A stretch of DNA of 53,287 nucleotides from Bryobacteraceae bacterium (lineage in GTDB: Bacteria; Acidobacteriota; Terriglobia; Bryobacterales; Bryobacteraceae), in assembly GCA_014860455.1 (NCBI GenBank), contig JACZJQ010000082.1, positions 1 to 53,287 on the forward strand, in the 5' to 3' direction. The notes under the pieces were generated by a model. It was not told the DNA's origin, searched no databases, and saw only the letters and a list, made by a program, of their open reading frames with translations. This document shows positions 1 to 53,287 of this stretch, one piece after another. A program made the position numbers and the translations under genes. The first letter of the stretch is position 1; each line of letters opens with the position of its first letter.

Positions 1-458
1 TTGATGTCCAGACCCTGAAATCCTGTACCCAGCAATGGCAGCGCTACTGAACGGGCCCCATGTCGCGTAATATCCCTGATGTGGGTTCGCAGCACTGAAA
101 GCAGCGGGCTGAGGTCGAACTCGGGCGAGGAGTCCAACGGCGAGATCTCCAAGACCCAGAGACTCGAGAACGCATCGCAGGCCGGTGCCGGAAATCGATG
201 TAGGTTCGGGTGAACTGACTCAACATCGGCCGGAAGTCCAACTCCGAAAGATATGGCGAAGCGACGGTGGATAGCTCCAAGGATTGAGCTCGGAATCGGT
301 AGAAAGTCGCCTTGAAAAGCCGAGACGATGAGCGCGTCGGAGTGCTTTGCGAGGATGTCACCGGCGTAGCACTCGACCCGCAAGGGCGGCGCTCCACCGC
401 GCGGAATCTCGGAATGGCTGAAGAGGTATGCACCCCTTCCTTCAATATCAGCCTTCAC
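1..458 (-). CDS. macro-domain-like protein, C-terminus cut by window edge
   Basis: This frame stays open from a TGA at 486-488 to the left edge of the window. The only start codon near its beginning is GTG at 458, so the visible part is about 152 residues. The peptide includes DALIVSAFQGDF near residue 45 and SVALPLLGTGFQG close to the window edge; the second resembles the glycine-rich ADP-ribose-binding loop of macro domains, and the pattern fits macro-like domains found in bacterial defence or signalling proteins. It is divergent from the ARPP-1 gene across a palindrome-rich spacer. The competing open frame on the same strand (44-445) reads as arginine/serine-rich noise, so this frame is preferred. 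Domain assignment is by motif only, and the rest of the protein lies outside the window. Confidence 0.6.
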   Translation of the reverse strand, partial: MKADIEGRGAYLFSHSEIPRGGAPPLRVECYAGDILAKHSDALIVSAFQGDFLPIPSSILGAIHRRFAISFGVGLPADVESVHPNLHRFPAPACDAFSSLWVLEISPLDSSPEFDLSPLLSVLRTHIRDITRHGARSVALPLLGTGFQGLDI

Positions 459-484
459 GGTGACCTGCCCGAAGGACCAAGCAT

Positions 485-520
485 ATCAACCAGAGTTGAT
501 TGGAATCAACTAGAGTTGGC
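485..520. promoter_or_regulatory. phased operator-like half-site array
   Basis: Half-sites alternate in orientation every 10 bp: ATCAAC at 485, GTTGAT at 495, ATCAAC at 505 and a degenerate GTTGGC at 515. Positions 494-511 form a palindrome with 8-bp arms (AGTTGATT, AATCAACT) around GG. The array sits in the spacer between two divergent genes, as expected for a repressor or activator site that controls both. The regulator is unknown. Confidence 0.5.
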
Positions 521-591
521 TAGCGCTCCTTCGCAAGGTATTGATTCCACAGCGTGTGGTCGTTGGGCAGGAACTTGCATTCGCTGGGTGT

Positions 592-1602
592 ATGCAAAGC
601 CACGAAATCCAAGAGAGGCTGGGCGAACTCCGCGTAGGCCCGCCAGTCGCCTTCCGGAACCTAAGCATCATCGCTCTCTCATGTCCTGATGGCGCCGCCT
701 GCCCGCCGTACATCCTGCTTGACGAAGCAATTGACCAGGGAGCTTTGCTGATCAGAGAGGTCTCAGCGGATGGGTCAGTCCCGGACCTGCAAGTGACCAA
801 CTCCGCTGATCGGCCGGTCCTCATCATAGACGGCGAAGAACTGGTCGGAGCGAAACAAAACCGCGTTCTGAATTTGACCGTGCTCGTCCCAGCGCGTTCA
901 ACAATCCGAATCCCAGTTTCCTGCGTTGAGGCAGGCAGGTGGGCCTATGAGTCGCCATCGTTCCGATCCGCGCCTCACGCCCAATACGCGAGAGGGAGGG
1001 CAACTCGCGCTGCACACGTCACGGAGTCCCTGCGGTCGTCGGGAGAGCGCAGGTCGAACCAAGTGGATGTCTGGGCGGACCTGGAGGAGAAGGCCAGTCG
1101 GCTCGGAACGCATTCCGCGACCGGCGCCATGATGGCCATGTACCTGGACCACGCGCCTCAGATCGAAGAGTACGCTCAGGCCTTTTATTCCGGCACCCAG
1201 CAGTGCGGAGCCGTGTTCGCCATCAATGGGGAGGTCCGAGGGATCGACCTGTTCGACCATTCCCACACGCTTCGGACAGCACTTCCAAAGCTGGTTCGTG
1301 GCTACGCTCTCGACGCAATCGATGAACCTCAGCCCGGAGCTGCCGAGGCTTCAGCAGACGCGGCCGCGGAATTCTTGAAGAGAGTCGGCGCCGCGGATGC
1401 GATGAAGGTGGCAGCACTTGGAATCGGAGCAGACCTGCGAATCGAGTCTGACGACGTTGATGGGGGGGCACTGAGCGCCGATGGGAAGTTGGTTCATCTC
1501 TTCGCCTTCCGACGCACCCGGCGTGGCAAGGAAACACCGTCTCGTGTCTCTGCCCGCATGTCCCGACCATCGCGGCGACACCAGCGACCTCGAACTGAGT
1601 AA
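592..1602 (+). CDS. ARPP-1 (DUF6569)-type protein
   Basis: The protein carries the conserved blocks of the ARPP-1 family (ARG and rhodanese-phosphatase-superfamily-associated protein): a leading GPPVAFRNLSIIAL, then DGEELVGAKQNRVLNL, then PVSCVEAGRW, and a final GKLVHLFAF. The family has no firmly established biochemical activity. ATG 592 gives 336 aa and fits the usual family N-terminus; a TTG at 541 would add 17 residues that do not look conserved. The last 30 residues are an arginine-rich tail beyond the family domain. It is divergent from the macro-domain-like gene, and both may share the operator-like array between them. It lies 47 bp upstream of sbcD on the same strand. Confidence 0.75.
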   Translation: MQSHEIQERLGELRVGPPVAFRNLSIIALSCPDGAACPPYILLDEAIDQGALLIREVSADGSVPDLQVTNSADRPVLIIDGEELVGAKQNRVLNLTVLVPARSTIRIPVSCVEAGRWAYESPSFRSAPHAQYARGRATRAAHVTESLRSSGERRSNQVDVWADLEEKASRLGTHSATGAMMAMYLDHAPQIEEYAQAFYSGTQQCGAVFAINGEVRGIDLFDHSHTLRTALPKLVRGYALDAIDEPQPGAAEASADAAAEFLKRVGAADAMKVAALGIGADLRIESDDVDGGALSADGKLVHLFAFRRTRRGKETPSRVSARMSRPSRRHQRPRTE

Positions 1603-1649
1603 TTCGTAGGCCGCCACAAAAAATAACAACCCAACCATCCGGAGAACTT

Positions 1650-2798
1650 ATGAGAATCTTGCATACCGCAGACCTACACCTGGGCCGTTCGCTCCACGGG
1701 CAGTCGCTGTTGGAAGATCAGGCGCACGTCTTGGATCAATTGGTGTCCATGGCGCGGGCAGAATGCCCTGACGTCCTCATCGTCGCGGGCGACATCTATG
1801 ATCGGGCCGTTCCGCCCGCAGACGCAGTGACGCTTCTGGACGATGTGATCGCCAGGCTCACACTGGACTGCAAGCTTCCCGTGATCCTGGTGCCCGGCAA
1901 CCATGACAGTCCTGAGAGGCTCACTTTTGGAGCCAGAATTCTGAGCACCTGCAACCTTCACATCTTCAGTAGCTTCGGCCCCAATAACGTCGTGAGCCTC
2001 TCGGATCAACACGGTCCAGTGGACATCTATAGCGTTCCGTTTGCCGAGCCGCCAGTTGCCCGGCAGGAGCTGGATTGCCCGGAGATTATGGATCACAACT
2101 CGGCAATCCAAGAGGTTGTCCGCCGTATTCGGGAAACCAGAGTCGCGGGCCGGAGGAGCGTTCTGCTCGCCCACGGGTTTGTAGCGGGAGGGGAGGCCAC
2201 CGAATCGGAGCGGCCCCTGGTAGTCGGTGGCGCTGGAGCTGTTGAGCCTGCTGGGCTGGCAGGATTTGACTATGTCGCGCTCGGGCATCTGCACCGGCCC
2301 CAGACTGCAGGCCACGAGAACATCCACTACGCCGGGTCCATCCTGGCCTACAGCTTTGCCGAAGCCGGCCAGGTCAAGTCGGTGAACTTGGTGGAAATCG
2401 GCGCCTGGGGGGATTGCAAGGTCGAGCGGCTTCCGTTGCGGCCCCGCCATGCGGTCCGCTGTGCAACCGGGCTGTTCGAGGACCTGAAGAAGGGGTCAGC
2501 CGCCGGCGCCGCGATCGACGACTATCTCATGATCACGCTCCAGGACCGTGGCCCCGTTCTCGATGCCATGGGGCAACTCCGGCAGATCTATCCCAACTTG
2601 CTTCACGTCCAGCGCGCCGAGCCCGTTATCTCAGGTGAAGCCGCGGCGGTGAGGTTGGACCACCGTCGCACTTCGACCGACCAATTGTTCTCGTCCTTTT
2701 TCCGCCAGGTCACCGGTCAGGATCTGACCGAGGCCGAGTCCGCGGCGTTCGCGGAAGTCTACCAGCAGTCCCAGATCGAAATGAGGGAGGCAGCCTAA
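1650..2798 (+). CDS. sbcD: SbcD nuclease subunit
   Basis: Mre11-type metallophosphoesterase of 382 aa, the nuclease half of the SbcCD complex that cuts DNA hairpins and protein-blocked ends. Metal-binding motifs are intact: D8-L-H10, G47-D48, GNHD at 83-86, AHG at 174-176 and GHLH at 212-215. The start is ATG 1650, preceded by GGAG. Its TAA overlaps the sbcC ATG (TAATG), so the two are translationally coupled. SbcCD is usually chromosomal, but here it lies within what appears to be an integrated element, so it may be cargo or an anti-host or replication factor of that element. Confidence 0.95.
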   Translation: MRILHTADLHLGRSLHGQSLLEDQAHVLDQLVSMARAECPDVLIVAGDIYDRAVPPADAVTLLDDVIARLTLDCKLPVILVPGNHDSPERLTFGARILSTCNLHIFSSFGPNNVVSLSDQHGPVDIYSVPFAEPPVARQELDCPEIMDHNSAIQEVVRRIRETRVAGRRSVLLAHGFVAGGEATESERPLVVGGAGAVEPAGLAGFDYVALGHLHRPQTAGHENIHYAGSILAYSFAEAGQVKSVNLVEIGAWGDCKVERLPLRPRHAVRCATGLFEDLKKGSAAGAAIDDYLMITLQDRGPVLDAMGQLRQIYPNLLHVQRAEPVISGEAAAVRLDHRRTSTDQLFSSFFRQVTGQDLTEAESAAFAEVYQQSQIEMREAA

Positions 2799-5700
2799 TG
2801 AAAGCCGTACGTTTAACCGTCAAAGGATTTGGTCCGTATGTCGAAGAGCAGGAAGTCGACTTCCTGCAGCTCAAGGATGCGGCCTTGTACTTGATCACCG
2901 GACCGACCGGGTCCGGGAAGACCACCATCCTCGATGCCATTTGCTTCAGCCTTTACGGCGACACTTCCGGCGGGGGCCGGGATGGACGTCAGATGCGGAG
3001 TGATTTCCTGCAACCCACCCAGGTCACCGAGATCACATTCGACTTCGACATCGGGCCGGACTCGTATCGGGTCCGGCGCACTCCGGCCCAAGTGCGGCTA
3101 CGTCGCCGCGGTACCGGCACCACCGAAGAGCCGGCGACGGCAACGCTCTGGCGGCGGACTGGAGTCACGGATCCGAACAGCGACGGCGAGGTTCTCGCCC
3201 CCCAACCGACCACTGTGACCGAGAAGGTGACGGAGTTGCTGGGCTTCGAGTGCGGGCAGTTCCGCCAGGTGGTCCTCCTGCCGCAGGGCGAGTTCCGGAA
3301 GTTCCTGTCCGCCACTTCGCGCGAGCGCGAGCAGATTCTCGAGGTCCTGTTCCAGACCGAAACCTTCCGGCACATCGAGGAAGATCTGAAGGCTAAGGCC
3401 AAGGCGATCGAAGAGGAGATTCAGACTTCTCGGCAGAGGGTTGGCACCTTCCTGGAAGCCGCACAGGTCAAGTCAGAGGATGAGCTGTGCCAGCGGCGCG
3501 ACGCAGCGCACCAGCGTCTGCAGGAGGTCGACGGTGAGCTGGCCGTTGCCCGGCAAGCGGAGACCGACGCGCAGCAGACCCTGGAGGTCGCCCGCAGCAC
3601 CGCCGAAAAGTTGGCTGAAGTGGGGGCTGCCGAAATCGCCCTCTCGGCTGTTCAGGGCCGGCAGGCCATTGTGGCAGCGGCGAAGGCCAAGGCCGCGGCG
3701 GCGCGGAGGGCGGAACAGCTTATCGACTTGGAACGCTCGGTCCAGACACGTATTGGAGAGCATTCCACGGCGGAGGCGAAAAGCAAGACCTGCCAGCGCG
3801 AACGCCTCGAAGCGGAACAGGCACAGTCGAAGGCCCGCGACCAGCTCACGGCGGAAGAAGGACGCCAGGAAGAACGCACTGAAGCCGGGCGCGAGGTGCA
3901 ACGCCTTTCGGGACTGCGGGAACGGGTGGAGAAGATCGTGCTCGCAGGGACGGAGCTTGAACACGCAGAGCGGGAGCACCAACAGGAAGCAGCCGAGTGC
4001 AGCCGTCTTGAATCCGAGGTGCAGCGCCTCACTCAGGAAGTCGCTTTGCGCGAAGAGCGCATCACGGCACTGCGGACTTCAGGGCAACGGGCAGAGTTCT
4101 TGTCGCTCCACGAGCAGAAGCTGGACAGCGCACTCCAGAGCCGGCGCCGCCTGGATCAGGTGAACGCCGAGTTGGGCGGCGCCAATCGCCGCTTGGAGAA
4201 AGCTGAAGCGGCGTTCCACCAGAAGAACGACACCGTGCGGGAAGCCCGGCAGCGCCTGGAGCAGCTGCAGGGTGAATGGATTGCAGGCCAGGCTGCGATT
4301 CTCGCCTCCACACTCACTTCGGGGTGTCCCTGCCCCGTATGTGGTTCGACGGAGCACCCGGCACCCGCGAGTTCGGAGGGAGCGCTTCCCGCTGAGCAGG
4401 ATTTGAAACAGCTCCAGGTAAAGCTGCGTGACCTGGAGGCGCAGACCGAGCAGCAGAGGAAGCTGGCGGACCAGTCCAGGAACGACGTCACCCGGCTGAC
4501 GACGGAGGCTGCAGGCCTCACCGCGCAACTGGGCGAAGCCGCTGCGATGGCGGTGCACGAGCTTGAGGCACAACTGGCACAGACCCACCAGCAGCTTGGC
4601 GACGCCCGTCGCGCCGTTGAAGAGGCGAGCATCCTTGCGGTAGCGCAGGTTCGCGATCGTGGCACCTTGGCCGACTTGTCAACGCAGATGAGCGCAGCAA
4701 GGTTGCGTTTGCAGGGCGCATCGAACCGTCACGCTGCGGCGCGCCAGGCAGTGGCGGAACGCCAGGATGGAGTGCCCGAAGCTTTGCGGACGGTGGAGTT
4801 GCTCGATGCCGCGATTGGCACCGCCGCTGCACGGCTCCAGGAGCTGACCTCGGCATACGAGGCTGCACGAACTGCCGTGGAGGAATCCGGCCGCGAAGCC
4901 GCTCGCTGTGTTGCTGCCCACGAGGCGGCCGACACTGCCACCGCCATAGCAGCGGAGCGGGCGCGGGAGGTTCAGGCTCAGTTCATGACGCGGCTTGCCG
5001 ACCTTGGATTCAGCAGTTCTGCCGAATTTGACGCGGCGAAGAAGACCGTGCCTCAGGTAGCGCAGATGGAAAGTGAAGTGCGTCAGTTCGAAGCGGACTT
5101 GGCCGCTGCGCAGTCCCGGATGGAACTCGCCAGCCAGAATGCCGCCGGACTTCAACCGCCCGACATCGAAGCCTTTGAGCGGGGACTGCAGGCGGCCAAG
5201 GCGAAGGTTGCTGCGCTTGTGACGGACCAGCACCAGTGCTCCGAAATCGTCAAAGCCGCCGATCGGTTTCTGAACCAGCTCAAAGAGGCACGCGAGAAGC
5301 TGCAGACCCTGGAGATCGCGCATAGCGTGTACGGAAAGATCGCCGACGTTGCCTGCGGAGACAATCAAATGCGGATCACGTTCCAGCGGTTTGTTCAGGG
5401 GACGCTATTCGAGGATGTTCTTCAGGCGGCCTCTCTGCGGCTGCGGAAGATGAGTAAGGGGCGATTCGAACTTCAACGCGCGCTCCGCGCCGCCGATGGC
5501 CGCCAGTCCGGTGGCTTGGACATCGTAGTACTCGATAGCCACACCGGGACGACGCGACCCGTGTCTTCACTATCCGGGGGCGAGGGCTTCATGGCCTCGC
5601 TGTCGCTCGCCCTGGGGCTCGCCGATGTCGTTCAGAACCACGCCGGCGGGGTTCGCCTGGAATCGCTGTTCATCGACGAAGGCTTCGGTTCCCTTGATGC

Positions 5701-5884
5701 GGAGGCGCTGGATCAGGCGCTCCAGGTGCTGACGGAACTCCGGCAAGGGGGCCGTTCCATCGGCATCATCTCCCATGTTGCCGAGCTGAAGGAGAGGATC
5801 AGCACGCGGATCGAAGTAGTGCCGCAGGCCAGGGGTAGCATCGCGCGCATTGTAGGCGGGATCCCTGCCGCGGCCGTGAACTAA
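2798..5884 (+). CDS. sbcC: SbcC ATPase subunit
   Basis: Rad50-type SMC-like ATPase of 1028 aa that partners SbcD. Visible parts in order: Walker A GPTGSGKTT at 35-43; Q-loop region VVLLPQGEF near 160; a long alanine/glutamine/glutamate-rich coiled coil; a zinc hook CPVCG near residue 510; a second coiled coil; ABC signature LSGGEG at about 925-930; and Walker B with catalytic Glu (FIDEGFG) near 960. Length and architecture are normal for the family. It is translated from an ATG overlapping the sbcD stop. A GC-rich hairpin follows the stop codon. Confidence 0.95.
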   Translation: MKAVRLTVKGFGPYVEEQEVDFLQLKDAALYLITGPTGSGKTTILDAICFSLYGDTSGGGRDGRQMRSDFLQPTQVTEITFDFDIGPDSYRVRRTPAQVRLRRRGTGTTEEPATATLWRRTGVTDPNSDGEVLAPQPTTVTEKVTELLGFECGQFRQVVLLPQGEFRKFLSATSREREQILEVLFQTETFRHIEEDLKAKAKAIEEEIQTSRQRVGTFLEAAQVKSEDELCQRRDAAHQRLQEVDGELAVARQAETDAQQTLEVARSTAEKLAEVGAAEIALSAVQGRQAIVAAAKAKAAAARRAEQLIDLERSVQTRIGEHSTAEAKSKTCQRERLEAEQAQSKARDQLTAEEGRQEERTEAGREVQRLSGLRERVEKIVLAGTELEHAEREHQQEAAECSRLESEVQRLTQEVALREERITALRTSGQRAEFLSLHEQKLDSALQSRRRLDQVNAELGGANRRLEKAEAAFHQKNDTVREARQRLEQLQGEWIAGQAAILASTLTSGCPCPVCGSTEHPAPASSEGALPAEQDLKQLQVKLRDLEAQTEQQRKLADQSRNDVTRLTTEAAGLTAQLGEAAAMAVHELEAQLAQTHQQLGDARRAVEEASILAVAQVRDRGTLADLSTQMSAARLRLQGASNRHAAARQAVAERQDGVPEALRTVELLDAAIGTAAARLQELTSAYEAARTAVEESGREAARCVAAHEAADTATAIAAERAREVQAQFMTRLADLGFSSSAEFDAAKKTVPQVAQMESEVRQFEADLAAAQSRMELASQNAAGLQPPDIEAFERGLQAAKAKVAALVTDQHQCSEIVKAADRFLNQLKEAREKLQTLEIAHSVYGKIADVACGDNQMRITFQRFVQGTLFEDVLQAASLRLRKMSKGRFELQRALRAADGRQSGGLDIVVLDSHTGTTRPVSSLSGGEGFMASLSLALGLADVVQNHAGGVRLESLFIDEGFGSLDAEALDQALQVLTELRQGGRSIGIISHVAELKERISTRIEVVPQARGSIARIVGGIPAAAVN

Positions 5885-5893
5885 CAGTATCGG

Positions 5894-5926
5894 GGGCGGG
5901 CCCGGTGCGACGACGCCGGCCCGCCC
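5894..5926 (+). other. GC-rich hairpin between sbcC and the next gene
   Basis: Arms GGGCGGGC (5894-5901) and GCCCGCCC (5919-5926) can pair, with a further CCGG/CCG extension inward. There is no T-tract, so a standard intrinsic terminator is not supported. It could be an attenuator or an mRNA stability structure. The Shine-Dalgarno of the next gene follows about 10 nt later. Confidence 0.4.
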
Positions 5927-5946
5927 ACAGCCACGAGAGGAGAAGA

Positions 5947-7098
5947 ATGAAGCACGAGTACAATCCGAAGAATTTCCTGCGAATCGCCTCGCCGGACCTG
6001 CTGCAGACGTACTTCGAGCAGCGCGGCTTGCTTGCGTCCTACAACTGGGAGAGCTGTGATGCCGAATCCCTGTTCGCATTGCTGTCTGAGATTCCGCCTG
6101 ATGTCCGGCAGGCAGTTTCAGTGGACTTCCAAAACGTTTTTGTTTTGGCGTGTAAGAAGGGCATCGCTACTCTCATCGACGCAGGGAGGGCGCAAGGGGT
6201 CGATCTGGCTGCAGTGGAGAAAGGGCGGGCCTCTATTGACAAGGTATTGCGGGTTTTGATCGATCACCCTGCCGTCTTTCAACTGGCATGCAGCTTCGTC
6301 TGGGCCGATGGACTCCAGCGTTACTGGTACCGCCGCCGCGATTTCCCGCCACCGCTTTCCGGTCTGAAAGAACCCTCAATCGCAGCGCTCCAAAGTGCTT
6401 TGTCGGCGTACTATTCGACCAACGAGGGCCGCGGCGAGTTTTGTCAGGTCGAGGTTCACGAACGGAACGGTGTCGACTACGTGATGGTCTACCTCGCGGA
6501 CTATCCGTCTGCAATCGTTTGCTTCGAGGGCTCGAACCAACTGAAGCGCAGCTTCCAGCGGCGGGCCTTTGATGTTGTGTTCAAGCTGGACCGCGTGTCG
6601 GGTGGACTAGAACTTTACGCCGAGGGAACCCGCCAGTTACGGGAGGATCTCGCCGGGATTCTCGTGCGGAGCATCCACGGGGAAACCGCGGCGCTCGACG
6701 ACGACGCACACGCAGTGTTTGACCTCGATCGCCTGAAGGATCCTGAGTTCCGATTCAAAATCGACCCTTCGGACGGGATCAAGTCGATGAAGCTGCGCTC
6801 CATGCGGTTGGGTGCCCCCGGTATTGATGGTGGGCGGATCACCTTCACCGCTCCGCCGCGCTCCAGGGAATACCGCCTGCATCGATTCATCGACCGCGGG
6901 TTGAACAACACCAACTACCCGTTGGCCACGTTGAAGGTGGAACATGTGACGATCCATGCCCAGATGCTGATTGGGAACCCGAGGCCCATGACCGTTACGT
7001 TCAACCTCAGCTCCAGCAATTCCTGCAACCTCAAAGACACGCCCGAACACAATGGCATCCGGGAGTGCCTGAAACGATCCGAGATCCTACGTGGATAA
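5947..7098 (+). CDS. uncharacterised protein, element-borne
   Basis: I do not recognise this 383-aa protein. The start is ATG 5947 because GAGAGGAG lies just upstream; an upstream in-frame extension to 5905 is arginine-rich and unlikely. It has no signal peptide or membrane segment and looks like a soluble alpha/beta protein with no obvious nucleotide-binding or nuclease motif. It overlaps the next gene by 8 nt, so the two are probably made together, and it follows sbcDC on the same strand. The grouping suggests a four-gene unit with SbcCD, but its role is unknown. Confidence 0.75.
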   Translation: MKHEYNPKNFLRIASPDLLQTYFEQRGLLASYNWESCDAESLFALLSEIPPDVRQAVSVDFQNVFVLACKKGIATLIDAGRAQGVDLAAVEKGRASIDKVLRVLIDHPAVFQLACSFVWADGLQRYWYRRRDFPPPLSGLKEPSIAALQSALSAYYSTNEGRGEFCQVEVHERNGVDYVMVYLADYPSAIVCFEGSNQLKRSFQRRAFDVVFKLDRVSGGLELYAEGTRQLREDLAGILVRSIHGETAALDDDAHAVFDLDRLKDPEFRFKIDPSDGIKSMKLRSMRLGAPGIDGGRITFTAPPRSREYRLHRFIDRGLNNTNYPLATLKVEHVTIHAQMLIGNPRPMTVTFNLSSSNSCNLKDTPEHNGIRECLKRSEILRG

Positions 7099-7963
7099 CG
7101 CACTTCAGCAGATTCTGATACGGGCTGAGTTGGAAGGTCATGCGATCGGGTTCGACGAAGCCCAGCAGTGGTCGGCCGTCGACGGCGGCGCTCTCGTTAA
7201 TCTGGGAATCCTCCGACCAGCAGATGACGCAGAGTACTTAACCTGCGATGCGTGCGACGATCCCCACGATGCAGAGGTCATTCGGGACTGCGGCCATGAT
7301 CCGCGAATCTACTGCCCAGATGTTGGGCTCTATCGGATTGGCGCTGACCGGCTCCGGCAATGGGAAGTGGACTTTGTGAGACTCGCGCATCTGCTATCCG
7401 GTGCACTGGGGCTGCATGGCGTGGTGCAGGAAGTGACTCGGGGACGGATCTGGCTTCTCGGGCGGCGACAGGTGACCAATCGAACCGCTGAGTTCTTCCT
7501 GGCGCACGGCCTTTCCCGTACCGACTCGCTCGATGTACTCCGAACTGCGGCGCGGCTACAAAGCTCTCCGGCTCCCATAGTCTTTGTTCCTGATCGTTTG
7601 CCTGAGCATGCCGAGTGGCGCGAAAACGGGCGCTTGCTGCTTCGTCTCAGTGAGTGGGCCCAGCTTGAGAATGGCGCCTTTACACTGCATTTACAGGCAT
7701 TTGAAGATCTTCACCGCCAAGTAGCAGACGATCTGGAAGGGCCCCTGCAAGCTACGCCCGAATCGGAACGCGACGCTCTGATAAAGCGCTTCTGCCGAGA
7801 TCACAACAACTGCACGGTCACTCAGATCTGCTTCTGGGCGAACGTCGATCGAGGTGATCTCAGCCGCTGGAAGAACGGCAGTAATTTGATCCCGGACGGA
7901 GGCGAACGTGCACTCCGGATCGAGCGGCTGCTGCAGCGTGGCTATAAGACCCGCACGGAATGA
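7091..7963 (+). CDS. uncharacterised protein with Cys cluster and C-terminal HTH-like region
   Basis: 290 aa from GTG 7091, overlapping the preceding gene. C52, C55, C67 and C75 could form a small zinc site. It is followed by a region (about 85-150) around LRQWEVDF and RGRIWLLGRRQV that resembles unannotated island-encoded proteins I have seen but cannot name. The last 60 residues include VTQICFWANVDRGDLSRWKNG, a plausible helix-turn-helix. Its coupling to the upstream unknown gene suggests a two-protein partnership, perhaps DNA-related. Function is not assigned. Confidence 0.7.
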   Translation: MDNALQQILIRAELEGHAIGFDEAQQWSAVDGGALVNLGILRPADDAEYLTCDACDDPHDAEVIRDCGHDPRIYCPDVGLYRIGADRLRQWEVDFVRLAHLLSGALGLHGVVQEVTRGRIWLLGRRQVTNRTAEFFLAHGLSRTDSLDVLRTAARLQSSPAPIVFVPDRLPEHAEWRENGRLLLRLSEWAQLENGAFTLHLQAFEDLHRQVADDLEGPLQATPESERDALIKRFCRDHNNCTVTQICFWANVDRGDLSRWKNGSNLIPDGGERALRIERLLQRGYKTRTE

Positions 7964-8029
7964 GCCCCAAATTTCCACCAACACCCCCAATATTGATCCC
8001 CAATAGGCCACTCGCCCGATCATGGACGC

Positions 8030-8287
8030 GTGGAACCGAATCGAACAAGCGCGGAGAGCCGAGAAACAGGCGAGCCGACGATTAAAACCTTGCTGGACGA
8101 GCGGGACGTGGCGCGGTGGATTCGCGTCTCCGTGGCTACCCTTCGTTACTGGCGCGGTGAAGGTAAGGGGCCCCGGTACCGCAAGGTCGGCCAACTGGTC
8201 CGCTATGCCCAGTCGGATGTCCAGGACTGGCTGAACACCCGTCCCGCCGGCGGCGAAGGTGTGGGCGAGGAGGCTTCCCGTGCCTGA
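8030..8287 (+). CDS. excisionase-like helix-turn-helix protein
   Basis: A short DNA-binding protein of 85 aa. The core DVARWIRVSVATLRYWR followed by GPRYRKVGQLVRY and DVQDWL matches the AlpA/MerR-like 'helix-turn-helix domain' proteins that act as excisionases or regulators in integrative elements. No ATG fits; GTG 8030 is one possible start, and a TTG near 8090 would leave only the HTH core. It overlaps the helicase gene that follows, whose GTG start lies 8 nt inside this stop. It may be the directionality factor for the tyrosine recombinase at 17,146 or the switch for the replication operon. Confidence 0.75.
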   Translation: MEPNRTSAESRETGEPTIKTLLDERDVARWIRVSVATLRYWRGEGKGPRYRKVGQLVRYAQSDVQDWLNTRPAGGEGVGEEASRA

Positions 8288-9923
8288 AGCCGCCTTTGCC
8301 GATGTCGATGCCGGCCGCATTCTGCTGCGGGCTCCGTTCTCGAACTTGCTCCTCTGCAAGCGAGTTCCGGGAGCCTCCTGGGACACCGCACGGCGCGTTT
8401 GGACCTATCCCGCGACGCCGCAACACGCACGCCTGATCCGAGCCTCGATTCCGCGGCTTCAGGCCAGCGACAGGTTCTCCGCACTTCTGGCCCCCAAAGC
8501 GCCGGCTGACGTCCAGGTGCAACCGGCACCGGCGCCGCCGACTCAGCCGGAAACCACGATCAAACTTCCCGCCGGACTCAAGACCACGCCTTGGCGGCAC
8601 CAGATTGATGCGTTCCATTTCGCCATGGAACGCCTGCTGCGTGGTGGCGGCGCCGCCCTTCTCGCCCTCGAGATGGGCGTCGGCAAGACGCTCGTCGCAC
8701 TGATGGTGCTGGCCGCGATAGCCGCCCGACGCATCCTCATCTGCTGCCCATTGCGCGTTGTGCCGGTTTGGGAGCAGCAGATCGAGCGCCACCTGGACCT
8801 CGCGCTGATCGTCGTGACCCTGGACGACAGCGCGGGCAGCGTCGCCAACAAGAAGAAGCTCGCCGAGGCCACCGGGCGGCCGCTCGCCGTCATCATCAAC
8901 TACGACTCCGTCTGGCGCGCGGCCTTTGCGGAGTGGGCGGAGCAACAACAGTGGGACCTGATCATCGCGGACGAGTCGCACCGCCTGAAAGCGCCCGGCG
9001 GCAAAGCGAGCTTGGCGTTCAAGCGGCTTCGCTCCCGGGGCCGCGCGCGCCTGGCACTCACCGGCACGCCGCTCCCGCATTCGCCACTCGACGCCTATGC
9101 CCAGTTCCGTTTTCTGAACCAAACCATCTTTGGACCATCCTTCGCGGCCTTCCGGCAGAAGTACGCCGTCATGGGTGGATTCCAACGTAAGCAGGTCACC
9201 GGCTTCCAGCAACTGGATGAACTCGAAGCACTGATGAAGACCATCACCTTCCGCGTCTCGAAGGACGTCCTCGACCTGCCTCCTGAAACGCACGTGACCT
9301 ACGAGTGTGAACTATCTACGGAAGCGCTCCGCGTTTACCGCGACCTCGAGGAAGACTTCGTCGCCGAGGTCCGCGATGGCCGGGTGACGGCCGCCAACGC
9401 CATGGTGAAGCTGCTGCGGTTGCAGCAGGTGGCCGGCGGCTGGGTGAAGACCGACGATGGCCAGTACCATCGCGTCGATTCGGCGAAGCAGAATCTGCTC
9501 GCGGACACGCTCGAGGATATCGGTGCCGGGGAGCCGGTTGTGGTGTTCTGCCGGTTCCACGCCGATTTGGATGCGGTCCATGAAGCTGCGAAGACCGCCG
9601 GTTTCGAGAGCCTGGAACTCTCCGGACGCCGCGATGAACTGAGGCGCTGGCAGTCGGGCGAGGCCCAGGTACTGGCGGTGCAGATCAGCGCCGGCGGCGT
9701 CGGCGTGGACCTCACCCGCGCCCGCTATTCCATCTACTTTTCGCTCAGCTTCTCGTTGGGCGAATACGACCAAGCCTTGAGCCGGGTCCACCGTCCCGGC
9801 CAAACGCGCCCCGTGGAGCACATCCACCTGGTGACGCGGAACACGGTGGATCGGAAGATCATGCGCGCACTCGAAAAGCGCGCCGAAGTAGTCGAGGCCA
9901 TCTTGGCCGAGATCAAAGCCTAA
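8280..9923 (+). CDS. SNF2-type DEAD/DEAH helicase, phage-like
   Basis: Superfamily 2 ATPase of 547 aa of the kind found in phage and element replication operons. Walker A is MGVGKT at about 132-137, the Walker B equivalent is DESH at about 231-234, motif III is LTGTP, and the C-terminal helicase half has ISAGGVGVDLT and SRVHRPGQ. GTG 8280 is preferred because GAGGAGG lies at 8267-8273; the upstream GTG at 8259 would place that sequence inside the gene. The N-terminal 100 residues resemble a HARP-like substrate-binding region. Likely role: DNA remodelling during element replication or recombination. Confidence 0.85.
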   Translation: MPEAAFADVDAGRILLRAPFSNLLLCKRVPGASWDTARRVWTYPATPQHARLIRASIPRLQASDRFSALLAPKAPADVQVQPAPAPPTQPETTIKLPAGLKTTPWRHQIDAFHFAMERLLRGGGAALLALEMGVGKTLVALMVLAAIAARRILICCPLRVVPVWEQQIERHLDLALIVVTLDDSAGSVANKKKLAEATGRPLAVIINYDSVWRAAFAEWAEQQQWDLIIADESHRLKAPGGKASLAFKRLRSRGRARLALTGTPLPHSPLDAYAQFRFLNQTIFGPSFAAFRQKYAVMGGFQRKQVTGFQQLDELEALMKTITFRVSKDVLDLPPETHVTYECELSTEALRVYRDLEEDFVAEVRDGRVTAANAMVKLLRLQQVAGGWVKTDDGQYHRVDSAKQNLLADTLEDIGAGEPVVVFCRFHADLDAVHEAAKTAGFESLELSGRRDELRRWQSGEAQVLAVQISAGGVGVDLTRARYSIYFSLSFSLGEYDQALSRVHRPGQTRPVEHIHLVTRNTVDRKIMRALEKRAEVVEAILAEIKA

Positions 9924-9943
9924 CCGGAGAAAGGACGCTCGCA

Positions 9944-10387
9944 ATGAACATCGAGCAGTTGAAGGAGTTCGTGTGCCTGGAGATACGCAAACGCGAACTC
10001 GACTCGGAACTCAAAGCAATCGGAGCGCGGATTGATGACCTGGAGCAGGCCCTCGTGCCGCAGTTCCTGGCCGATGGTGTGGCGTCGATGAAGGTCGACG
10101 GCCGGACGGTCTACATCGCGCAGGACATCCACGCCAGCCCGGTGAACGACCGCGCGGAGGTCATCTCGGCACTGAAGACCTCCGAACTCGGCCAGTACGT
10201 GTCGGAGAACTACAACACGCAGTCGCTCCGCGCATTCGTGCGCGAGGTCGCCGATGAGGCGCGCCTGCGCTGCCAGCAGCAGAACCGGCTCCTCACGGAA
10301 GAAGAAGTCCGCACCGCATTGCCGTCGCCGCTCTGCGACGCACTCAAGGTTTCGTTCGTTCATTCCCTGCGCAGCAGGAAAGCCTGA
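9944..10387 (+). CDS. phage-type hypothetical protein with N-terminal coiled coil
   Basis: 147 aa from ATG 9944 with a GGAGAAAGG ribosome site. Residues 1-35 are a predicted coiled coil, followed by a basic beta-hairpin-like stretch around VASMKVDGRTVYI. This layout is common among small phage proteins next to recombination and ssDNA-binding genes, but no family can be named with confidence. It lies between the SNF2 helicase and a probable DNA-binding protein, so a role as recombination or replication accessory is an inference from context. Confidence 0.7.
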   Translation: MNIEQLKEFVCLEIRKRELDSELKAIGARIDDLEQALVPQFLADGVASMKVDGRTVYIAQDIHASPVNDRAEVISALKTSELGQYVSENYNTQSLRAFVREVADEARLRCQQQNRLLTEEEVRTALPSPLCDALKVSFVHSLRSRKA

Positions 10388-10404
10388 CAAGGAGAAAACA
10401 CAGC

Positions 10405-11148
10405 ATGTCCACCGAACTGATTCAGATCCAGACACCGCGCGCCCTCTCGGCGCTTGAAAGCAGCCTGGACGCCATCAACGAGGCCATCGCCACCAACATC
10501 AGCGGCGGCGGCATCACCGACTTCGATCTACCCCGCGTTAAGATCTCAGGCGGAGCCAGTCCGCGCTGGATCGTCCCCACGCTCGAGGGCGAAGAGACAC
10601 TGCCTCGCATCGACGGCGTCATCGTCTACGCCCGCGATACCCGGGTTTACTACAAGACCGCCTTCGGCAAGGGCAGTGGCAAACAGCCGCCGGATTGCTC
10701 GTCGTCCGACGGCATCACCGGCAAGGGCAAGCCAGGCGGTGACTGCTCGCGGTGTCCGCTGGCCGAATACGGCAGCGCCGATGAAGGCGCCGGCCAGGCC
10801 TGCAAGCAGGTGAAGCAGATCTTCGTGCTGCGCGGCGATCTGCTGTTGCCCGAGGTCGTGTCGCTGCCGCCCACCAGCCTCAAGGGCGCGCGGCAGTTCT
10901 TCCTGAAGCTGACCACGCAGGGCATCCCGTACTACCAGGCCGTGATCGGCATGGAACTCGAAAAGGCACAGAACGCCGCCGGCATCCAGTACGGCAAGGC
11001 GCTGCTCAGGTTCGTGCGCCGCCTCACGGCGGAGGAAGCGGCGCGCGCGCAGCAGTACCACCAACTCTGCCGGACGCTCGCCGAGCGCGTGCCCACGGGC
11101 CTCGATCCCGAGGTGCGCGACCAGGGCGGCGACCAGGGGCCGTTCTAA
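10405..11148 (+). CDS. probable phage-type DNA-binding protein with Cys cluster
   Basis: 247 aa with AAGGAG upstream of ATG 10405. The central part has a cysteine series (CSSSDG, DCSRCPLAEYG, QACKQ; about residues 93-135) that could bind zinc. It is followed by a beta-rich segment with GARQFFLKLTTQGIPYY and an acidic C-terminus ending GGDQGPF. A beta-rich body with an acidic tail is reminiscent of single-stranded DNA-binding proteins of phage replication modules, but no direct homology to SSB can be claimed from sequence alone. Its position among helicase, nuclease and primase genes supports a replication role. Confidence 0.7.
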   Translation: MSTELIQIQTPRALSALESSLDAINEAIATNISGGGITDFDLPRVKISGGASPRWIVPTLEGEETLPRIDGVIVYARDTRVYYKTAFGKGSGKQPPDCSSSDGITGKGKPGGDCSRCPLAEYGSADEGAGQACKQVKQIFVLRGDLLLPEVVSLPPTSLKGARQFFLKLTTQGIPYYQAVIGMELEKAQNAAGIQYGKALLRFVRRLTAEEAARAQQYHQLCRTLAERVPTGLDPEVRDQGGDQGPF

Positions 11149-11160
11149 GCGGAGGACGCC

Positions 11161-11382
11161 ATGTACCTCGCCACAATCCTGGTCATCGCGCTCTCGCTCT
11201 GGTTCGTGCACTGGCTGACGGACTCCGAGCGCCGCCCCCTCACTCTCTCCGCGGCCCGCCTGCTTCGGCGTGCGGGCCGCTGGCTCTGGGCCACCGGCGA
11301 GGCGGTGGAGGTCGGCTACTTCCACAAGCGCCAGGTGCGCGAGAGCATTCAGCTCGAACTCGAAGAGGGAAAACGGCCATGA
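11161..11382 (+). CDS. small single-pass membrane protein
   Basis: 73 aa from ATG 11161 with GCGGAGGA upstream. Residues 2-20 (YLATILVIALSLWFVHWL) form one membrane segment, followed by a basic cytoplasmic tail. Its stop overlaps the next ATG (ATGA), so it belongs to the element operon. No function can be assigned. Confidence 0.65.
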   Translation: MYLATILVIALSLWFVHWLTDSERRPLTLSAARLLRRAGRWLWATGEAVEVGYFHKRQVRESIQLELEEGKRP

Positions 11383-11690
11383 ACGATGCGCAACTGACAG
11401 ACGAACTCGCCAGTCGGGTGATGGGTTGGAAGGTGGCCTCCGGCCGCTTCGTCAAGCCCAGCCGCAGTTGGATCCCCAAGTGGCGGTTCGCCCCGCTGGA
11501 CAGGTTGGAGGATGCCTTCCTGCTCCTAGACACGGCGCGCGCGGCATACACGCTGTCGCGCAGCGCCGCCGGCGCCTTTACGGTTTCGGTCCGGCTCAGC
11601 CAGGGGCGCGGCGAGGCCTCCGGCGAGCCGAAGCCCCGAACGATCACGATCGCACTCGCGAAGGCCGCCGGAATCGAGGTGGACCGATGA
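11379..11690 (+). CDS. phage ABA-sandwich-like small protein
   Basis: 103 aa. The beginning, ELASRVMGWKVASG, followed by DRLEDAFLLLD and a final strand, resembles small phage 'ABA sandwich' proteins; this is a pattern match only. It is coupled to both neighbours by ATGA overlaps. Role unknown. Confidence 0.6.
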   Translation: MNDAQLTDELASRVMGWKVASGRFVKPSRSWIPKWRFAPLDRLEDAFLLLDTARAAYTLSRSAAGAFTVSVRLSQGRGEASGEPKPRTITIALAKAAGIEVDR

Positions 11691-11995
11691 GCCGCCACAA
11701 CGACCCCCGCGAGTCCACATTGGTCCGGCAGATCGTCGCGGCGCTTCGGGCCACACCGGGTGTCGTCGTGCGTAAGCGCCACGGCAGCAGCTGGTCTGTG
11801 GCCGGCGACCCGGATCTCTACGGCTCCTACCGGGGACGGCATTTCGAGATCGAAGTGAAGCGCCGTGACGGCGAAGTCACCGACCTGCAGCGGGCGCGCC
11901 TTCGCGATTGGGAGCGCGCCGGCGCACGGGCCGGTGTCGCGCGTAGCGTGTCCGAGGCTCTCGCGGTGGTCGGCATTCCGGAGGCAACACGCTGA
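11687..11995 (+). CDS. VRR-NUC domain nuclease
   Basis: A 102-aa stand-alone VRR-NUC protein, a PD-(D/E)XK-type fold found in phage replication modules as a structure-specific nuclease. The catalytic pattern is visible: GDPD at 40-43, EIEVK at 54-58 and a conserved Q68 after the TDLQ turn. ATG 11687 overlaps the previous stop (ATGA), and its own TGA overlaps the next ATG (TGATG). It probably processes recombination or replication intermediates of the element. Confidence 0.85.
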   Translation: MSRHNDPRESTLVRQIVAALRATPGVVVRKRHGSSWSVAGDPDLYGSYRGRHFEIEVKRRDGEVTDLQRARLRDWERAGARAGVARSVSEALAVVGIPEATR

Positions 11996-12474
11996 TGGCA
12001 GCACCCGCATACAGCCTAGATGCCTGGCGGCGTTTCCGCGAGCAAAAGGGGAGGCCGGAAACACCCGCGAGTTCTCCGCCGGGAATCACTCTGGCGGACA
12101 TTCCCGCCGACGCGGAGATGGATGACGGCATCGTCATCGGCTTCTGGAACGGCGAGCGGTTCGTGTCGTGGGAGAAGTGGCTCGCGACGGCGCCGATCAC
12201 GGTGGATCCGGCGTCGGCGTCTCCGGCATTGCCTGAGGCCACCGCTTATCGAGCCACTTGCGGCGGCACGCTGGTTTGGCTGCGGAAGGACGGGGACCGC
12301 TGGCTGATGTTTGCCGGAACGCAGAAGACCCGCCGCAGGGATTTCGCCTCGCCGTTTCTGGAACACGCGATCCGCACGGCGGAGGCTTGGTACGGGCCGG
12401 CAGCTGGCGGATGGTGCCCGGTCGAGCGAGCGGCCGCACGGAAGGAGGAGGCATATGCCGATCCGGCCCAGTGA
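11995..12474 (+). CDS. uncharacterised element protein
   Basis: 159 aa with no recognised domain. It has a proline-rich N-terminal third, an aromatic-rich middle (GFWNGERFVSWEKWL) and a C-terminal region ending in AWYGPAAGGWCPVERA. It is coupled to the VRR-NUC gene by TGATG and overlaps the HNH gene by about 20 nt, which places it in the same operon. Confidence 0.65.
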   Translation: MAAPAYSLDAWRRFREQKGRPETPASSPPGITLADIPADAEMDDGIVIGFWNGERFVSWEKWLATAPITVDPASASPALPEATAYRATCGGTLVWLRKDGDRWLMFAGTQKTRRRDFASPFLEHAIRTAEAWYGPAAGGWCPVERAAARKEEAYADPAQ

Positions 12475-12856
12475 ACGACACCGCTATCCGAAGGACTGGA
12501 AGACAATCCGCCAGCGAATCCTCGAGCGCGCCGGACATCGGTGTGAGTTTTGCGGCGTCGAGAACGGCGCCATCGGCCGCCGCAAGCGCGACGGCAGCCT
12601 CGAACGCTTCCAAGGGATGGAAGTCGAGGCTGCGGCGCTTGAAGGCATCCGCCTCCTGCGCATCGTCCTCACGATTGCCCATCTCGACCACACGCCCGAG
12701 AACAACGCTGACGACAACCTGCGGGCCCTGTGCCAGCGCTGCCACCTACTGCACGACCGGCCGCATCACCTGCGCAACGCTCGCCTTACACGCCTCCGCA
12801 AGTTGGATTCGGCTAGGCCTCTCCTTGCGGACCTGCGACCAGGGGGTGGCCGGTGA
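12455..12856 (+). CDS. HNH endonuclease
   Basis: 133 aa from ATG 12455, chosen because a strong GGAAGGAGGAGG ribosome site lies just upstream. Zinc pairs are C30-x2-C33 and C93-x2-C96. The HNH core is AHLDH (H76, H79), N88 in DDNLRALC and a final H near 97-100. HNH proteins of this size are common in phage and element operons as homing, packaging or restriction nucleases. It overlaps the primase GTG start. Confidence 0.85.
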   Translation: MPIRPSERHRYPKDWKTIRQRILERAGHRCEFCGVENGAIGRRKRDGSLERFQGMEVEAAALEGIRLLRIVLTIAHLDHTPENNADDNLRALCQRCHLLHDRPHHLRNARLTRLRKLDSARPLLADLRPGGGR

Positions 12857-14589
12857 ACTCGGACCCACGGACCTTCCTCCTTGATCTCTTCGGCGGCAAA
12901 CCTGACCAAGCCTACGTGCTGATCTGGACACTTGCCGACAAGCGGTCGCACTGGTTTCAGAGCCTGGAAGAAGCAGCCGCATTCGTCGCCGGTGTTCGCG
13001 CGCGGGACGTTTATGTCGGCGTCGGCCTTTCGCCCGAGGATTTCGGGCCCGCGCATCGCTGCCCATCGGACAAGATCACGGGGCTGGCCGGCTTCTGGGC
13101 CGACCTCGATCTGAAGTCCGACGCGCACGCCAAGACCAAGCTGCCAACTACGATCGCGGACGCCCTCAGTGTGATCCCTACGGAGATGGCGCCCACCTTG
13201 GTGATCGCCACCGGTAACGGAGCGCACGCCTGGTGGCTGTTCAAGGAGCCGCTGATGTTCGATTCCGAGCAGGAGCGGCGGCAGGCGGCCAGTCTCATCT
13301 CCCGTTGGCAGACGCTGCTCCGGTTGAACGCGGCCAGCAAGGGCTGGGCATTTGACCGCCTGTCCGACTTGGCGCGCGTACTTCGGATCCCCGGAACCGT
13401 CAACGCGAAGGACCCAAAGAATCCCAAGAGTGTCGTAGTCCACTCCAACTCCGGACGGCGCTACAACCCGAGTGATTTCGTGGAGTTCCTCGACGATACC
13501 GGCGTCGCTGATCCCGAAAGCGAGAACGGCGCGGCGCGCGAGTGGGGAGAGCAGTTTCGCGACAAGCCGCTGACGGTCGACTCGAAGGCTCGCATCCCCC
13601 AAGAGATTCTCGACGGCTGGATGGCGCAGGACATGCGGTTCAGGAACACCTGGCTCCGGCAGCGCCACGATCTTCGTGACCAGAGCCAGAGCGGATACGA
13701 CCTCGCCCTCGCGCATTTCGGAATCGAGGCCGGCCTCAGTGAACAACAAATCGTTGATCTCATCATTCACCACCGCACGATCCATTCGCAGAAGCTCCGG
13801 ACGCGCGCCGATTACTTCGACCGGACCATCGCGGCGGCCGCCAACCGATCGGACGCCGCCGGAACTCCGCCGCCGGCACCATCCACCCCGGCAGAAGAAA
13901 GCAAACAAGAAGCACCTCCCCAAGACCCGGCGACCACAAAAGCCCGGCTCTGTGAGCGAATCTCCCAGGCACTCCAGGTCGTACGCCTCCTTCGGCTAAT
14001 CAAGATCACCGGCGAAGAGCCCACGTATGTGATGGAACTCGACGACGCCACAATCAAGTTCTCAAACGTCGCCAAGCTGATCGATCAGAAGAGCGTCCGT
14101 GTGGCCGTCGCCGCTGCCACCAACCGTCTGATCCCCCGAATCAAGCCGAAGGCCTGGGAGCAACTGGCGCAGGTCATGCTCGACGCGCTCACCGAACGTG
14201 AGGGCGGCGACGAAACCGATGCCGTCGGCGCGACCAAGATGTACCTGGCTCGTTATCTGTCCGAAACCGCCTTCATCCCTTCCATCGAGAGCCAGCCCAT
14301 CCAATCCGCGCACAAGCCCACCGTCATCAATGGCCAAATCGCCGTCTCCGCCAGCGACCTCCAAATGCACCTCAACAAGGTGCTCTTCCAGAACCTCTCG
14401 GTGAAAGCCATTGCGCAAATGCTGACCGTGATTGGCGCGAAGAGCCTGCGCATTCGGGGCGCCCGCCTCCGCGACCAGAGCCGCTGGCTGCTGCCCATTG
14501 AGATGTTCGATCCAGGCGACTTCGTTGCGCAATCGGACCCGCCGCACCGGCCCGCAACAGAGGAGGAGACAACCCATGCCCCCGACTGA
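12853..14589 (+). CDS. primase-polymerase (AEP-type) replication protein
   Basis: 578 aa from GTG 12853, overlapping the HNH stop (GTGA). The N-terminal 190 residues carry archaeo-eukaryotic primase-like motifs: FWADLDLK with D84 and D86, GNGAHAWW with H125, and DLARVLRIPGT starting at D172. This matches RepB/primase-polymerase domains of phages and plasmids. A proline/alanine-rich linker near 330-350 leads to a helical C-terminal domain that probably binds DNA or the helicase. It is the best candidate for the replication initiator or primase of the element. Confidence 0.8.
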   Translation: MNSDPRTFLLDLFGGKPDQAYVLIWTLADKRSHWFQSLEEAAAFVAGVRARDVYVGVGLSPEDFGPAHRCPSDKITGLAGFWADLDLKSDAHAKTKLPTTIADALSVIPTEMAPTLVIATGNGAHAWWLFKEPLMFDSEQERRQAASLISRWQTLLRLNAASKGWAFDRLSDLARVLRIPGTVNAKDPKNPKSVVVHSNSGRRYNPSDFVEFLDDTGVADPESENGAAREWGEQFRDKPLTVDSKARIPQEILDGWMAQDMRFRNTWLRQRHDLRDQSQSGYDLALAHFGIEAGLSEQQIVDLIIHHRTIHSQKLRTRADYFDRTIAAAANRSDAAGTPPPAPSTPAEESKQEAPPQDPATTKARLCERISQALQVVRLLRLIKITGEEPTYVMELDDATIKFSNVAKLIDQKSVRVAVAAATNRLIPRIKPKAWEQLAQVMLDALTEREGGDETDAVGATKMYLARYLSETAFIPSIESQPIQSAHKPTVINGQIAVSASDLQMHLNKVLFQNLSVKAIAQMLTVIGAKSLRIRGARLRDQSRWLLPIEMFDPGDFVAQSDPPHRPATEEETTHAPD

Positions 14590-16273
14590 AACCAACGCTA
14601 CAGGAACCCTCCAGGACATCGGCCAACTCGATCACTCGGTCACGTCGGAGTACCGCATCTTCGGTCCGCCCGGTACCGGCAAGACGACCAACCTCACTCG
14701 CCAGATTCGCCGCGCCGTCGAACGATTCGGCCAGGATTCCGTGCTCGTGACCAGCTTCTCCCGCACCGCCGCGGCCGAACTCGCCGGGCGCGATCTCCCG
14801 CTCAGCCCAGACCGGATTGGCACGCTGCACTCGCATTGCTTCCACGCGCTTGGCTGTCCGCAGATCGCCGAATGCAACGTCGACGACTGGAACAAGGACA
14901 ACCCCCACCTCCAGATCACCCCCAAAAAGAAGCAGGGGCGCCTGGACGGCGAGGAATCCGCCGACGATGACGGCACCGAAAGGGAGAAGTCCGGCGACGA
15001 CTACCTGGAACAACTGAACCGTTGGCGCGGCATGATGATCCCCACGGGCGGATGGCCGGCAGTGGTCCGTGAGTTTGCCGTCAAATGGCAGCAATATAAG
15101 GACGCGCACGGACTGCTCGATTTCTGCGACCTGATCGACATCGCCCTCCGCGACGTCCCGCTCGCACCCAAGACGCCCTCCGTCATCTTCGCCGACGAGG
15201 CACAGGATCTGAACCGGATGCAGCTGCGGCTCATCCGGAAGTGGGGCGAGCGCGCCAACTACTTCATCGTTGCGGCCGACGACGACCAGACCATTTACTC
15301 CTTCACCGGGGCGACGCCGGATGCGATCCTCGATCCGGACATTCCGGAGGACCACAAGATCATCCTGAAGCAGAGCTACCGCGTTCCGCGTGCCATCCAC
15401 GCCCGTGCGGTCCGGTGGATCGAGCAGGTGACGCGGCGGCAGGAGAAGGCGTACCTGCCGCGTCCTTTCGAGGGCGAACTGAACCGGCTATCGGGCGGAA
15501 CTTACAAATCGCCCGAGTACTACATCCTCAAGACCGCGCTCCAGCACCTCCAGCAGGGCAAGTCGGTCATGTTCCTGGCGACCTGTGGCTATATGCTGCA
15601 GCCCATCGTGCAGGTGCTCCGCAAGAACGCCGTCCCGTTCCACAATCCATACCGGCGCTCGAACGGCTTCTGGAACCCGCTTCGGATGGGACGCGGATCG
15701 AGCGCCAACCGCGTCCTCTCGCTGCTGGTGGCCCATCCGCAATTCGGGGAAGGCAGCCGCGCGTGGACCTGCGGTGACCTCGCGCTCTGGGCTGAGTGGC
15801 TCCACTCAGAGGGTGTCATGAAGCGCGGGGCTAAGAAGAAACTGCCGAGCCTGACAGCAGCCGACACGGCGACCATCGAAACCCTCGATGACACGTTCGA
15901 GCCTGGCGCGCTGGAAGCGCTTCTCAAGACTTTTGAAGGCGACTACCGCGAACTGCTCGACTGGTGGCGCCGGCGGTTGAACGCCACCATCTTCAAACGC
16001 GCGCAGTTCCCGGCGGACATCGCGGCCGCGCGCGGACCGCAGGCGCTGCTCGATGTTCCGCGCGTGGTCGTCGGGACCATCCACTCAGTGAAAGGCGGTG
16101 AGGCCGATGTGGTGTATCTCTTTCCGGATTTAAGCGGCGAAGGTGATGCCGCCTACCAGCAAGCCGGCGCGCCGCGCGATTCGGTGATCCGGCAGTTTTA
16201 CGTCGGCATGACGCGGGCGCGAGAGATCCTCTACATCTGCCAGCAGGAATCGGGAATGGCGGTGCGGATATGA
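14576..16273 (+). CDS. UvrD/Rep-type superfamily 1 helicase
   Basis: 565 aa from ATG 14576 with AGGAGGAG upstream; the longer upstream frame is a shadow of the primase gene. Walker A is GPPGTGKTT at 30-38, motif Ia is TSFSRTAA, Walker B is FADEAQDL near 200, motif III is ADDDQTIYSFTGA, motif V is VGTIHSVKGGEADVV and motif VI is FYVGMTRARE. All are intact, so it should be an active 3'-5' helicase. It overlaps its upstream and downstream neighbours and probably drives element replication. Confidence 0.9.
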   Translation: MPPTETNATGTLQDIGQLDHSVTSEYRIFGPPGTGKTTNLTRQIRRAVERFGQDSVLVTSFSRTAAAELAGRDLPLSPDRIGTLHSHCFHALGCPQIAECNVDDWNKDNPHLQITPKKKQGRLDGEESADDDGTEREKSGDDYLEQLNRWRGMMIPTGGWPAVVREFAVKWQQYKDAHGLLDFCDLIDIALRDVPLAPKTPSVIFADEAQDLNRMQLRLIRKWGERANYFIVAADDDQTIYSFTGATPDAILDPDIPEDHKIILKQSYRVPRAIHARAVRWIEQVTRRQEKAYLPRPFEGELNRLSGGTYKSPEYYILKTALQHLQQGKSVMFLATCGYMLQPIVQVLRKNAVPFHNPYRRSNGFWNPLRMGRGSSANRVLSLLVAHPQFGEGSRAWTCGDLALWAEWLHSEGVMKRGAKKKLPSLTAADTATIETLDDTFEPGALEALLKTFEGDYRELLDWWRRRLNATIFKRAQFPADIAAARGPQALLDVPRVVVGTIHSVKGGEADVVYLFPDLSGEGDAAYQQAGAPRDSVIRQFYVGMTRAREILYICQQESGMAVRI

Positions 16274-17121
16274 GCCTGATTCGCCTTCTCAAGAAGCGGA
16301 AACGTATCGCCGTTCCTCGGTGTGGAACTCCGGAGGAAAACACGCGAGCAGACCAACGCGCTGTTCGATTGGCCATGCTCGCCAGGCGACCGGAGACCAT
16401 ACTGGTCAACATCCAGGCGGTCGTGAACGACTTGGTGATCAGTCCAGGTCAGCGTATCGCCGTCGACTGGCGTGAGACGCCCCAGGTCACGCCGCCGTAT
16501 CCAAGCATGTGGATGGAAGCGATCGCCCTCGGGAAGAGGGTAGGACTGCAGGTAGTTCGCGAAGCTACCGACGAGGTCGTCCGTGGCTCCCGCGCGCGAT
16601 TCAAAGCGGCGATCTATTTCTGGCAAGAAGAGAATGCCGAGGTGACCGGCCCGAGTGGCCAGACCTTCCTTTGGATTGATGACGCCGGCGCGATCATCTC
16701 TGCTGAGTTCCGCGTCACTGGCGAAATGCATGAACCACCGGAGGAGGTCAGCGACGGCCAGCAGGTCCTCACGTTCCTTGTGGCGCACGCCCTGGCGCGC
16801 ATGAATTGCCGCAACGTGGTCCTGCGGCCAATCGCGTCACCCAAAGTCGCGCGGCGGCACCAGCGTGATCTCGTGCCGGCGACTGTGTGGCACGAGATCC
16901 GCATCACGGATGTCCCACAGGTCCGCTCGACTGGGCGGGGCGTCCTTGGCCGTGACGAATCGAGGATGCGCCGGTTCTGGGTGCGCGGCCACTATGCCGA
17001 CTACCGCAACGGCGCCGGGCTGTTCGGCAATCCAAAATTGCGCTGCGTGTTCTGGATTCCCGAGCACCAGCGGGGCAACCCGGAACTGGGCGATGTGATT
17101 CCGGAGTACACGCTGGCGTGA
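16270..17121 (+). CDS. uncharacterised phage-type protein
   Basis: 283 aa from ATG 16270, overlapping the helicase stop. The C-terminal third (VRGHYADYRNGAGLFG, RCVFWIPEHQRGN) resembles unannotated proteins of actinophages and other elements whose function is not known to me. The N-terminus is strongly basic. It sits between the helicase and the integrase, at the end of the replication operon. Confidence 0.7.
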   Translation: MSLIRLLKKRKRIAVPRCGTPEENTRADQRAVRLAMLARRPETILVNIQAVVNDLVISPGQRIAVDWRETPQVTPPYPSMWMEAIALGKRVGLQVVREATDEVVRGSRARFKAAIYFWQEENAEVTGPSGQTFLWIDDAGAIISAEFRVTGEMHEPPEEVSDGQQVLTFLVAHALARMNCRNVVLRPIASPKVARRHQRDLVPATVWHEIRITDVPQVRSTGRGVLGRDESRMRRFWVRGHYADYRNGAGLFGNPKLRCVFWIPEHQRGNPELGDVIPEYTLA

Positions 17122-17145
17122 CGGCCTGCAGATAGGACTTGAACG

Positions 17146-18471
17146 ATGCCTCTGAATGAAGTTAGCCTTCAGGCCCTGACTGGAGGCGTCATTTTGAAAC
17201 GGCGAGTACAGCATCCAATGGTCCACGAACGGAAGGACCGTGGAAGCTACTACTGGTTCTTCCGCTATTACGCGGACGAGATCCAGCGTGACGGCTCGGT
17301 AAAGACCACCCGGAAGTTCTACACCATCGGCCCCAGCCGCGGCGAGGGCGCCATTGGGAAGCGGCAGGCGGAGATTGAGCGCGACAAGTTTCTGGCGAAG
17401 TTGAATGCCCCCACGACGGAAGAGGCTACCCAACAAGCCTTAACAACGGGCATCGCACTGTTCGGCGAGGTCGCCAGAATGTACGAGGAGGGGTACCTCG
17501 GCCGCGAACGTCAGATCAGCAAGCCGACGCGTGTCAAGGAGAAGTTTTACCTCGACAGCTACCTCGTGCCGCGCTGGGGCAAGGTTCGCCTGAACGAAAT
17601 CAAGCCCAAGGCGGTGGAGGACTGGCTCCATACAACATTCGACGCGTGGTGGACCATGCACGGCGTGCGCGCCATCATGAGCCGGATCTTCTACTATGCC
17701 GAGGGTCACGGCCTCTGGGAGGAAGGCAAACGCAGCCCAGCCAGCAAGGCGAAACTCGGCAAGAAACGCTACAAGAATGAGCGCCGCATCCTTTCTTTTG
17801 ACGAAACCGCGCGCGTCCTGGCGCACCTGGATGAACCCAACAAGCTCGTAACCGAAACCTGCATTGCCACCGGCGCGCGGATCTCGGAGGTGCTGGGCCT
17901 CAAGTGGAAGCACGTGAACCTCGACGCCGCGACGATCAAGATCGAACAGCGCGTCTGGCAACAGGACGTCGGCCGCCCCAAGAGCGAGGATAGCCGGCGC
18001 ATCCTGGGCATCGGCAATCTGGTCGACCGCTTCCGGCAGAAGTCGGCGGAGGATCGCGCGAAGCCGGAGGCCTGGGTGTTTCACCAGAAGCGCGACAAGA
18101 CCCGTCCGATGTGGGATTCCGGCGTCCGCGACGCTCTGCACCAGGCCGCCGCTGCCGAGGAATGCGATTTCCCCGGCTTGGGGCTGCACTCCTTCCGCCG
18201 CGCGAACATTACGTGGCGGCAGGAGGTGGGTGGCAGTGCAATCGAGGCCTCCAAAATCGCCGGCCACAGCGATCTGGAGATGACCAGCGAGTACACTTTT
18301 GTCGCGCCCGAGCGCCAGAATGAGCTAACCCGCCGCATCCAGGAACGGCTTGCTAACGCCGCAGCCAAGACTGAGAAGACTACAGGGGAACCGACACCGG
18401 ACGGACCGATCACCCCGGAAGTTCCACCCAGCATCGCCGAACTGCAGCCCGCCACGGATGCCATTCAGTGA
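17146..18471 (+). CDS. tyrosine recombinase/integrase
   Basis: 441-aa phage-type integrase. It has an N-terminal arm- and core-binding region (about 30-200) and then the catalytic domain with R245 (GARISEVLGLKW), a Lys around 279, H348-x2-R351 (LHSFRRANITW), H374 and the nucleophile Y383 (SEYTF), so all catalytic residues are present. The C-terminal 45 residues are a proline-rich tail. The probable attachment site is the tRNA-Pro fragment at about 23,187. It is unusual that roughly 4.7 kb of cargo separates the two, since integrases often lie next to att. Confidence 0.9.
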   Translation: MPLNEVSLQALTGGVILKRRVQHPMVHERKDRGSYYWFFRYYADEIQRDGSVKTTRKFYTIGPSRGEGAIGKRQAEIERDKFLAKLNAPTTEEATQQALTTGIALFGEVARMYEEGYLGRERQISKPTRVKEKFYLDSYLVPRWGKVRLNEIKPKAVEDWLHTTFDAWWTMHGVRAIMSRIFYYAEGHGLWEEGKRSPASKAKLGKKRYKNERRILSFDETARVLAHLDEPNKLVTETCIATGARISEVLGLKWKHVNLDAATIKIEQRVWQQDVGRPKSEDSRRILGIGNLVDRFRQKSAEDRAKPEAWVFHQKRDKTRPMWDSGVRDALHQAAAAEECDFPGLGLHSFRRANITWRQEVGGSAIEASKIAGHSDLEMTSEYTFVAPERQNELTRRIQERLANAAAKTEKTTGEPTPDGPITPEVPPSIAELQPATDAIQ

Positions 18472-18842
18472 GTCGCACGAGGTGTGTTGGTTCATTTCAT
18501 TCAGATGGGGCGCTCTGCATTGGCGAGTATTCCGCGCTCCAGACAGAGCTCCACGACATGAGATTCTACCGATCCTTGACCGGCCCATAGCGACCTCAGC
18601 GGTCGGTTGCATTTTGCGACCTCAATCAGTCCGCGCTTGCGCGTCATCAACCATCAACCACTGGACTGCACCAGATCTGTAGCCGCCGTATCCTTGAAGA
18701 GCTGCTCTCCAGAAGCTCAACGCTGGTGTACCTGGTATGCACGGTACACGACCCGTGAGCTTCCGACTGGACGAGCGTCGTCACTGTGGATGAGATCCGC
18801 ATCAAATCCCACTGACACACGCAAATTGCCGTCCGTGCCTAC
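18472..18842. other. intergenic stretch without recognised gene
   Basis: About 370 nt between the convergent integrase and transglycosylase-like genes. Both strands carry only short frames with no family resemblance, and base composition is visibly less GC-rich than the integrase gene. I see no clear T-tailed hairpin. Confidence 0.5.
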
Positions 18843-19997
18843 CTACGTTGCAGCTAATCTCAGCCGCTCCATTACGGGCTTGTACAACCGATGGGTTTTC
18901 AAGAGTCGCGACTGCACGAACGTTTCAGCTTCGCCCGCCGAAAGGGCAGCGCGGAGCTTCGCCACCTCTGAAAGGACGGTCCATGCGTTGTGGATGGCGC
19001 GGTTCGTGTAGCATTCGGCCAATAACCTTAGTCGCTTCTCCGCCTTCGCTGCACTCTTGCAGACGGGACAGAGGCAGGCTGCAATAAGTGAGACATCGGT
19101 CGGTGATACCACCGGCCGCGACGGTTTGCGGTCCGCGCGAGCTGTTGGAAAGCGTTCACTGCGGCCCGGAAGAAGAATGGCACCATAGTTGGCGGCACGC
19201 CTCCAGGACATTGAATCGACAGAATTCGCACCAAGCGCCAGAACCGCGATGGCGGTCGTTGCAGAACCGACCCCGAAAACATGAATTAATGAATCAGGGA
19301 AGCAGCCACGCACTAACGAGATTGAATCACCAACCCAATGTGACCTGTCGCCTCTGGCACCATCCGTACGAATATACGAGAAAGCCGCGAACGCTGAGCC
19401 CGAGCACATCAATGGCACCAAGCCCCCGATCGCGATTTGAGGCACATTGCCACAAATTCGTTCGACGCACTCACAATATTCCAGAATTTCTCTTACGCTG
19501 TGACCATGAACTACTGGCAGAAGTTGCTGCGCTGGCACAAACTCTGCCAGACGCTTCAAGTGTGAAAGCGTTCTCCTCCTCAGAAGCGCCCGAGTGCTTC
19601 TTGTATCATCAGGACGCGGCGGACAGTCTAGCGATACCAAGAAGTCTGCCGTGCTGTTCGCGTACACCTTCAGGAGGGCATCAATACTCCGTCGAGCGCT
19701 CAGGGCTTGTGACAGCCACGAAAACGCTCCGCAATCTATCATTAGTGGACCGGTCATCCCCAGGGCAGCACGGACACAACCGCTGAAGAACCTCTCCATG
19801 TACGTGGGGCGTGCGAATGCGTCGGCAAGGCTAACTAGAACGGGAGCACCTCTTAACTCAGCGTGCTGTGCAAGAAGCGGCCGATTCCGGAGATTGTGTC
19901 CCAGCCAGACCATTGGCGTATTGATCCGGCTTCTGCCGTGGTCATTACGAGAGCATGCGTCTCCGGTTTTTGAAGAACAATAGTGAGAAAAGGGCAA
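18843..19997 (-). CDS. TGT/DpdA-like base transglycosylase
   Basis: 384 aa if started at TTG 19997, directly behind the preceding stop; ATG 19913 (residue 29) is an alternative start. It keeps the landmarks of tRNA-guanine transglycosylases: MIDCGAF with D88, SLDCPP with D124, IGGLVPL at 190-196, and GVG near 242. The nucleophile-position Asp is D261 (NSVDSMS), and the zinc site is C308-x-C310-x2-C313 with H336. Divergent spacing and the DCGAF/SMSW replacements look more like DpdA, the TGT paralogue that puts 7-deazaguanine bases into DNA, than housekeeping Tgt. The substrate (tRNA or DNA) is inferred. It is the last gene of a three-gene minus-strand operon. Confidence 0.75.
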   Translation of the reverse strand: MPFSHYCSSKTGDACSRNDHGRSRINTPMVWLGHNLRNRPLLAQHAELRGAPVLVSLADAFARPTYMERFFSGCVRAALGMTGPLMIDCGAFSWLSQALSARRSIDALLKVYANSTADFLVSLDCPPRPDDTRSTRALLRRRTLSHLKRLAEFVPAQQLLPVVHGHSVREILEYCECVERICGNVPQIAIGGLVPLMCSGSAFAAFSYIRTDGARGDRSHWVGDSISLVRGCFPDSLIHVFGVGSATTAIAVLALGANSVDSMSWRRAANYGAILLPGRSERFPTARADRKPSRPVVSPTDVSLIAACLCPVCKSAAKAEKRLRLLAECYTNRAIHNAWTVLSEVAKLRAALSAGEAETFVQSRLLKTHRLYKPVMERLRLAAT

Positions 19998-19999
19998 GG

Positions 20000-20881
20000 C
20001 TAGACTTTCACCACAAACTGCCGACTGTAAGTGACCGGGCCTCTCTTGAGATTTGTTATTAACCCTTCTCGGTGGACAATCTGCAACACGTCAGAGTATG
20101 GTCTGAACTCCAAGCAGTCGACAACTGTCTCGTACTCGTGTTGTCCAAAAAATCTTCGAGCAAGTCGAAGCGTACGATAGATGTCCGGTACCCCGGCATC
20201 ATATCTAACGACGACGGGGTGGTTCCATAGGCTCGAAGGAATGATGCCTAAAGAAGTAATGACGACTTGGTCCACTCGGTTCTTGTCCCAACCAGCCGCG
20301 GAGAGATTTGACCAGATCCGGGAATGCGTGCGACTGCGACTGTATGGACGCCTCCGCGCGCAAGGAAGAGCTATGGCGATTTTGGCCTCCTGAGGGGCGT
20401 TATCAGCGAGTCGTTCAAAGGTGCGAATCTCTCGGCGCCCGTACGACTGCCACGTCGTGATCGGCAGGACTCCAACATCCTCCGCTATCCACGAACTCTT
20501 GTCTACTACTCCCCTGTTGTCTAGTATGTAGAGCAAGTCGGCGAGCAGTGGATCCAGGGCAACGAGAGCCTCTACAAGGTTCCTCAATCGACCATTAGCG
20601 CGCGCCCTTTTACAGTACTGTTTGAGTACCCTGGCAGACAAGTCTGAAACCAGAGGTATGTAGGTGTCGGGTCGACAGGAATCTCGCCACCGCAGCCCCA
20701 GGTACTCGAATAGAAAAATCCACTGTCGGGGGAACCCAACGAATTCTATGGCTTGCGGTGTTTCTATTGCACGAGACACGAGTCGCGGTAGCAGTTGGTT
20801 TGAACGGTACCAATCCTCACGGATATCACCAAATACTACACTCTGCGAGTGGTTCTTATCCTTTCCGCTCAACAAATCCAT
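20000..20881 (-). CDS. ArcS/DUF5591-like domain protein
   Basis: 293 aa. Residues about 148-265 match the domain found in archaeosine synthase ArcS: a run-in REIRTFERL, then LPCARRRPYSRSRTH (P173, C174, P179, Y180, S181, H186), then VVITSLGIIP at 206-215 and the following hydrophobic helices. In archaea, ArcS modifies preQ0 already placed in tRNA by a TGT enzyme, and here the gene stands directly upstream of a TGT-like gene. The N-terminal 145 residues match nothing I know. It overlaps the membrane protein gene by 26 nt and is followed by the transglycosylase-like gene almost without a gap. It may act on the base inserted by that enzyme. Confidence 0.65.
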   Translation of the reverse strand: MDLLSGKDKNHSQSVVFGDIREDWYRSNQLLPRLVSRAIETPQAIEFVGFPRQWIFLFEYLGLRWRDSCRPDTYIPLVSDLSARVLKQYCKRARANGRLRNLVEALVALDPLLADLLYILDNRGVVDKSSWIAEDVGVLPITTWQSYGRREIRTFERLADNAPQEAKIAIALPCARRRPYSRSRTHSRIWSNLSAAGWDKNRVDQVVITSLGIIPSSLWNHPVVVRYDAGVPDIYRTLRLARRFFGQHEYETVVDCLEFRPYSDVLQIVHREGLITNLKRGPVTYSRQFVVKV

Positions 20882-22268
20882 CTTTTCCTATCGACCAGTC
20901 TTCGAATGTGTCTGCAGCAGCACGGTTGCGAGCCTCGGACCAAAGGACATAATCAACCCTCTGTGCCAGCTCCCACTCGGCCGGATGGGCTTGCTCGTTT
21001 CGCAACGCCGAGTAGTATGCGCGCGCGCCGTTAACCGAGTCGGACATGAGCAAGCGCTCCACGTTCGCAACTACTCGCCGGACGCCTTCGCGAACAATCA
21101 TCCTCTGGTCCTCAGTCCTGAAGGTCAGTCTGTCGGAGTCGTCAAGTGTTACGAGTGCTCCGGAATCCAGAAGTAGTGCCGCAATTCTGGCTGAAAATGG
21201 ATAAATGAACCTGCCGGGTTGTATTCCCGGCCAAACATCCCACCTGACAAGGAGCTTCAAGAACTGAGGTCGCATGCTGTCGGATCGCAGCAAAGGAAAG
21301 GAAGAAGCCTCGGCAAACGCACGCTCGATATTGAAATGCCGACCAGTCAGATCAGCGTTGGCCAGATTGACAGCAGAACCTGAATATCGGTCCACGAGAA
21401 CGTTCAACGCCTCACCAACGTCTGAAGATACAGTTGCAGATTCCGGGAGTTCTGGTTGGGCCGCAGAAACAAGTGCCGGATTAGCCGCCGTTCGAATAAT
21501 CTGGTAGAAGTCTCGAGTGGCTCCAGTACCCATGTGGACTCGCCGCAGGTAGTCGGGTGAGAAGATGCTCTGACCATCTTCCCGGCATTCGGCGAGCGCG
21601 CGGTAAAAAGGCGCCCAGTCCCTACGCTGGAAGCCGCGATCCCAATGTTCTTGCTCGATCATGCAGCCGAACAGCGCGACGTTCGCCCGCTCGTCCGAAG
21701 CGAGTTGCGTCGGAGCTGAAGCGAAATTGTTGTCTTGATAAGCTCCTGCGAGCAGCTTCTGCATAACTACATCGGAGAGCCTCTCTACACCGATCTTGCA
21801 GAGGAACAGCGGTTGGGGGCTATCCGCAAAGAGTTGGATCATGTTGTACCACGACGGAGAGCTCAGGATAGACGGTCGCAGAATTGCGATTGCAGCCTTG
21901 GCAAACAGAACCAGCCTCGTGAAACCTTCGACGGACGCAATAAACCAAAGGAGAATGCCGACGATAGCAACAGCGGCACCATAGTTCTCGAAAAAGCCTT
22001 GAGCCGCAGGAAAAGCTCGCGAGTCCACCAGCCTAAGTAAACCGCCGATTAGAGCGACTGCACCGGCTGCACACAGGATGCCGAGCGCCCACCGATACAA
22101 ATGCTGGGGCCACTCGTATGCAGTGCGAAACAGACCATCGATCTCCGCGCCGCGGTCACGAAGTTGGCCGATCCTCACAAATCGCTTTCTCAGCTGGGCA
22201 GCAGCTGCAAATCCGTTCGTCCCGGTTGAGACGATGAGTGGGAATACTTTCAGATCCACTTCGGGCAT
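20856..22268 (-). CDS. two-TM membrane protein of unknown function
   Basis: 470 aa from ATG 22268. Two strong membrane segments lie at about 61-80 (ALGILCAAGAVALIGGLL) and 98-115 (AAVAIVGILLWFIASVEG), followed by a long soluble region of about 350 residues that I do not recognise; a possible third hydrophobic segment lies near 118-130. It is the first gene of the operon with the ArcS-like and TGT-like genes and overlaps the former. Membrane proteins with a large soluble part are common effectors or sensors in defence islands, but no toxin motif is visible here. Confidence 0.75.
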   Translation of the reverse strand: MPEVDLKVFPLIVSTGTNGFAAAAQLRKRFVRIGQLRDRGAEIDGLFRTAYEWPQHLYRWALGILCAAGAVALIGGLLRLVDSRAFPAAQGFFENYGAAVAIVGILLWFIASVEGFTRLVLFAKAAIAILRPSILSSPSWYNMIQLFADSPQPLFLCKIGVERLSDVVMQKLLAGAYQDNNFASAPTQLASDERANVALFGCMIEQEHWDRGFQRRDWAPFYRALAECREDGQSIFSPDYLRRVHMGTGATRDFYQIIRTAANPALVSAAQPELPESATVSSDVGEALNVLVDRYSGSAVNLANADLTGRHFNIERAFAEASSFPLLRSDSMRPQFLKLLVRWDVWPGIQPGRFIYPFSARIAALLLDSGALVTLDDSDRLTFRTEDQRMIVREGVRRVVANVERLLMSDSVNGARAYYSALRNEQAHPAEWELAQRVDYVLWSEARNRAAADTFEDWSIGKDGFVERKG

Positions 22269-22461
22269 CAGTCACCGCAGCAAAAAATTCTGACCTTCCA
22301 GTTTACGTCAACGACAAGCCGGGAAACCATCTGGAACGCCGGGACCGCAGGAAGCTGCGGGGAAGTAGTAGAGGACTCTCAGGGGGGTTGCCACACAGCA
22401 ACGGGTGGCTCGGAGTCGGCTGATCGGACCCCTGACCAGCACAAATCGATGCGGCCGAAGA

Positions 22462-22743
22462 TCAGCAGTAATCATCCATCCAAGCATCATCCGCTGGGAA
22501 GTAAACAGTCGGATCAAGTCCCAGGCTTCGAAGGATCTCCCATGCCTGGTCCTGTTCGACCTCCAGCTGATCTAGGGTAGGGCGGCCGGCAATGCGATCC
22601 GGCAGGCCCAGTCTAGAGCGGACGTAGTTCGCCGCGCTCTTACCCTCAGCGCGCGCCTTCGCTTCGATGAGCATCATCTCAGCGCGGTTCACCTGGCAGC
22701 GGAGTTGCTGGCGAGTAAGGGCCATGGGCAGGACGGACGGCAT
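22462..22743 (-). CDS. ribbon-helix-helix-like small protein
   Basis: About 93 aa from ATG 22743; ATG 22788 or 22725 are also possible and none has a strong ribosome site. The segment RCQVNRAEMMLIEAKARAEG followed by SAANYVRSRLGLP has the strand-helix-helix pattern of RHH/MobC-like DNA-binding proteins. The acidic, tryptophan-containing tail is unassigned. It lies upstream of the three-gene modification-like operon on the same strand, separated by about 190 nt, and could regulate it or be part of an element mobilisation or antitoxin function. Confidence 0.55.
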   Translation of the reverse strand: MPSVLPMALTRQQLRCQVNRAEMMLIEAKARAEGKSAANYVRSRLGLPDRIAGRPTLDQLEVEQDQAWEILRSLGLDPTVYFPADDAWMDDYC

Positions 22744-22827
22744 ACCGAGATTCTCCCATCGCGCTCTTGCAGGTCGCCACACATTCACGTCGAGCGCGCG
22801 ACATGGGCGTCATATAAGGGACCTCAA

Positions 22828-22858
22828 TTTCTCTCCAAGCAAAGTTGCTTGGAGAGAA
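22828..22858. repeat. long near-perfect inverted repeat
   Basis: The arms read TTCTCTCCAAGCAA and TTGCTTGGAGAGAA with only a few bases between them, flanked by AATT on both sides and followed by TTTTAA on the plus strand. It could be an intrinsic terminator read rightwards or an operator upstream of the RHH-like gene. It lies in the cargo end of the element, about 330 bp from the attachment fragment. Confidence 0.6.
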
Positions 22859-23186
22859 TTTTAAGCGGCGAGTACAACCGCGCGCGTACGCGAGCCTTGT
22901 GAATCCCCACGGCCGGAGCATGTGGCCGTCCCCGCCCAACAGCCGGCTCCTCCCGTGCACTGCGGAGGCAATGTCCCTTCGTTGGATCTCACGTAACGAA
23001 AGGAAATGGCAGGTTCGCCTCGTCAGATTCAGCACTAGCTCGGGATCCCGATCGGGCCCATATCGGAGTCCTTTGGAGTCCAGATGCCGTGTAGAGGCGC
23101 GCTGGCGTCCAATTGGAGACCAAATCGGTCGCGTCTAAGTCTTTTGTTTTCCGTGCACGCTGCCTGTAAGTGATTGATTTACTTGG

Positions 23187-23232
23187 CTTGGGGTGCAAGA
23201 GGTCCCGGGTTCAAATCCCGGCGGCCCGACCA
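23187..23232 (+). repeat. attachment-site remnant: 3' fragment of tRNA-Pro(GGG)
   Basis: From about 23,188 the sequence is tRNA-like: anticodon loop TTGGGGT (anticodon GGG, G37), stem strand GCAAG, variable loop AGGTC, T-stem CCGGG/CCCGG around TTCAAAT, acceptor strand CGGCCCG, discriminator A and encoded CCA. The partner anticodon strand (TTGGC) pairs poorly, and no D-arm or 5' acceptor precedes it, so this is not a full tRNA. It is the typical direct-repeat scar left when an integrase uses a tRNA 3' end. The intact tRNA-Pro is expected left of the window, on the plus strand. The exact left edge of the repeat is uncertain. Confidence 0.8.
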
Positions 23233-23347
23233 AAAGAATTAAAGACTTACAAGTCTCCCCTCCTCCACAACGGCTCTCCCCCAAAACCGGGGGACAGGCG
23301 ATTCACGACTCCCTACCACTCAACCGGCCTGCAATGGCCAGGCCGAA

Positions 23348-24319
23348 TCAGGGCAATATGAACGGCACTCCGTTGCGCCAGCCGATCCGGGCGAACGACA
23401 GGAACCACGTCTTCCCCTTGTCGTTGTTGCCCTGATAGAAAAGGTAATCGCGCCCCCTTCCGTCAGCGAAGATGCAGGGATGGCCGGATTCCGATGAGTT
23501 CCACTCGCCCTCACGCCCATTGGCGAGCAACGGTTCGTTGAACAGCCTCTTCCAAAGAACTCCGTCGGTGCTGCGGGCACAGCCGACCTGCTGCGGAGCG
23601 TTGTTGTAGCCGCCGGCGTAGAACATGTAAAGCGAGCCGCCACGCTCGATGATCGATGGCGCTTCGATGCAATCCCGTTCCCACGGTAGTTCAGGGCGGA
23701 GCAACGGTCCGTCGCCGATCTGGCGCCAGGACTGGCGGCCGAAATCGGAGTCCTTCGACGCGCTGGCTCCAGTGATCATTTGGACTTTCATGCCGGGATC
23801 CCGCGTGGCCGCGTAGAGGAGCCAGCGGCCTTGGAACGCGATCACCTCCGCGTCGATGGCCCGGCCCGCATTCCAGTTGCCCGTGGGCCGGAACACCGGA
23901 TTCGACGCATCCCGCGTGAACCGGATTCCGTCACCGGAGACAGCGTGGCAGATGGCGTCGTTCCGGCCGTTGCCGTAGGTCTGATAGAAGAGGTGAACCC
24001 TGCCCCCCGTCAACAGGGCGCAAGGCGCGCAGATGCCGTTTCGCTCGCACTCCTGCTCCGGCTCGATCTCAGCAACTTTGTTCCAGCGGTAGAGATCGCG
24101 GCTCTCCGCGATTCCGATGACCCAGTTCCGCAACTGGCCTTCAGCCTCGGTGGTGGGCGTCGAATAGTAAAGCAGATAGCGTCCGCCGAAACGGATCACG
24201 GAAGGGTCCTTGGAGTAGGGGCGGCCAAGGCGCGAGGAATCGGCCCACAACATCCTGGGCGGTTCGGCTGCCGCCGCCCATGCCCCGGCCAGGTGGATCG
24301 GGAAATCTCTACGTCGCAT
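23348..24319 (-). CDS. GH43-like five-bladed beta-propeller protein, secreted
   Basis: About 323 aa from ATG 24319 with GAGAGGTGA upstream. It has an arginine-rich signal region (MRRRDFPIHLAGAWAAAA), then propeller blades with SKDPSVIRFGGRYLLYYS, a GNWNAGRAIDAEVI block and IEAPSIIERGGSLYMFYAG; Asp and Glu in these positions fit the acid/base pair of GH43/GH117-like clans. Substrate is not predictable. It is last in a minus-strand set with a sialidase and a ribokinase, which suggests degradation of an externally supplied glycan. It is the first host gene right of the attachment fragment. Confidence 0.75.
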   Translation of the reverse strand: MRRRDFPIHLAGAWAAAAEPPRMLWADSSRLGRPYSKDPSVIRFGGRYLLYYSTPTTEAEGQLRNWVIGIAESRDLYRWNKVAEIEPEQECERNGICAPCALLTGGRVHLFYQTYGNGRNDAICHAVSGDGIRFTRDASNPVFRPTGNWNAGRAIDAEVIAFQGRWLLYAATRDPGMKVQMITGASASKDSDFGRQSWRQIGDGPLLRPELPWERDCIEAPSIIERGGSLYMFYAGGYNNAPQQVGCARSTDGVLWKRLFNEPLLANGREGEWNSSESGHPCIFADGRGRDYLFYQGNNDKGKTWFLSFARIGWRNGVPFILP

Positions 24320-24347
24320 ATTCAATCACCTCTCACCGGCATGGGCC

Positions 24348-25439
24348 TCAAGTCGCGCTCAGATCGTCGATGTGGAACATCGCCAGCGTGATGCGCTCGT
24401 ACGGCGACTTCACGCCGCGCTCATACAGGCAGGCGAAGCGGTTTCGCGCGACCGGGGCCAGGCATGAATAAGCCGACGGACCCGTCTCCAATACCAACGA
24501 CCGCGGCCAGCTTTTGCCGTCATCGCGGCTTGCCCGCACGGTCATGTTCACCCTTCGCGTCGACGCCGGATTCGAAAACAGCAACACGTTGCCTTCGCGG
24601 ATGAGACTGGCCTGGCAGACGGGCTCAACCAGCGCCTGGTCGTGGGTTATGTCGCCCCACGTCACGCCTCCATCCCGGCTGATGGCTACCGCCCGTTGGT
24701 TGTTGCCATGGTAGGCGCGCATGTTGAGCATCAGCGAGCCGTCGCGCAACTCGACCACCTGGCATTCGTTCACCTTCTCGCCCAGCCGTTCGCCCCGCTT
24801 CCAGGTGCGGCCCTGATCGTCGCTGTAGATGCAGTGTGAAAAGAACGCTTTGGTCCCGGCCTGGGCGTGGTCGCAGGGAATCACCATGCGCCCGGATCGA
24901 AGCTGGATGCCGACGCCAGGGCCGGTGGCGTACCAGGTCCAGTCCGGTGCCTTGACCGATGCCGTGATCTCGGCCGGCTTGGACCAAGTCAGGCCATCGT
25001 CAGTGCTGGTCGAAACCCACACCTGACGGGTCTCCTTCACCGTCTGCTCGATGATCTGCTTTTCCACGACGTGGCCGGGGTTGGATGTCAGCAGGAGATG
25101 GATCGTGCCGGTTTTGCGATCGACCACGGGACACGGGTTGCCGAGACAATCCGGGCCCATATCCAGAATCGTCACCGGCTCTGACCAAGTGCGTCCTCGA
25201 TCCGTGCTCCGCCGCAACACGATATCGATGTCGCCGCTGTCACCCCGTCCGCCGCGCCTGCCTTCGCAGAACGCGAGCAGCCTCCCCTTTTTCGTGGGCA
25301 GCAGGGACGGGATGCGGTAGGTGTGATATGCACCTTCGCCGCTGACAAACAGGTCGGTCTGGATGACCGCCGGCCGCGCGGCCGAAGCCGCGCCCGCGCT
25401 GAGCAGAAGGAGGTATTCGCGCCTGGTTATAGCTGCCAT
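24348..25439 (-). CDS. sialidase-like exo-glycosidase (BNR repeats)
   Basis: 363 aa from ATG 25439. The RREYLLLLSAGAASA signal is Tat/Sec-like. It shows the YRIP motif near residue 45 and five Asp boxes (STDRGRTW, STDDGLTW, SDDQGRTW, SRDGGVTW, SRDDGKSW), the hallmark of the six-bladed sialidase fold (GH33 and relatives). It probably releases terminal sugars, not necessarily sialic acid. It lies between the ribokinase and the GH43-like gene on the same strand with short gaps. Confidence 0.85.
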   Translation of the reverse strand: MAAITRREYLLLLSAGAASAARPAVIQTDLFVSGEGAYHTYRIPSLLPTKKGRLLAFCEGRRGGRGDSGDIDIVLRRSTDRGRTWSEPVTILDMGPDCLGNPCPVVDRKTGTIHLLLTSNPGHVVEKQIIEQTVKETRQVWVSTSTDDGLTWSKPAEITASVKAPDWTWYATGPGVGIQLRSGRMVIPCDHAQAGTKAFFSHCIYSDDQGRTWKRGERLGEKVNECQVVELRDGSLMLNMRAYHGNNQRAVAISRDGGVTWGDITHDQALVEPVCQASLIREGNVLLFSNPASTRRVNMTVRASRDDGKSWPRSLVLETGPSAYSCLAPVARNRFACLYERGVKSPYERITLAMFHIDDLSAT

Positions 25440-25508
25440 TGTCGTTCTCAGCCCACCGTCATGCAATCTCTCGCATGCCGACCGCGAACCAGAGAAGGCG
25501 CCCGCGCT

Positions 25509-26456
25509 CTAACGGATCAAGAGGAACTCTTCCACCTCTGCGCGGCCCGGCGCGGAGGACTGCGCGCCAAGCCGTGTGACCGAAATGGCGGCGGCGGCGT
25601 TCGCAAATCGAAGCGCGTCCTCGATTGGCCGCCCTTCGGAGAGTGCGATGGCCAAGGCAGCGTTAAATGTGTCGCCCGCCGCGGTCGTGTCGACGGCATC
25701 CACCTTGAAGCCAGCTGAAAACACCTCCGTGCGGCCGTCGGAATAGAAGCACCCGGCGTCTCCGAGTTTCAGCACAACAGCCTTGGGCCCAAGCCCAAGA
25801 ACTTCGTGTGCAAGGCTTGGCGCATCGGCGGGCGCAAGCCGGGCAGGTGGGCGTCCAAGCAGAATGCAGGCCTCGGTTTCATTTGGCGTCATCAGGTCAA
25901 CCAGTCGCAGCAACGACGCAGGCAACTGCCGCGCAGGAGCCGGATCGAGGATCGTCATCGCTCCTGCGGCGCGGGCGGTGGAAAGTGCCGCCTCCACCGC
26001 GTCAATCGGCGTCTCCAACTGGAACAGAGCGCATGCGGCGCCCGCGTAGGCTTCGCCGAGTCCGGCGATCATCTCCGGATTGACCTCGTTATTCGCGCCC
26101 GAAGCGACGACGATCGAGTTCTGCCCCGAACGCTCCACCCAGATCAGCGCCACGCCCGTCGAGACGCCGGCCACTTGACGGACACAAGACACATCCACGC
26201 CCGAAGCCATGAGGCTGTCTTTTAGCTGTGTGGCGAAGGCGTCCTCGCCAGTGCAACCAATCATGCGGACTGTGCCAGCGGCGGCCAGTCGCCCGGCTGC
26301 GTTGGCCTGGTTGGCGCCCTTGCCTCCGGGGATTGTAAGAAAGTTGCTGCCGAGTGTGGTCTCTCCGGGGGCGGGCAGACGGTCCACCTGAACCACGAAA
26401 TCCATATTCAGAGAACCGGTGACGATGATGGCTGAGTTTGTGTCGGGCACCCTCAT
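25509..26456 (-). CDS. rbsK: ribokinase (PfkB family)
   Basis: 315 aa. The family signatures GGKGANQANAAGR (about 44-56) and DTTAAGDTFNAALA (near 258-271, with the catalytic Asp in GD) are present, along with the NETE motif near 195. It phosphorylates D-ribose or a similar sugar with ATP in the cytoplasm. ATG 26456 is divergent from fhs. Downstream are two extracellular sugar-acting enzymes, so the substrate may be a sugar released by them. Confidence 0.88.
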   Translation of the reverse strand: MRVPDTNSAIIVTGSLNMDFVVQVDRLPAPGETTLGSNFLTIPGGKGANQANAAGRLAAAGTVRMIGCTGEDAFATQLKDSLMASGVDVSCVRQVAGVSTGVALIWVERSGQNSIVVASGANNEVNPEMIAGLGEAYAGAACALFQLETPIDAVEAALSTARAAGAMTILDPAPARQLPASLLRLVDLMTPNETEACILLGRPPARLAPADAPSLAHEVLGLGPKAVVLKLGDAGCFYSDGRTEVFSAGFKVDAVDTTAAGDTFNAALAIALSEGRPIEDALRFANAAAAISVTRLGAQSSAPGRAEVEEFLLIR

Positions 26457-26556
26457 ATCTTATTGCCGGCGCATCGCGGGCGGGGCCATGCGGCCTGGGC
26501 CGGCCTTCCATCCGGCAGCCTGCGGCGATATCATGCCGCCGGAGGATCATACTGCA

Positions 26557-28176
26557 ATGCTTCTGATTCGAGAGGTCGCCGACAAACTCGAGATCCCGGA
26601 TGAGTACATGGAATACTACGGCCGCTACACGGCCAAGCTCAGGCTTGAACTCCTCAACCGCCCCCAGCGCAAAGGGAAGCTCATCCTGGTCACCGCGATT
26701 ACCCCAACCAGCCACGGCGAGGGCAAGACCGTCGTCTCGATCGGACTGACGCAGGCGCTGGTGAAACTTGGCTGCAATGCGGCGGTCACGCTGCGGGAAC
26801 CGTCGCTAGGTCCGGTGTTCGGAATCAAGGGCGGAGCCACCGGCGGTGGTCAGTCGCAGGTGCTGCCAAGCGACATCATCAACCTGCACTTCAACGGCGA
26901 CATCCACGCCGTCTCGTCGGCGCACAACCTGCTGGCAGCGATGATCGATTCACACCTGCACCATGGCAACTCGCTGCGCATCGACGTCGACAACATCACC
27001 TGGCCCCGCGCTCTCGACATGAACGACCGCGCGCTGCGCAACGTGATCGTCGGCCTCGGGGGCAAGGCTCACGGCATCCCGCGTGAAACGGGCTTCGTGA
27101 TCACCGCCGCCAGCGAGGTGATGGCGATCCTCGCGCTGGCTGCGGACAGGGAGGACCTGCGCCGCCGCCTGAACGAAATCGTCATCGGCTTCGACCTCGA
27201 GAACCGCGCAGTCCGCGCCGCCGACCTTCGAGCCACCGGAGCCATGATGGTGCTGCTCAACGAGGCGCTGATGCCCAACCTCGTGCAGACTACTGAGGGT
27301 GCGCCGGCGTTTGTCCACGCCGGCCCGTTCGCCAATATCGCCCACGGCACAGCCAGCGTGATCAGCCAGAAGATGGCCCTCGGCTTGGCTGATTACGTTG
27401 TGAACGAATGCGGCTTCGGCGCCGACCTCGGCGCGGAGAAGTACTTCGATCTCGTCATGCCGGCATCGGGCATCAAGCCGTCGCTGGCCGTGCTGATCGC
27501 CTCTGCAAGGGCGCTATGTGCACAGGGCGCGGCCAACGAAGCAGGCCCGTTCACGCTGGACACGCTTCGCGCCGGGTTTGCCAATCTCGATCGCCATATC
27601 GGAAACCTTCGGAAGTTCGGCGTTCCGGTACTGGTGGCTATCAACCGTTTCCCCGGCGATGCGGAGGACCTGGTGGCGGAGATCGGACGCCACTGCGAGG
27701 CGATGGGAGTTGAAAGCGCGTCCTGCGACGTCTTTACGCAAGGCGGCGAAGGCGGGCTGGAGCTGGCGAAGAAGGCGGTTGCGCTCTGCGAGCAGGAATC
27801 CAATCCCGCGCCGATCTACGACTATTCGCTGCCGCTCCAGCAGAAGACTCGCGTCATCGCTCAAGAGATCTACGGCGCCGCGGACGTCTACTTCGAGACC
27901 GAAGCGCGCAAGACCCTGGCCCGCCTCGCCGAGGCCGGTTTCGAACGTCTGCCGGTCTGCGTCGCCAAGACGCAGTCTTCAATCACCGACCGGGCGAAGA
28001 TCTACGGCGCGCCCGAGGGCTGGACGATGACGGTGAGCGGCGCCCACCTGTCGGCCGGCGCGGGCTTCGTCGTGGTCACCGCGGGCAACATGATGCGTAT
28101 GCCTGGACTGGGCAAGACGCCGCAGGCTCACAACATGGAAGTGGACCCCGGCGGCGTGATCACAGGGCTGCACTAA
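26557..28176 (+). CDS. fhs: formate-tetrahydrofolate ligase
   Basis: 539 aa, close to the family length of about 555. It makes 10-formyl-THF from formate, THF and ATP for one-carbon metabolism. The P-loop region THGEGKTVVSIGL-like (PTSHGEGKT) and the long conserved stretch REPSLGPVFGIKGGA are intact. ATG 26557 is preferred over 26533 or 26419 because GGAGGAT lies 9 nt upstream. It is divergent from the ribokinase with about 100 nt between them. Confidence 0.95.
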   Translation: MLLIREVADKLEIPDEYMEYYGRYTAKLRLELLNRPQRKGKLILVTAITPTSHGEGKTVVSIGLTQALVKLGCNAAVTLREPSLGPVFGIKGGATGGGQSQVLPSDIINLHFNGDIHAVSSAHNLLAAMIDSHLHHGNSLRIDVDNITWPRALDMNDRALRNVIVGLGGKAHGIPRETGFVITAASEVMAILALAADREDLRRRLNEIVIGFDLENRAVRAADLRATGAMMVLLNEALMPNLVQTTEGAPAFVHAGPFANIAHGTASVISQKMALGLADYVVNECGFGADLGAEKYFDLVMPASGIKPSLAVLIASARALCAQGAANEAGPFTLDTLRAGFANLDRHIGNLRKFGVPVLVAINRFPGDAEDLVAEIGRHCEAMGVESASCDVFTQGGEGGLELAKKAVALCEQESNPAPIYDYSLPLQQKTRVIAQEIYGAADVYFETEARKTLARLAEAGFERLPVCVAKTQSSITDRAKIYGAPEGWTMTVSGAHLSAGAGFVVVTAGNMMRMPGLGKTPQAHNMEVDPGGVITGLH

Positions 28177-28179
28177 GGG

Positions 28180-29154
28180 CTATTCGAGGAGATGCGGATA
28201 GGCCGCGCAGACGCGGTCGATCTCTTCCAGTTGGCCCGGCGAAAGCGATTCGTCCTCGTCCAGGCACCAGATGCCCTGCATCCGGCCCTGCCTGCGCAGC
28301 ACTTCGTGGATGCCCGCGATGCAGCCGTGGAAGTGGTTCGCCGCATCGAACAGCGCCGCGTTCAGATCCGTCAACTGTGCGCCCAGCGCCAGCAGCAGCG
28401 ACAGCGGCGTCTGTCCCGCATGAATCCGCGTCAATAGTTCAACGGCGGCGCGAGTGCCGACCGACCACTGGCCGAGCAATCCGCCCGTGATTCGCACGGT
28501 CTGTCCGGAGAACGTGAACGGCGTGATCAGGTCGGCAATGATGTTGTCATCGTTGCCCGTGTAGAGCGCGATCTCTTTCGCCCGCCCGGATTCAATCACG
28601 CCGCGGATGACGTCGAGCGTCTGGTAGCGGTTGAACGGCGCCATCTTGATGGCCACCAGATTTTCGATCCCGGCTGCTTTGCGCCAGAACTCGTACGGCA
28701 GCGCGCGCCCGCCCACGGCCGGTTGCAGATAGAAACCAACCACCGGGATCACCTTCGCGATAGCGGCCATGTGATCCACCATCTCGTCGATGGTCGAGTT
28801 CTTCAGTGCGCACAGGCTCACCAATCCGGCGTGATATCCCAATTCGCGCGCCAGTTCCGCTTCGCGCAAAGCCTGCGGCGTGGGTCCACAGACACCGGCG
28901 ACGAGAATGCAGTCCCGTTCGCGAGCCTCTTCTTCGGCCATGCGCAACACCGGTTCGAGCAACCCGTAGCGCGGCTCGCGGATGGCGAATTGCGTCGTGT
29001 GGACGCCCACCGCGATGCCGCCTGCTCCCGAATCCAGGTAATAGCGGGTGAGGCCGCGCTGCGCAGCCTCGTCGAGCTTCCTGCTTGCGTCCAGCGCCAG
29101 TGGATGCGCGGGGATGACACATCCCTTCATGAGCCGTTCGCGGAGATTATCCAT
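28180..29154 (-). CDS. DapA-family (dihydrodipicolinate synthase-like) aldolase
   Basis: 324-aa TIM-barrel protein of the DapA/N-acetylneuraminate lyase family. The Schiff-base lysine is in AIKMAPFNRYQ, and YYLDSGAGGIAVGVHTTQFA matches the family's GTTGE-equivalent region. Substrate is unlikely to be aspartate semialdehyde given the sugar-related neighbours. ATG 29154 follows the upstream epimerase-like stop by 2 nt, so they form an operon. It is convergent with fhs. Confidence 0.85.
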   Translation of the reverse strand: MDNLRERLMKGCVIPAHPLALDASRKLDEAAQRGLTRYYLDSGAGGIAVGVHTTQFAIREPRYGLLEPVLRMAEEEARERDCILVAGVCGPTPQALREAELARELGYHAGLVSLCALKNSTIDEMVDHMAAIAKVIPVVGFYLQPAVGGRALPYEFWRKAAGIENLVAIKMAPFNRYQTLDVIRGVIESGRAKEIALYTGNDDNIIADLITPFTFSGQTVRITGGLLGQWSVGTRAAVELLTRIHAGQTPLSLLLALGAQLTDLNAALFDAANHFHGCIAGIHEVLRRQGRMQGIWCLDEDESLSPGQLEEIDRVCAAYPHLLE

Positions 29155-29156
29155 GG

Positions 29157-30149
29157 TTAGAACTTCCCGTCCCTGACTTGAAACTTCGTCGGCTTGCCCA
29201 GCAATTCGCCGTCCGCGCCCACCCACTCAGCCACCAAGCCAATCAGTTCTTCCACCCCGACATCCGGCATCCCGAACGTTTTGTGACAATCGGCGGCATT
29301 GTTCAGCAATGCCGTTGGCTGCTCCTGCCCGGTGAGCACGGGTTCCTTGCCCAGGCGTTTGCCGAACTCGACGGCGAGATCGCGGACGCGCAGCGTTTCC
29401 GGACCTGTCAAATTGACAACGCGCGGTGGCGTCGAGGCCACTCCAAGCGAGCGGAAGCAGACCGAATTCGCATAGCCCTGCCAGACGATGTTCACATAGC
29501 CCATCGACAGGTCGACTGCCACACCGTCGCGAACCTTCACGGCGATGTCCACCAGCACTCCGTAACGCAGTTCAACCGCATAGTTCAGCCGCAGCAGCGA
29601 GACCGGCGTTCCGAACTCCATCGCCGCGTAAGTGAACATCCTCTCGCGGCCCAGAGCCGACCACGCGTACTCGCCCACCGGATCCACTGGCGTCTCCTCG
29701 GTCGCGCCGCCGCTCTCGACAGGGACCAGCGGATAAACGTTGCCCGTGGAAAAACTGACGATGCGCGATTTCCGGTAACGCCGAGCGACCAGTGCCGGCA
29801 GCAGAACGTTGGTCGACCATGTCTGCTCCGGCGCTCCCGTCGACCCGAACTTGCGCGCCGCCAGAAACAGCACGTTCGGTGCGTCAGGAAGCGATTCGAG
29901 AGCGCCGTCGGCCAGGATATTCGACTGCATGTGCCGTACGCCCGGAATCTCCAGCGCGCCGCGTGAAACCGTGATCACCGCGTGAGGACTGCCTGCCGCA
30001 TCCATCGCCCGGCGGATCCTGCGCGCCAGCGACGGACCCATCTTGCCCGCTGCGCCGAGAATGAGCACATCGCCGTCCAACCGCCTCGCGAAGTCAATGT
30101 CTTGTTCCAGAGGCGCCGATAGCCGGTCCTCGAGTTCGTCGATCGTCAT
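29157..30149 (-). CDS. NAD-dependent epimerase/dehydratase-like protein
   Basis: 330 aa, extended SDR fold. The dinucleotide-binding loop is GAAGKMG near residue 32, with SFSTGNVYPL as the catalytic-serine region. The expected YxxxK is replaced: the tyrosine region reads GEYAWSALGRERMF, without Lys at the +4 position. It therefore may be non-catalytic, use Arg, or belong to an SDR subgroup with altered chemistry. It is coupled to the downstream DapA-like gene. Start ATG 30149. Confidence 0.8.
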   Translation of the reverse strand: MTIDELEDRLSAPLEQDIDFARRLDGDVLILGAAGKMGPSLARRIRRAMDAAGSPHAVITVSRGALEIPGVRHMQSNILADGALESLPDAPNVLFLAARKFGSTGAPEQTWSTNVLLPALVARRYRKSRIVSFSTGNVYPLVPVESGGATEETPVDPVGEYAWSALGRERMFTYAAMEFGTPVSLLRLNYAVELRYGVLVDIAVKVRDGVAVDLSMGYVNIVWQGYANSVCFRSLGVASTPPRVVNLTGPETLRVRDLAVEFGKRLGKEPVLTGQEQPTALLNNAADCHKTFGMPDVGVEELIGLVAEWVGADGELLGKPTKFQVRDGKF

Positions 30150-30196
30150 TTGCCTCGTATTCTACAGGAGCGCGGCGAGCGTCCGCCCGTTTGGCA

Positions 30197-31630
30197 TCAG
30201 TCGCAGTCCGTCGAAACACGGTCCAGGGCTTCGCCGTCCGGCCCGTACAACTCAATAACCAGCGGCGTCTGGCCCAGCGCATGCGTCGAACACGATAAGC
30301 ACGGATCGAATGCCCGCACCACCGCCTGCACTCTGTTCAACATGCCCTCTTCGATCCGCTCGCCCTTGACGAACCGCTTCGCCACCTGATCCACCGCCCG
30401 GTTCATCGCAAGGTTGTTGTGCCCCGTGGCGATGATCAGGTTGGCCCATGTCATCGCGCCTGACTCATTCACCTTGTAGTGGTGGATCAACACTCCTCGC
30501 GGGGCCTCGGCGATGCCCGCTCCCTCCAGCGCATTGACGTCGGCGCGCGCCCGGACATGCGTGTCGAGGATCTTCGGATGGTTCAGCAACTGCTCCATCC
30601 GCTCCACACCGTACATCGCTTCAATCAACCGTGCGTAGTGGTAGAAGAACGAACTCTGGACATCGCGCCCCAGTCGCTGGCGGTACTCGGCCAGTTCTTC
30701 GTCGGCCTCCGGCGTGCCGCACCGTTCGGCGACATTCAACCGCGCCAGCGGGCCCACCCGGTAGTTGCCCTCCGGGAAGCCGCGCGGTTTGAAGTACGGC
30801 GCTTTCAAATACGAGTGCGGCAGCACACCTTCGCCGATGTAGTTCGCGTAGTCCAGCGGGTCTTCGACGTCGGCAATGGTACCGCCGGCCGCCGGGTCGC
30901 GGAAACGCAGAATGCCGTCGTAGAGCCGCAGATCGCCCGACGCCGAAACAAGGCCCGCATACATTGTCGGCTCGTTGCCAAAGCTCTCGATCTCGGCCTC
31001 AAAGCGGTCGATGATTGAAACGAACAGCTTGATCGCCCTTCGGATGATCGACTTCGCGATGTTGATCTCGCTCAGGATCGCGTCGCGGGAGTCTGATGTC
31101 AACGGCGCGTTCACGCCTCCAGGGACGGTCCAAGACGGATGCACCCGCTCACCGGCCATGCGTTCGATGGCCAACTGGCCGAACTTCCGCAGCGCGATGC
31201 CGTCGCGCGCCAGGTCGGGGTGCTTTTCGAGAATCCCCACGATGTTCCGTTTGCGCGGATCGGAGTCCATTCCAAGCAGCAGATCCGGCGACGACAGATG
31301 GAAGAAGCTCAGCGCATGCGACTGCACGATCTGCGCGCAATGCAGCAGTTCACGGAGCATCTCGGCCGTCTTTGGAATGCGCACCGCCATGATCGCGTCG
31401 CACGCCTTCACCGACGCCAGCAAATGGCTGATCGGGCAGATGCCGCAGATGCGCGCCGTGATCGACGGCATCTCGTAATACGGCCGCCCCTCGACGAACT
31501 TCTCAAAGCCGCGCACCTGCGTGACGTGGAACTGCGTCGATGTCACCTCACCCGCGTCGTTCAGGTGAATGCTCACCTTGCCATGGCCCTCGATCCGCGT
31601 GATGTGCGGGATGACGATTTTCTTGCCCAT
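30197..31630 (-). CDS. hoxH: [NiFe]-hydrogenase large subunit HoxH
   Basis: 477 aa from ATG 31630 with GAGGAG upstream. It holds the Ni-Fe site: N-terminal ligands in RICGICP (C62, C65) and C-terminal DPCLSCSTH (C444, C447, H450), followed by a 27-residue extension that HoxW-type proteases normally cleave after the histidine. Sequence features and operon order point to the group 3 NAD-linked bidirectional hydrogenases. It is last in a hoxEFUYH order on the minus strand. No hyp or hoxW maturation genes lie in the window. Confidence 0.93.
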   Translation of the reverse strand: MGKKIVIPHITRIEGHGKVSIHLNDAGEVTSTQFHVTQVRGFEKFVEGRPYYEMPSITARICGICPISHLLASVKACDAIMAVRIPKTAEMLRELLHCAQIVQSHALSFFHLSSPDLLLGMDSDPRKRNIVGILEKHPDLARDGIALRKFGQLAIERMAGERVHPSWTVPGGVNAPLTSDSRDAILSEINIAKSIIRRAIKLFVSIIDRFEAEIESFGNEPTMYAGLVSASGDLRLYDGILRFRDPAAGGTIADVEDPLDYANYIGEGVLPHSYLKAPYFKPRGFPEGNYRVGPLARLNVAERCGTPEADEELAEYRQRLGRDVQSSFFYHYARLIEAMYGVERMEQLLNHPKILDTHVRARADVNALEGAGIAEAPRGVLIHHYKVNESGAMTWANLIIATGHNNLAMNRAVDQVAKRFVKGERIEEGMLNRVQAVVRAFDPCLSCSTHALGQTPLVIELYGPDGEALDRVSTDCD

Positions 31631-31640
31631 CCGACTCTCC

Positions 31641-32180
31641 TCAGCCAAATTTCACCAGACCCGCCAGCTCAGGCTTCTTGCCGTCCAGCAGGCTGGTCAA
31701 TACATGCGCGATCGCGCCCGGCGCCGGCGGGCATCCAGGAATATGAATATCCACCTTCACCACCTCGGCCAGCGGTACCGCATGACGCAGCAGCGCCGGC
31801 ACGCCATCGGTGGGAATCGCCGGCGCAGCGTCGGCGCCTTCGATGTACAACCGTTCGAGCAGTTTCTTCACCGGAATCGTGTTGCGCATTGAAGGAACGT
31901 TCGATGTCACCGCGCAGTCGCCCAGCGAGATCAGGATCCTGGTCTTCGACCGGATCGTCTGCGCCAGTTTCTGGTCGCCGATGGATGAAACAGCGCCCTC
32001 GACCAGCGCCACGTCCACCGCCTCCGGATACTCCGGCGTATCCACCAGCGGTCCGTACACCAGTTCCACTCTTTCCACCAGCGCCACCAGCAACTCGTCC
32101 ACATCCAGCAGCGACATATGGCAGCCAGAACAACCGTCCAGCCACGCCGTCGCCAGCTTCACCTTTGTTTGTCCGCTCAA
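31641..32180 (-). CDS. hoxY: [NiFe]-hydrogenase small subunit HoxY
   Basis: 179 aa starting at TTG 32180; a strong GGGGAGGTGG sits right before it and its TTGA overlaps the hoxU stop. Proximal [4Fe-4S] ligands are visible: DGCSGCHMS near 15-20, a Cys in GDCAVT, and PGCPPAPGAI near 150. It passes electrons between HoxH and the diaphorase module. Length is typical for soluble group 3d small subunits. Confidence 0.92.
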   Translation of the reverse strand: MSGQTKVKLATAWLDGCSGCHMSLLDVDELLVALVERVELVYGPLVDTPEYPEAVDVALVEGAVSSIGDQKLAQTIRSKTRILISLGDCAVTSNVPSMRNTIPVKKLLERLYIEGADAAPAIPTDGVPALLRHAVPLAEVVKVDIHIPGCPPAPGAIAHVLTSLLDGKKPELAGLVKFG

Positions 32181-32887
32181 CGTCCACCTCCCCTGACCGC
32201 GGTCAGCCGCTCGACCGACGCCGTCCGCTTAATCATTTCCTCCACGGCGAAGCCCTTCTCCGCCAGCGCGCCCGTCGGGCACACCTGCACGCACTTGCCG
32301 CACGATGTGCAGTTGCGCGACGCGCCCCACGTCCGGTTCATCTCGCACGTCAGCATCGAGTGGATCCCGCGCCCGGCAATGTCCCATACATGCGCCCCTT
32401 CAACCTCCGCGCACACCCTGACGCATCGCGTGCAGAGGATGCACCGGTTGTGATCCAGCACATAGCGCGGGTGCGACAAATCCACGCCAAGCTTCGGGTA
32501 ACGGTAGCCGTAGCGCACATTGGTCACGCCCAGCGCCGTCGCCAGCGACTGCAGCTCGCAGTGCCCGTTCGACACGCAGACCGCGCACACGTGGTTGCGT
32601 TCCGACAACAGCAACTCCAGCGCCTGCTTCCTGTATGCGTCCAGTCGCGCTGAACGGATGGTCACCGACATCCCCTCCTGCGCCGGCGTGGTGCAGGACG
32701 GCAGCAACCGGTTGACGCCCGCCACCTCCACCATGCACAGCCGGCAGGCACCCACCGGCTTCAGCCCTTTCATATTGCAGAGGCCCGGGATGTGCTTCCC
32801 GTTGGCTTTCGCCGCCTCGAAGATGGATGCCCCCCGGTCGGTCTTCACCAACTCGCCGTCGATGCGGATTGTGATCTTGCTGTCCAT
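32177..32887 (-). CDS. hoxU: hydrogenase diaphorase subunit HoxU
   Basis: 236 aa, similar to the N-terminal part of NuoG. It has an N-terminal plant-type [2Fe-2S] region (CNMKGLKPVGACRLC, then C near 64), a His-Cys3 site (HVCAVCVSNGHC) and two 4Cys [4Fe-4S] motifs (CILCTRCVRVC and CTSCGKCVQVC). It wires the flavin module to HoxY. ATG 32887 has GAGGGAG upstream, and the stop overlaps hoxY. Confidence 0.93.
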   Translation of the reverse strand: MDSKITIRIDGELVKTDRGASIFEAAKANGKHIPGLCNMKGLKPVGACRLCMVEVAGVNRLLPSCTTPAQEGMSVTIRSARLDAYRKQALELLLSERNHVCAVCVSNGHCELQSLATALGVTNVRYGYRYPKLGVDLSHPRYVLDHNRCILCTRCVRVCAEVEGAHVWDIAGRGIHSMLTCEMNRTWGASRNCTSCGKCVQVCPTGALAEKGFAVEEMIKRTASVERLTAVRGGGR

Positions 32888-32911
32888 TTCTTGCTCCCTC
32901 GGCGCCAGCCC

Positions 32912-35900
32912 CTAGTGGTTGCCCTCGCGGATATCGCAGCGCAGGCAGCGGCAGGTCTCTTCCATCGCTTCCACCGGCGTCAGGCCGGTGACGGCCTCCA
33001 TGAAGCCCTTGGCGCGCTCGTCGGCCGGCAGTTCGTGGATGTGGTGCCGCCCGCTTTCGGATACATGCGCCGGCGGGACCATCGAATACTCGAACTCGGG
33101 CCATAGCCGCGGCCACCGGAACTCGCCCATCAGCTTCTGGTCCATGTTTCGAGCCGCTTTCTTGCCGTAGCCCATGGCGTTCGACACGTTCGACGCGCCT
33201 GAAATCAGGTCGCCTCCCGCATAGAAATTCGACCTCGATGTCTCCAGTGTGAACGGGCTCACATCCAGCATCTTCTCCTTCTCTTTCAGCTTCAGGCCCG
33301 ACGCTTTCAGGAAGTCCAGATCCACTGTCTCGCCCACCGCCAGAATCACCGTGTCGCACTCAAACCGCTGGATCTCGCCGGTCGGGACGGGCTTCCTGCG
33401 CCCCGACGAGTCGAATTCGCCGAGCGTCGTCTTCGCGCATTCAATGGCCAGTACTCCTCCGTCCTCGCCCGAAACGATCCGGTGCGGCGTAGCCAGGAAT
33501 GCGTATTTGACGCCCTCGTCCTCGGCCGCCTCGGTCTCTTCAGGAATCGCCGGCATGTCCTTACGCTCGCGGCGGTAAATCACCGTCACGTCGGCGCCCA
33601 TTCGCAATGCCGTGCGCGCCGAGTCGATCGCCGCGTTGCCGCCGCCGATCACAACCACCTTCTTGCCCAACGGGACATGCTCGTCTTTCGACAACGCCTC
33701 CAGGAACGGCAGCGCGTGAAGTACGCCCTTCAACTCCGTGCCCGGCAGGTAGACCCACGTTTCCTTCCAGGTCCCGATCGAAAGGAACACGCCGTCGTAC
33801 ATCGTCGACAGGTCGTTCAGCGTCACCGTCTCGCCCACAACCGCGTTGAAGACGAACTCCACGCCCACCTTGTAGATCAGCTTCAATTCGTCGTCCAGCA
33901 CGCTCTTCGGCAGCCGGTACTCGGGCAGTGCGTATCGCAGCATGCCGCCGGCATCGGCGTTGTTCTCGTACACCGTCACCGAGTGGCCCATCATGGCCAG
34001 GTAGAATGCGCAGGTCAGTCCAGTCGGCCCGGCGCCGACCACGGCCACCTTCTTGCCCGTCGGCGGGAAGCGGTGTTCGAGTACGCGCTCGATCATCTCG
34101 TCGTACCTGCCGCCGTTGTAAATTGAGTCGGCGATGTAGCGGTGAACGTCGCGCATGTTCACGGCCTCGTCGATGCCAGACCTCCGGCAGCGGTTGTCGC
34201 ACGGATGCTGGCAAACCCGGCCGGTCGACGCCGGCAGCGGGTTGTCCATCACCACCGACAGGAATGCGTCCTCCAGCCGGTCCGCCTTCAGCAACTCCAG
34301 AAAACGCGGGATGTTCATGTGCAGCGGGCACGAATTCTCGCAGGGGCTCAGCGCCAGGTTCTCGCAAACGCCGGCCCGGCAGCGATGCGCCCGCAGATGG
34401 TCCTCGAACTCCTGCCGGAAGTGCCGCAGCGTTGTCAATACCGGGTTCGGCGCTGTTTGGCCGAGACCGCACAGCGACATGTCACGGATCATCCGCGACA
34501 ACTCGTCCATCGTCCCCAGGTCGGCTTCTGTCGCCTTCCCTGTCGTGAACCTGTTCAGGATGGCCAGCATCTGGTCCAGCCCGACGCGGCACGGCACACA
34601 CTTGCCGCACGACTCCGAATGCGTGAACTCGATGAAGTACCGCGCCACATCCACCATGCAGTTGTCTTCATCCATCACCACCATGCCGCCCGAGCCCATG
34701 ATCGACCCCAACTGCGCCAGCGTCTCGTAATCCACCGGCGTGTCGAACATCTCCTTCGGTATGCAGCCCCCCGACGGCCCGCCCGTCTGTACCGACTTCA
34801 CCGTCTTCGTCGCCGGCGCACCACCGCCGATGTCATAGACGAACGTCTTCAATGGCGTGCCCAGCGGCATCTCCACCAAGCCCGTCCGCTGCACCTTGCC
34901 CACCAGTGAAAACACCTTTGTCCCAGGACTCTTCGGCGAACCCGTCTCGGTGAACCATGCCGGTCCCTTCACCACGATCGGCGCCACGTTGTACCAGGTC
35001 TCGACGTTGTTGATGTTGGTCGGCCGGCACCACAGCCCGCTCTCGGCCGGGTACGGCGGCCTCGGCGTCGGACGGCCCGCGCGCCCTTCCAGCGACCGGA
35101 TGAGAGCCGTCTCCTCGCCGCACACAAACGCCCCCGCGCCTTCCACCAGTGACAGCTTGAAGCTGAATCCCCGGCCCAGGATATTCTCGCCCAGCAAACC
35201 GCGCTCCTCGGCCTCCTGGATTGCCAGGGTCAGCCGGTGCACCGCCAGCGGGTACTCGGCGCGCACATACAGGATGCCCTCGGTCGCGCCGGTCACGTAG
35301 CCGCCGATCACCATGCCTTCGATCAGCCCGTGCGGATCGCCCTCAATCTCGTTGCGGTTCATGTAGGCGCCGGGATCGCCTTCGTCGGCGTTGCAGATCA
35401 GGTACTTCTGATCAGCCTGCGCCTTGCGCAGCATGTCCCATTTGAGGCCCGTCTGATAACCCGCGCCGCCGCGCCCGCGCAGCTTCGCCGCCTTGATCTG
35501 CTCGATCACCATCTCCGGGTTGGCGTCGATCAGCACCTTATACAGCGCCTGATACCCGCCCACCGCCAGGTACTCCTCAATGTCGCCTGGATTGATCAAT
35601 CCGCAGTTGCGCAACACGATCTTCGACTGCCCGGTGAAGAACGGGATCTCGTTCCACTTCGGCAGATCAGGCAGTCCGCTGCCGTATTTCACCTGGCCCG
35701 TGATGTGGTCCCACTCCTCCACCTTGCACAGCGCCAGTTCTTCCGGAATGCGTCCGGCCGACAGATCGTCGAGCAGCGCCGCCACGTCCTGCGCCTGCAC
35801 CTTGTGCAGAATCACCAGCGGCTTGCCAGGCAGCCACACGTTCACCAGCGGCTCTTCCGAGCACGGTCCGTAGCAGCCCACCTGCGCCAGGTGGAAGCTC

Positions 35901-36070
35901 AATCCACGGCTGTGGATCCCGTCCGACAGGGCGTGATACAGCCCCTCCGCGCCGTTGCCCACCCCGCATGTCCCCATGCCCACCGCGATGCGTCCCGTCG
36001 CCGGCAACAACTTCTTCAGGCCGGCCTCATGGGCCGCGTTAAAAGAACTCAGATCCGTGATCCGTTTCAT
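32912..36070 (-). CDS. hoxF: HoxF-GltD fusion flavoprotein
   Basis: 1052 aa, far longer than normal HoxF. Order: thioredoxin-like [2Fe-2S] domain (about 1-115, Cys 35, 66, 70); NuoF-type FMN/NADH domain with LRGRGGAGYQTGLKW and CGEETALIRSLEG; [4Fe-4S] motif SCGKCVPC near 505; then a Fer4_20 linker domain (CENSCPLHMNIPRFL, CQHPCDNRCRR); and a GltD/NfnB-like FAD and NAD(P) reductase with VVGAGPTGLTCA near 700 and VIGGGNAAIDSA near 815. The first half reduces NAD+ with hydrogenase electrons. The second half could bind another FAD and NADP(H). It sits between hoxE and hoxU in one operon, with GAGGTGGAAG before ATG 36070. Confidence 0.9.
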   Translation of the reverse strand: MKRITDLSSFNAAHEAGLKKLLPATGRIAVGMGTCGVGNGAEGLYHALSDGIHSRGLSFHLAQVGCYGPCSEEPLVNVWLPGKPLVILHKVQAQDVAALLDDLSAGRIPEELALCKVEEWDHITGQVKYGSGLPDLPKWNEIPFFTGQSKIVLRNCGLINPGDIEEYLAVGGYQALYKVLIDANPEMVIEQIKAAKLRGRGGAGYQTGLKWDMLRKAQADQKYLICNADEGDPGAYMNRNEIEGDPHGLIEGMVIGGYVTGATEGILYVRAEYPLAVHRLTLAIQEAEERGLLGENILGRGFSFKLSLVEGAGAFVCGEETALIRSLEGRAGRPTPRPPYPAESGLWCRPTNINNVETWYNVAPIVVKGPAWFTETGSPKSPGTKVFSLVGKVQRTGLVEMPLGTPLKTFVYDIGGGAPATKTVKSVQTGGPSGGCIPKEMFDTPVDYETLAQLGSIMGSGGMVVMDEDNCMVDVARYFIEFTHSESCGKCVPCRVGLDQMLAILNRFTTGKATEADLGTMDELSRMIRDMSLCGLGQTAPNPVLTTLRHFRQEFEDHLRAHRCRAGVCENLALSPCENSCPLHMNIPRFLELLKADRLEDAFLSVVMDNPLPASTGRVCQHPCDNRCRRSGIDEAVNMRDVHRYIADSIYNGGRYDEMIERVLEHRFPPTGKKVAVVGAGPTGLTCAFYLAMMGHSVTVYENNADAGGMLRYALPEYRLPKSVLDDELKLIYKVGVEFVFNAVVGETVTLNDLSTMYDGVFLSIGTWKETWVYLPGTELKGVLHALPFLEALSKDEHVPLGKKVVVIGGGNAAIDSARTALRMGADVTVIYRRERKDMPAIPEETEAAEDEGVKYAFLATPHRIVSGEDGGVLAIECAKTTLGEFDSSGRRKPVPTGEIQRFECDTVILAVGETVDLDFLKASGLKLKEKEKMLDVSPFTLETSRSNFYAGGDLISGASNVSNAMGYGKKAARNMDQKLMGEFRWPRLWPEFEYSMVPPAHVSESGRHHIHELPADERAKGFMEAVTGLTPVEAMEETCRCLRCDIREGNH

Positions 36071-36085
36071 CTTCCACCTCTTCCC

Positions 36086-36619
36086 CTACCGCCGGCCCTT
36101 CCTCAAATGTTCTACTTCCCGTTCCAGCGCCCTCTCGCTCACATGCCCCAGAATCTGGTGATCCACCTCGGCCACCGGCGCCAGCGCGCACTGGCCGAAA
36201 CACGCCACCGTGCGCACCGTGAAATTACCGTCGGCCGTCGTGCCCGTCATCTTGTCGGCCGAGCCCTCCTCCTCTTCCTGCCTCAGGCCAAGTTGCAGCC
36301 GCACGCCCTCCAACAGCCTCAGCGATCCGCGCGTGTGGCACGCCGTTCCACGGCAGATGCACACAGTGTGCCGGCCCTGCGGCTTCAGGTTGAACAACGA
36401 ATAGAAGGTCACCACCGAATAGACCTGCGCCGTTGGAATCCCCATCCGGGCGGCGAGGTATTCAAGAAAATCCTCCGGCAGGTAGCGCTGCGGGTGGTTC
36501 TCCTGAATCGACTCCAGTATCGTCAGCAGCACGCCAGGCCGCCCCCGGTGCTTCGATACCAGCGAGTCAATAAACTCGCGGTCTTCTCTCTTCAGTTCCA
36601 CGCTGTCGGCCACCATCAT
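36086..36619 (-). CDS. hoxE: hydrogenase diaphorase subunit HoxE
   Basis: 177 aa, NuoE-like thioredoxin fold with a [2Fe-2S] site: CICRGTAC near 85-92 and CFGQC near 140-144. ATG 36619 is 8 nt after AAGGAG. It is the first gene of the hoxEFUYH operon, with an inverted repeat just upstream. Confidence 0.92.
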   Translation of the reverse strand: MMVADSVELKREDREFIDSLVSKHRGRPGVLLTILESIQENHPQRYLPEDFLEYLAARMGIPTAQVYSVVTFYSLFNLKPQGRHTVCICRGTACHTRGSLRLLEGVRLQLGLRQEEEEGSADKMTGTTADGNFTVRTVACFGQCALAPVAEVDHQILGHVSERALEREVEHLRKGRR

Positions 36620-36641
36620 CCGGCGCGCTCCTTTCCGTATA

Positions 36642-36663
36642 TTTCAGATAATCAAATCTGAAA
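36642..36663. promoter_or_regulatory. inverted repeat upstream of hoxE
   Basis: Perfect 8-bp arms TTTCAGAT and ATCTGAAA around a 6-nt spacer AATCAA, lying 23-44 nt before the hoxE ATG. The location suggests an operator for the hydrogenase operon. The regulator is not identified; it does not match the classic FNR half-site. Confidence 0.5.
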
Positions 36664-36706
36664 GTCGGAAGCAAGCCCGGTGTTCGGCCCGAACATTTCC
36701 CACCGT

Positions 36707-38656
36707 CTACGCTTCGCTGATTTCCACCGCCCAGCGCCCGCTGCCCGCCACCCGTGGCGCGCTCAACTGAATCCTGTACAGCTTCTCTCCCCAAATCGGT
36801 TTCAACCGCCCGTCCGTGATCGCGATCTCCTCCACCTTCACCGCCAGCGCCGCATCGTGCCGGACAATCGCCTTGCCTCCAAGCCCCGCGCCGCCGTCAA
36901 GCGCCAGCACGCCCGACTGCTTCACCGTCACCGCGCACGGCGTCATCAGCGTGAACTCCACGCGGTTCGATGAGCCAGTGAACCGCGCCTCGTCCACCAC
37001 CGTCGCCTTCCGCTGCCCGCGGTCCAGACTGATCGTCCGCCGCCATTCGCTGATGCCCGCCTCCGCCGGATACGCCCTGGCGATGTTCAAACTGAACTCC
37101 GCCCTCTCTCCCGCTCCCGCCCGGCAATCCAGCGCCTCGAATCTCCTCCCGGCCGCCTGCTCCACGCCGTTCACCGTCGGCAGGTTGTGGTACGACGACC
37201 GCATCGTCCAGATCTCATACCGTCTTGAGCTGAACGTCTTCGCCGTATATGTTTCCACCCCGGCATCGATCAATACCGGCTTGCCCGACGCGTACACGAT
37301 GAAATTACCGACGTCATTGTGGTTGTGGCTCTCGGCGTTGTGGCCGCCCTGTGCCGCCAGATAAAGCCCCTCCGTCGAACCCTCCTCTTGCCTCGCCACG
37401 AACACATGCGTCCCCTGAAGCCAGACATCGCCCACCAGCGGCGCCGTCTTCGGCGCCCTTGCCATCTCGCCTTCCAGCATCAACCCGTCCATGGTCCTCG
37501 CCAGGCTGCCGCTCGCCCTCCGGCCGCCGCGCGTCGCAGCGCCAAATCCGCCCTGGGCGATCAGTTTCTCGTCCTTGATCCGCTTGCCGTAGCGGTAGAT
37601 CAACTCCCCGTAGACCTGTATCCGCGGCGAGGCGTCGGCGAAGTTCACATACCAGTCGCCGGCCACATGAGCCCGATAGATGTAACGCCCGATTTCGCCC
37701 ACCAGCGGCAGCCCGAAGAAGTCCATCTTGCCGGCCGACGCCGAATCCAACAGTTCCAGGCACTCGAACAGCGACCCGCCCGCATGCCCCCAGTAGCTCG
37801 GACCCTCGTCGCATCCGCCGTCTTCGTGATAGCCATCCAGGAAACGGTCGATCGACCGCATCGCCTTCTGCACCGTCTCGGCCCGCCGCCGCTCATCGCC
37901 TTCCATCAACAGAGCCGCGGTCAGCCAGTTCGAACAGATCCACGGCGTCCAGTTGTTCATCGCCCGGTCCTGCCCGAAGCCCATCCACCAGAAGTCATTC
38001 CTCAGGTAACAGGGCGTCAGCACCTTCGCCTGAACGTCATGCACGATCCGCTTCGACACCAGGGGCGATGCCTCGTCCAGCTTCTCCGCCATCAGGTAAT
38101 GGATCCAACTCAAAGTCGCCGCGGTGTCGGCGGCGAACAGATCCACCGTCGGCTCCGCCACATCCGGCAGCCCCGTCCCCGCCTTCTGTACCCCCACGTG
38201 CGCCGGCACGCCCCAATAGGTCTCTTCGCACGTCGCCCACACGCCGTTGACGATCTCGTCCACAAACCTGCCCTTGCCCTCGGCCAGTTCGGCGAACACC
38301 AGGTCCTGCAGCCTGCCGCGCCGGGCGCTCCGCAACCCCTCATAGCGAGACCTGTTGCCGTCACGGCTGTAGTCCAGAAATACCGACGCCGGCAACACCG
38401 TCCACGGCGCGCCCAAATGCCGCTCCCCGGATGTGACCAGCCCGCGCCGCGTCTCTCCAGCCAGTCCCTCCCACCTGGCCCGGTCCCGCCACCTCGGGAA
38501 ATGCTGCCACTGCGCGCGTGGCAGCAGCGCCCCGGCCACCCGGTTCACGTCCCAGCTTCCGCTGATCAGGTTTCTCTCCGGCGGCGCCTGCATCGCACCC
38601 GCCACCGGCATGGCCGGCAATACCGCCGGGGCGGCGGCAAACTCTCGTCTGGTCAT
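36707..38656 (-). CDS. heparinase II/III-like polysaccharide lyase, secreted
   Basis: 649 aa from ATG 38656 (a TTG at 38665 would add three residues). The signal has an RR pair (MTRREFAAAPAVLPAMPVAGA). The N-terminal half is an (alpha/alpha) toroid; the C-terminal half has the heparinase II/III signature NAESHNHNDVGNFIVYASG and LIDAGVETYTAKTFSSRRYE, including the conserved histidines. It probably cleaves uronic-acid polysaccharides outside the cytoplasm. It is divergent from the di-haem peroxidase gene. Confidence 0.85.
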   Translation of the reverse strand: MTRREFAAAPAVLPAMPVAGAMQAPPERNLISGSWDVNRVAGALLPRAQWQHFPRWRDRARWEGLAGETRRGLVTSGERHLGAPWTVLPASVFLDYSRDGNRSRYEGLRSARRGRLQDLVFAELAEGKGRFVDEIVNGVWATCEETYWGVPAHVGVQKAGTGLPDVAEPTVDLFAADTAATLSWIHYLMAEKLDEASPLVSKRIVHDVQAKVLTPCYLRNDFWWMGFGQDRAMNNWTPWICSNWLTAALLMEGDERRRAETVQKAMRSIDRFLDGYHEDGGCDEGPSYWGHAGGSLFECLELLDSASAGKMDFFGLPLVGEIGRYIYRAHVAGDWYVNFADASPRIQVYGELIYRYGKRIKDEKLIAQGGFGAATRGGRRASGSLARTMDGLMLEGEMARAPKTAPLVGDVWLQGTHVFVARQEEGSTEGLYLAAQGGHNAESHNHNDVGNFIVYASGKPVLIDAGVETYTAKTFSSRRYEIWTMRSSYHNLPTVNGVEQAAGRRFEALDCRAGAGERAEFSLNIARAYPAEAGISEWRRTISLDRGQRKATVVDEARFTGSSNRVEFTLMTPCAVTVKQSGVLALDGGAGLGGKAIVRHDAALAVKVEEIAITDGRLKPIWGEKLYRIQLSAPRVAGSGRWAVEISEA

Positions 38657-38767
38657 GGCTTTCAATCCTCGACCCAGTTTGTATCACACTGCCGGCAAAC
38701 GCTCGTCACCTTCCGTCCTGCGGCGTCATCCCGGAGTAAAGGTGTATAAGTACATAGAGGAGTAAAG

Positions 38768-39808
38768 ATGCGCTTTATCCCATTCATCCTGCTCATGGCC
38801 CTGGCGCTGTCCGGCTGCGGTTCGGACCCTGCGTCGAAAAACGTCGAAATCGACGCCGCCAAGCTGAAACTGTTCAAGCCCCTGCCTGCCAAGGTCGACG
38901 TCAAGCCCGGCGGCCCCGAAGCCGAACGCGTTGCCCTCGGCCGCATGCTCTACTACGAACCCCGCCTCTCCAAGGGCCACGACATCGCCTGCAACGACTG
39001 CCACATGCTCGACAAGTACGGCGTCGACAACGAACCCACCTCCGAAGGCCACAAGGGCCAGAAGGGCGACCGCAACTCGCCCACCGTCTATAACGCCGCT
39101 TTGCACTTCACCCAGTTCTGGGATGGCCGCGCCGCCGACGTCGAGGAACAGGCCAAGGGCCCTATCCTCAACCCCGTCGAAATGGCCATGCCTGACGAAA
39201 AGCGCGTCGTCGCTGTCCTGAAATCCATCCCCGGCTACGTTACTGCCTTCAAGACCGCCTTCCCCGATCAGAAGGACCCCATCACCTACGACACCATCGC
39301 CAACGCCATCGGCACCTTCGAGCGCGGCCTGCTCACCCCCTCCCGCTGGGACAAGTTCCTTGCCGGTGACGCTGCCGCCATCACCAACGAAGAAAAGGCC
39401 GGCTTCAACGCCTTCCTCGAAGCCGGTTGCCAGACCTGCCACATGGGCGTCCTCGTCGGTGGCAATCTTTATCAGAAGATGGGTCTCGCCAAGGCTTATC
39501 CGGAGCTCGCGGACGAAGGCCGCGCCAAGGTGACCAAGTCAGAAGGTGACAAGTTCTTCTTCAAGGTCCCGTCGCTGCGCAATATCGAAAAGACCGGACC
39601 GTACTTCCACGACGGCAAGGTCGTCACCCTCGATGAATCCGTCAAACAGATGGGCGAGTACCAGTTGGGCGCACCTCTCAAGGACGAACAGGTGAAGACC
39701 ATCACCACCTGGCTCAAGTCGCTCACCGGCGAAATCCCGGCCGACTACATCAAGAAGCCCGAGCTTCCGCCCAGCGGCCCCAACACGCCGAAACCCGACA
39801 AGGGCTAA
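38768..39808 (+). CDS. di-haem cytochrome c peroxidase, lipoprotein
   Basis: 346 aa with a lipobox ending at C17 (LALSGC), so probably membrane-anchored and extracytoplasmic. Haem sites are CNDCH (75-79) and CQTCH (221-225), and FWDGRA and GPYFHDG match the MauG/CcpA family. It reduces hydrogen peroxide or oxidises a partner protein. GAGGAG precedes ATG 38768. A haem-binding domain protein follows 15 nt downstream. Confidence 0.9.
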   Translation: MRFIPFILLMALALSGCGSDPASKNVEIDAAKLKLFKPLPAKVDVKPGGPEAERVALGRMLYYEPRLSKGHDIACNDCHMLDKYGVDNEPTSEGHKGQKGDRNSPTVYNAALHFTQFWDGRAADVEEQAKGPILNPVEMAMPDEKRVVAVLKSIPGYVTAFKTAFPDQKDPITYDTIANAIGTFERGLLTPSRWDKFLAGDAAAITNEEKAGFNAFLEAGCQTCHMGVLVGGNLYQKMGLAKAYPELADEGRAKVTKSEGDKFFFKVPSLRNIEKTGPYFHDGKVVTLDESVKQMGEYQLGAPLKDEQVKTITTWLKSLTGEIPADYIKKPELPPSGPNTPKPDKG

Positions 39809-39823
39809 AGGGGCGCCAAATCG

Positions 39824-40270
39824 ATGAAGAAGATCATCACCTACGGCCTGCCCCTGCTCGTCGTCGTCCTCATCGTGATGCAGTTCTTCGGGCCCGAGAC
39901 CGCCAATCCGCCCGAAGACCCTGCCGCCACCATCGCCGCCGTCGCCAAACCGCCCGTCGAGGTTATCAACGTCATCGACCGCGGTTGCCGCGACTGTCAC
40001 ACCAACCGCACCTCCTGGCCCTGGTACAGCCGCATCGCCCCGGCGTCGTTCCTCGTCGCCCGCGATGTCACCAAAGGCCGCGCCCATCTCAACTTCTCTG
40101 AATGGCGCGGCATGAGCCCCGAGATCACCGCCCTGCGAATGACCGAAGCCTGTATCGAGGTCACCCGCGGCGATATGCCTCTGCCTTACTACCTCCCGGC
40201 CCACCCCGAGGCCAAACTCTCAGCCGGGGACGTGAAAGCCATCTGCTCCTGGCCCGAGCAGCAGAAATAG
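39824..40270 (+). CDS. haem-binding domain protein (single c-type haem)
   Basis: 148 aa with an N-terminal membrane anchor (GLPLLVVVLIVMQFF, residues 8-22) and one CRDCH haem site at 55-59, followed by TNRTSWPWYSRIAPASF, typical of the Haem_bd family. It is encoded directly after the di-haem peroxidase and may be its electron donor. An intrinsic terminator follows. Confidence 0.85.
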   Translation: MKKIITYGLPLLVVVLIVMQFFGPETANPPEDPAATIAAVAKPPVEVINVIDRGCRDCHTNRTSWPWYSRIAPASFLVARDVTKGRAHLNFSEWRGMSPEITALRMTEACIEVTRGDMPLPYYLPAHPEAKLSAGDVKAICSWPEQQK

Positions 40271-40292
40271 CGCACCGTTCCGCAAACCAACA

Positions 40293-40333
40293 GCCGGCGG
40301 AGGGTCCATCGGATCGGCCGCCGGCGTTTTTTT
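40293..40333 (+). terminator. intrinsic terminator
   Basis: Arms GCCGGCGG (40293-40300) and CCGCCGGC (40318-40325) are followed by G and seven T. It ends the peroxidase and haem-binding operon. Confidence 0.85.
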
Positions 40334-40393
40334 ACATCACCCGCTCAGGCGCATCCACCGGCGCTGTGATTAGAATGAAAGAGGTTACCTCCT

Positions 40394-41044
40394 ATGACAT
40401 TCGCTCGCTTTGCACTCACGATGCTCCTCACCGTCCCCGCATTCGCCGGCATCGCCGGCCGCTGGGATGTCACCTCTACCACAGCCGATGGCGAGAAGAT
40501 CAAGACTCTTCTCGTTGTCGCCGAAACCGCTGGCAAAATGGAAGTCAATCTCAGCATCGGCGACCAGAAACTGCCTGTTTCCAATGTCGCCTTCGCCGAT
40601 GATCAGCTCTCCTTCCGCCTAATGTGGGGCGAAACCGGCGTCAACCTCAAGGCCAAGCTCGACGGCGACAAACTGGCCGGCAACTGGGTCGCCGACACCG
40701 GCGATACCGGCCCCATCTCCGCCGTCCGCATCGCCGAAGCCGCCGCTGCCGGGGCCAATGCCTTTTACACCGGCAAGTGGAAGCTCACCGCCGAGCGTCC
40801 CGACCGCGACCCCATCAAGGTCGATCTGGAACTGAAGGAAGAGGCCGGCAAGTGGTCCGGCTCGCTCGTCACCCCCGACGGCATGCAGGTTCCGGCCACC
40901 GTCGCCATGGATAGCGGCAACCTCACCATCACCATCGACGCAGGCAACGCTGTCTACACCCTGAAACTAGCCAAGGATGGCGAAGGCATGAAGGGTACCG
41001 CAGCTGGTCCCGACGGCGCCATCCCGCTCACCGCGGCCCGCTAA
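40394..41044 (+). CDS. secreted beta-rich hypothetical protein
   Basis: 216 aa with a signal peptide (MTFARFALTMLLTVPAFA). The mature part contains two similar halves starting with GRWDVTSTTADG (near 22) and GKWKLTAERPDRD (near 127), each with lipocalin-like or avidin-like strand repeats. No family is recognised. Its ribosome site is inside a short inverted repeat (GAGGT TA CCTC). It stands alone between two terminators. Confidence 0.7.
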   Translation: MTFARFALTMLLTVPAFAGIAGRWDVTSTTADGEKIKTLLVVAETAGKMEVNLSIGDQKLPVSNVAFADDQLSFRLMWGETGVNLKAKLDGDKLAGNWVADTGDTGPISAVRIAEAAAAGANAFYTGKWKLTAERPDRDPIKVDLELKEEAGKWSGSLVTPDGMQVPATVAMDSGNLTITIDAGNAVYTLKLAKDGEGMKGTAAGPDGAIPLTAAR

Positions 41045-41065
41045 TCTAACGTCACAAAATCGAAT

Positions 41066-41098
41066 GGCCCGCCGCCGTCCACCGGCCGCGGGCCTTTT
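41066..41098 (+). terminator. intrinsic terminator between convergent genes
   Basis: Arms GGCCCGC (41066-41072) and GCGGGCC (41088-41094) followed by TTTT. It ends the secreted-protein gene and lies just beyond the convergent VWFA gene. Confidence 0.7.
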
Positions 41099-41117
41099 CC
41101 AATTCCGCTGCTCCCGC

Positions 41118-42047
41118 CTACGACCGCGGCGCGTAATAGCCCTTCCGCGACCTCACCGTCAGCCCCTTTCGCTCCCGCAGTCTGATCTTCACCTCGTGGT
41201 ACAGCCCGTCGGTGTGCATCGGCTCGGGCCTGTACATGATGCTGTACTGGCTCCTCAACTCGTTGGCCAGGTTCTCGAAGTCCTGGATCAGGTCGTCGGC
41301 CTTGAATGGGAAAAACGCCAGTCCGCCGGTCTCCTCGGCCAGGTATTTCAGAAGCTTGTCCCCGTCGGTCTCCTGGCGCGTGATGTTGGTTGAAATCGCA
41401 TATACCACCGCGTCGGCTTTGTGCGCCTGCTCCAGCGCCTGGTCGCGCGAGAACCGGCTGTTGTTGTCCTCGCCGTCGCCGATGATAATCACCGCCCGCC
41501 GGAACTGGTGCCGCGGTTGCTCCCGGCCCAAATGATCCCGGCACGCTTCGGCCAAGGCGTCGTGCATCGAGGTGCCTCCGCCTGCGCGAAGATTCATCAG
41601 TTTCTTGCCCAGCAGGTAAGTGTCGCTGGTGAGCGGCTGCACCAGTTCCGCCGTCGTGTCGTAGCTGTAGATCAGCGCCTTGTCCTTCTCCGGCCTGATC
41701 ACGCTACTCAGGAACTCGCTGGCCGCTTCAAGCTGGAACTTGAACCGCGTCTTGATGCTGTTGCTGGTGTCGATCAGCAGCGCGATGCGCAGCGGCATGT
41801 CCGATTCGGCCAGGAAGTCGAGGATCTTCTGCTGGCGCTTGCCCTCGAAGATGTCGAAGTCCGGCGCCCTCAGGTCAGTGACAAACCGGCCTTTCTTGTC
41901 CGACACGGTGAACAACAGATTCACGCGCGTCACTTCCAGCGTGATCGTCTGTGTTGGGTCAATCGGTGGTTGCGCCGCCTGTTGCCGGCCAAGCATGGCG
42001 CCGGCGGCGGGCAGTCCTAGGCAGAAGGCGCGTCGGGTGGAGTTCAT
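41118..42047 (-). CDS. VWFA domain protein, acidobacterial type
   Basis: 309 aa with an RR signal (MNSTRRAFCLGLPAAGAML). A short beta domain (VNLLFTVSDKKGRFVTDL, FDIFEGKRQQ) precedes a von Willebrand A domain with MIDAS DTSNS near 93. This order is that of the 'VWFA-related Acidobacterial domain' family, which is enriched in Acidobacteriota and supports the host assignment. It probably works outside the cytoplasm in binding or adhesion. It follows rluD by 18 nt on the same strand. Confidence 0.88.
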   Translation of the reverse strand: MNSTRRAFCLGLPAAGAMLGRQQAAQPPIDPTQTITLEVTRVNLLFTVSDKKGRFVTDLRAPDFDIFEGKRQQKILDFLAESDMPLRIALLIDTSNSIKTRFKFQLEAASEFLSSVIRPEKDKALIYSYDTTAELVQPLTSDTYLLGKKLMNLRAGGGTSMHDALAEACRDHLGREQPRHQFRRAVIIIGDGEDNNSRFSRDQALEQAHKADAVVYAISTNITRQETDGDKLLKYLAEETGGLAFFPFKADDLIQDFENLANELRSQYSIMYRPEPMHTDGLYHEVKIRLRERKGLTVRSRKGYYAPRS

Positions 42048-42065
42048 CAGTTCTCTCTGACTCGA

Positions 42066-43007
42066 TTATAGGAGTCCCCGTTTCCACGCCTCAAGCTCTT
42101 CCGGCGCCGCCGCCTCGATTGTGATCTCCTCTCCAGTCGATGGCAGAGCAAACTTTAACCTGGACGAATGAAGCCACGGACGCCCCAACGCCGCCATCCC
42201 GGCCGGATTTGCCGCCGCACCATACAACGTATCGCCCGCGATCGGATGGCTGATCGACGACAGGTGGACCCGGATTTGATGCGTCCTCCCCGTACCGATC
42301 TTTACCTCCAGCAGCGTGTACCGGCTGAACCGCTCCAGCACCCGGTATGTCGTATGCGCCTCTCGCCCCGACTCCAATCGTGCCGTCATCCGCGTCCTCC
42401 GTACCGGATCACGCGTGATCCGCTTATCGATCCTGCCCGTCTCCTGCTTCACCACCCCCTCCACCAGCGCCAGATACGTCTTCTCCACCGTCCTCGACGC
42501 AAACTGCCGCGCCAGTTCCCGGTGCGCCGCATCGTGCCGCGCCGCCAGCATCACCCCGCTGGTCCCCTTGTCCAGCCGGTGAACAATCCCCGGCCTCAGC
42601 TCTCCGCCCACTCCCGATAACGTCCCGAAATGGTGCAGCAGCGCGTTCACCAGCGTCCCTGCATGCCGTCCCGCACCCGCATGCACCACCATCCCCGCCG
42701 GCTTGTTGATCGCCACCACGTCGGCGTCTTCATACAAAATGTCCAGAGGAATCTCCTCGGGCGCCGCCCTGAGCGGCTTCTGTTCCGCGGGCTCCACCGC
42801 CACCGCCTCGCCCCCTCGCAGCTTGTACGACGCCTTCCTAGCCGCCCCATCCACCCGTACCCGTCCCGCCTCGATCCACTCCTGCACCCGCGCCCGGCTA
42901 TAGGCGGGCATTGTCGCTGCCAGATAATGGTCCAGCCGCGAGCCTGCTTTGTCCGGGGATACCGTGAACGTCTCCACCACTCTCCAGACTACCCGCCCGG
43001 CCAACAT
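42066..43007 (-). CDS. rluD: pseudouridine synthase RluD
   Basis: 313 aa from ATG 43007; the open frame continues upstream but the extra part does not resemble the family. An N-terminal S4 domain (about 18-75) is followed by the catalytic HRLDKGTSG (nucleophile Asp) near 145 and GRTHQIRVHL near 240. It makes pseudouridines in 23S rRNA helix 69. It is divergent from the six-TM protein gene, and the VWFA gene follows it. Confidence 0.92.
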   Translation of the reverse strand: MLAGRVVWRVVETFTVSPDKAGSRLDHYLAATMPAYSRARVQEWIEAGRVRVDGAARKASYKLRGGEAVAVEPAEQKPLRAAPEEIPLDILYEDADVVAINKPAGMVVHAGAGRHAGTLVNALLHHFGTLSGVGGELRPGIVHRLDKGTSGVMLAARHDAAHRELARQFASRTVEKTYLALVEGVVKQETGRIDKRITRDPVRRTRMTARLESGREAHTTYRVLERFSRYTLLEVKIGTGRTHQIRVHLSSISHPIAGDTLYGAAANPAGMAALGRPWLHSSRLKFALPSTGEEITIEAAAPEELEAWKRGLL

Positions 43008-43088
43008 TCCGTCTTGCCCAACGCATCCACCTGCCGCTGTGAGAGGATATCGGAAGTCCCGTCTACCTATGCCGCCCGTGGAGCTGCC

Positions 43089-43670
43089 ATGAAGCCGTAC
43101 CCTGCCGCCGCCATCATCCTCGCCATCACTTTGGCCTATTCCACCTTCCGCTACCACGTTTACGGCGATGCTTCCTGGGCGTGGTTCCCGCTCTGGACCA
43201 CCAACAAGGCCCTCAGCTGGACCGCCGCAGCCCTTCTCGCTTCGTCCTATCTTGTTGCTGACAAAACGGATGCGCGGCGCTACGGCCTGTTGGGCTTCGC
43301 CCTGATGGCCTGGCACTGCCTGGTCTCGCTCTTCCTGCTCGGACCCGAGTTCTACGCCAAACTCTATGCCGGCAATGCACTCACCGCCGCGGCGCTTTCG
43401 TCCATGGTGCTGGGCGCGATCGGCGCCCTTGCGTTCTGCTGCCCCGCTTGGGCCAGTCGGGCAGGCGTGAAGGAATCGCTCGACCTGAGCCGCTGGTTCA
43501 CTCTCCAGCGCATGGGCTACCTCGGCTTGGCCCTCACGGCCATCCACTGTCTCGCCATCGGCCTGCCCGGCTGGCTCACCCCCTCGAAATGGCCCGGCGG
43601 ATTGCCCCCCATCACCCTCATGGGCTTCCTCACCGCTCTGATGCCCGCGGTCAGATTCGTTCGCCGCTGA
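43089..43670 (+). CDS. six-TM ferric-reductase-like membrane protein
   Basis: 193 aa from ATG 43089; an upstream extension is a shadow of rluD. It has about six membrane segments with histidines in FRYHVYG, MAWHCLVS and AIHCLAIG, spaced as in the haem-b-binding ferric reductase-like transmembrane family. No cytoplasmic flavin domain is attached. The electron partner is unknown. Confidence 0.65.
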   Translation: MKPYPAAAIILAITLAYSTFRYHVYGDASWAWFPLWTTNKALSWTAAALLASSYLVADKTDARRYGLLGFALMAWHCLVSLFLLGPEFYAKLYAGNALTAAALSSMVLGAIGALAFCCPAWASRAGVKESLDLSRWFTLQRMGYLGLALTAIHCLAIGLPGWLTPSKWPGGLPPITLMGFLTALMPAVRFVRR

Positions 43671-43710
43671 AACTTAAAACTTCAGTTGCGGCGCAAGCAT
43701 CTGGACATAC

Positions 43711-44244
43711 ATGACGCGTTTGCACTCTCTGCTGCTCGGAGCTCTCCTCATGACCACTCCCGCCTTTTCCGCCAATTCAATCCACGAATTTCAGTTGAAA
43801 GACATCGACGGCAATGCCTTTGCTTTCTCTCAGTTGAAGGGCAAGGCCGTACTCGTGGTCAACGTCGCCAGCCGCTGCGGCTACACACCCCAATACGCCG
43901 GTCTCGAAGCTCTCTACCAGAAGTACAAGAGCCGCGGCTTGGTGGTTGTCGGCGTCCCCGCCAACAATTTTGGCGGCCAGGAACCAGGCAGCGACGCCGA
44001 AATCAAGACATTCTGCACCCGCACCTATAACGTCACCTTCCCCGTCCTGTCGAAAGTCAGCGTCAAAGGCGACGACATGACACCCTTGTATGCCTATCTC
44101 ACCTCGGCCCAGGGCGGCGACGTGAAATGGAACTTCACCAAGTTCCTCGCTGGCAAGGACGGCAAAGTGGTCCAGCGGTTTGAATCCAAGGTCGCGCCCG
44201 ATTCCGCCGACCTCGCCGCCGCCATCGAACAGCTTCTGAAGTAG
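43711..44244 (+). CDS. glutathione peroxidase-family protein, exported
   Basis: 177 aa with a signal peptide (about 1-20). The catalytic tetrad region NVASRCGYTPQY (C56, Q61), WNFTKF and a possible resolving Cys in FCTRTYNV suggest a thioredoxin-dependent peroxidase. It is a cysteine, not selenocysteine, enzyme. It probably removes peroxides outside the cytoplasm. A terminator-like hairpin follows. Confidence 0.9.
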   Translation: MTRLHSLLLGALLMTTPAFSANSIHEFQLKDIDGNAFAFSQLKGKAVLVVNVASRCGYTPQYAGLEALYQKYKSRGLVVVGVPANNFGGQEPGSDAEIKTFCTRTYNVTFPVLSKVSVKGDDMTPLYAYLTSAQGGDVKWNFTKFLAGKDGKVVQRFESKVAPDSADLAAAIEQLLK

Positions 44245-44271
44245 CCTGAGCAGCGGATTCTGATACCTTAA

Positions 44272-44308
44272 GGAGGTCCGGATTGAAGAGCGTCCGGACC
44301 TCCCTTTT
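44272..44308 (+). terminator. terminator-like hairpin abutting galE
   Basis: 11-bp perfect stem GGAGGTCCGGA (44272-44282) and TCCGGACCTCC (44293-44303) followed by CTTTTC. The left arm contains a perfect Shine-Dalgarno core (AAGGAGGT at 44270-44277). The hairpin ends only a few bases before the galE ATG at 44311. Confidence 0.7.
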
Positions 44309-44310
44309 CT

Positions 44311-45285
44311 ATGGCTCGCATCCTGGTCACCGGCGGGGCCGGCTACATCGGCGCCCATACCACCCACCACCTCCTGCGTCTGGGTCATGACGTTACCGTG
44401 GCCGACGACCTGTCGAAGGGCTACCGGCACAACGTCCCCGATGGGCGCCTTCAGGTGCTTTCACTGCACGACCGCCCCGCGCTGGACGCCCTGCTGGCTT
44501 CTGCTCGCTTCGACGCCGTCATCCACTTTGCCGCGTCCATCGCCGTCGGCGAATCGGTCCGCGAAGCCGAAGCCTATTTTCACAACAACGTCGCCGGCAC
44601 GCTGAATCTCCTGGCCGCCATGCGGCAGGCCGGCGTCCGCAAGATCGTCTTTTCCTCCACCGCCGCCGTTTACGGCGACCCCGACTCGGTTCCGATCCCG
44701 GAAACCGCCCCCTTGCGGCCGGTCAGCCCCTACGGCGAGTCGAAGTTGATGGTGGAAACTGCCCTGGGCTGGATGGACCGATGTTCGGGCTTGCGACACA
44801 TCATCCTGCGTTACTTCAACGCCTGCGGCGCCGACAGCCAAGCCGGCATCGGCGAAGAGCACCAACCCGAAACCCACCTGATCCCTCTCCTGTTCCAGGC
44901 CATCCGCACAGGCAACCCCGTCACCGTCTTCGGCGACGATTACGCCACGGCCGATGGTACCTGCATCCGTGACTACATCCACGTCTGCGATCTCGCCTCG
45001 GCCCATGCCGCCGGGCTCGACCACCTGCTCGCCGGAGGCCCGAGCGCCATCTTCAACGCCGGCACCGGTGAGGGCCACTCGGTCCGCCAGGTCATCGAAG
45101 CCGCCGAACGCATCACCGGCGAGAAGGTCCCGTGGGTCATCGGCGCCCGCCGTGATGGCGACCCCCCGGAACTGGTCGCCGACTCTTCTAAGTTGAGGAA
45201 TCAATTGGGTTGGAAGCCCGCCATTCCGGATTTGGACGACATGATCGCCAGCGCCTGGGACTTCGACAGCCGTAAACACGGCTGA
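44311..45285 (+). CDS. galE: UDP-glucose 4-epimerase
   Basis: 324-aa extended SDR with GGAGYIG at 8-14, the Ser in SSTAAVYG and the catalytic YGESK. It interconverts UDP-glucose and UDP-galactose with NAD. No ribosome site lies directly before ATG 44311; the only strong one is inside the preceding hairpin. It may be leaderless or start elsewhere. Confidence 0.9.
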   Translation: MARILVTGGAGYIGAHTTHHLLRLGHDVTVADDLSKGYRHNVPDGRLQVLSLHDRPALDALLASARFDAVIHFAASIAVGESVREAEAYFHNNVAGTLNLLAAMRQAGVRKIVFSSTAAVYGDPDSVPIPETAPLRPVSPYGESKLMVETALGWMDRCSGLRHIILRYFNACGADSQAGIGEEHQPETHLIPLLFQAIRTGNPVTVFGDDYATADGTCIRDYIHVCDLASAHAAGLDHLLAGGPSAIFNAGTGEGHSVRQVIEAAERITGEKVPWVIGARRDGDPPELVADSSKLRNQLGWKPAIPDLDDMIASAWDFDSRKHG

Positions 45286-45484
45286 ACGCCTCCGTGCACC
45301 GCATGTAACCCGAAGGGCTCGCGGAGTCGCCTAGATTTTGACGTTCTCTGCGTCCGCGGACTCAGGGAATCGTCCGACTGTTGCAGCCAAACGGCCAGGG
45401 CGGTCGTCTATTACTCTGTAAGTGTGTGGCTCGCGGCCAGACCAAGCCGCGGCGCGAACGAGTCTGAGGAGTGAAGAATCCGGT

Positions 45485-46783
45485 ATGTCAGCACCGACCA
45501 ATCCAACATCGAATCCAGCCGGGAACGCCGCCGGGAATGAAACCACAGGCCGCCCGGTGTGGCTCAAACTCGTGTTCTTCCTAAGCTTGATCGCCTTCGG
45601 AGCGGCAATCCTTTACTACGTCAACAGGCCCGCGCCCATGAAGGCCTCAGCGCCCACCACCATCAAGACCGCTCCCGTCGAACTGGGTGACGTCGAGTTC
45701 CGTCTTCGAATCGTCGGCTCAACCACGGCCATCAACACCGCCGCGATTGCCGGTCCGCGGCAGTCGGGCCCCGACAGCGGCGCCATGGTGATCTTGAAGA
45801 TGGCCGAATCCGGCAAGTTCGTCAAGAAAGGCGATGTGGTTGCCGAAATCGATCCTCAAACCCTGCAAGAGCATATTGACGACACGGTCGCCGGACTGAG
45901 GGACAAGGAAAACGACGTCAAGAAGAAGCAGATCCAGCAGGAACTCGACATGGAGAACCTGCGTCAAAGTCTCCGCGTGGCCAAAGCGAGCCTGGATAAG
46001 GCCCGGTTGGATTTCAAAGCGCTTGAGGTCCGGACCGTGGTCGACCAGGAGTTGCTGAAACTCTCGGTCGAGGAGGCCGAGGCCGCCTACAAGCAGATCA
46101 GCAGCGAGGTCGCGCTACGCGAACAGTCCCAGAAGGCTGACATGCGCATCACGTCGATCGCTCGCGACCTGGAGATCGCGCACGTTGAGCGTCATCAACG
46201 GGACGTGGTCAAATACGTCATCCGCGCCCCGATTGACGGCATGGTGGTGGTTGAGAGCATGAACCGCCCCGGTGGCGACCGCGTCCAGATCGCGACCGGC
46301 GACCGCGTCATGCCCGGCATGCCGTTTATGAGGGTCGTTGACACCAGCAAGATGCTGGTCAACGCCACAGTCAATCAGAGCGAAAGCAACCTGTTCCGGC
46401 TCGGGCAGGACGCCACCATCAACCTGGATGCCTTTCCGGGCGCTAAGTTCACCGGCAAATTAGACTCGATCGGCGCCCTTGCCGTGGGCGGCAGAAACCA
46501 GAACTTCTACATCCGCACCTTGCCGGTCCGAGTGGTGATGGATTCACGAGATGACCGCGTGATCCCAGATCTTTCGGCTTCGGCGGACGTACTGCTCGAA
46601 AAGGCCGAGCAGGTGCTCACCGTGCCGCTTGCAGCCGTCTCTGAGGAAAAAGACCAGAAATTTGTCCAGGTCAGGACAGCCAAAGGCTTCGAGAAGCGGG
46701 TGGTCAAGACGGGCTTGAGCGACGGCGTTAAAGTTGCCGTCATCGAGGGCTTGAAGCAAGGCGAGCAGGTACTGATAAACTAG
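45485..46783 (+). CDS. HlyD/RND-type efflux adaptor protein
   Basis: 432 aa from ATG 45485. It has a membrane anchor (about 27-46), biotinyl-lipoyl-like strands around 60-105 and 230-290, a central coiled coil (about 120-220) and a C-terminal beta barrel with VPLAAVSEEKDQKFV. This is the periplasmic adaptor layout of efflux systems. No pump or outer-membrane gene is next to it. Its stop overlaps the convergent gene by CTAG. Confidence 0.85.
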   Translation: MSAPTNPTSNPAGNAAGNETTGRPVWLKLVFFLSLIAFGAAILYYVNRPAPMKASAPTTIKTAPVELGDVEFRLRIVGSTTAINTAAIAGPRQSGPDSGAMVILKMAESGKFVKKGDVVAEIDPQTLQEHIDDTVAGLRDKENDVKKKQIQQELDMENLRQSLRVAKASLDKARLDFKALEVRTVVDQELLKLSVEEAEAAYKQISSEVALREQSQKADMRITSIARDLEIAHVERHQRDVVKYVIRAPIDGMVVVESMNRPGGDRVQIATGDRVMPGMPFMRVVDTSKMLVNATVNQSESNLFRLGQDATINLDAFPGAKFTGKLDSIGALAVGGRNQNFYIRTLPVRVVMDSRDDRVIPDLSASADVLLEKAEQVLTVPLAAVSEEKDQKFVQVRTAKGFEKRVVKTGLSDGVKVAVIEGLKQGEQVLIN

Positions 46784-48798
46784 TTTCCGATCTCGAATTG
46801 ACCTTTGCCGGCCGGCAGGAACCTCCTCCCGGCCGGCTTTTTGTCTTCACTCGTTTTCATGATCGCCCGCGACCGCGACTCATACCGGATCCGCCAGCCG
46901 TGCCCGGTCTGGTCCACCCCGAGCAGGGTTGCGTTGAGATCCTCCACCGGCCGTGCGGCCTCGCCCGCGCATCGCCTCACGGTGTGCCGTCCCGCCGGCA
47001 GCAGGATCGAGTCCTCGCCGCCCACCGGCCAGCGAATGCCGCCCACCTCAGCGCAACCCGTCCAAGGCAGCCAGACCGGCCTGGCCGCCTTCACTTCGGC
47101 CGCTCCACCGCCGATCGCCCTGACTTCAACGCCTGGGGCTGCCGCCGCCGAAACCAGCGGCCAGTCGGAATCCATGATCGAGTTCTCGAAGTACAGGGCG
47201 GTGCGCGGAAAGGCCTCGGCGGCCCGCCGGATCAGCAACGCCAGTTCGCCGCCGGTCTGCTGGCGCGTCGGGTAAACGTCCTGGTAGCGCTCAACGATGT
47301 TCAGATCGATAGCGAGCAATTCCGGCCGCCGGGCCAGCGGTGCGTACCGGCGCGCGATCTCGGTATACCGCGACGGGCCCAAATGCCAGACCGTGGCCGG
47401 GTCTTCGATCAGGAACGTGGCGTCGAGGCGTTCCACCTCCGGAATCAATGCCGCAGCGTCGGCGCCGAGTTTGTCGCGCATGGTGGTGTCGAACCGGTCG
47501 TCGATATGGGTGAGGACAATGTCCAGGCCCGGCTTGGCACGCCGGTACTCCGCCAGTCGGCCCATCCACTTCACTTGTAGTGAACGGGCCAGCCCGGCGC
47601 GGTACTCGAGAAACCGCCGCATGGGGACGGCGGTCTTCAGATGGTGGCGGGGCGAGGCTTCGTCGTAGAGCTCCGCTGGATCGAAACCAAAGGAACTTTC
47701 GAACTGCCGGCGTACGCCGGGATGGAACGGGGTGAATCGGGACGGGTTGAGATAGCCTTCAAGTGATTCAAAATAAAGCTCGCCCAGGTTGATGCCGTCC
47801 CAGTCGAAGCGGGTGACGAGGGCGTCGAGCCCGGCATGGATGGCGCGGTCGCACTCCGGGTCGGCCAGGTTCATCAGCTTGCGCCAGTCCAGGTGGGCGT
47901 CCTGGCCCGAGGCGGTCTTCTCGCGCCACTCGGGGTGGTCCTGCCAGAACTTTTCGCTGACGTGCGGGAATTCGATCCAGGCGTAGACCAGGATGGCCTG
48001 ATTGTGGCAGGCCTCAATCAAGGCCTTGAGCCAGGCATCGCGCTGCGGGTCAGGTTCCCAGAACTGCCACGCGGTGATGTGAAGCCCGGCGATGCCGCCG
48101 CGCCGCCACATCGTGGCGAGGAAATCGGGGTCGGCGCGCAGGCGATAGGAAGCGTCAAAGAAGGCCCACAGGTCGCGAGCACCGGCCTGTGGATTAAGTC
48201 CAAGGGATACAACGGCTTGCAGGAGGTATGGGTAGCGCTCGAAGCCTTGCTCGCCGATGGCGGTAGCGGTCCAGAAGTATACCCGTCCCGCCTCGGCCCA
48301 GCCGGCGGCCAGCGGCGCGCCGGTCCAGCGTTCGCGGGTGAAAACGCGGGCCTTGGCTGGGGTGATGTACACCGGGATCTCGGCCTGGTGCTGCCAGACG
48401 ATTTGGAGATTTGGGTCGAAGGTGTCGGTGACGCCTCGGACGCGGACCGTCGTTTTGCCCGGATGGAATCCGTGTCTGGCCGCATCGGGCGAGCCGCCTT
48501 CGAGGACGGTGAGGCGGGAGGGGTCGATGTTGACCGAACGGAGCAGGTCGTCCCAACCGGCATGGAGGACGGGTAGGCAGGCGAGAAGGAGGGCCGACTG
48601 TAATGTACGTCCGGCGAGACGCCGAAGCGTGCCGGGGACCGCTTGCTGACGCGCGCGGCTCCGCGCGTTGACCTCGTCTTTGCAGTTGTTTGCAGAGTTG
48701 AGGCAGCCAGTGAGCGAAGGCCGGCCACCAGCAGAGCCGCGACCGTGAGGGAGCGGTCGAAGGCGGAGCGGATTCAGGCGGCTAGTGAGTGAAGCCAT
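46780..48798 (-). CDS. GH-like TIM-barrel protein, possibly family 10-type
   Basis: 672 aa if started at ATG 48798. A hydrophobic segment (QSALLLACLPVLHA) sits at about residue 75 after a repeat-derived stretch; the rest contains a TIM-barrel-like region with WIEFPHVSEKFW, DWDGINLGELYFES and VLTHIDDRFDT, as in GHL-type and family 10-like glycosidases. The substrate is unknown. The frame runs open further upstream, but that part is a shadow of the TPR gene. No better start lies after the repeat stretch. The 3' end carries the terminator of the convergent adaptor gene. Confidence 0.6.
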   Translation of the reverse strand: MASLTSRLNPLRLRPLPHGRGSAGGRPSLTGCLNSANNCKDEVNARSRARQQAVPGTLRRLAGRTLQSALLLACLPVLHAGWDDLLRSVNIDPSRLTVLEGGSPDAARHGFHPGKTTVRVRGVTDTFDPNLQIVWQHQAEIPVYITPAKARVFTRERWTGAPLAAGWAEAGRVYFWTATAIGEQGFERYPYLLQAVVSLGLNPQAGARDLWAFFDASYRLRADPDFLATMWRRGGIAGLHITAWQFWEPDPQRDAWLKALIEACHNQAILVYAWIEFPHVSEKFWQDHPEWREKTASGQDAHLDWRKLMNLADPECDRAIHAGLDALVTRFDWDGINLGELYFESLEGYLNPSRFTPFHPGVRRQFESSFGFDPAELYDEASPRHHLKTAVPMRRFLEYRAGLARSLQVKWMGRLAEYRRAKPGLDIVLTHIDDRFDTTMRDKLGADAAALIPEVERLDATFLIEDPATVWHLGPSRYTEIARRYAPLARRPELLAIDLNIVERYQDVYPTRQQTGGELALLIRRAAEAFPRTALYFENSIMDSDWPLVSAAAAPGVEVRAIGGGAAEVKAARPVWLPWTGCAEVGGIRWPVGGEDSILLPAGRHTVRRCAGEAARPVEDLNATLLGVDQTGHGWRIRYESRSRAIMKTSEDKKPAGRRFLPAGKGQFEIGN
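46807..46842 (+). terminator. intrinsic terminator within the 3' end of the opposing gene
   Basis: Arms GCCGGCCGG (46807-46815) and CCGGCCGGC (46829-46837) followed by TTTTT. It serves the adaptor gene on the plus strand and lies inside the last codons of the minus-strand GH-like gene. Confidence 0.8.
48734..48756 (-). repeat. short dispersed repeat, copy A
   Basis: A 23-nt unit, read on the minus strand as CCGCTCCCTCACGGTC followed by GCGGCTC. It differs at one base from copy B at 51,405. It lies in the 5' end of the GH-like gene and encodes part of RPLPHGRGSA, which looks foreign to the protein. Confidence 0.7.
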
Positions 48799-50743
48799 AC
48801 CAGAGTCCGGCGCGGAAGTCCCAGTAGTTGGGTCGAAGGGGATTAGAGGCGTTGCGGAGGTGGACGCCACGGAGGGTGTCGATGCGGAAGGTGACGCCCT
48901 TGGGCAGAGTGGACCAGCGCAGGCGGACGCCGGGTCCGGCTTCGACGAAATTGCCCCAGTACTCTCCCAGGCGGTCAGCGGTAACCTGCCAGTTCCAGAG
49001 GAGTTGGAAGGCCCCGTTGACGGTGTAGCCGGTGCGGGCCTGAACGTAGGCCAGTACATCATTGCGGAACCGGCTGACGTAGACGCCGTCGAGGCCTGCT
49101 TCGGCGAACCAGCCTGTGGAGGCGCCTAGTTGATGGCCGAAGCCTTTGCTATAGGAGAGGCCGCCGCGGAAATCGGGACGGGTTCGTGATTCGTGCCGGC
49201 GTTGGATATAGCTGACGGCTTGGCCGGCCTCGCCCCAGGCGAGCAGGCCGTGGCGGATGGGATAGAGGACGCCGCCGCCGAGAATGACAGCGGATTCAGA
49301 GAGATAGGCGGGGAAGTAGGGGTTGACGCGGGATTCCGAGGTGCGGCCCTGCGTGTCGGCCATCAGGCGCATGGAAACGTAAGGACGCAGGCGGGTGGAG
49401 CCGAGCGACCATTCGCCTTTCATCTGGCCGTAAAGCAGGCCGCCGGACCAGCGGGAGGAGTAAAACGGCAGCATCCAGGTGGTGAAATGGAACGGGGCGG
49501 CGGTCTCGCGCAGACGGGAATAGGATTCGCCGGCCTGGCGGGCGGCGGGCGAGGAGCCCGAGCGGCGGGCGAGGTTGAACCAGCGCAGGGCGTCGCGGTC
49601 GCGGCCGAGCTGGTTGTAGGTTTTGGCGAGGCCGAGCATGGCTTTGGGGTCGTTGGGAGAGTCTTCCAGGGCGGCGCGGTAGTAGCGGAGAGCGTCGTTC
49701 AAGTAACTCATTTCAAAGCTGCGGCGGGCCATCTCCTTAATGGGGATGCGGGGTTCGGGCGGGGTGCGGCCTTCGAGCAGATCGAGCTGGCGGCGAGCGG
49801 TTTCGTCGTCGGGATGTTGGCGGAGTAGTTCGGCGAAGGCAGCCGCGGCTTCGGGCTTGCGGTCCATAGCGAGAAGCAGGAAGGCGTGCTCGCGGCGCAG
49901 GGCGGCGTTTGAGGGGTCAAGCGCGATGGCCCTTTCAAATTCATAGGGGTAGGGATAGCGCGCGGGCAGAAGCGCGCGGGCTTCCTCGGCCAGGCGGGGC
50001 TCGGATGAGCGTGACAGGGCCAGCCGGAGTGGAATGGTGTCCTCGGGCGAGGCGACGCGGGCGATGTCGAGCATCAGGCGGCGGCGGTCGGGCTTGAGGC
50101 GGAAGGCTTCGCGGTAATGGGTGAGGGCGAGCGCGGTTTCGTCGCGCTGCTCGGCGAGGCGAGCCAGTTCCTCGTGGGCCGAGTATTGGCCGGGAGCGGA
50201 GGCGACAGCTTGGGTCCAGCGGGCGATGCCGTCGCGGAGCTGGCGATCAATGTTCTCGAAAGCGGTGGAGGCGGTGCGGCGAACTTCTTCATTTGACGAA
50301 GAGTGGAGGCGAAGGAAAGTGCGGCGGGCGTCGATCTCCATTTTCGTTTCGTAGCAGAGGAAGGCGTATTCGAGGGCGGCGCGGTCGTCGGTGGGATCGA
50401 GGTCGAGCGAGGCCTTGAACTGGTCGCGGGCGGCTTCGCGGCGGCCGGCTTTGAGCAGGGCGTAGGCGAAGTCTTTGCGCAGCGAGGCGCGCTCGGAGAG
50501 CACCGCGACGGCTTGACCAAACGAACTGATTGCAGAGAAGTAGTTCTTTGTTTTCAGTGACTCATATGCCGCATTGGCGGCTGCCTCGGCCTCAGCGGAG
50601 GTGAGCGCGGAGCGCTGACCAAACGAACTATCCGGAGGGGAAGACGGGGGAGAGGCGGTTTGACCTAACGAACTCCAGGGCGCAGAAAGGGCGAACAGCA
50701 GGGCTAGGGCGACGGCGTGGTGCGGCGCGTAGGCTAAGGACAT
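48782..50743 (-). CDS. TPR protein with C-terminal outer-membrane beta barrel
   Basis: 653 aa with GAGAGGAAG before ATG 50743 and a signal peptide ending near 28 (ALLFALSAPWSSLGQ). TPR repeats occupy about 60-400. The last 230 residues have alternating aromatic strands (GLLYGQMKGEWSLGS, YVQARTGYTVNGAFQ) ending in WDFRAGLWYGFTH, an NfrA/BcsC-like barrel. It is likely a surface polysaccharide-related or secretion protein. Three copies of a 15-nt repeat lie in its first 80 codons. Confidence 0.8.
   Translation of the reverse strand: MSLAYAPHHAVALALLFALSAPWSSLGQTASPPSSPPDSSFGQRSALTSAEAEAAANAAYESLKTKNYFSAISSFGQAVAVLSERASLRKDFAYALLKAGRREAARDQFKASLDLDPTDDRAALEYAFLCYETKMEIDARRTFLRLHSSSNEEVRRTASTAFENIDRQLRDGIARWTQAVASAPGQYSAHEELARLAEQRDETALALTHYREAFRLKPDRRRLMLDIARVASPEDTIPLRLALSRSSEPRLAEEARALLPARYPYPYEFERAIALDPSNAALRREHAFLLLAMDRKPEAAAAFAELLRQHPDDETARRQLDLLEGRTPPEPRIPIKEMARRSFEMSYLNDALRYYRAALEDSPNDPKAMLGLAKTYNQLGRDRDALRWFNLARRSGSSPAARQAGESYSRLRETAAPFHFTTWMLPFYSSRWSGGLLYGQMKGEWSLGSTRLRPYVSMRLMADTQGRTSESRVNPYFPAYLSESAVILGGGVLYPIRHGLLAWGEAGQAVSYIQRRHESRTRPDFRGGLSYSKGFGHQLGASTGWFAEAGLDGVYVSRFRNDVLAYVQARTGYTVNGAFQLLWNWQVTADRLGEYWGNFVEAGPGVRLRWSTLPKGVTFRIDTLRGVHLRNASNPLRPNYWDFRAGLWYGFTH
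50513..50674 (-). repeat. three copies of a 15-nt repeat inside a coding region
   Basis: TTGACCAAACGAACT-like copies at 50513-50527, 50615-50629 and 50660-50674 (plus-strand sense), one or two bases different from each other. They encode SFGQ or SLGQ on the minus strand. They are irregularly spaced, so not a normal protein repeat. Confidence 0.75.
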
Positions 50744-50900
50744 AGTCTTCCTCTCGCAAGGGATAGTGCGAATGGGGGAGGGATTCTCTCAGGTGGAGTG
50801 AGAGGAAAACGCAGACGAGGTGGAGAGGCGCGGGGGGTGGTCGGGAACGGACAGGGAAGGCAACCAGTCCCAGCGACTGGGGACAGCCGAGAGGTCTGTT
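50744..50900. other. intergenic spacer
   Basis: 157 nt between the hydrolase stop and the TPR start. It holds a small hairpin (CCAGTC at 50864-50869 and GACTGG at 50875-50880) without a T-tract. The TPR ribosome site is at the end. Confidence 0.5.
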
Positions 50901-52004
50901 CTACTGCATTCGTAGAATTTCGCCGGCGGCGAGCTCGGGGGCGTCGAGTTGGACCCAGTGGCCGGAGCCGGCGGCGACGATGTGGCGGGTGGCGTAGGCG
51001 GCATGGGCGACCTTGATGTGATCCTGAGTGTTCCCGGCAGAGATGACGGTGATTGGCAGCGAGGCGGGAAGTTCGATGGCTGCGGCCTGGCGGCAGTTGC
51101 CGGGGAGGCGGTCGAGATACTCGGCCATGGTGGCGAAGCTGCGGGGGAGGCACCAGTGCGCGCGGACGGCGGGCCAGACCTCGGCGGGCATCTTGCGGAC
51201 TTCGCCGACCAGGCGGTCAGTGACCGTGGAGCGGCGGCCGGTGGAAGCGCGGGCGAGGAGCTTGGGCAGGGTGCGAGACCCGGAGACCAGCAGAGCCAAG
51301 GCGAAACGGACTATCCCCAGTCGCGCCAATAAGATGCCGCGGCGGGAGAGCATCACGCCACGGGCGAGTAGAGCCGCGCGTTGCTCTGCGGCGGCTTCTG
51401 GTGTCCGCTCCCTTACGGTCGCGGCTCCGTTAGGTTTGACCGCCCCTTGCAGTCGCGGCTCGTCTTGCAGTCGCGGCTTGTCGGGGGGGCGCAGCTCGTT
51501 TGCGGCTTCCTGGAGAGCTGCCACGTCGGACCACTCGATGGGTTCAAGAGGATCGAGGAGGACGAGGGCGGCGGCGCGGGCAGGGTAGAGTTGGGCGAAG
51601 CGGCGGACGATCAAGCCTCCGAAGGAGTGGGCGGCGAGGATAGCGGGTTCATGGACGCCCGCGAGGTCGAGGACGCGGAGAAGATCGGCGGCGAGGGTGT
51701 CGAGGGTGCGGGGTGAATTGGGCGAGTCGCTCCAACCGAAACCGAGGCGGTCGTAGGCGATGACCAGGCGGTCCTCCGGTAAATATTTGAGAACACTGGC
51801 CCAACTCAGATTGGTGGCTGCGATTCCGGCTTCGAGAACGATGGGCGGTCCGGCCGTGCCACGGCGGAGGATGTGGAAGCCGTCCCTGATTTCGCCGGGC
51901 GGGGGCAGGCGGCGGGCGTCCAGGCGCTCGCCCACCTGCTGGTAGATCCAACCGGCGAGCAGGAGACCCGCGCCGATGAGCGCGATATAGAGAACGATGG
52001 TCAA
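50901..52004 (-). CDS. alpha/beta hydrolase, membrane-anchored
   Basis: 367 aa from TTG 52004, which overlaps the preceding stop (TTGA). It has an N-terminal anchor (about 3-20), nucleophile elbow AHSFGG (S127), DRLGFGWSD near 85, and a final GSGHWVQLD containing the catalytic His. Substrate unknown. Residues 176-201 (rich in PRLQ and ATVRERT) are encoded by repeat sequence and look like an insertion in a surface loop between the core and lid. Confidence 0.8.
   Translation of the reverse strand: MTIVLYIALIGAGLLLAGWIYQQVGERLDARRLPPPGEIRDGFHILRRGTAGPPIVLEAGIAATNLSWASVLKYLPEDRLVIAYDRLGFGWSDSPNSPRTLDTLAADLLRVLDLAGVHEPAILAAHSFGGLIVRRFAQLYPARAAALVLLDPLEPIEWSDVAALQEAANELRPPDKPRLQDEPRLQGAVKPNGAATVRERTPEAAAEQRAALLARGVMLSRRGILLARLGIVRFALALLVSGSRTLPKLLARASTGRRSTVTDRLVGEVRKMPAEVWPAVRAHWCLPRSFATMAEYLDRLPGNCRQAAAIELPASLPITVISAGNTQDHIKVAHAAYATRHIVAAGSGHWVQLDAPELAAGEILRMQ
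51405..51427 (+). repeat. short dispersed repeat, copy B
   Basis: The 23-nt unit related to copy A at 48,734, here in the opposite orientation relative to its host gene. It is followed by two perfect copies of CTTGCAGTCGCGGCT (51446-51460 and 51464-51478) with an 18-nt period. Confidence 0.7.
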
Positions 52005-52972
52005 CGCAGGTGGGGGAGGATGACGCGATCCAGTTCAGAATCCGAAATTTCTTTAATGCTGGAGTTTCGATGGAGGCTCCAGCGTTCGATGTGCTCGATG
52101 GTGGCGCCGCCGGGGACCTTGGTGACGGGTCCGCAGGTTTCGATTTCGAGGAAGTCCTCGTTGGTGAAGGTCTCGTAGGAGGAGCCGATGTCGGGGTAGG
52201 TGCGGTTGGGGTTGGCGTCGTACTGTTTGAGGAACATCTCGCCCTTGAGGATGTAGGCGCCCCAGGTTTTGGGGTTGAAGTGGCCGAGTTTCTGGCGGTT
52301 GGTGTTTCCGGGCTGCTGGCGGAGGGTCATGTACTTCTTCGTGAATTTCCAGCGGGGGTCGGACAAATCCGTGAAGGCCCACATGATGAGGGGGTTGGTG
52401 GGCGGGAGGACGTCGGGGTGTTTGCCGCGGGGCGGAAAGCCGGTGACGCCGAGGCCGTCGGGGGCCATCATGGTGAGGGCCCAGGGGGCGAATTCGAGGG
52501 GCATGATGCCGCGGTTCGTCAGGCGGTGGATGACGGTGACGGCGTTGCCCTGCGAGGCGAGGCGGACCTCGATCTGCTTCTCGATGCCGGTTTCCTTTTC
52601 GACGGGCTGGGTGGCTACGAGCGACGACCCGCGGATTTCGACTTTTATGGGGCCGTTATCGGGCGGGTAGGTGTATTTAACGTCTTCGGGGCCGATCCAG
52701 ATGCGGTGGCCGCCGCGGAGAATCCATTCAGGCTCGCCGGATTTGCCCTGGGTACCGGCCTGTTCCCAGAAGAAGTTCTGGCCGCCGGCAAAGCCGTAGC
52801 GCATGATGCGGGGGCCGATGTCGGAGGTGACGATGAGTTCGGCTTCGCCGTTGGAGATGCGGTAACAGTTGGGCCAACCGTTCCAGGCGATCTTTTCGAT
52901 TTTGACTTCAGCGGACATGGTGAGGGTGGCTCCGAGAACAAGGGTGAGCGCGGCCAAGCGATTGGCGGTCAT
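52001..52972 (-). CDS. DUF4380-like secreted protein
   Basis: 323 aa from ATG 52972 with a signal peptide (MTANRLAALTLVLGATLTMSA). The beta-sandwich pattern with SNGEAELIVTSDIGPRIMRY and LRGGHRIWIGPED resembles DUF4380/aldose-epimerase-like proteins. Function is unknown but likely sugar-related. It lies between the methyltransferase and the hydrolase in one strand run. Confidence 0.75.
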   Translation of the reverse strand: MTANRLAALTLVLGATLTMSAEVKIEKIAWNGWPNCYRISNGEAELIVTSDIGPRIMRYGFAGGQNFFWEQAGTQGKSGEPEWILRGGHRIWIGPEDVKYTYPPDNGPIKVEIRGSSLVATQPVEKETGIEKQIEVRLASQGNAVTVIHRLTNRGIMPLEFAPWALTMMAPDGLGVTGFPPRGKHPDVLPPTNPLIMWAFTDLSDPRWKFTKKYMTLRQQPGNTNRQKLGHFNPKTWGAYILKGEMFLKQYDANPNRTYPDIGSSYETFTNEDFLEIETCGPVTKVPGGATIEHIERWSLHRNSSIKEISDSELDRVILPHLR

Positions 52973-52976
52973 GGCG

Positions 52977-53287
52977 TTATTGTTTCCTGATGGCGAGGAT
53001 AGCGTCAAGGGGGGCTCCGGTGCGGCGGGCATCGATTTGGGAGAAGCCGGCGGATTCGAGAAGGGCGGTGTACTCGGGTACGGAGCGTTCGCGGCCTTCG
53101 GTGCAGACGAGCATGTTGAGCGACTGCATGAGAGCGTGGACTGGCCCGTCCTGGGTGTCGTCGAGCAAGGTTTCGGCGATGAGGAGGGCGCCGCCTGGCG
53201 GCAGGGCGGCGTGGATGCGGGCGAGGAGGGATTGGATTCGATCTTCGGGCCAGTCGTGGAGAATGCGGCCGAGGGCGTAGAGGTCGG
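52977..53287 (-). CDS. O-methyltransferase, C-terminal part
   Basis: Only the last 103 codons are in the window; the N-terminus lies beyond the right edge. DLYALGRILHDWPEDR, ALPPGGALLIAE and a final HALMQSLNMLV match class I SAM-dependent O-methyltransferases of the acetylserotonin/hydroxyneurosporene type. The stop is 4 nt before the DUF4380 gene, so it heads the same run. Confidence 0.8.
   Translation of the reverse strand, partial: DLYALGRILHDWPEDRIQSLLARIHAALPPGGALLIAETLLDDTQDGPVHALMQSLNMLVCTEGRERSVPEYTALLESAGFSQIDARRTGAPLDAILAIRKQ

Follow-up and report, generated by a model that had tools for sequence, protein, structure and literature searches.

What does the 3' end of a tRNA gene mark when its 5' half is missing? 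The stretch of DNA analysed here (the window) is one whole contig of 53,287 bases (G000:C178) in the draft genome, G000, of a soil bacterium, with 5.29 Mb, 356 contigs and a completeness of 95.37. The initial annotation had read a tRNA-Pro(GGG) 3' fragment at 23187-23232 as the right end of a mobile element. The fragment is real and its identity begins one base earlier: all 47 bases of 23186..23232 on the plus strand are identical to positions 32-78 of the 78-nt intact tRNA-Pro(GGG) found in relatives. This tail comprises the anticodon loop TTGGGGT, the 3' anticodon stem, the T-arm, the 3' acceptor strand and an encoded CCA. The fragment is thus perfect from anticodon loop to CCA and lacks the 5' half, as had been described; ARAGORN found no tRNA in the 53,287 bases and Rfam gave no match in the window at gathering threshold. 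A 25-nt core of the tail occurs once in the window with up to three mismatches, and in none of 100 shuffles. We conclude that a temperate tailed phage, or a prophage-derived element, has very probably integrated here, with the tail as its attR, a tyrosine integrase of its own and the 3' part of tRNA-Pro(GGG) as attachment core.

Directly left of the tail, the place of the tRNA 5' half is occupied by an integrase-side arm (23074..23180, plus strand) with TGGNGWCCA repeats at 23074, 23103 and 23114, followed by TAAGTCTTTTGTTTTC at 23136-23151 and CTGTAAGTGATTGATTT at 23164-23180. Sites in the fetched loci were sorted into tails and intact genes after near-identical ones had been merged. With up to three mismatches allowed in the 45 bases before each site, the arm motif is present at 14 of 18 distinct tRNA-Pro tails and at none of 33 distinct intact tRNA-Pro genes. 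These loci are a part of the existing sites: core matches occurred in 43 of 61 genomes, and only some of those matches yielded loci. Random stretches of the window satisfy the same criterion in 0.06% of cases. At up to four mismatches the arm is found before 16 of the 18 tails, the two additional tails reaching the motif only at four, and the tails of L085 and L119 have no arm. The combination of arm and tRNA-Pro tail was also found on an IMG/VR contig. For locus L098, ARAGORN calls a 73-nt tRNA-Pro(GGG) at 13464-13536; this call spans arm and tail and was taken as false. Attachment joints of this element family may carry tRNA gene annotations.

A tyrosine integrase of 441 aa (17146..18471, plus strand; PF00589, E 7e-18) lies 4.7 kb upstream of the tail. 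It is preceded by a co-directional replication-type block (5947..17121, plus strand) that encodes proteins of 383 aa and 290 aa, an SNF2 helicase (8280-9923), a Pam3 gp33-like protein (9944-10387), a phrog_23155 protein (10405-11148), small genes including a nuclease-type gene (11687-11995), a primase (12853-14589), a UvrD-type helicase (14576-16273) and a 283 aa protein (16270-17121). The gene order of the block is the same in G063:C59 and is retained in part in L094, L096, L099 and L100. Block and integrase precede the same tail in three relatives, G063:C59 (integrase 82% identical), G005:C53 (94%) and G035:C22 (76%), and integrase and tail occur together in a further five contigs (G013:C8, G065:C16, G066:C227, G186:C18 and G194:C52). 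At a cut-off of E 1e-60, 27 of 200 genomes of the family, our own included, contain an integrase match. A contig search with the integrase returned ten loci: nine in acidobacterial MAGs at 71-94%, five of them labelled Bryobacteraceae or Bryobacterales, and one Mycobacterium match at 28%. IMG/VR yielded no close relative of the integrase or of a 247 aa protein.

Between the integrase and the tail lies a cargo slot whose gene content varies among relatives. In the window it holds three minus-strand genes encoding a TGT-like protein (18843-19997; like archaeal TGT, 1iq8, E 1e-8), an ArcS-like DUF5591 protein (20000-20881) and a 470 aa protein that belongs to no known family (20856-22268), none of which has a counterpart at the same place in G005, G063 or G035. 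The slot of G035 contains a type I restriction-modification set, and that of G063 five genes with matches below curated cut-offs or none. The TGT-like and ArcS-like proteins are possibly a nucleic-acid base modification pair. No relative of the TGT-like protein was found in IMG/VR, and the phage collection returned weak Sulfolobus virus matches only. Assignment to a Dpd system was considered and rejected: PADLOC fits the SNF2 helicase best to DpdE but many helicase families fit alike, and the TGT-like protein is only a weak DpdA match (E 2e-4). GC content is 0.55 at 20001-22500, compared with 0.615 in the left and 0.637 in the right part of the window. A small NikA-like gene (22462..22743, minus strand; weak PF21983 match) adjoins the arm and has an 87% identical counterpart in the corresponding position of G005. 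At the other extreme of the window, ARPP-1, SbcD- and SbcC-type genes (541..5884, plus strand), which have no counterpart adjoining the block in the relatives examined, are probably the left part of the element within the window. The proposal that the element is at least 23 kb long and includes everything from the left edge is therefore borne out by shared genes for approximately 5.9-18.5 kb and for the small gene at 22462, and is extended to 0.5-5.9 kb by inference.

To the right of the tail, 23363..53287 carries GH43, sialidase-type, PfkB, FTHFS and NiFe hydrogenase-type genes, among others, and aligns with contig G003:C25 of a congener in five collinear blocks at 87-91%, beginning 131 bp right of the tail. 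Because the arm is directly on its left, the integrase family recurs before the same tail and the chromosome is collinear from 131 bp on its right, we place the tail at the right joint of the element, in agreement with the initial annotation. The accompanying contrast of phage and cargo genes on the left with ordinary genes on the right is sound from 23363 onwards, but the 37 bp that immediately follow the tail look like a left-end arm. It had also been asked whether the fragment occurs in genomes that lack the element. At the one locus compared, the shared right-hand block of G003:C25 has no tRNA-Pro tail beside it, the next gene to the left being a tRNA-Glu (read by eye). The homologue of this tRNA-Glu in our genome (G000:C282:5765-5842; tRNA-Glu(TTC) by ARAGORN) has a right-hand neighbour other than the GH43 block, and since the two genomes thus also differ by a rearrangement at tRNA-Glu, G003 is not a clean empty site. 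The notion that the GH43 block normally adjoins tRNA-Pro was dropped as unsupported, as in G003 this block adjoins tRNA-Glu.

An intact tRNA in the same orientation, expected at the opposite end, is present on the left-end contigs of relatives; the window contig ends before this point. On five such contigs (G063:C24, G035:C29, G066:C338, G005:C150 and G013:C42) an intact tRNA-Pro is followed by a 113 aa gene and/or a ParB-methylase; farther along, G063 has genes for both terminase subunits (small and large), the portal and the head protease. Such a packaging module is joined to the primase-UvrD pair on the 45,973-base IMG/VR contig 3300047539_000167: methylase, terminase, portal and protease genes occupy its first 9 kb, and the primase-UvrD pair lies at approximately 41.1-44.6 kb. 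IMG/VR relatives were found for both the G063 terminase and the UvrD of the window. None of the IMG/VR contigs with primase-UvrD, this one included, has a match to the window integrase. On another of them, L302, a tRNA-Asn(GTT) 3' tail (positions 28-75 of 75) lies at 16685-16732, some 5 kb after UvrD, and is possibly the attachment core of that contig. Integrase and structural module are linked only across separate contigs of one genome (C24 and C59 in G063, C29 and C22 in G035), and among the contigs seen none carries intact tRNA-Pro, whole element and tail together. These data indicate that the block is part of a tailed-phage family; as the contig stops short of the structural genes, we infer the same for the window copy.

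Several observations count against the attR reading: no intact tRNA-Pro(GGG) was found in the draft, the window has no structural gene, the integrase has no close relative in IMG/VR and no match on the primase-UvrD contigs there, two of 18 tails lack an arm and two more have it only at four mismatches, no contig seen spans a whole element with both ends, and a NikA-like gene beside the arm is unusual for a phage. The armless tails of L085 and L119 could be dead pseudogenes, and the window tail might likewise have arisen when tRNA-Pro(GGG) decayed or was duplicated by chance, with no connection to the neighbouring genes to the left. We find this scarcely credible, as a conserved arm replaces the 5' half in the window tail and in 13 others, and integrase relatives lie upstream of the same joint in relatives. 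A non-phage element, namely an integrative mobilizable element or satellite with integrase and replication genes in common with phages, would account for the NikA-like gene, the lack of structural genes in the window and the primase-UvrD contigs of IMG/VR without a window-type integrase. We nevertheless judge it unlikely, because the tRNA-Pro end of relatives leads into ParB-methylases and, in G063, into terminase, portal and head protease, and because on C219, a second contig of our own genome, the tail is followed on its right by the same left-end genes.

A further alternative is a variant of the attR reading rather than a competitor to it. The tail may be a joint between two elements, followed by the stub of an older element that had entered the same tRNA, and we give such tandem accretion an even chance. 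The 37 bases right of the tail (23233..23269, plus strand) contain an exact AAAGACTTACA at 23241-23251, and together with the tail they fall in an 84-bp match at 90% to a tRNA-Pro of G003 and its downstream arm. With up to three mismatches, AAAGACTTACA follows 14 of the 31 intact tRNA-Pro genes with enough sequence (12 of 31 when a GTCCAA repeat is also required) and 10 of the 18 tails, compared with 1% of random stretches. After tails, the left arm is complete with phage genes in C219 and accompanied by arm repeats in G063:C59. Tandem islands at a single tRNA are also known, as described in the excerpted Islander catalogue (PMC4383910). Against accretion, no GTCCAA repeats follow the stub in the window, the count falls to only three of 17 tails when such repeats are required, and ordinary chromosome from 23363 onwards leaves room for a remnant at most. 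The simplest reading is that these 37 bases are the remnant of an older element. G003 also carries such a remnant, its tRNA-Pro being followed by an arm and then by what is presumably the start of an IS21-type transposase.

The attR reading raises the question of where the left end of this prophage lies. A 32-nt core (up to three mismatches) was found twice in our assembly, in the window tail and at G000:C219:13155, and the latter is also a tail without a 5' half; neither match is an intact tRNA-Pro(GGG). The draft has 38 tRNA matches; among the 30 retrieved as loci are Pro(CGG) and Pro(TGG) but no Pro(GGG). Similarly, the first 21 nt of tRNA-Pro(GGG) (up to two mismatches) occur in the draft only in the Pro(CGG) and Pro(TGG) genes. 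The tail at G000:C219:13153-13199 is flanked by the integrase-side arm to the left and by the second arm to the right, after which come left-end genes: the 113 aa gene, a methylase 74% identical to that of G063 and a 152 aa protein 88% identical to one on an IMG/VR contig. The left part of C219 aligns collinearly with G003:C8 (93%) as far as the stop of a gene which we take to be hmgA. Just behind this hmgA-type gene, at 8681-8723 on the minus strand (locus L003), there is an inverted 43-nt tRNA-Arg(TCT) 3' tail, 93% identical, which is probably the end of a further element. From these two contigs, the prophage with its right end in the window may begin at the C219 tail, a scar, and not at an intact tRNA.

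Integrase relatives also differ in their targets. We fetched 20 integrase loci, of which L202 is on the same contig as L097, and L205, L207 and L208 overlap L094, L093 and L096, respectively. Three have tRNA-Pro tails (integrase 70-81%) and seven have tRNA-Ala(GGC)-type tails (integrase 48-67%; L201, L204, L210, L211, L212, L216 and L219), the tail in L212 being recognized by eye only and L201 having no arm at the threshold. In L217 a partial tRNA-Val(GAC) match follows an integrase relative (51%), L213 shows tRNA-Val sequence but no clear tail, and in the remaining eight of the 20 loci no tRNA tail is seen. Where found, the arm is similar across Pro, Ala and Val targets. In L213 (G003:C13), the 5' part (1-42) of tRNA-Val(GAC) at 13562-13603 closely precedes an intact-length tRNA-Val match at 13778-13854, in the vicinity of an integrase relative and a NikA-like gene. 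Two proposals may be put forward jointly, and we regard them as tentative and rather doubtful: that the prophage, flanked by two orphan tRNA-Pro(GGG) tails (C219:13153-13199 and the window tail) neither of which regenerates the tRNA, integrated at the scar of an earlier relative; and that the integrase family keeps its arm while its tRNA target changes among Pro, Ala and Val at the same anticodon-loop position. If the former were true, displaced tails would be self-sustaining landing sites and a host could lose its tRNA-Pro(GGG) gene.

Under the preferred attR reading, the 47-bp tRNA tail would sit between two arms in the circular form, with the integrase presumably binding these arms. Recombination with a chromosomal tRNA-Pro(GGG) would then rebuild an intact tRNA on the left and strand the displaced tail on the right, beyond integrase and cargo. 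The structural module of the window copy would lie beyond the contig edge.

The finding described here is well founded and of an ordinary kind: a prophage-type element from a little-described family, recognized by its right attachment joint. The use of tRNA tails as island boundaries is a principle long known; the element family in Bryobacteraceae is little studied, and a search of one limited literature collection for tRNA-Pro or attachment sites with acidobacterial prophages found no related paper. Arm plus tRNA tail provides a sequence signature with which this Bryobacteraceae phage family can be delimited in draft genomes. The comparison also reveals a slot for cargo genes, bounded by integrase and attR, which in one relative is filled by a type I restriction-modification set and here by a TGT/ArcS-like pair. 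Acidobacterial prophages have been reported (PMC5900883), as has a Bryobacterales provirus group (i) assigned to Caudoviricetes (PMC11924767); in the excerpts of these papers both are Caudoviricetes proviruses of the same bacterial order, likened to our element by description, with the attachment site not named in those excerpts. The large terminase of the G063 relative is approximately 54% identical over 93% of its length to that of Wolbachia phage WO, a likeness limited to the terminase, whereas the window integrase reaches approximately 20-23% identity to named phage records (best 8 of 278 matches). A close parallel is the Islander catalogue (PMC4383910), whose excerpted text covers tRNA-borne islands and prophages, an anticodon-loop attachment class and tandem arrays. 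Our element differs from those islands in that no regenerated tRNA for the opposite end turned up in its own draft and in that its host family is poorly sampled, and it resembles them in its displaced 3' tRNA fragment, its own integrase and its anticodon-loop class of attachment site.
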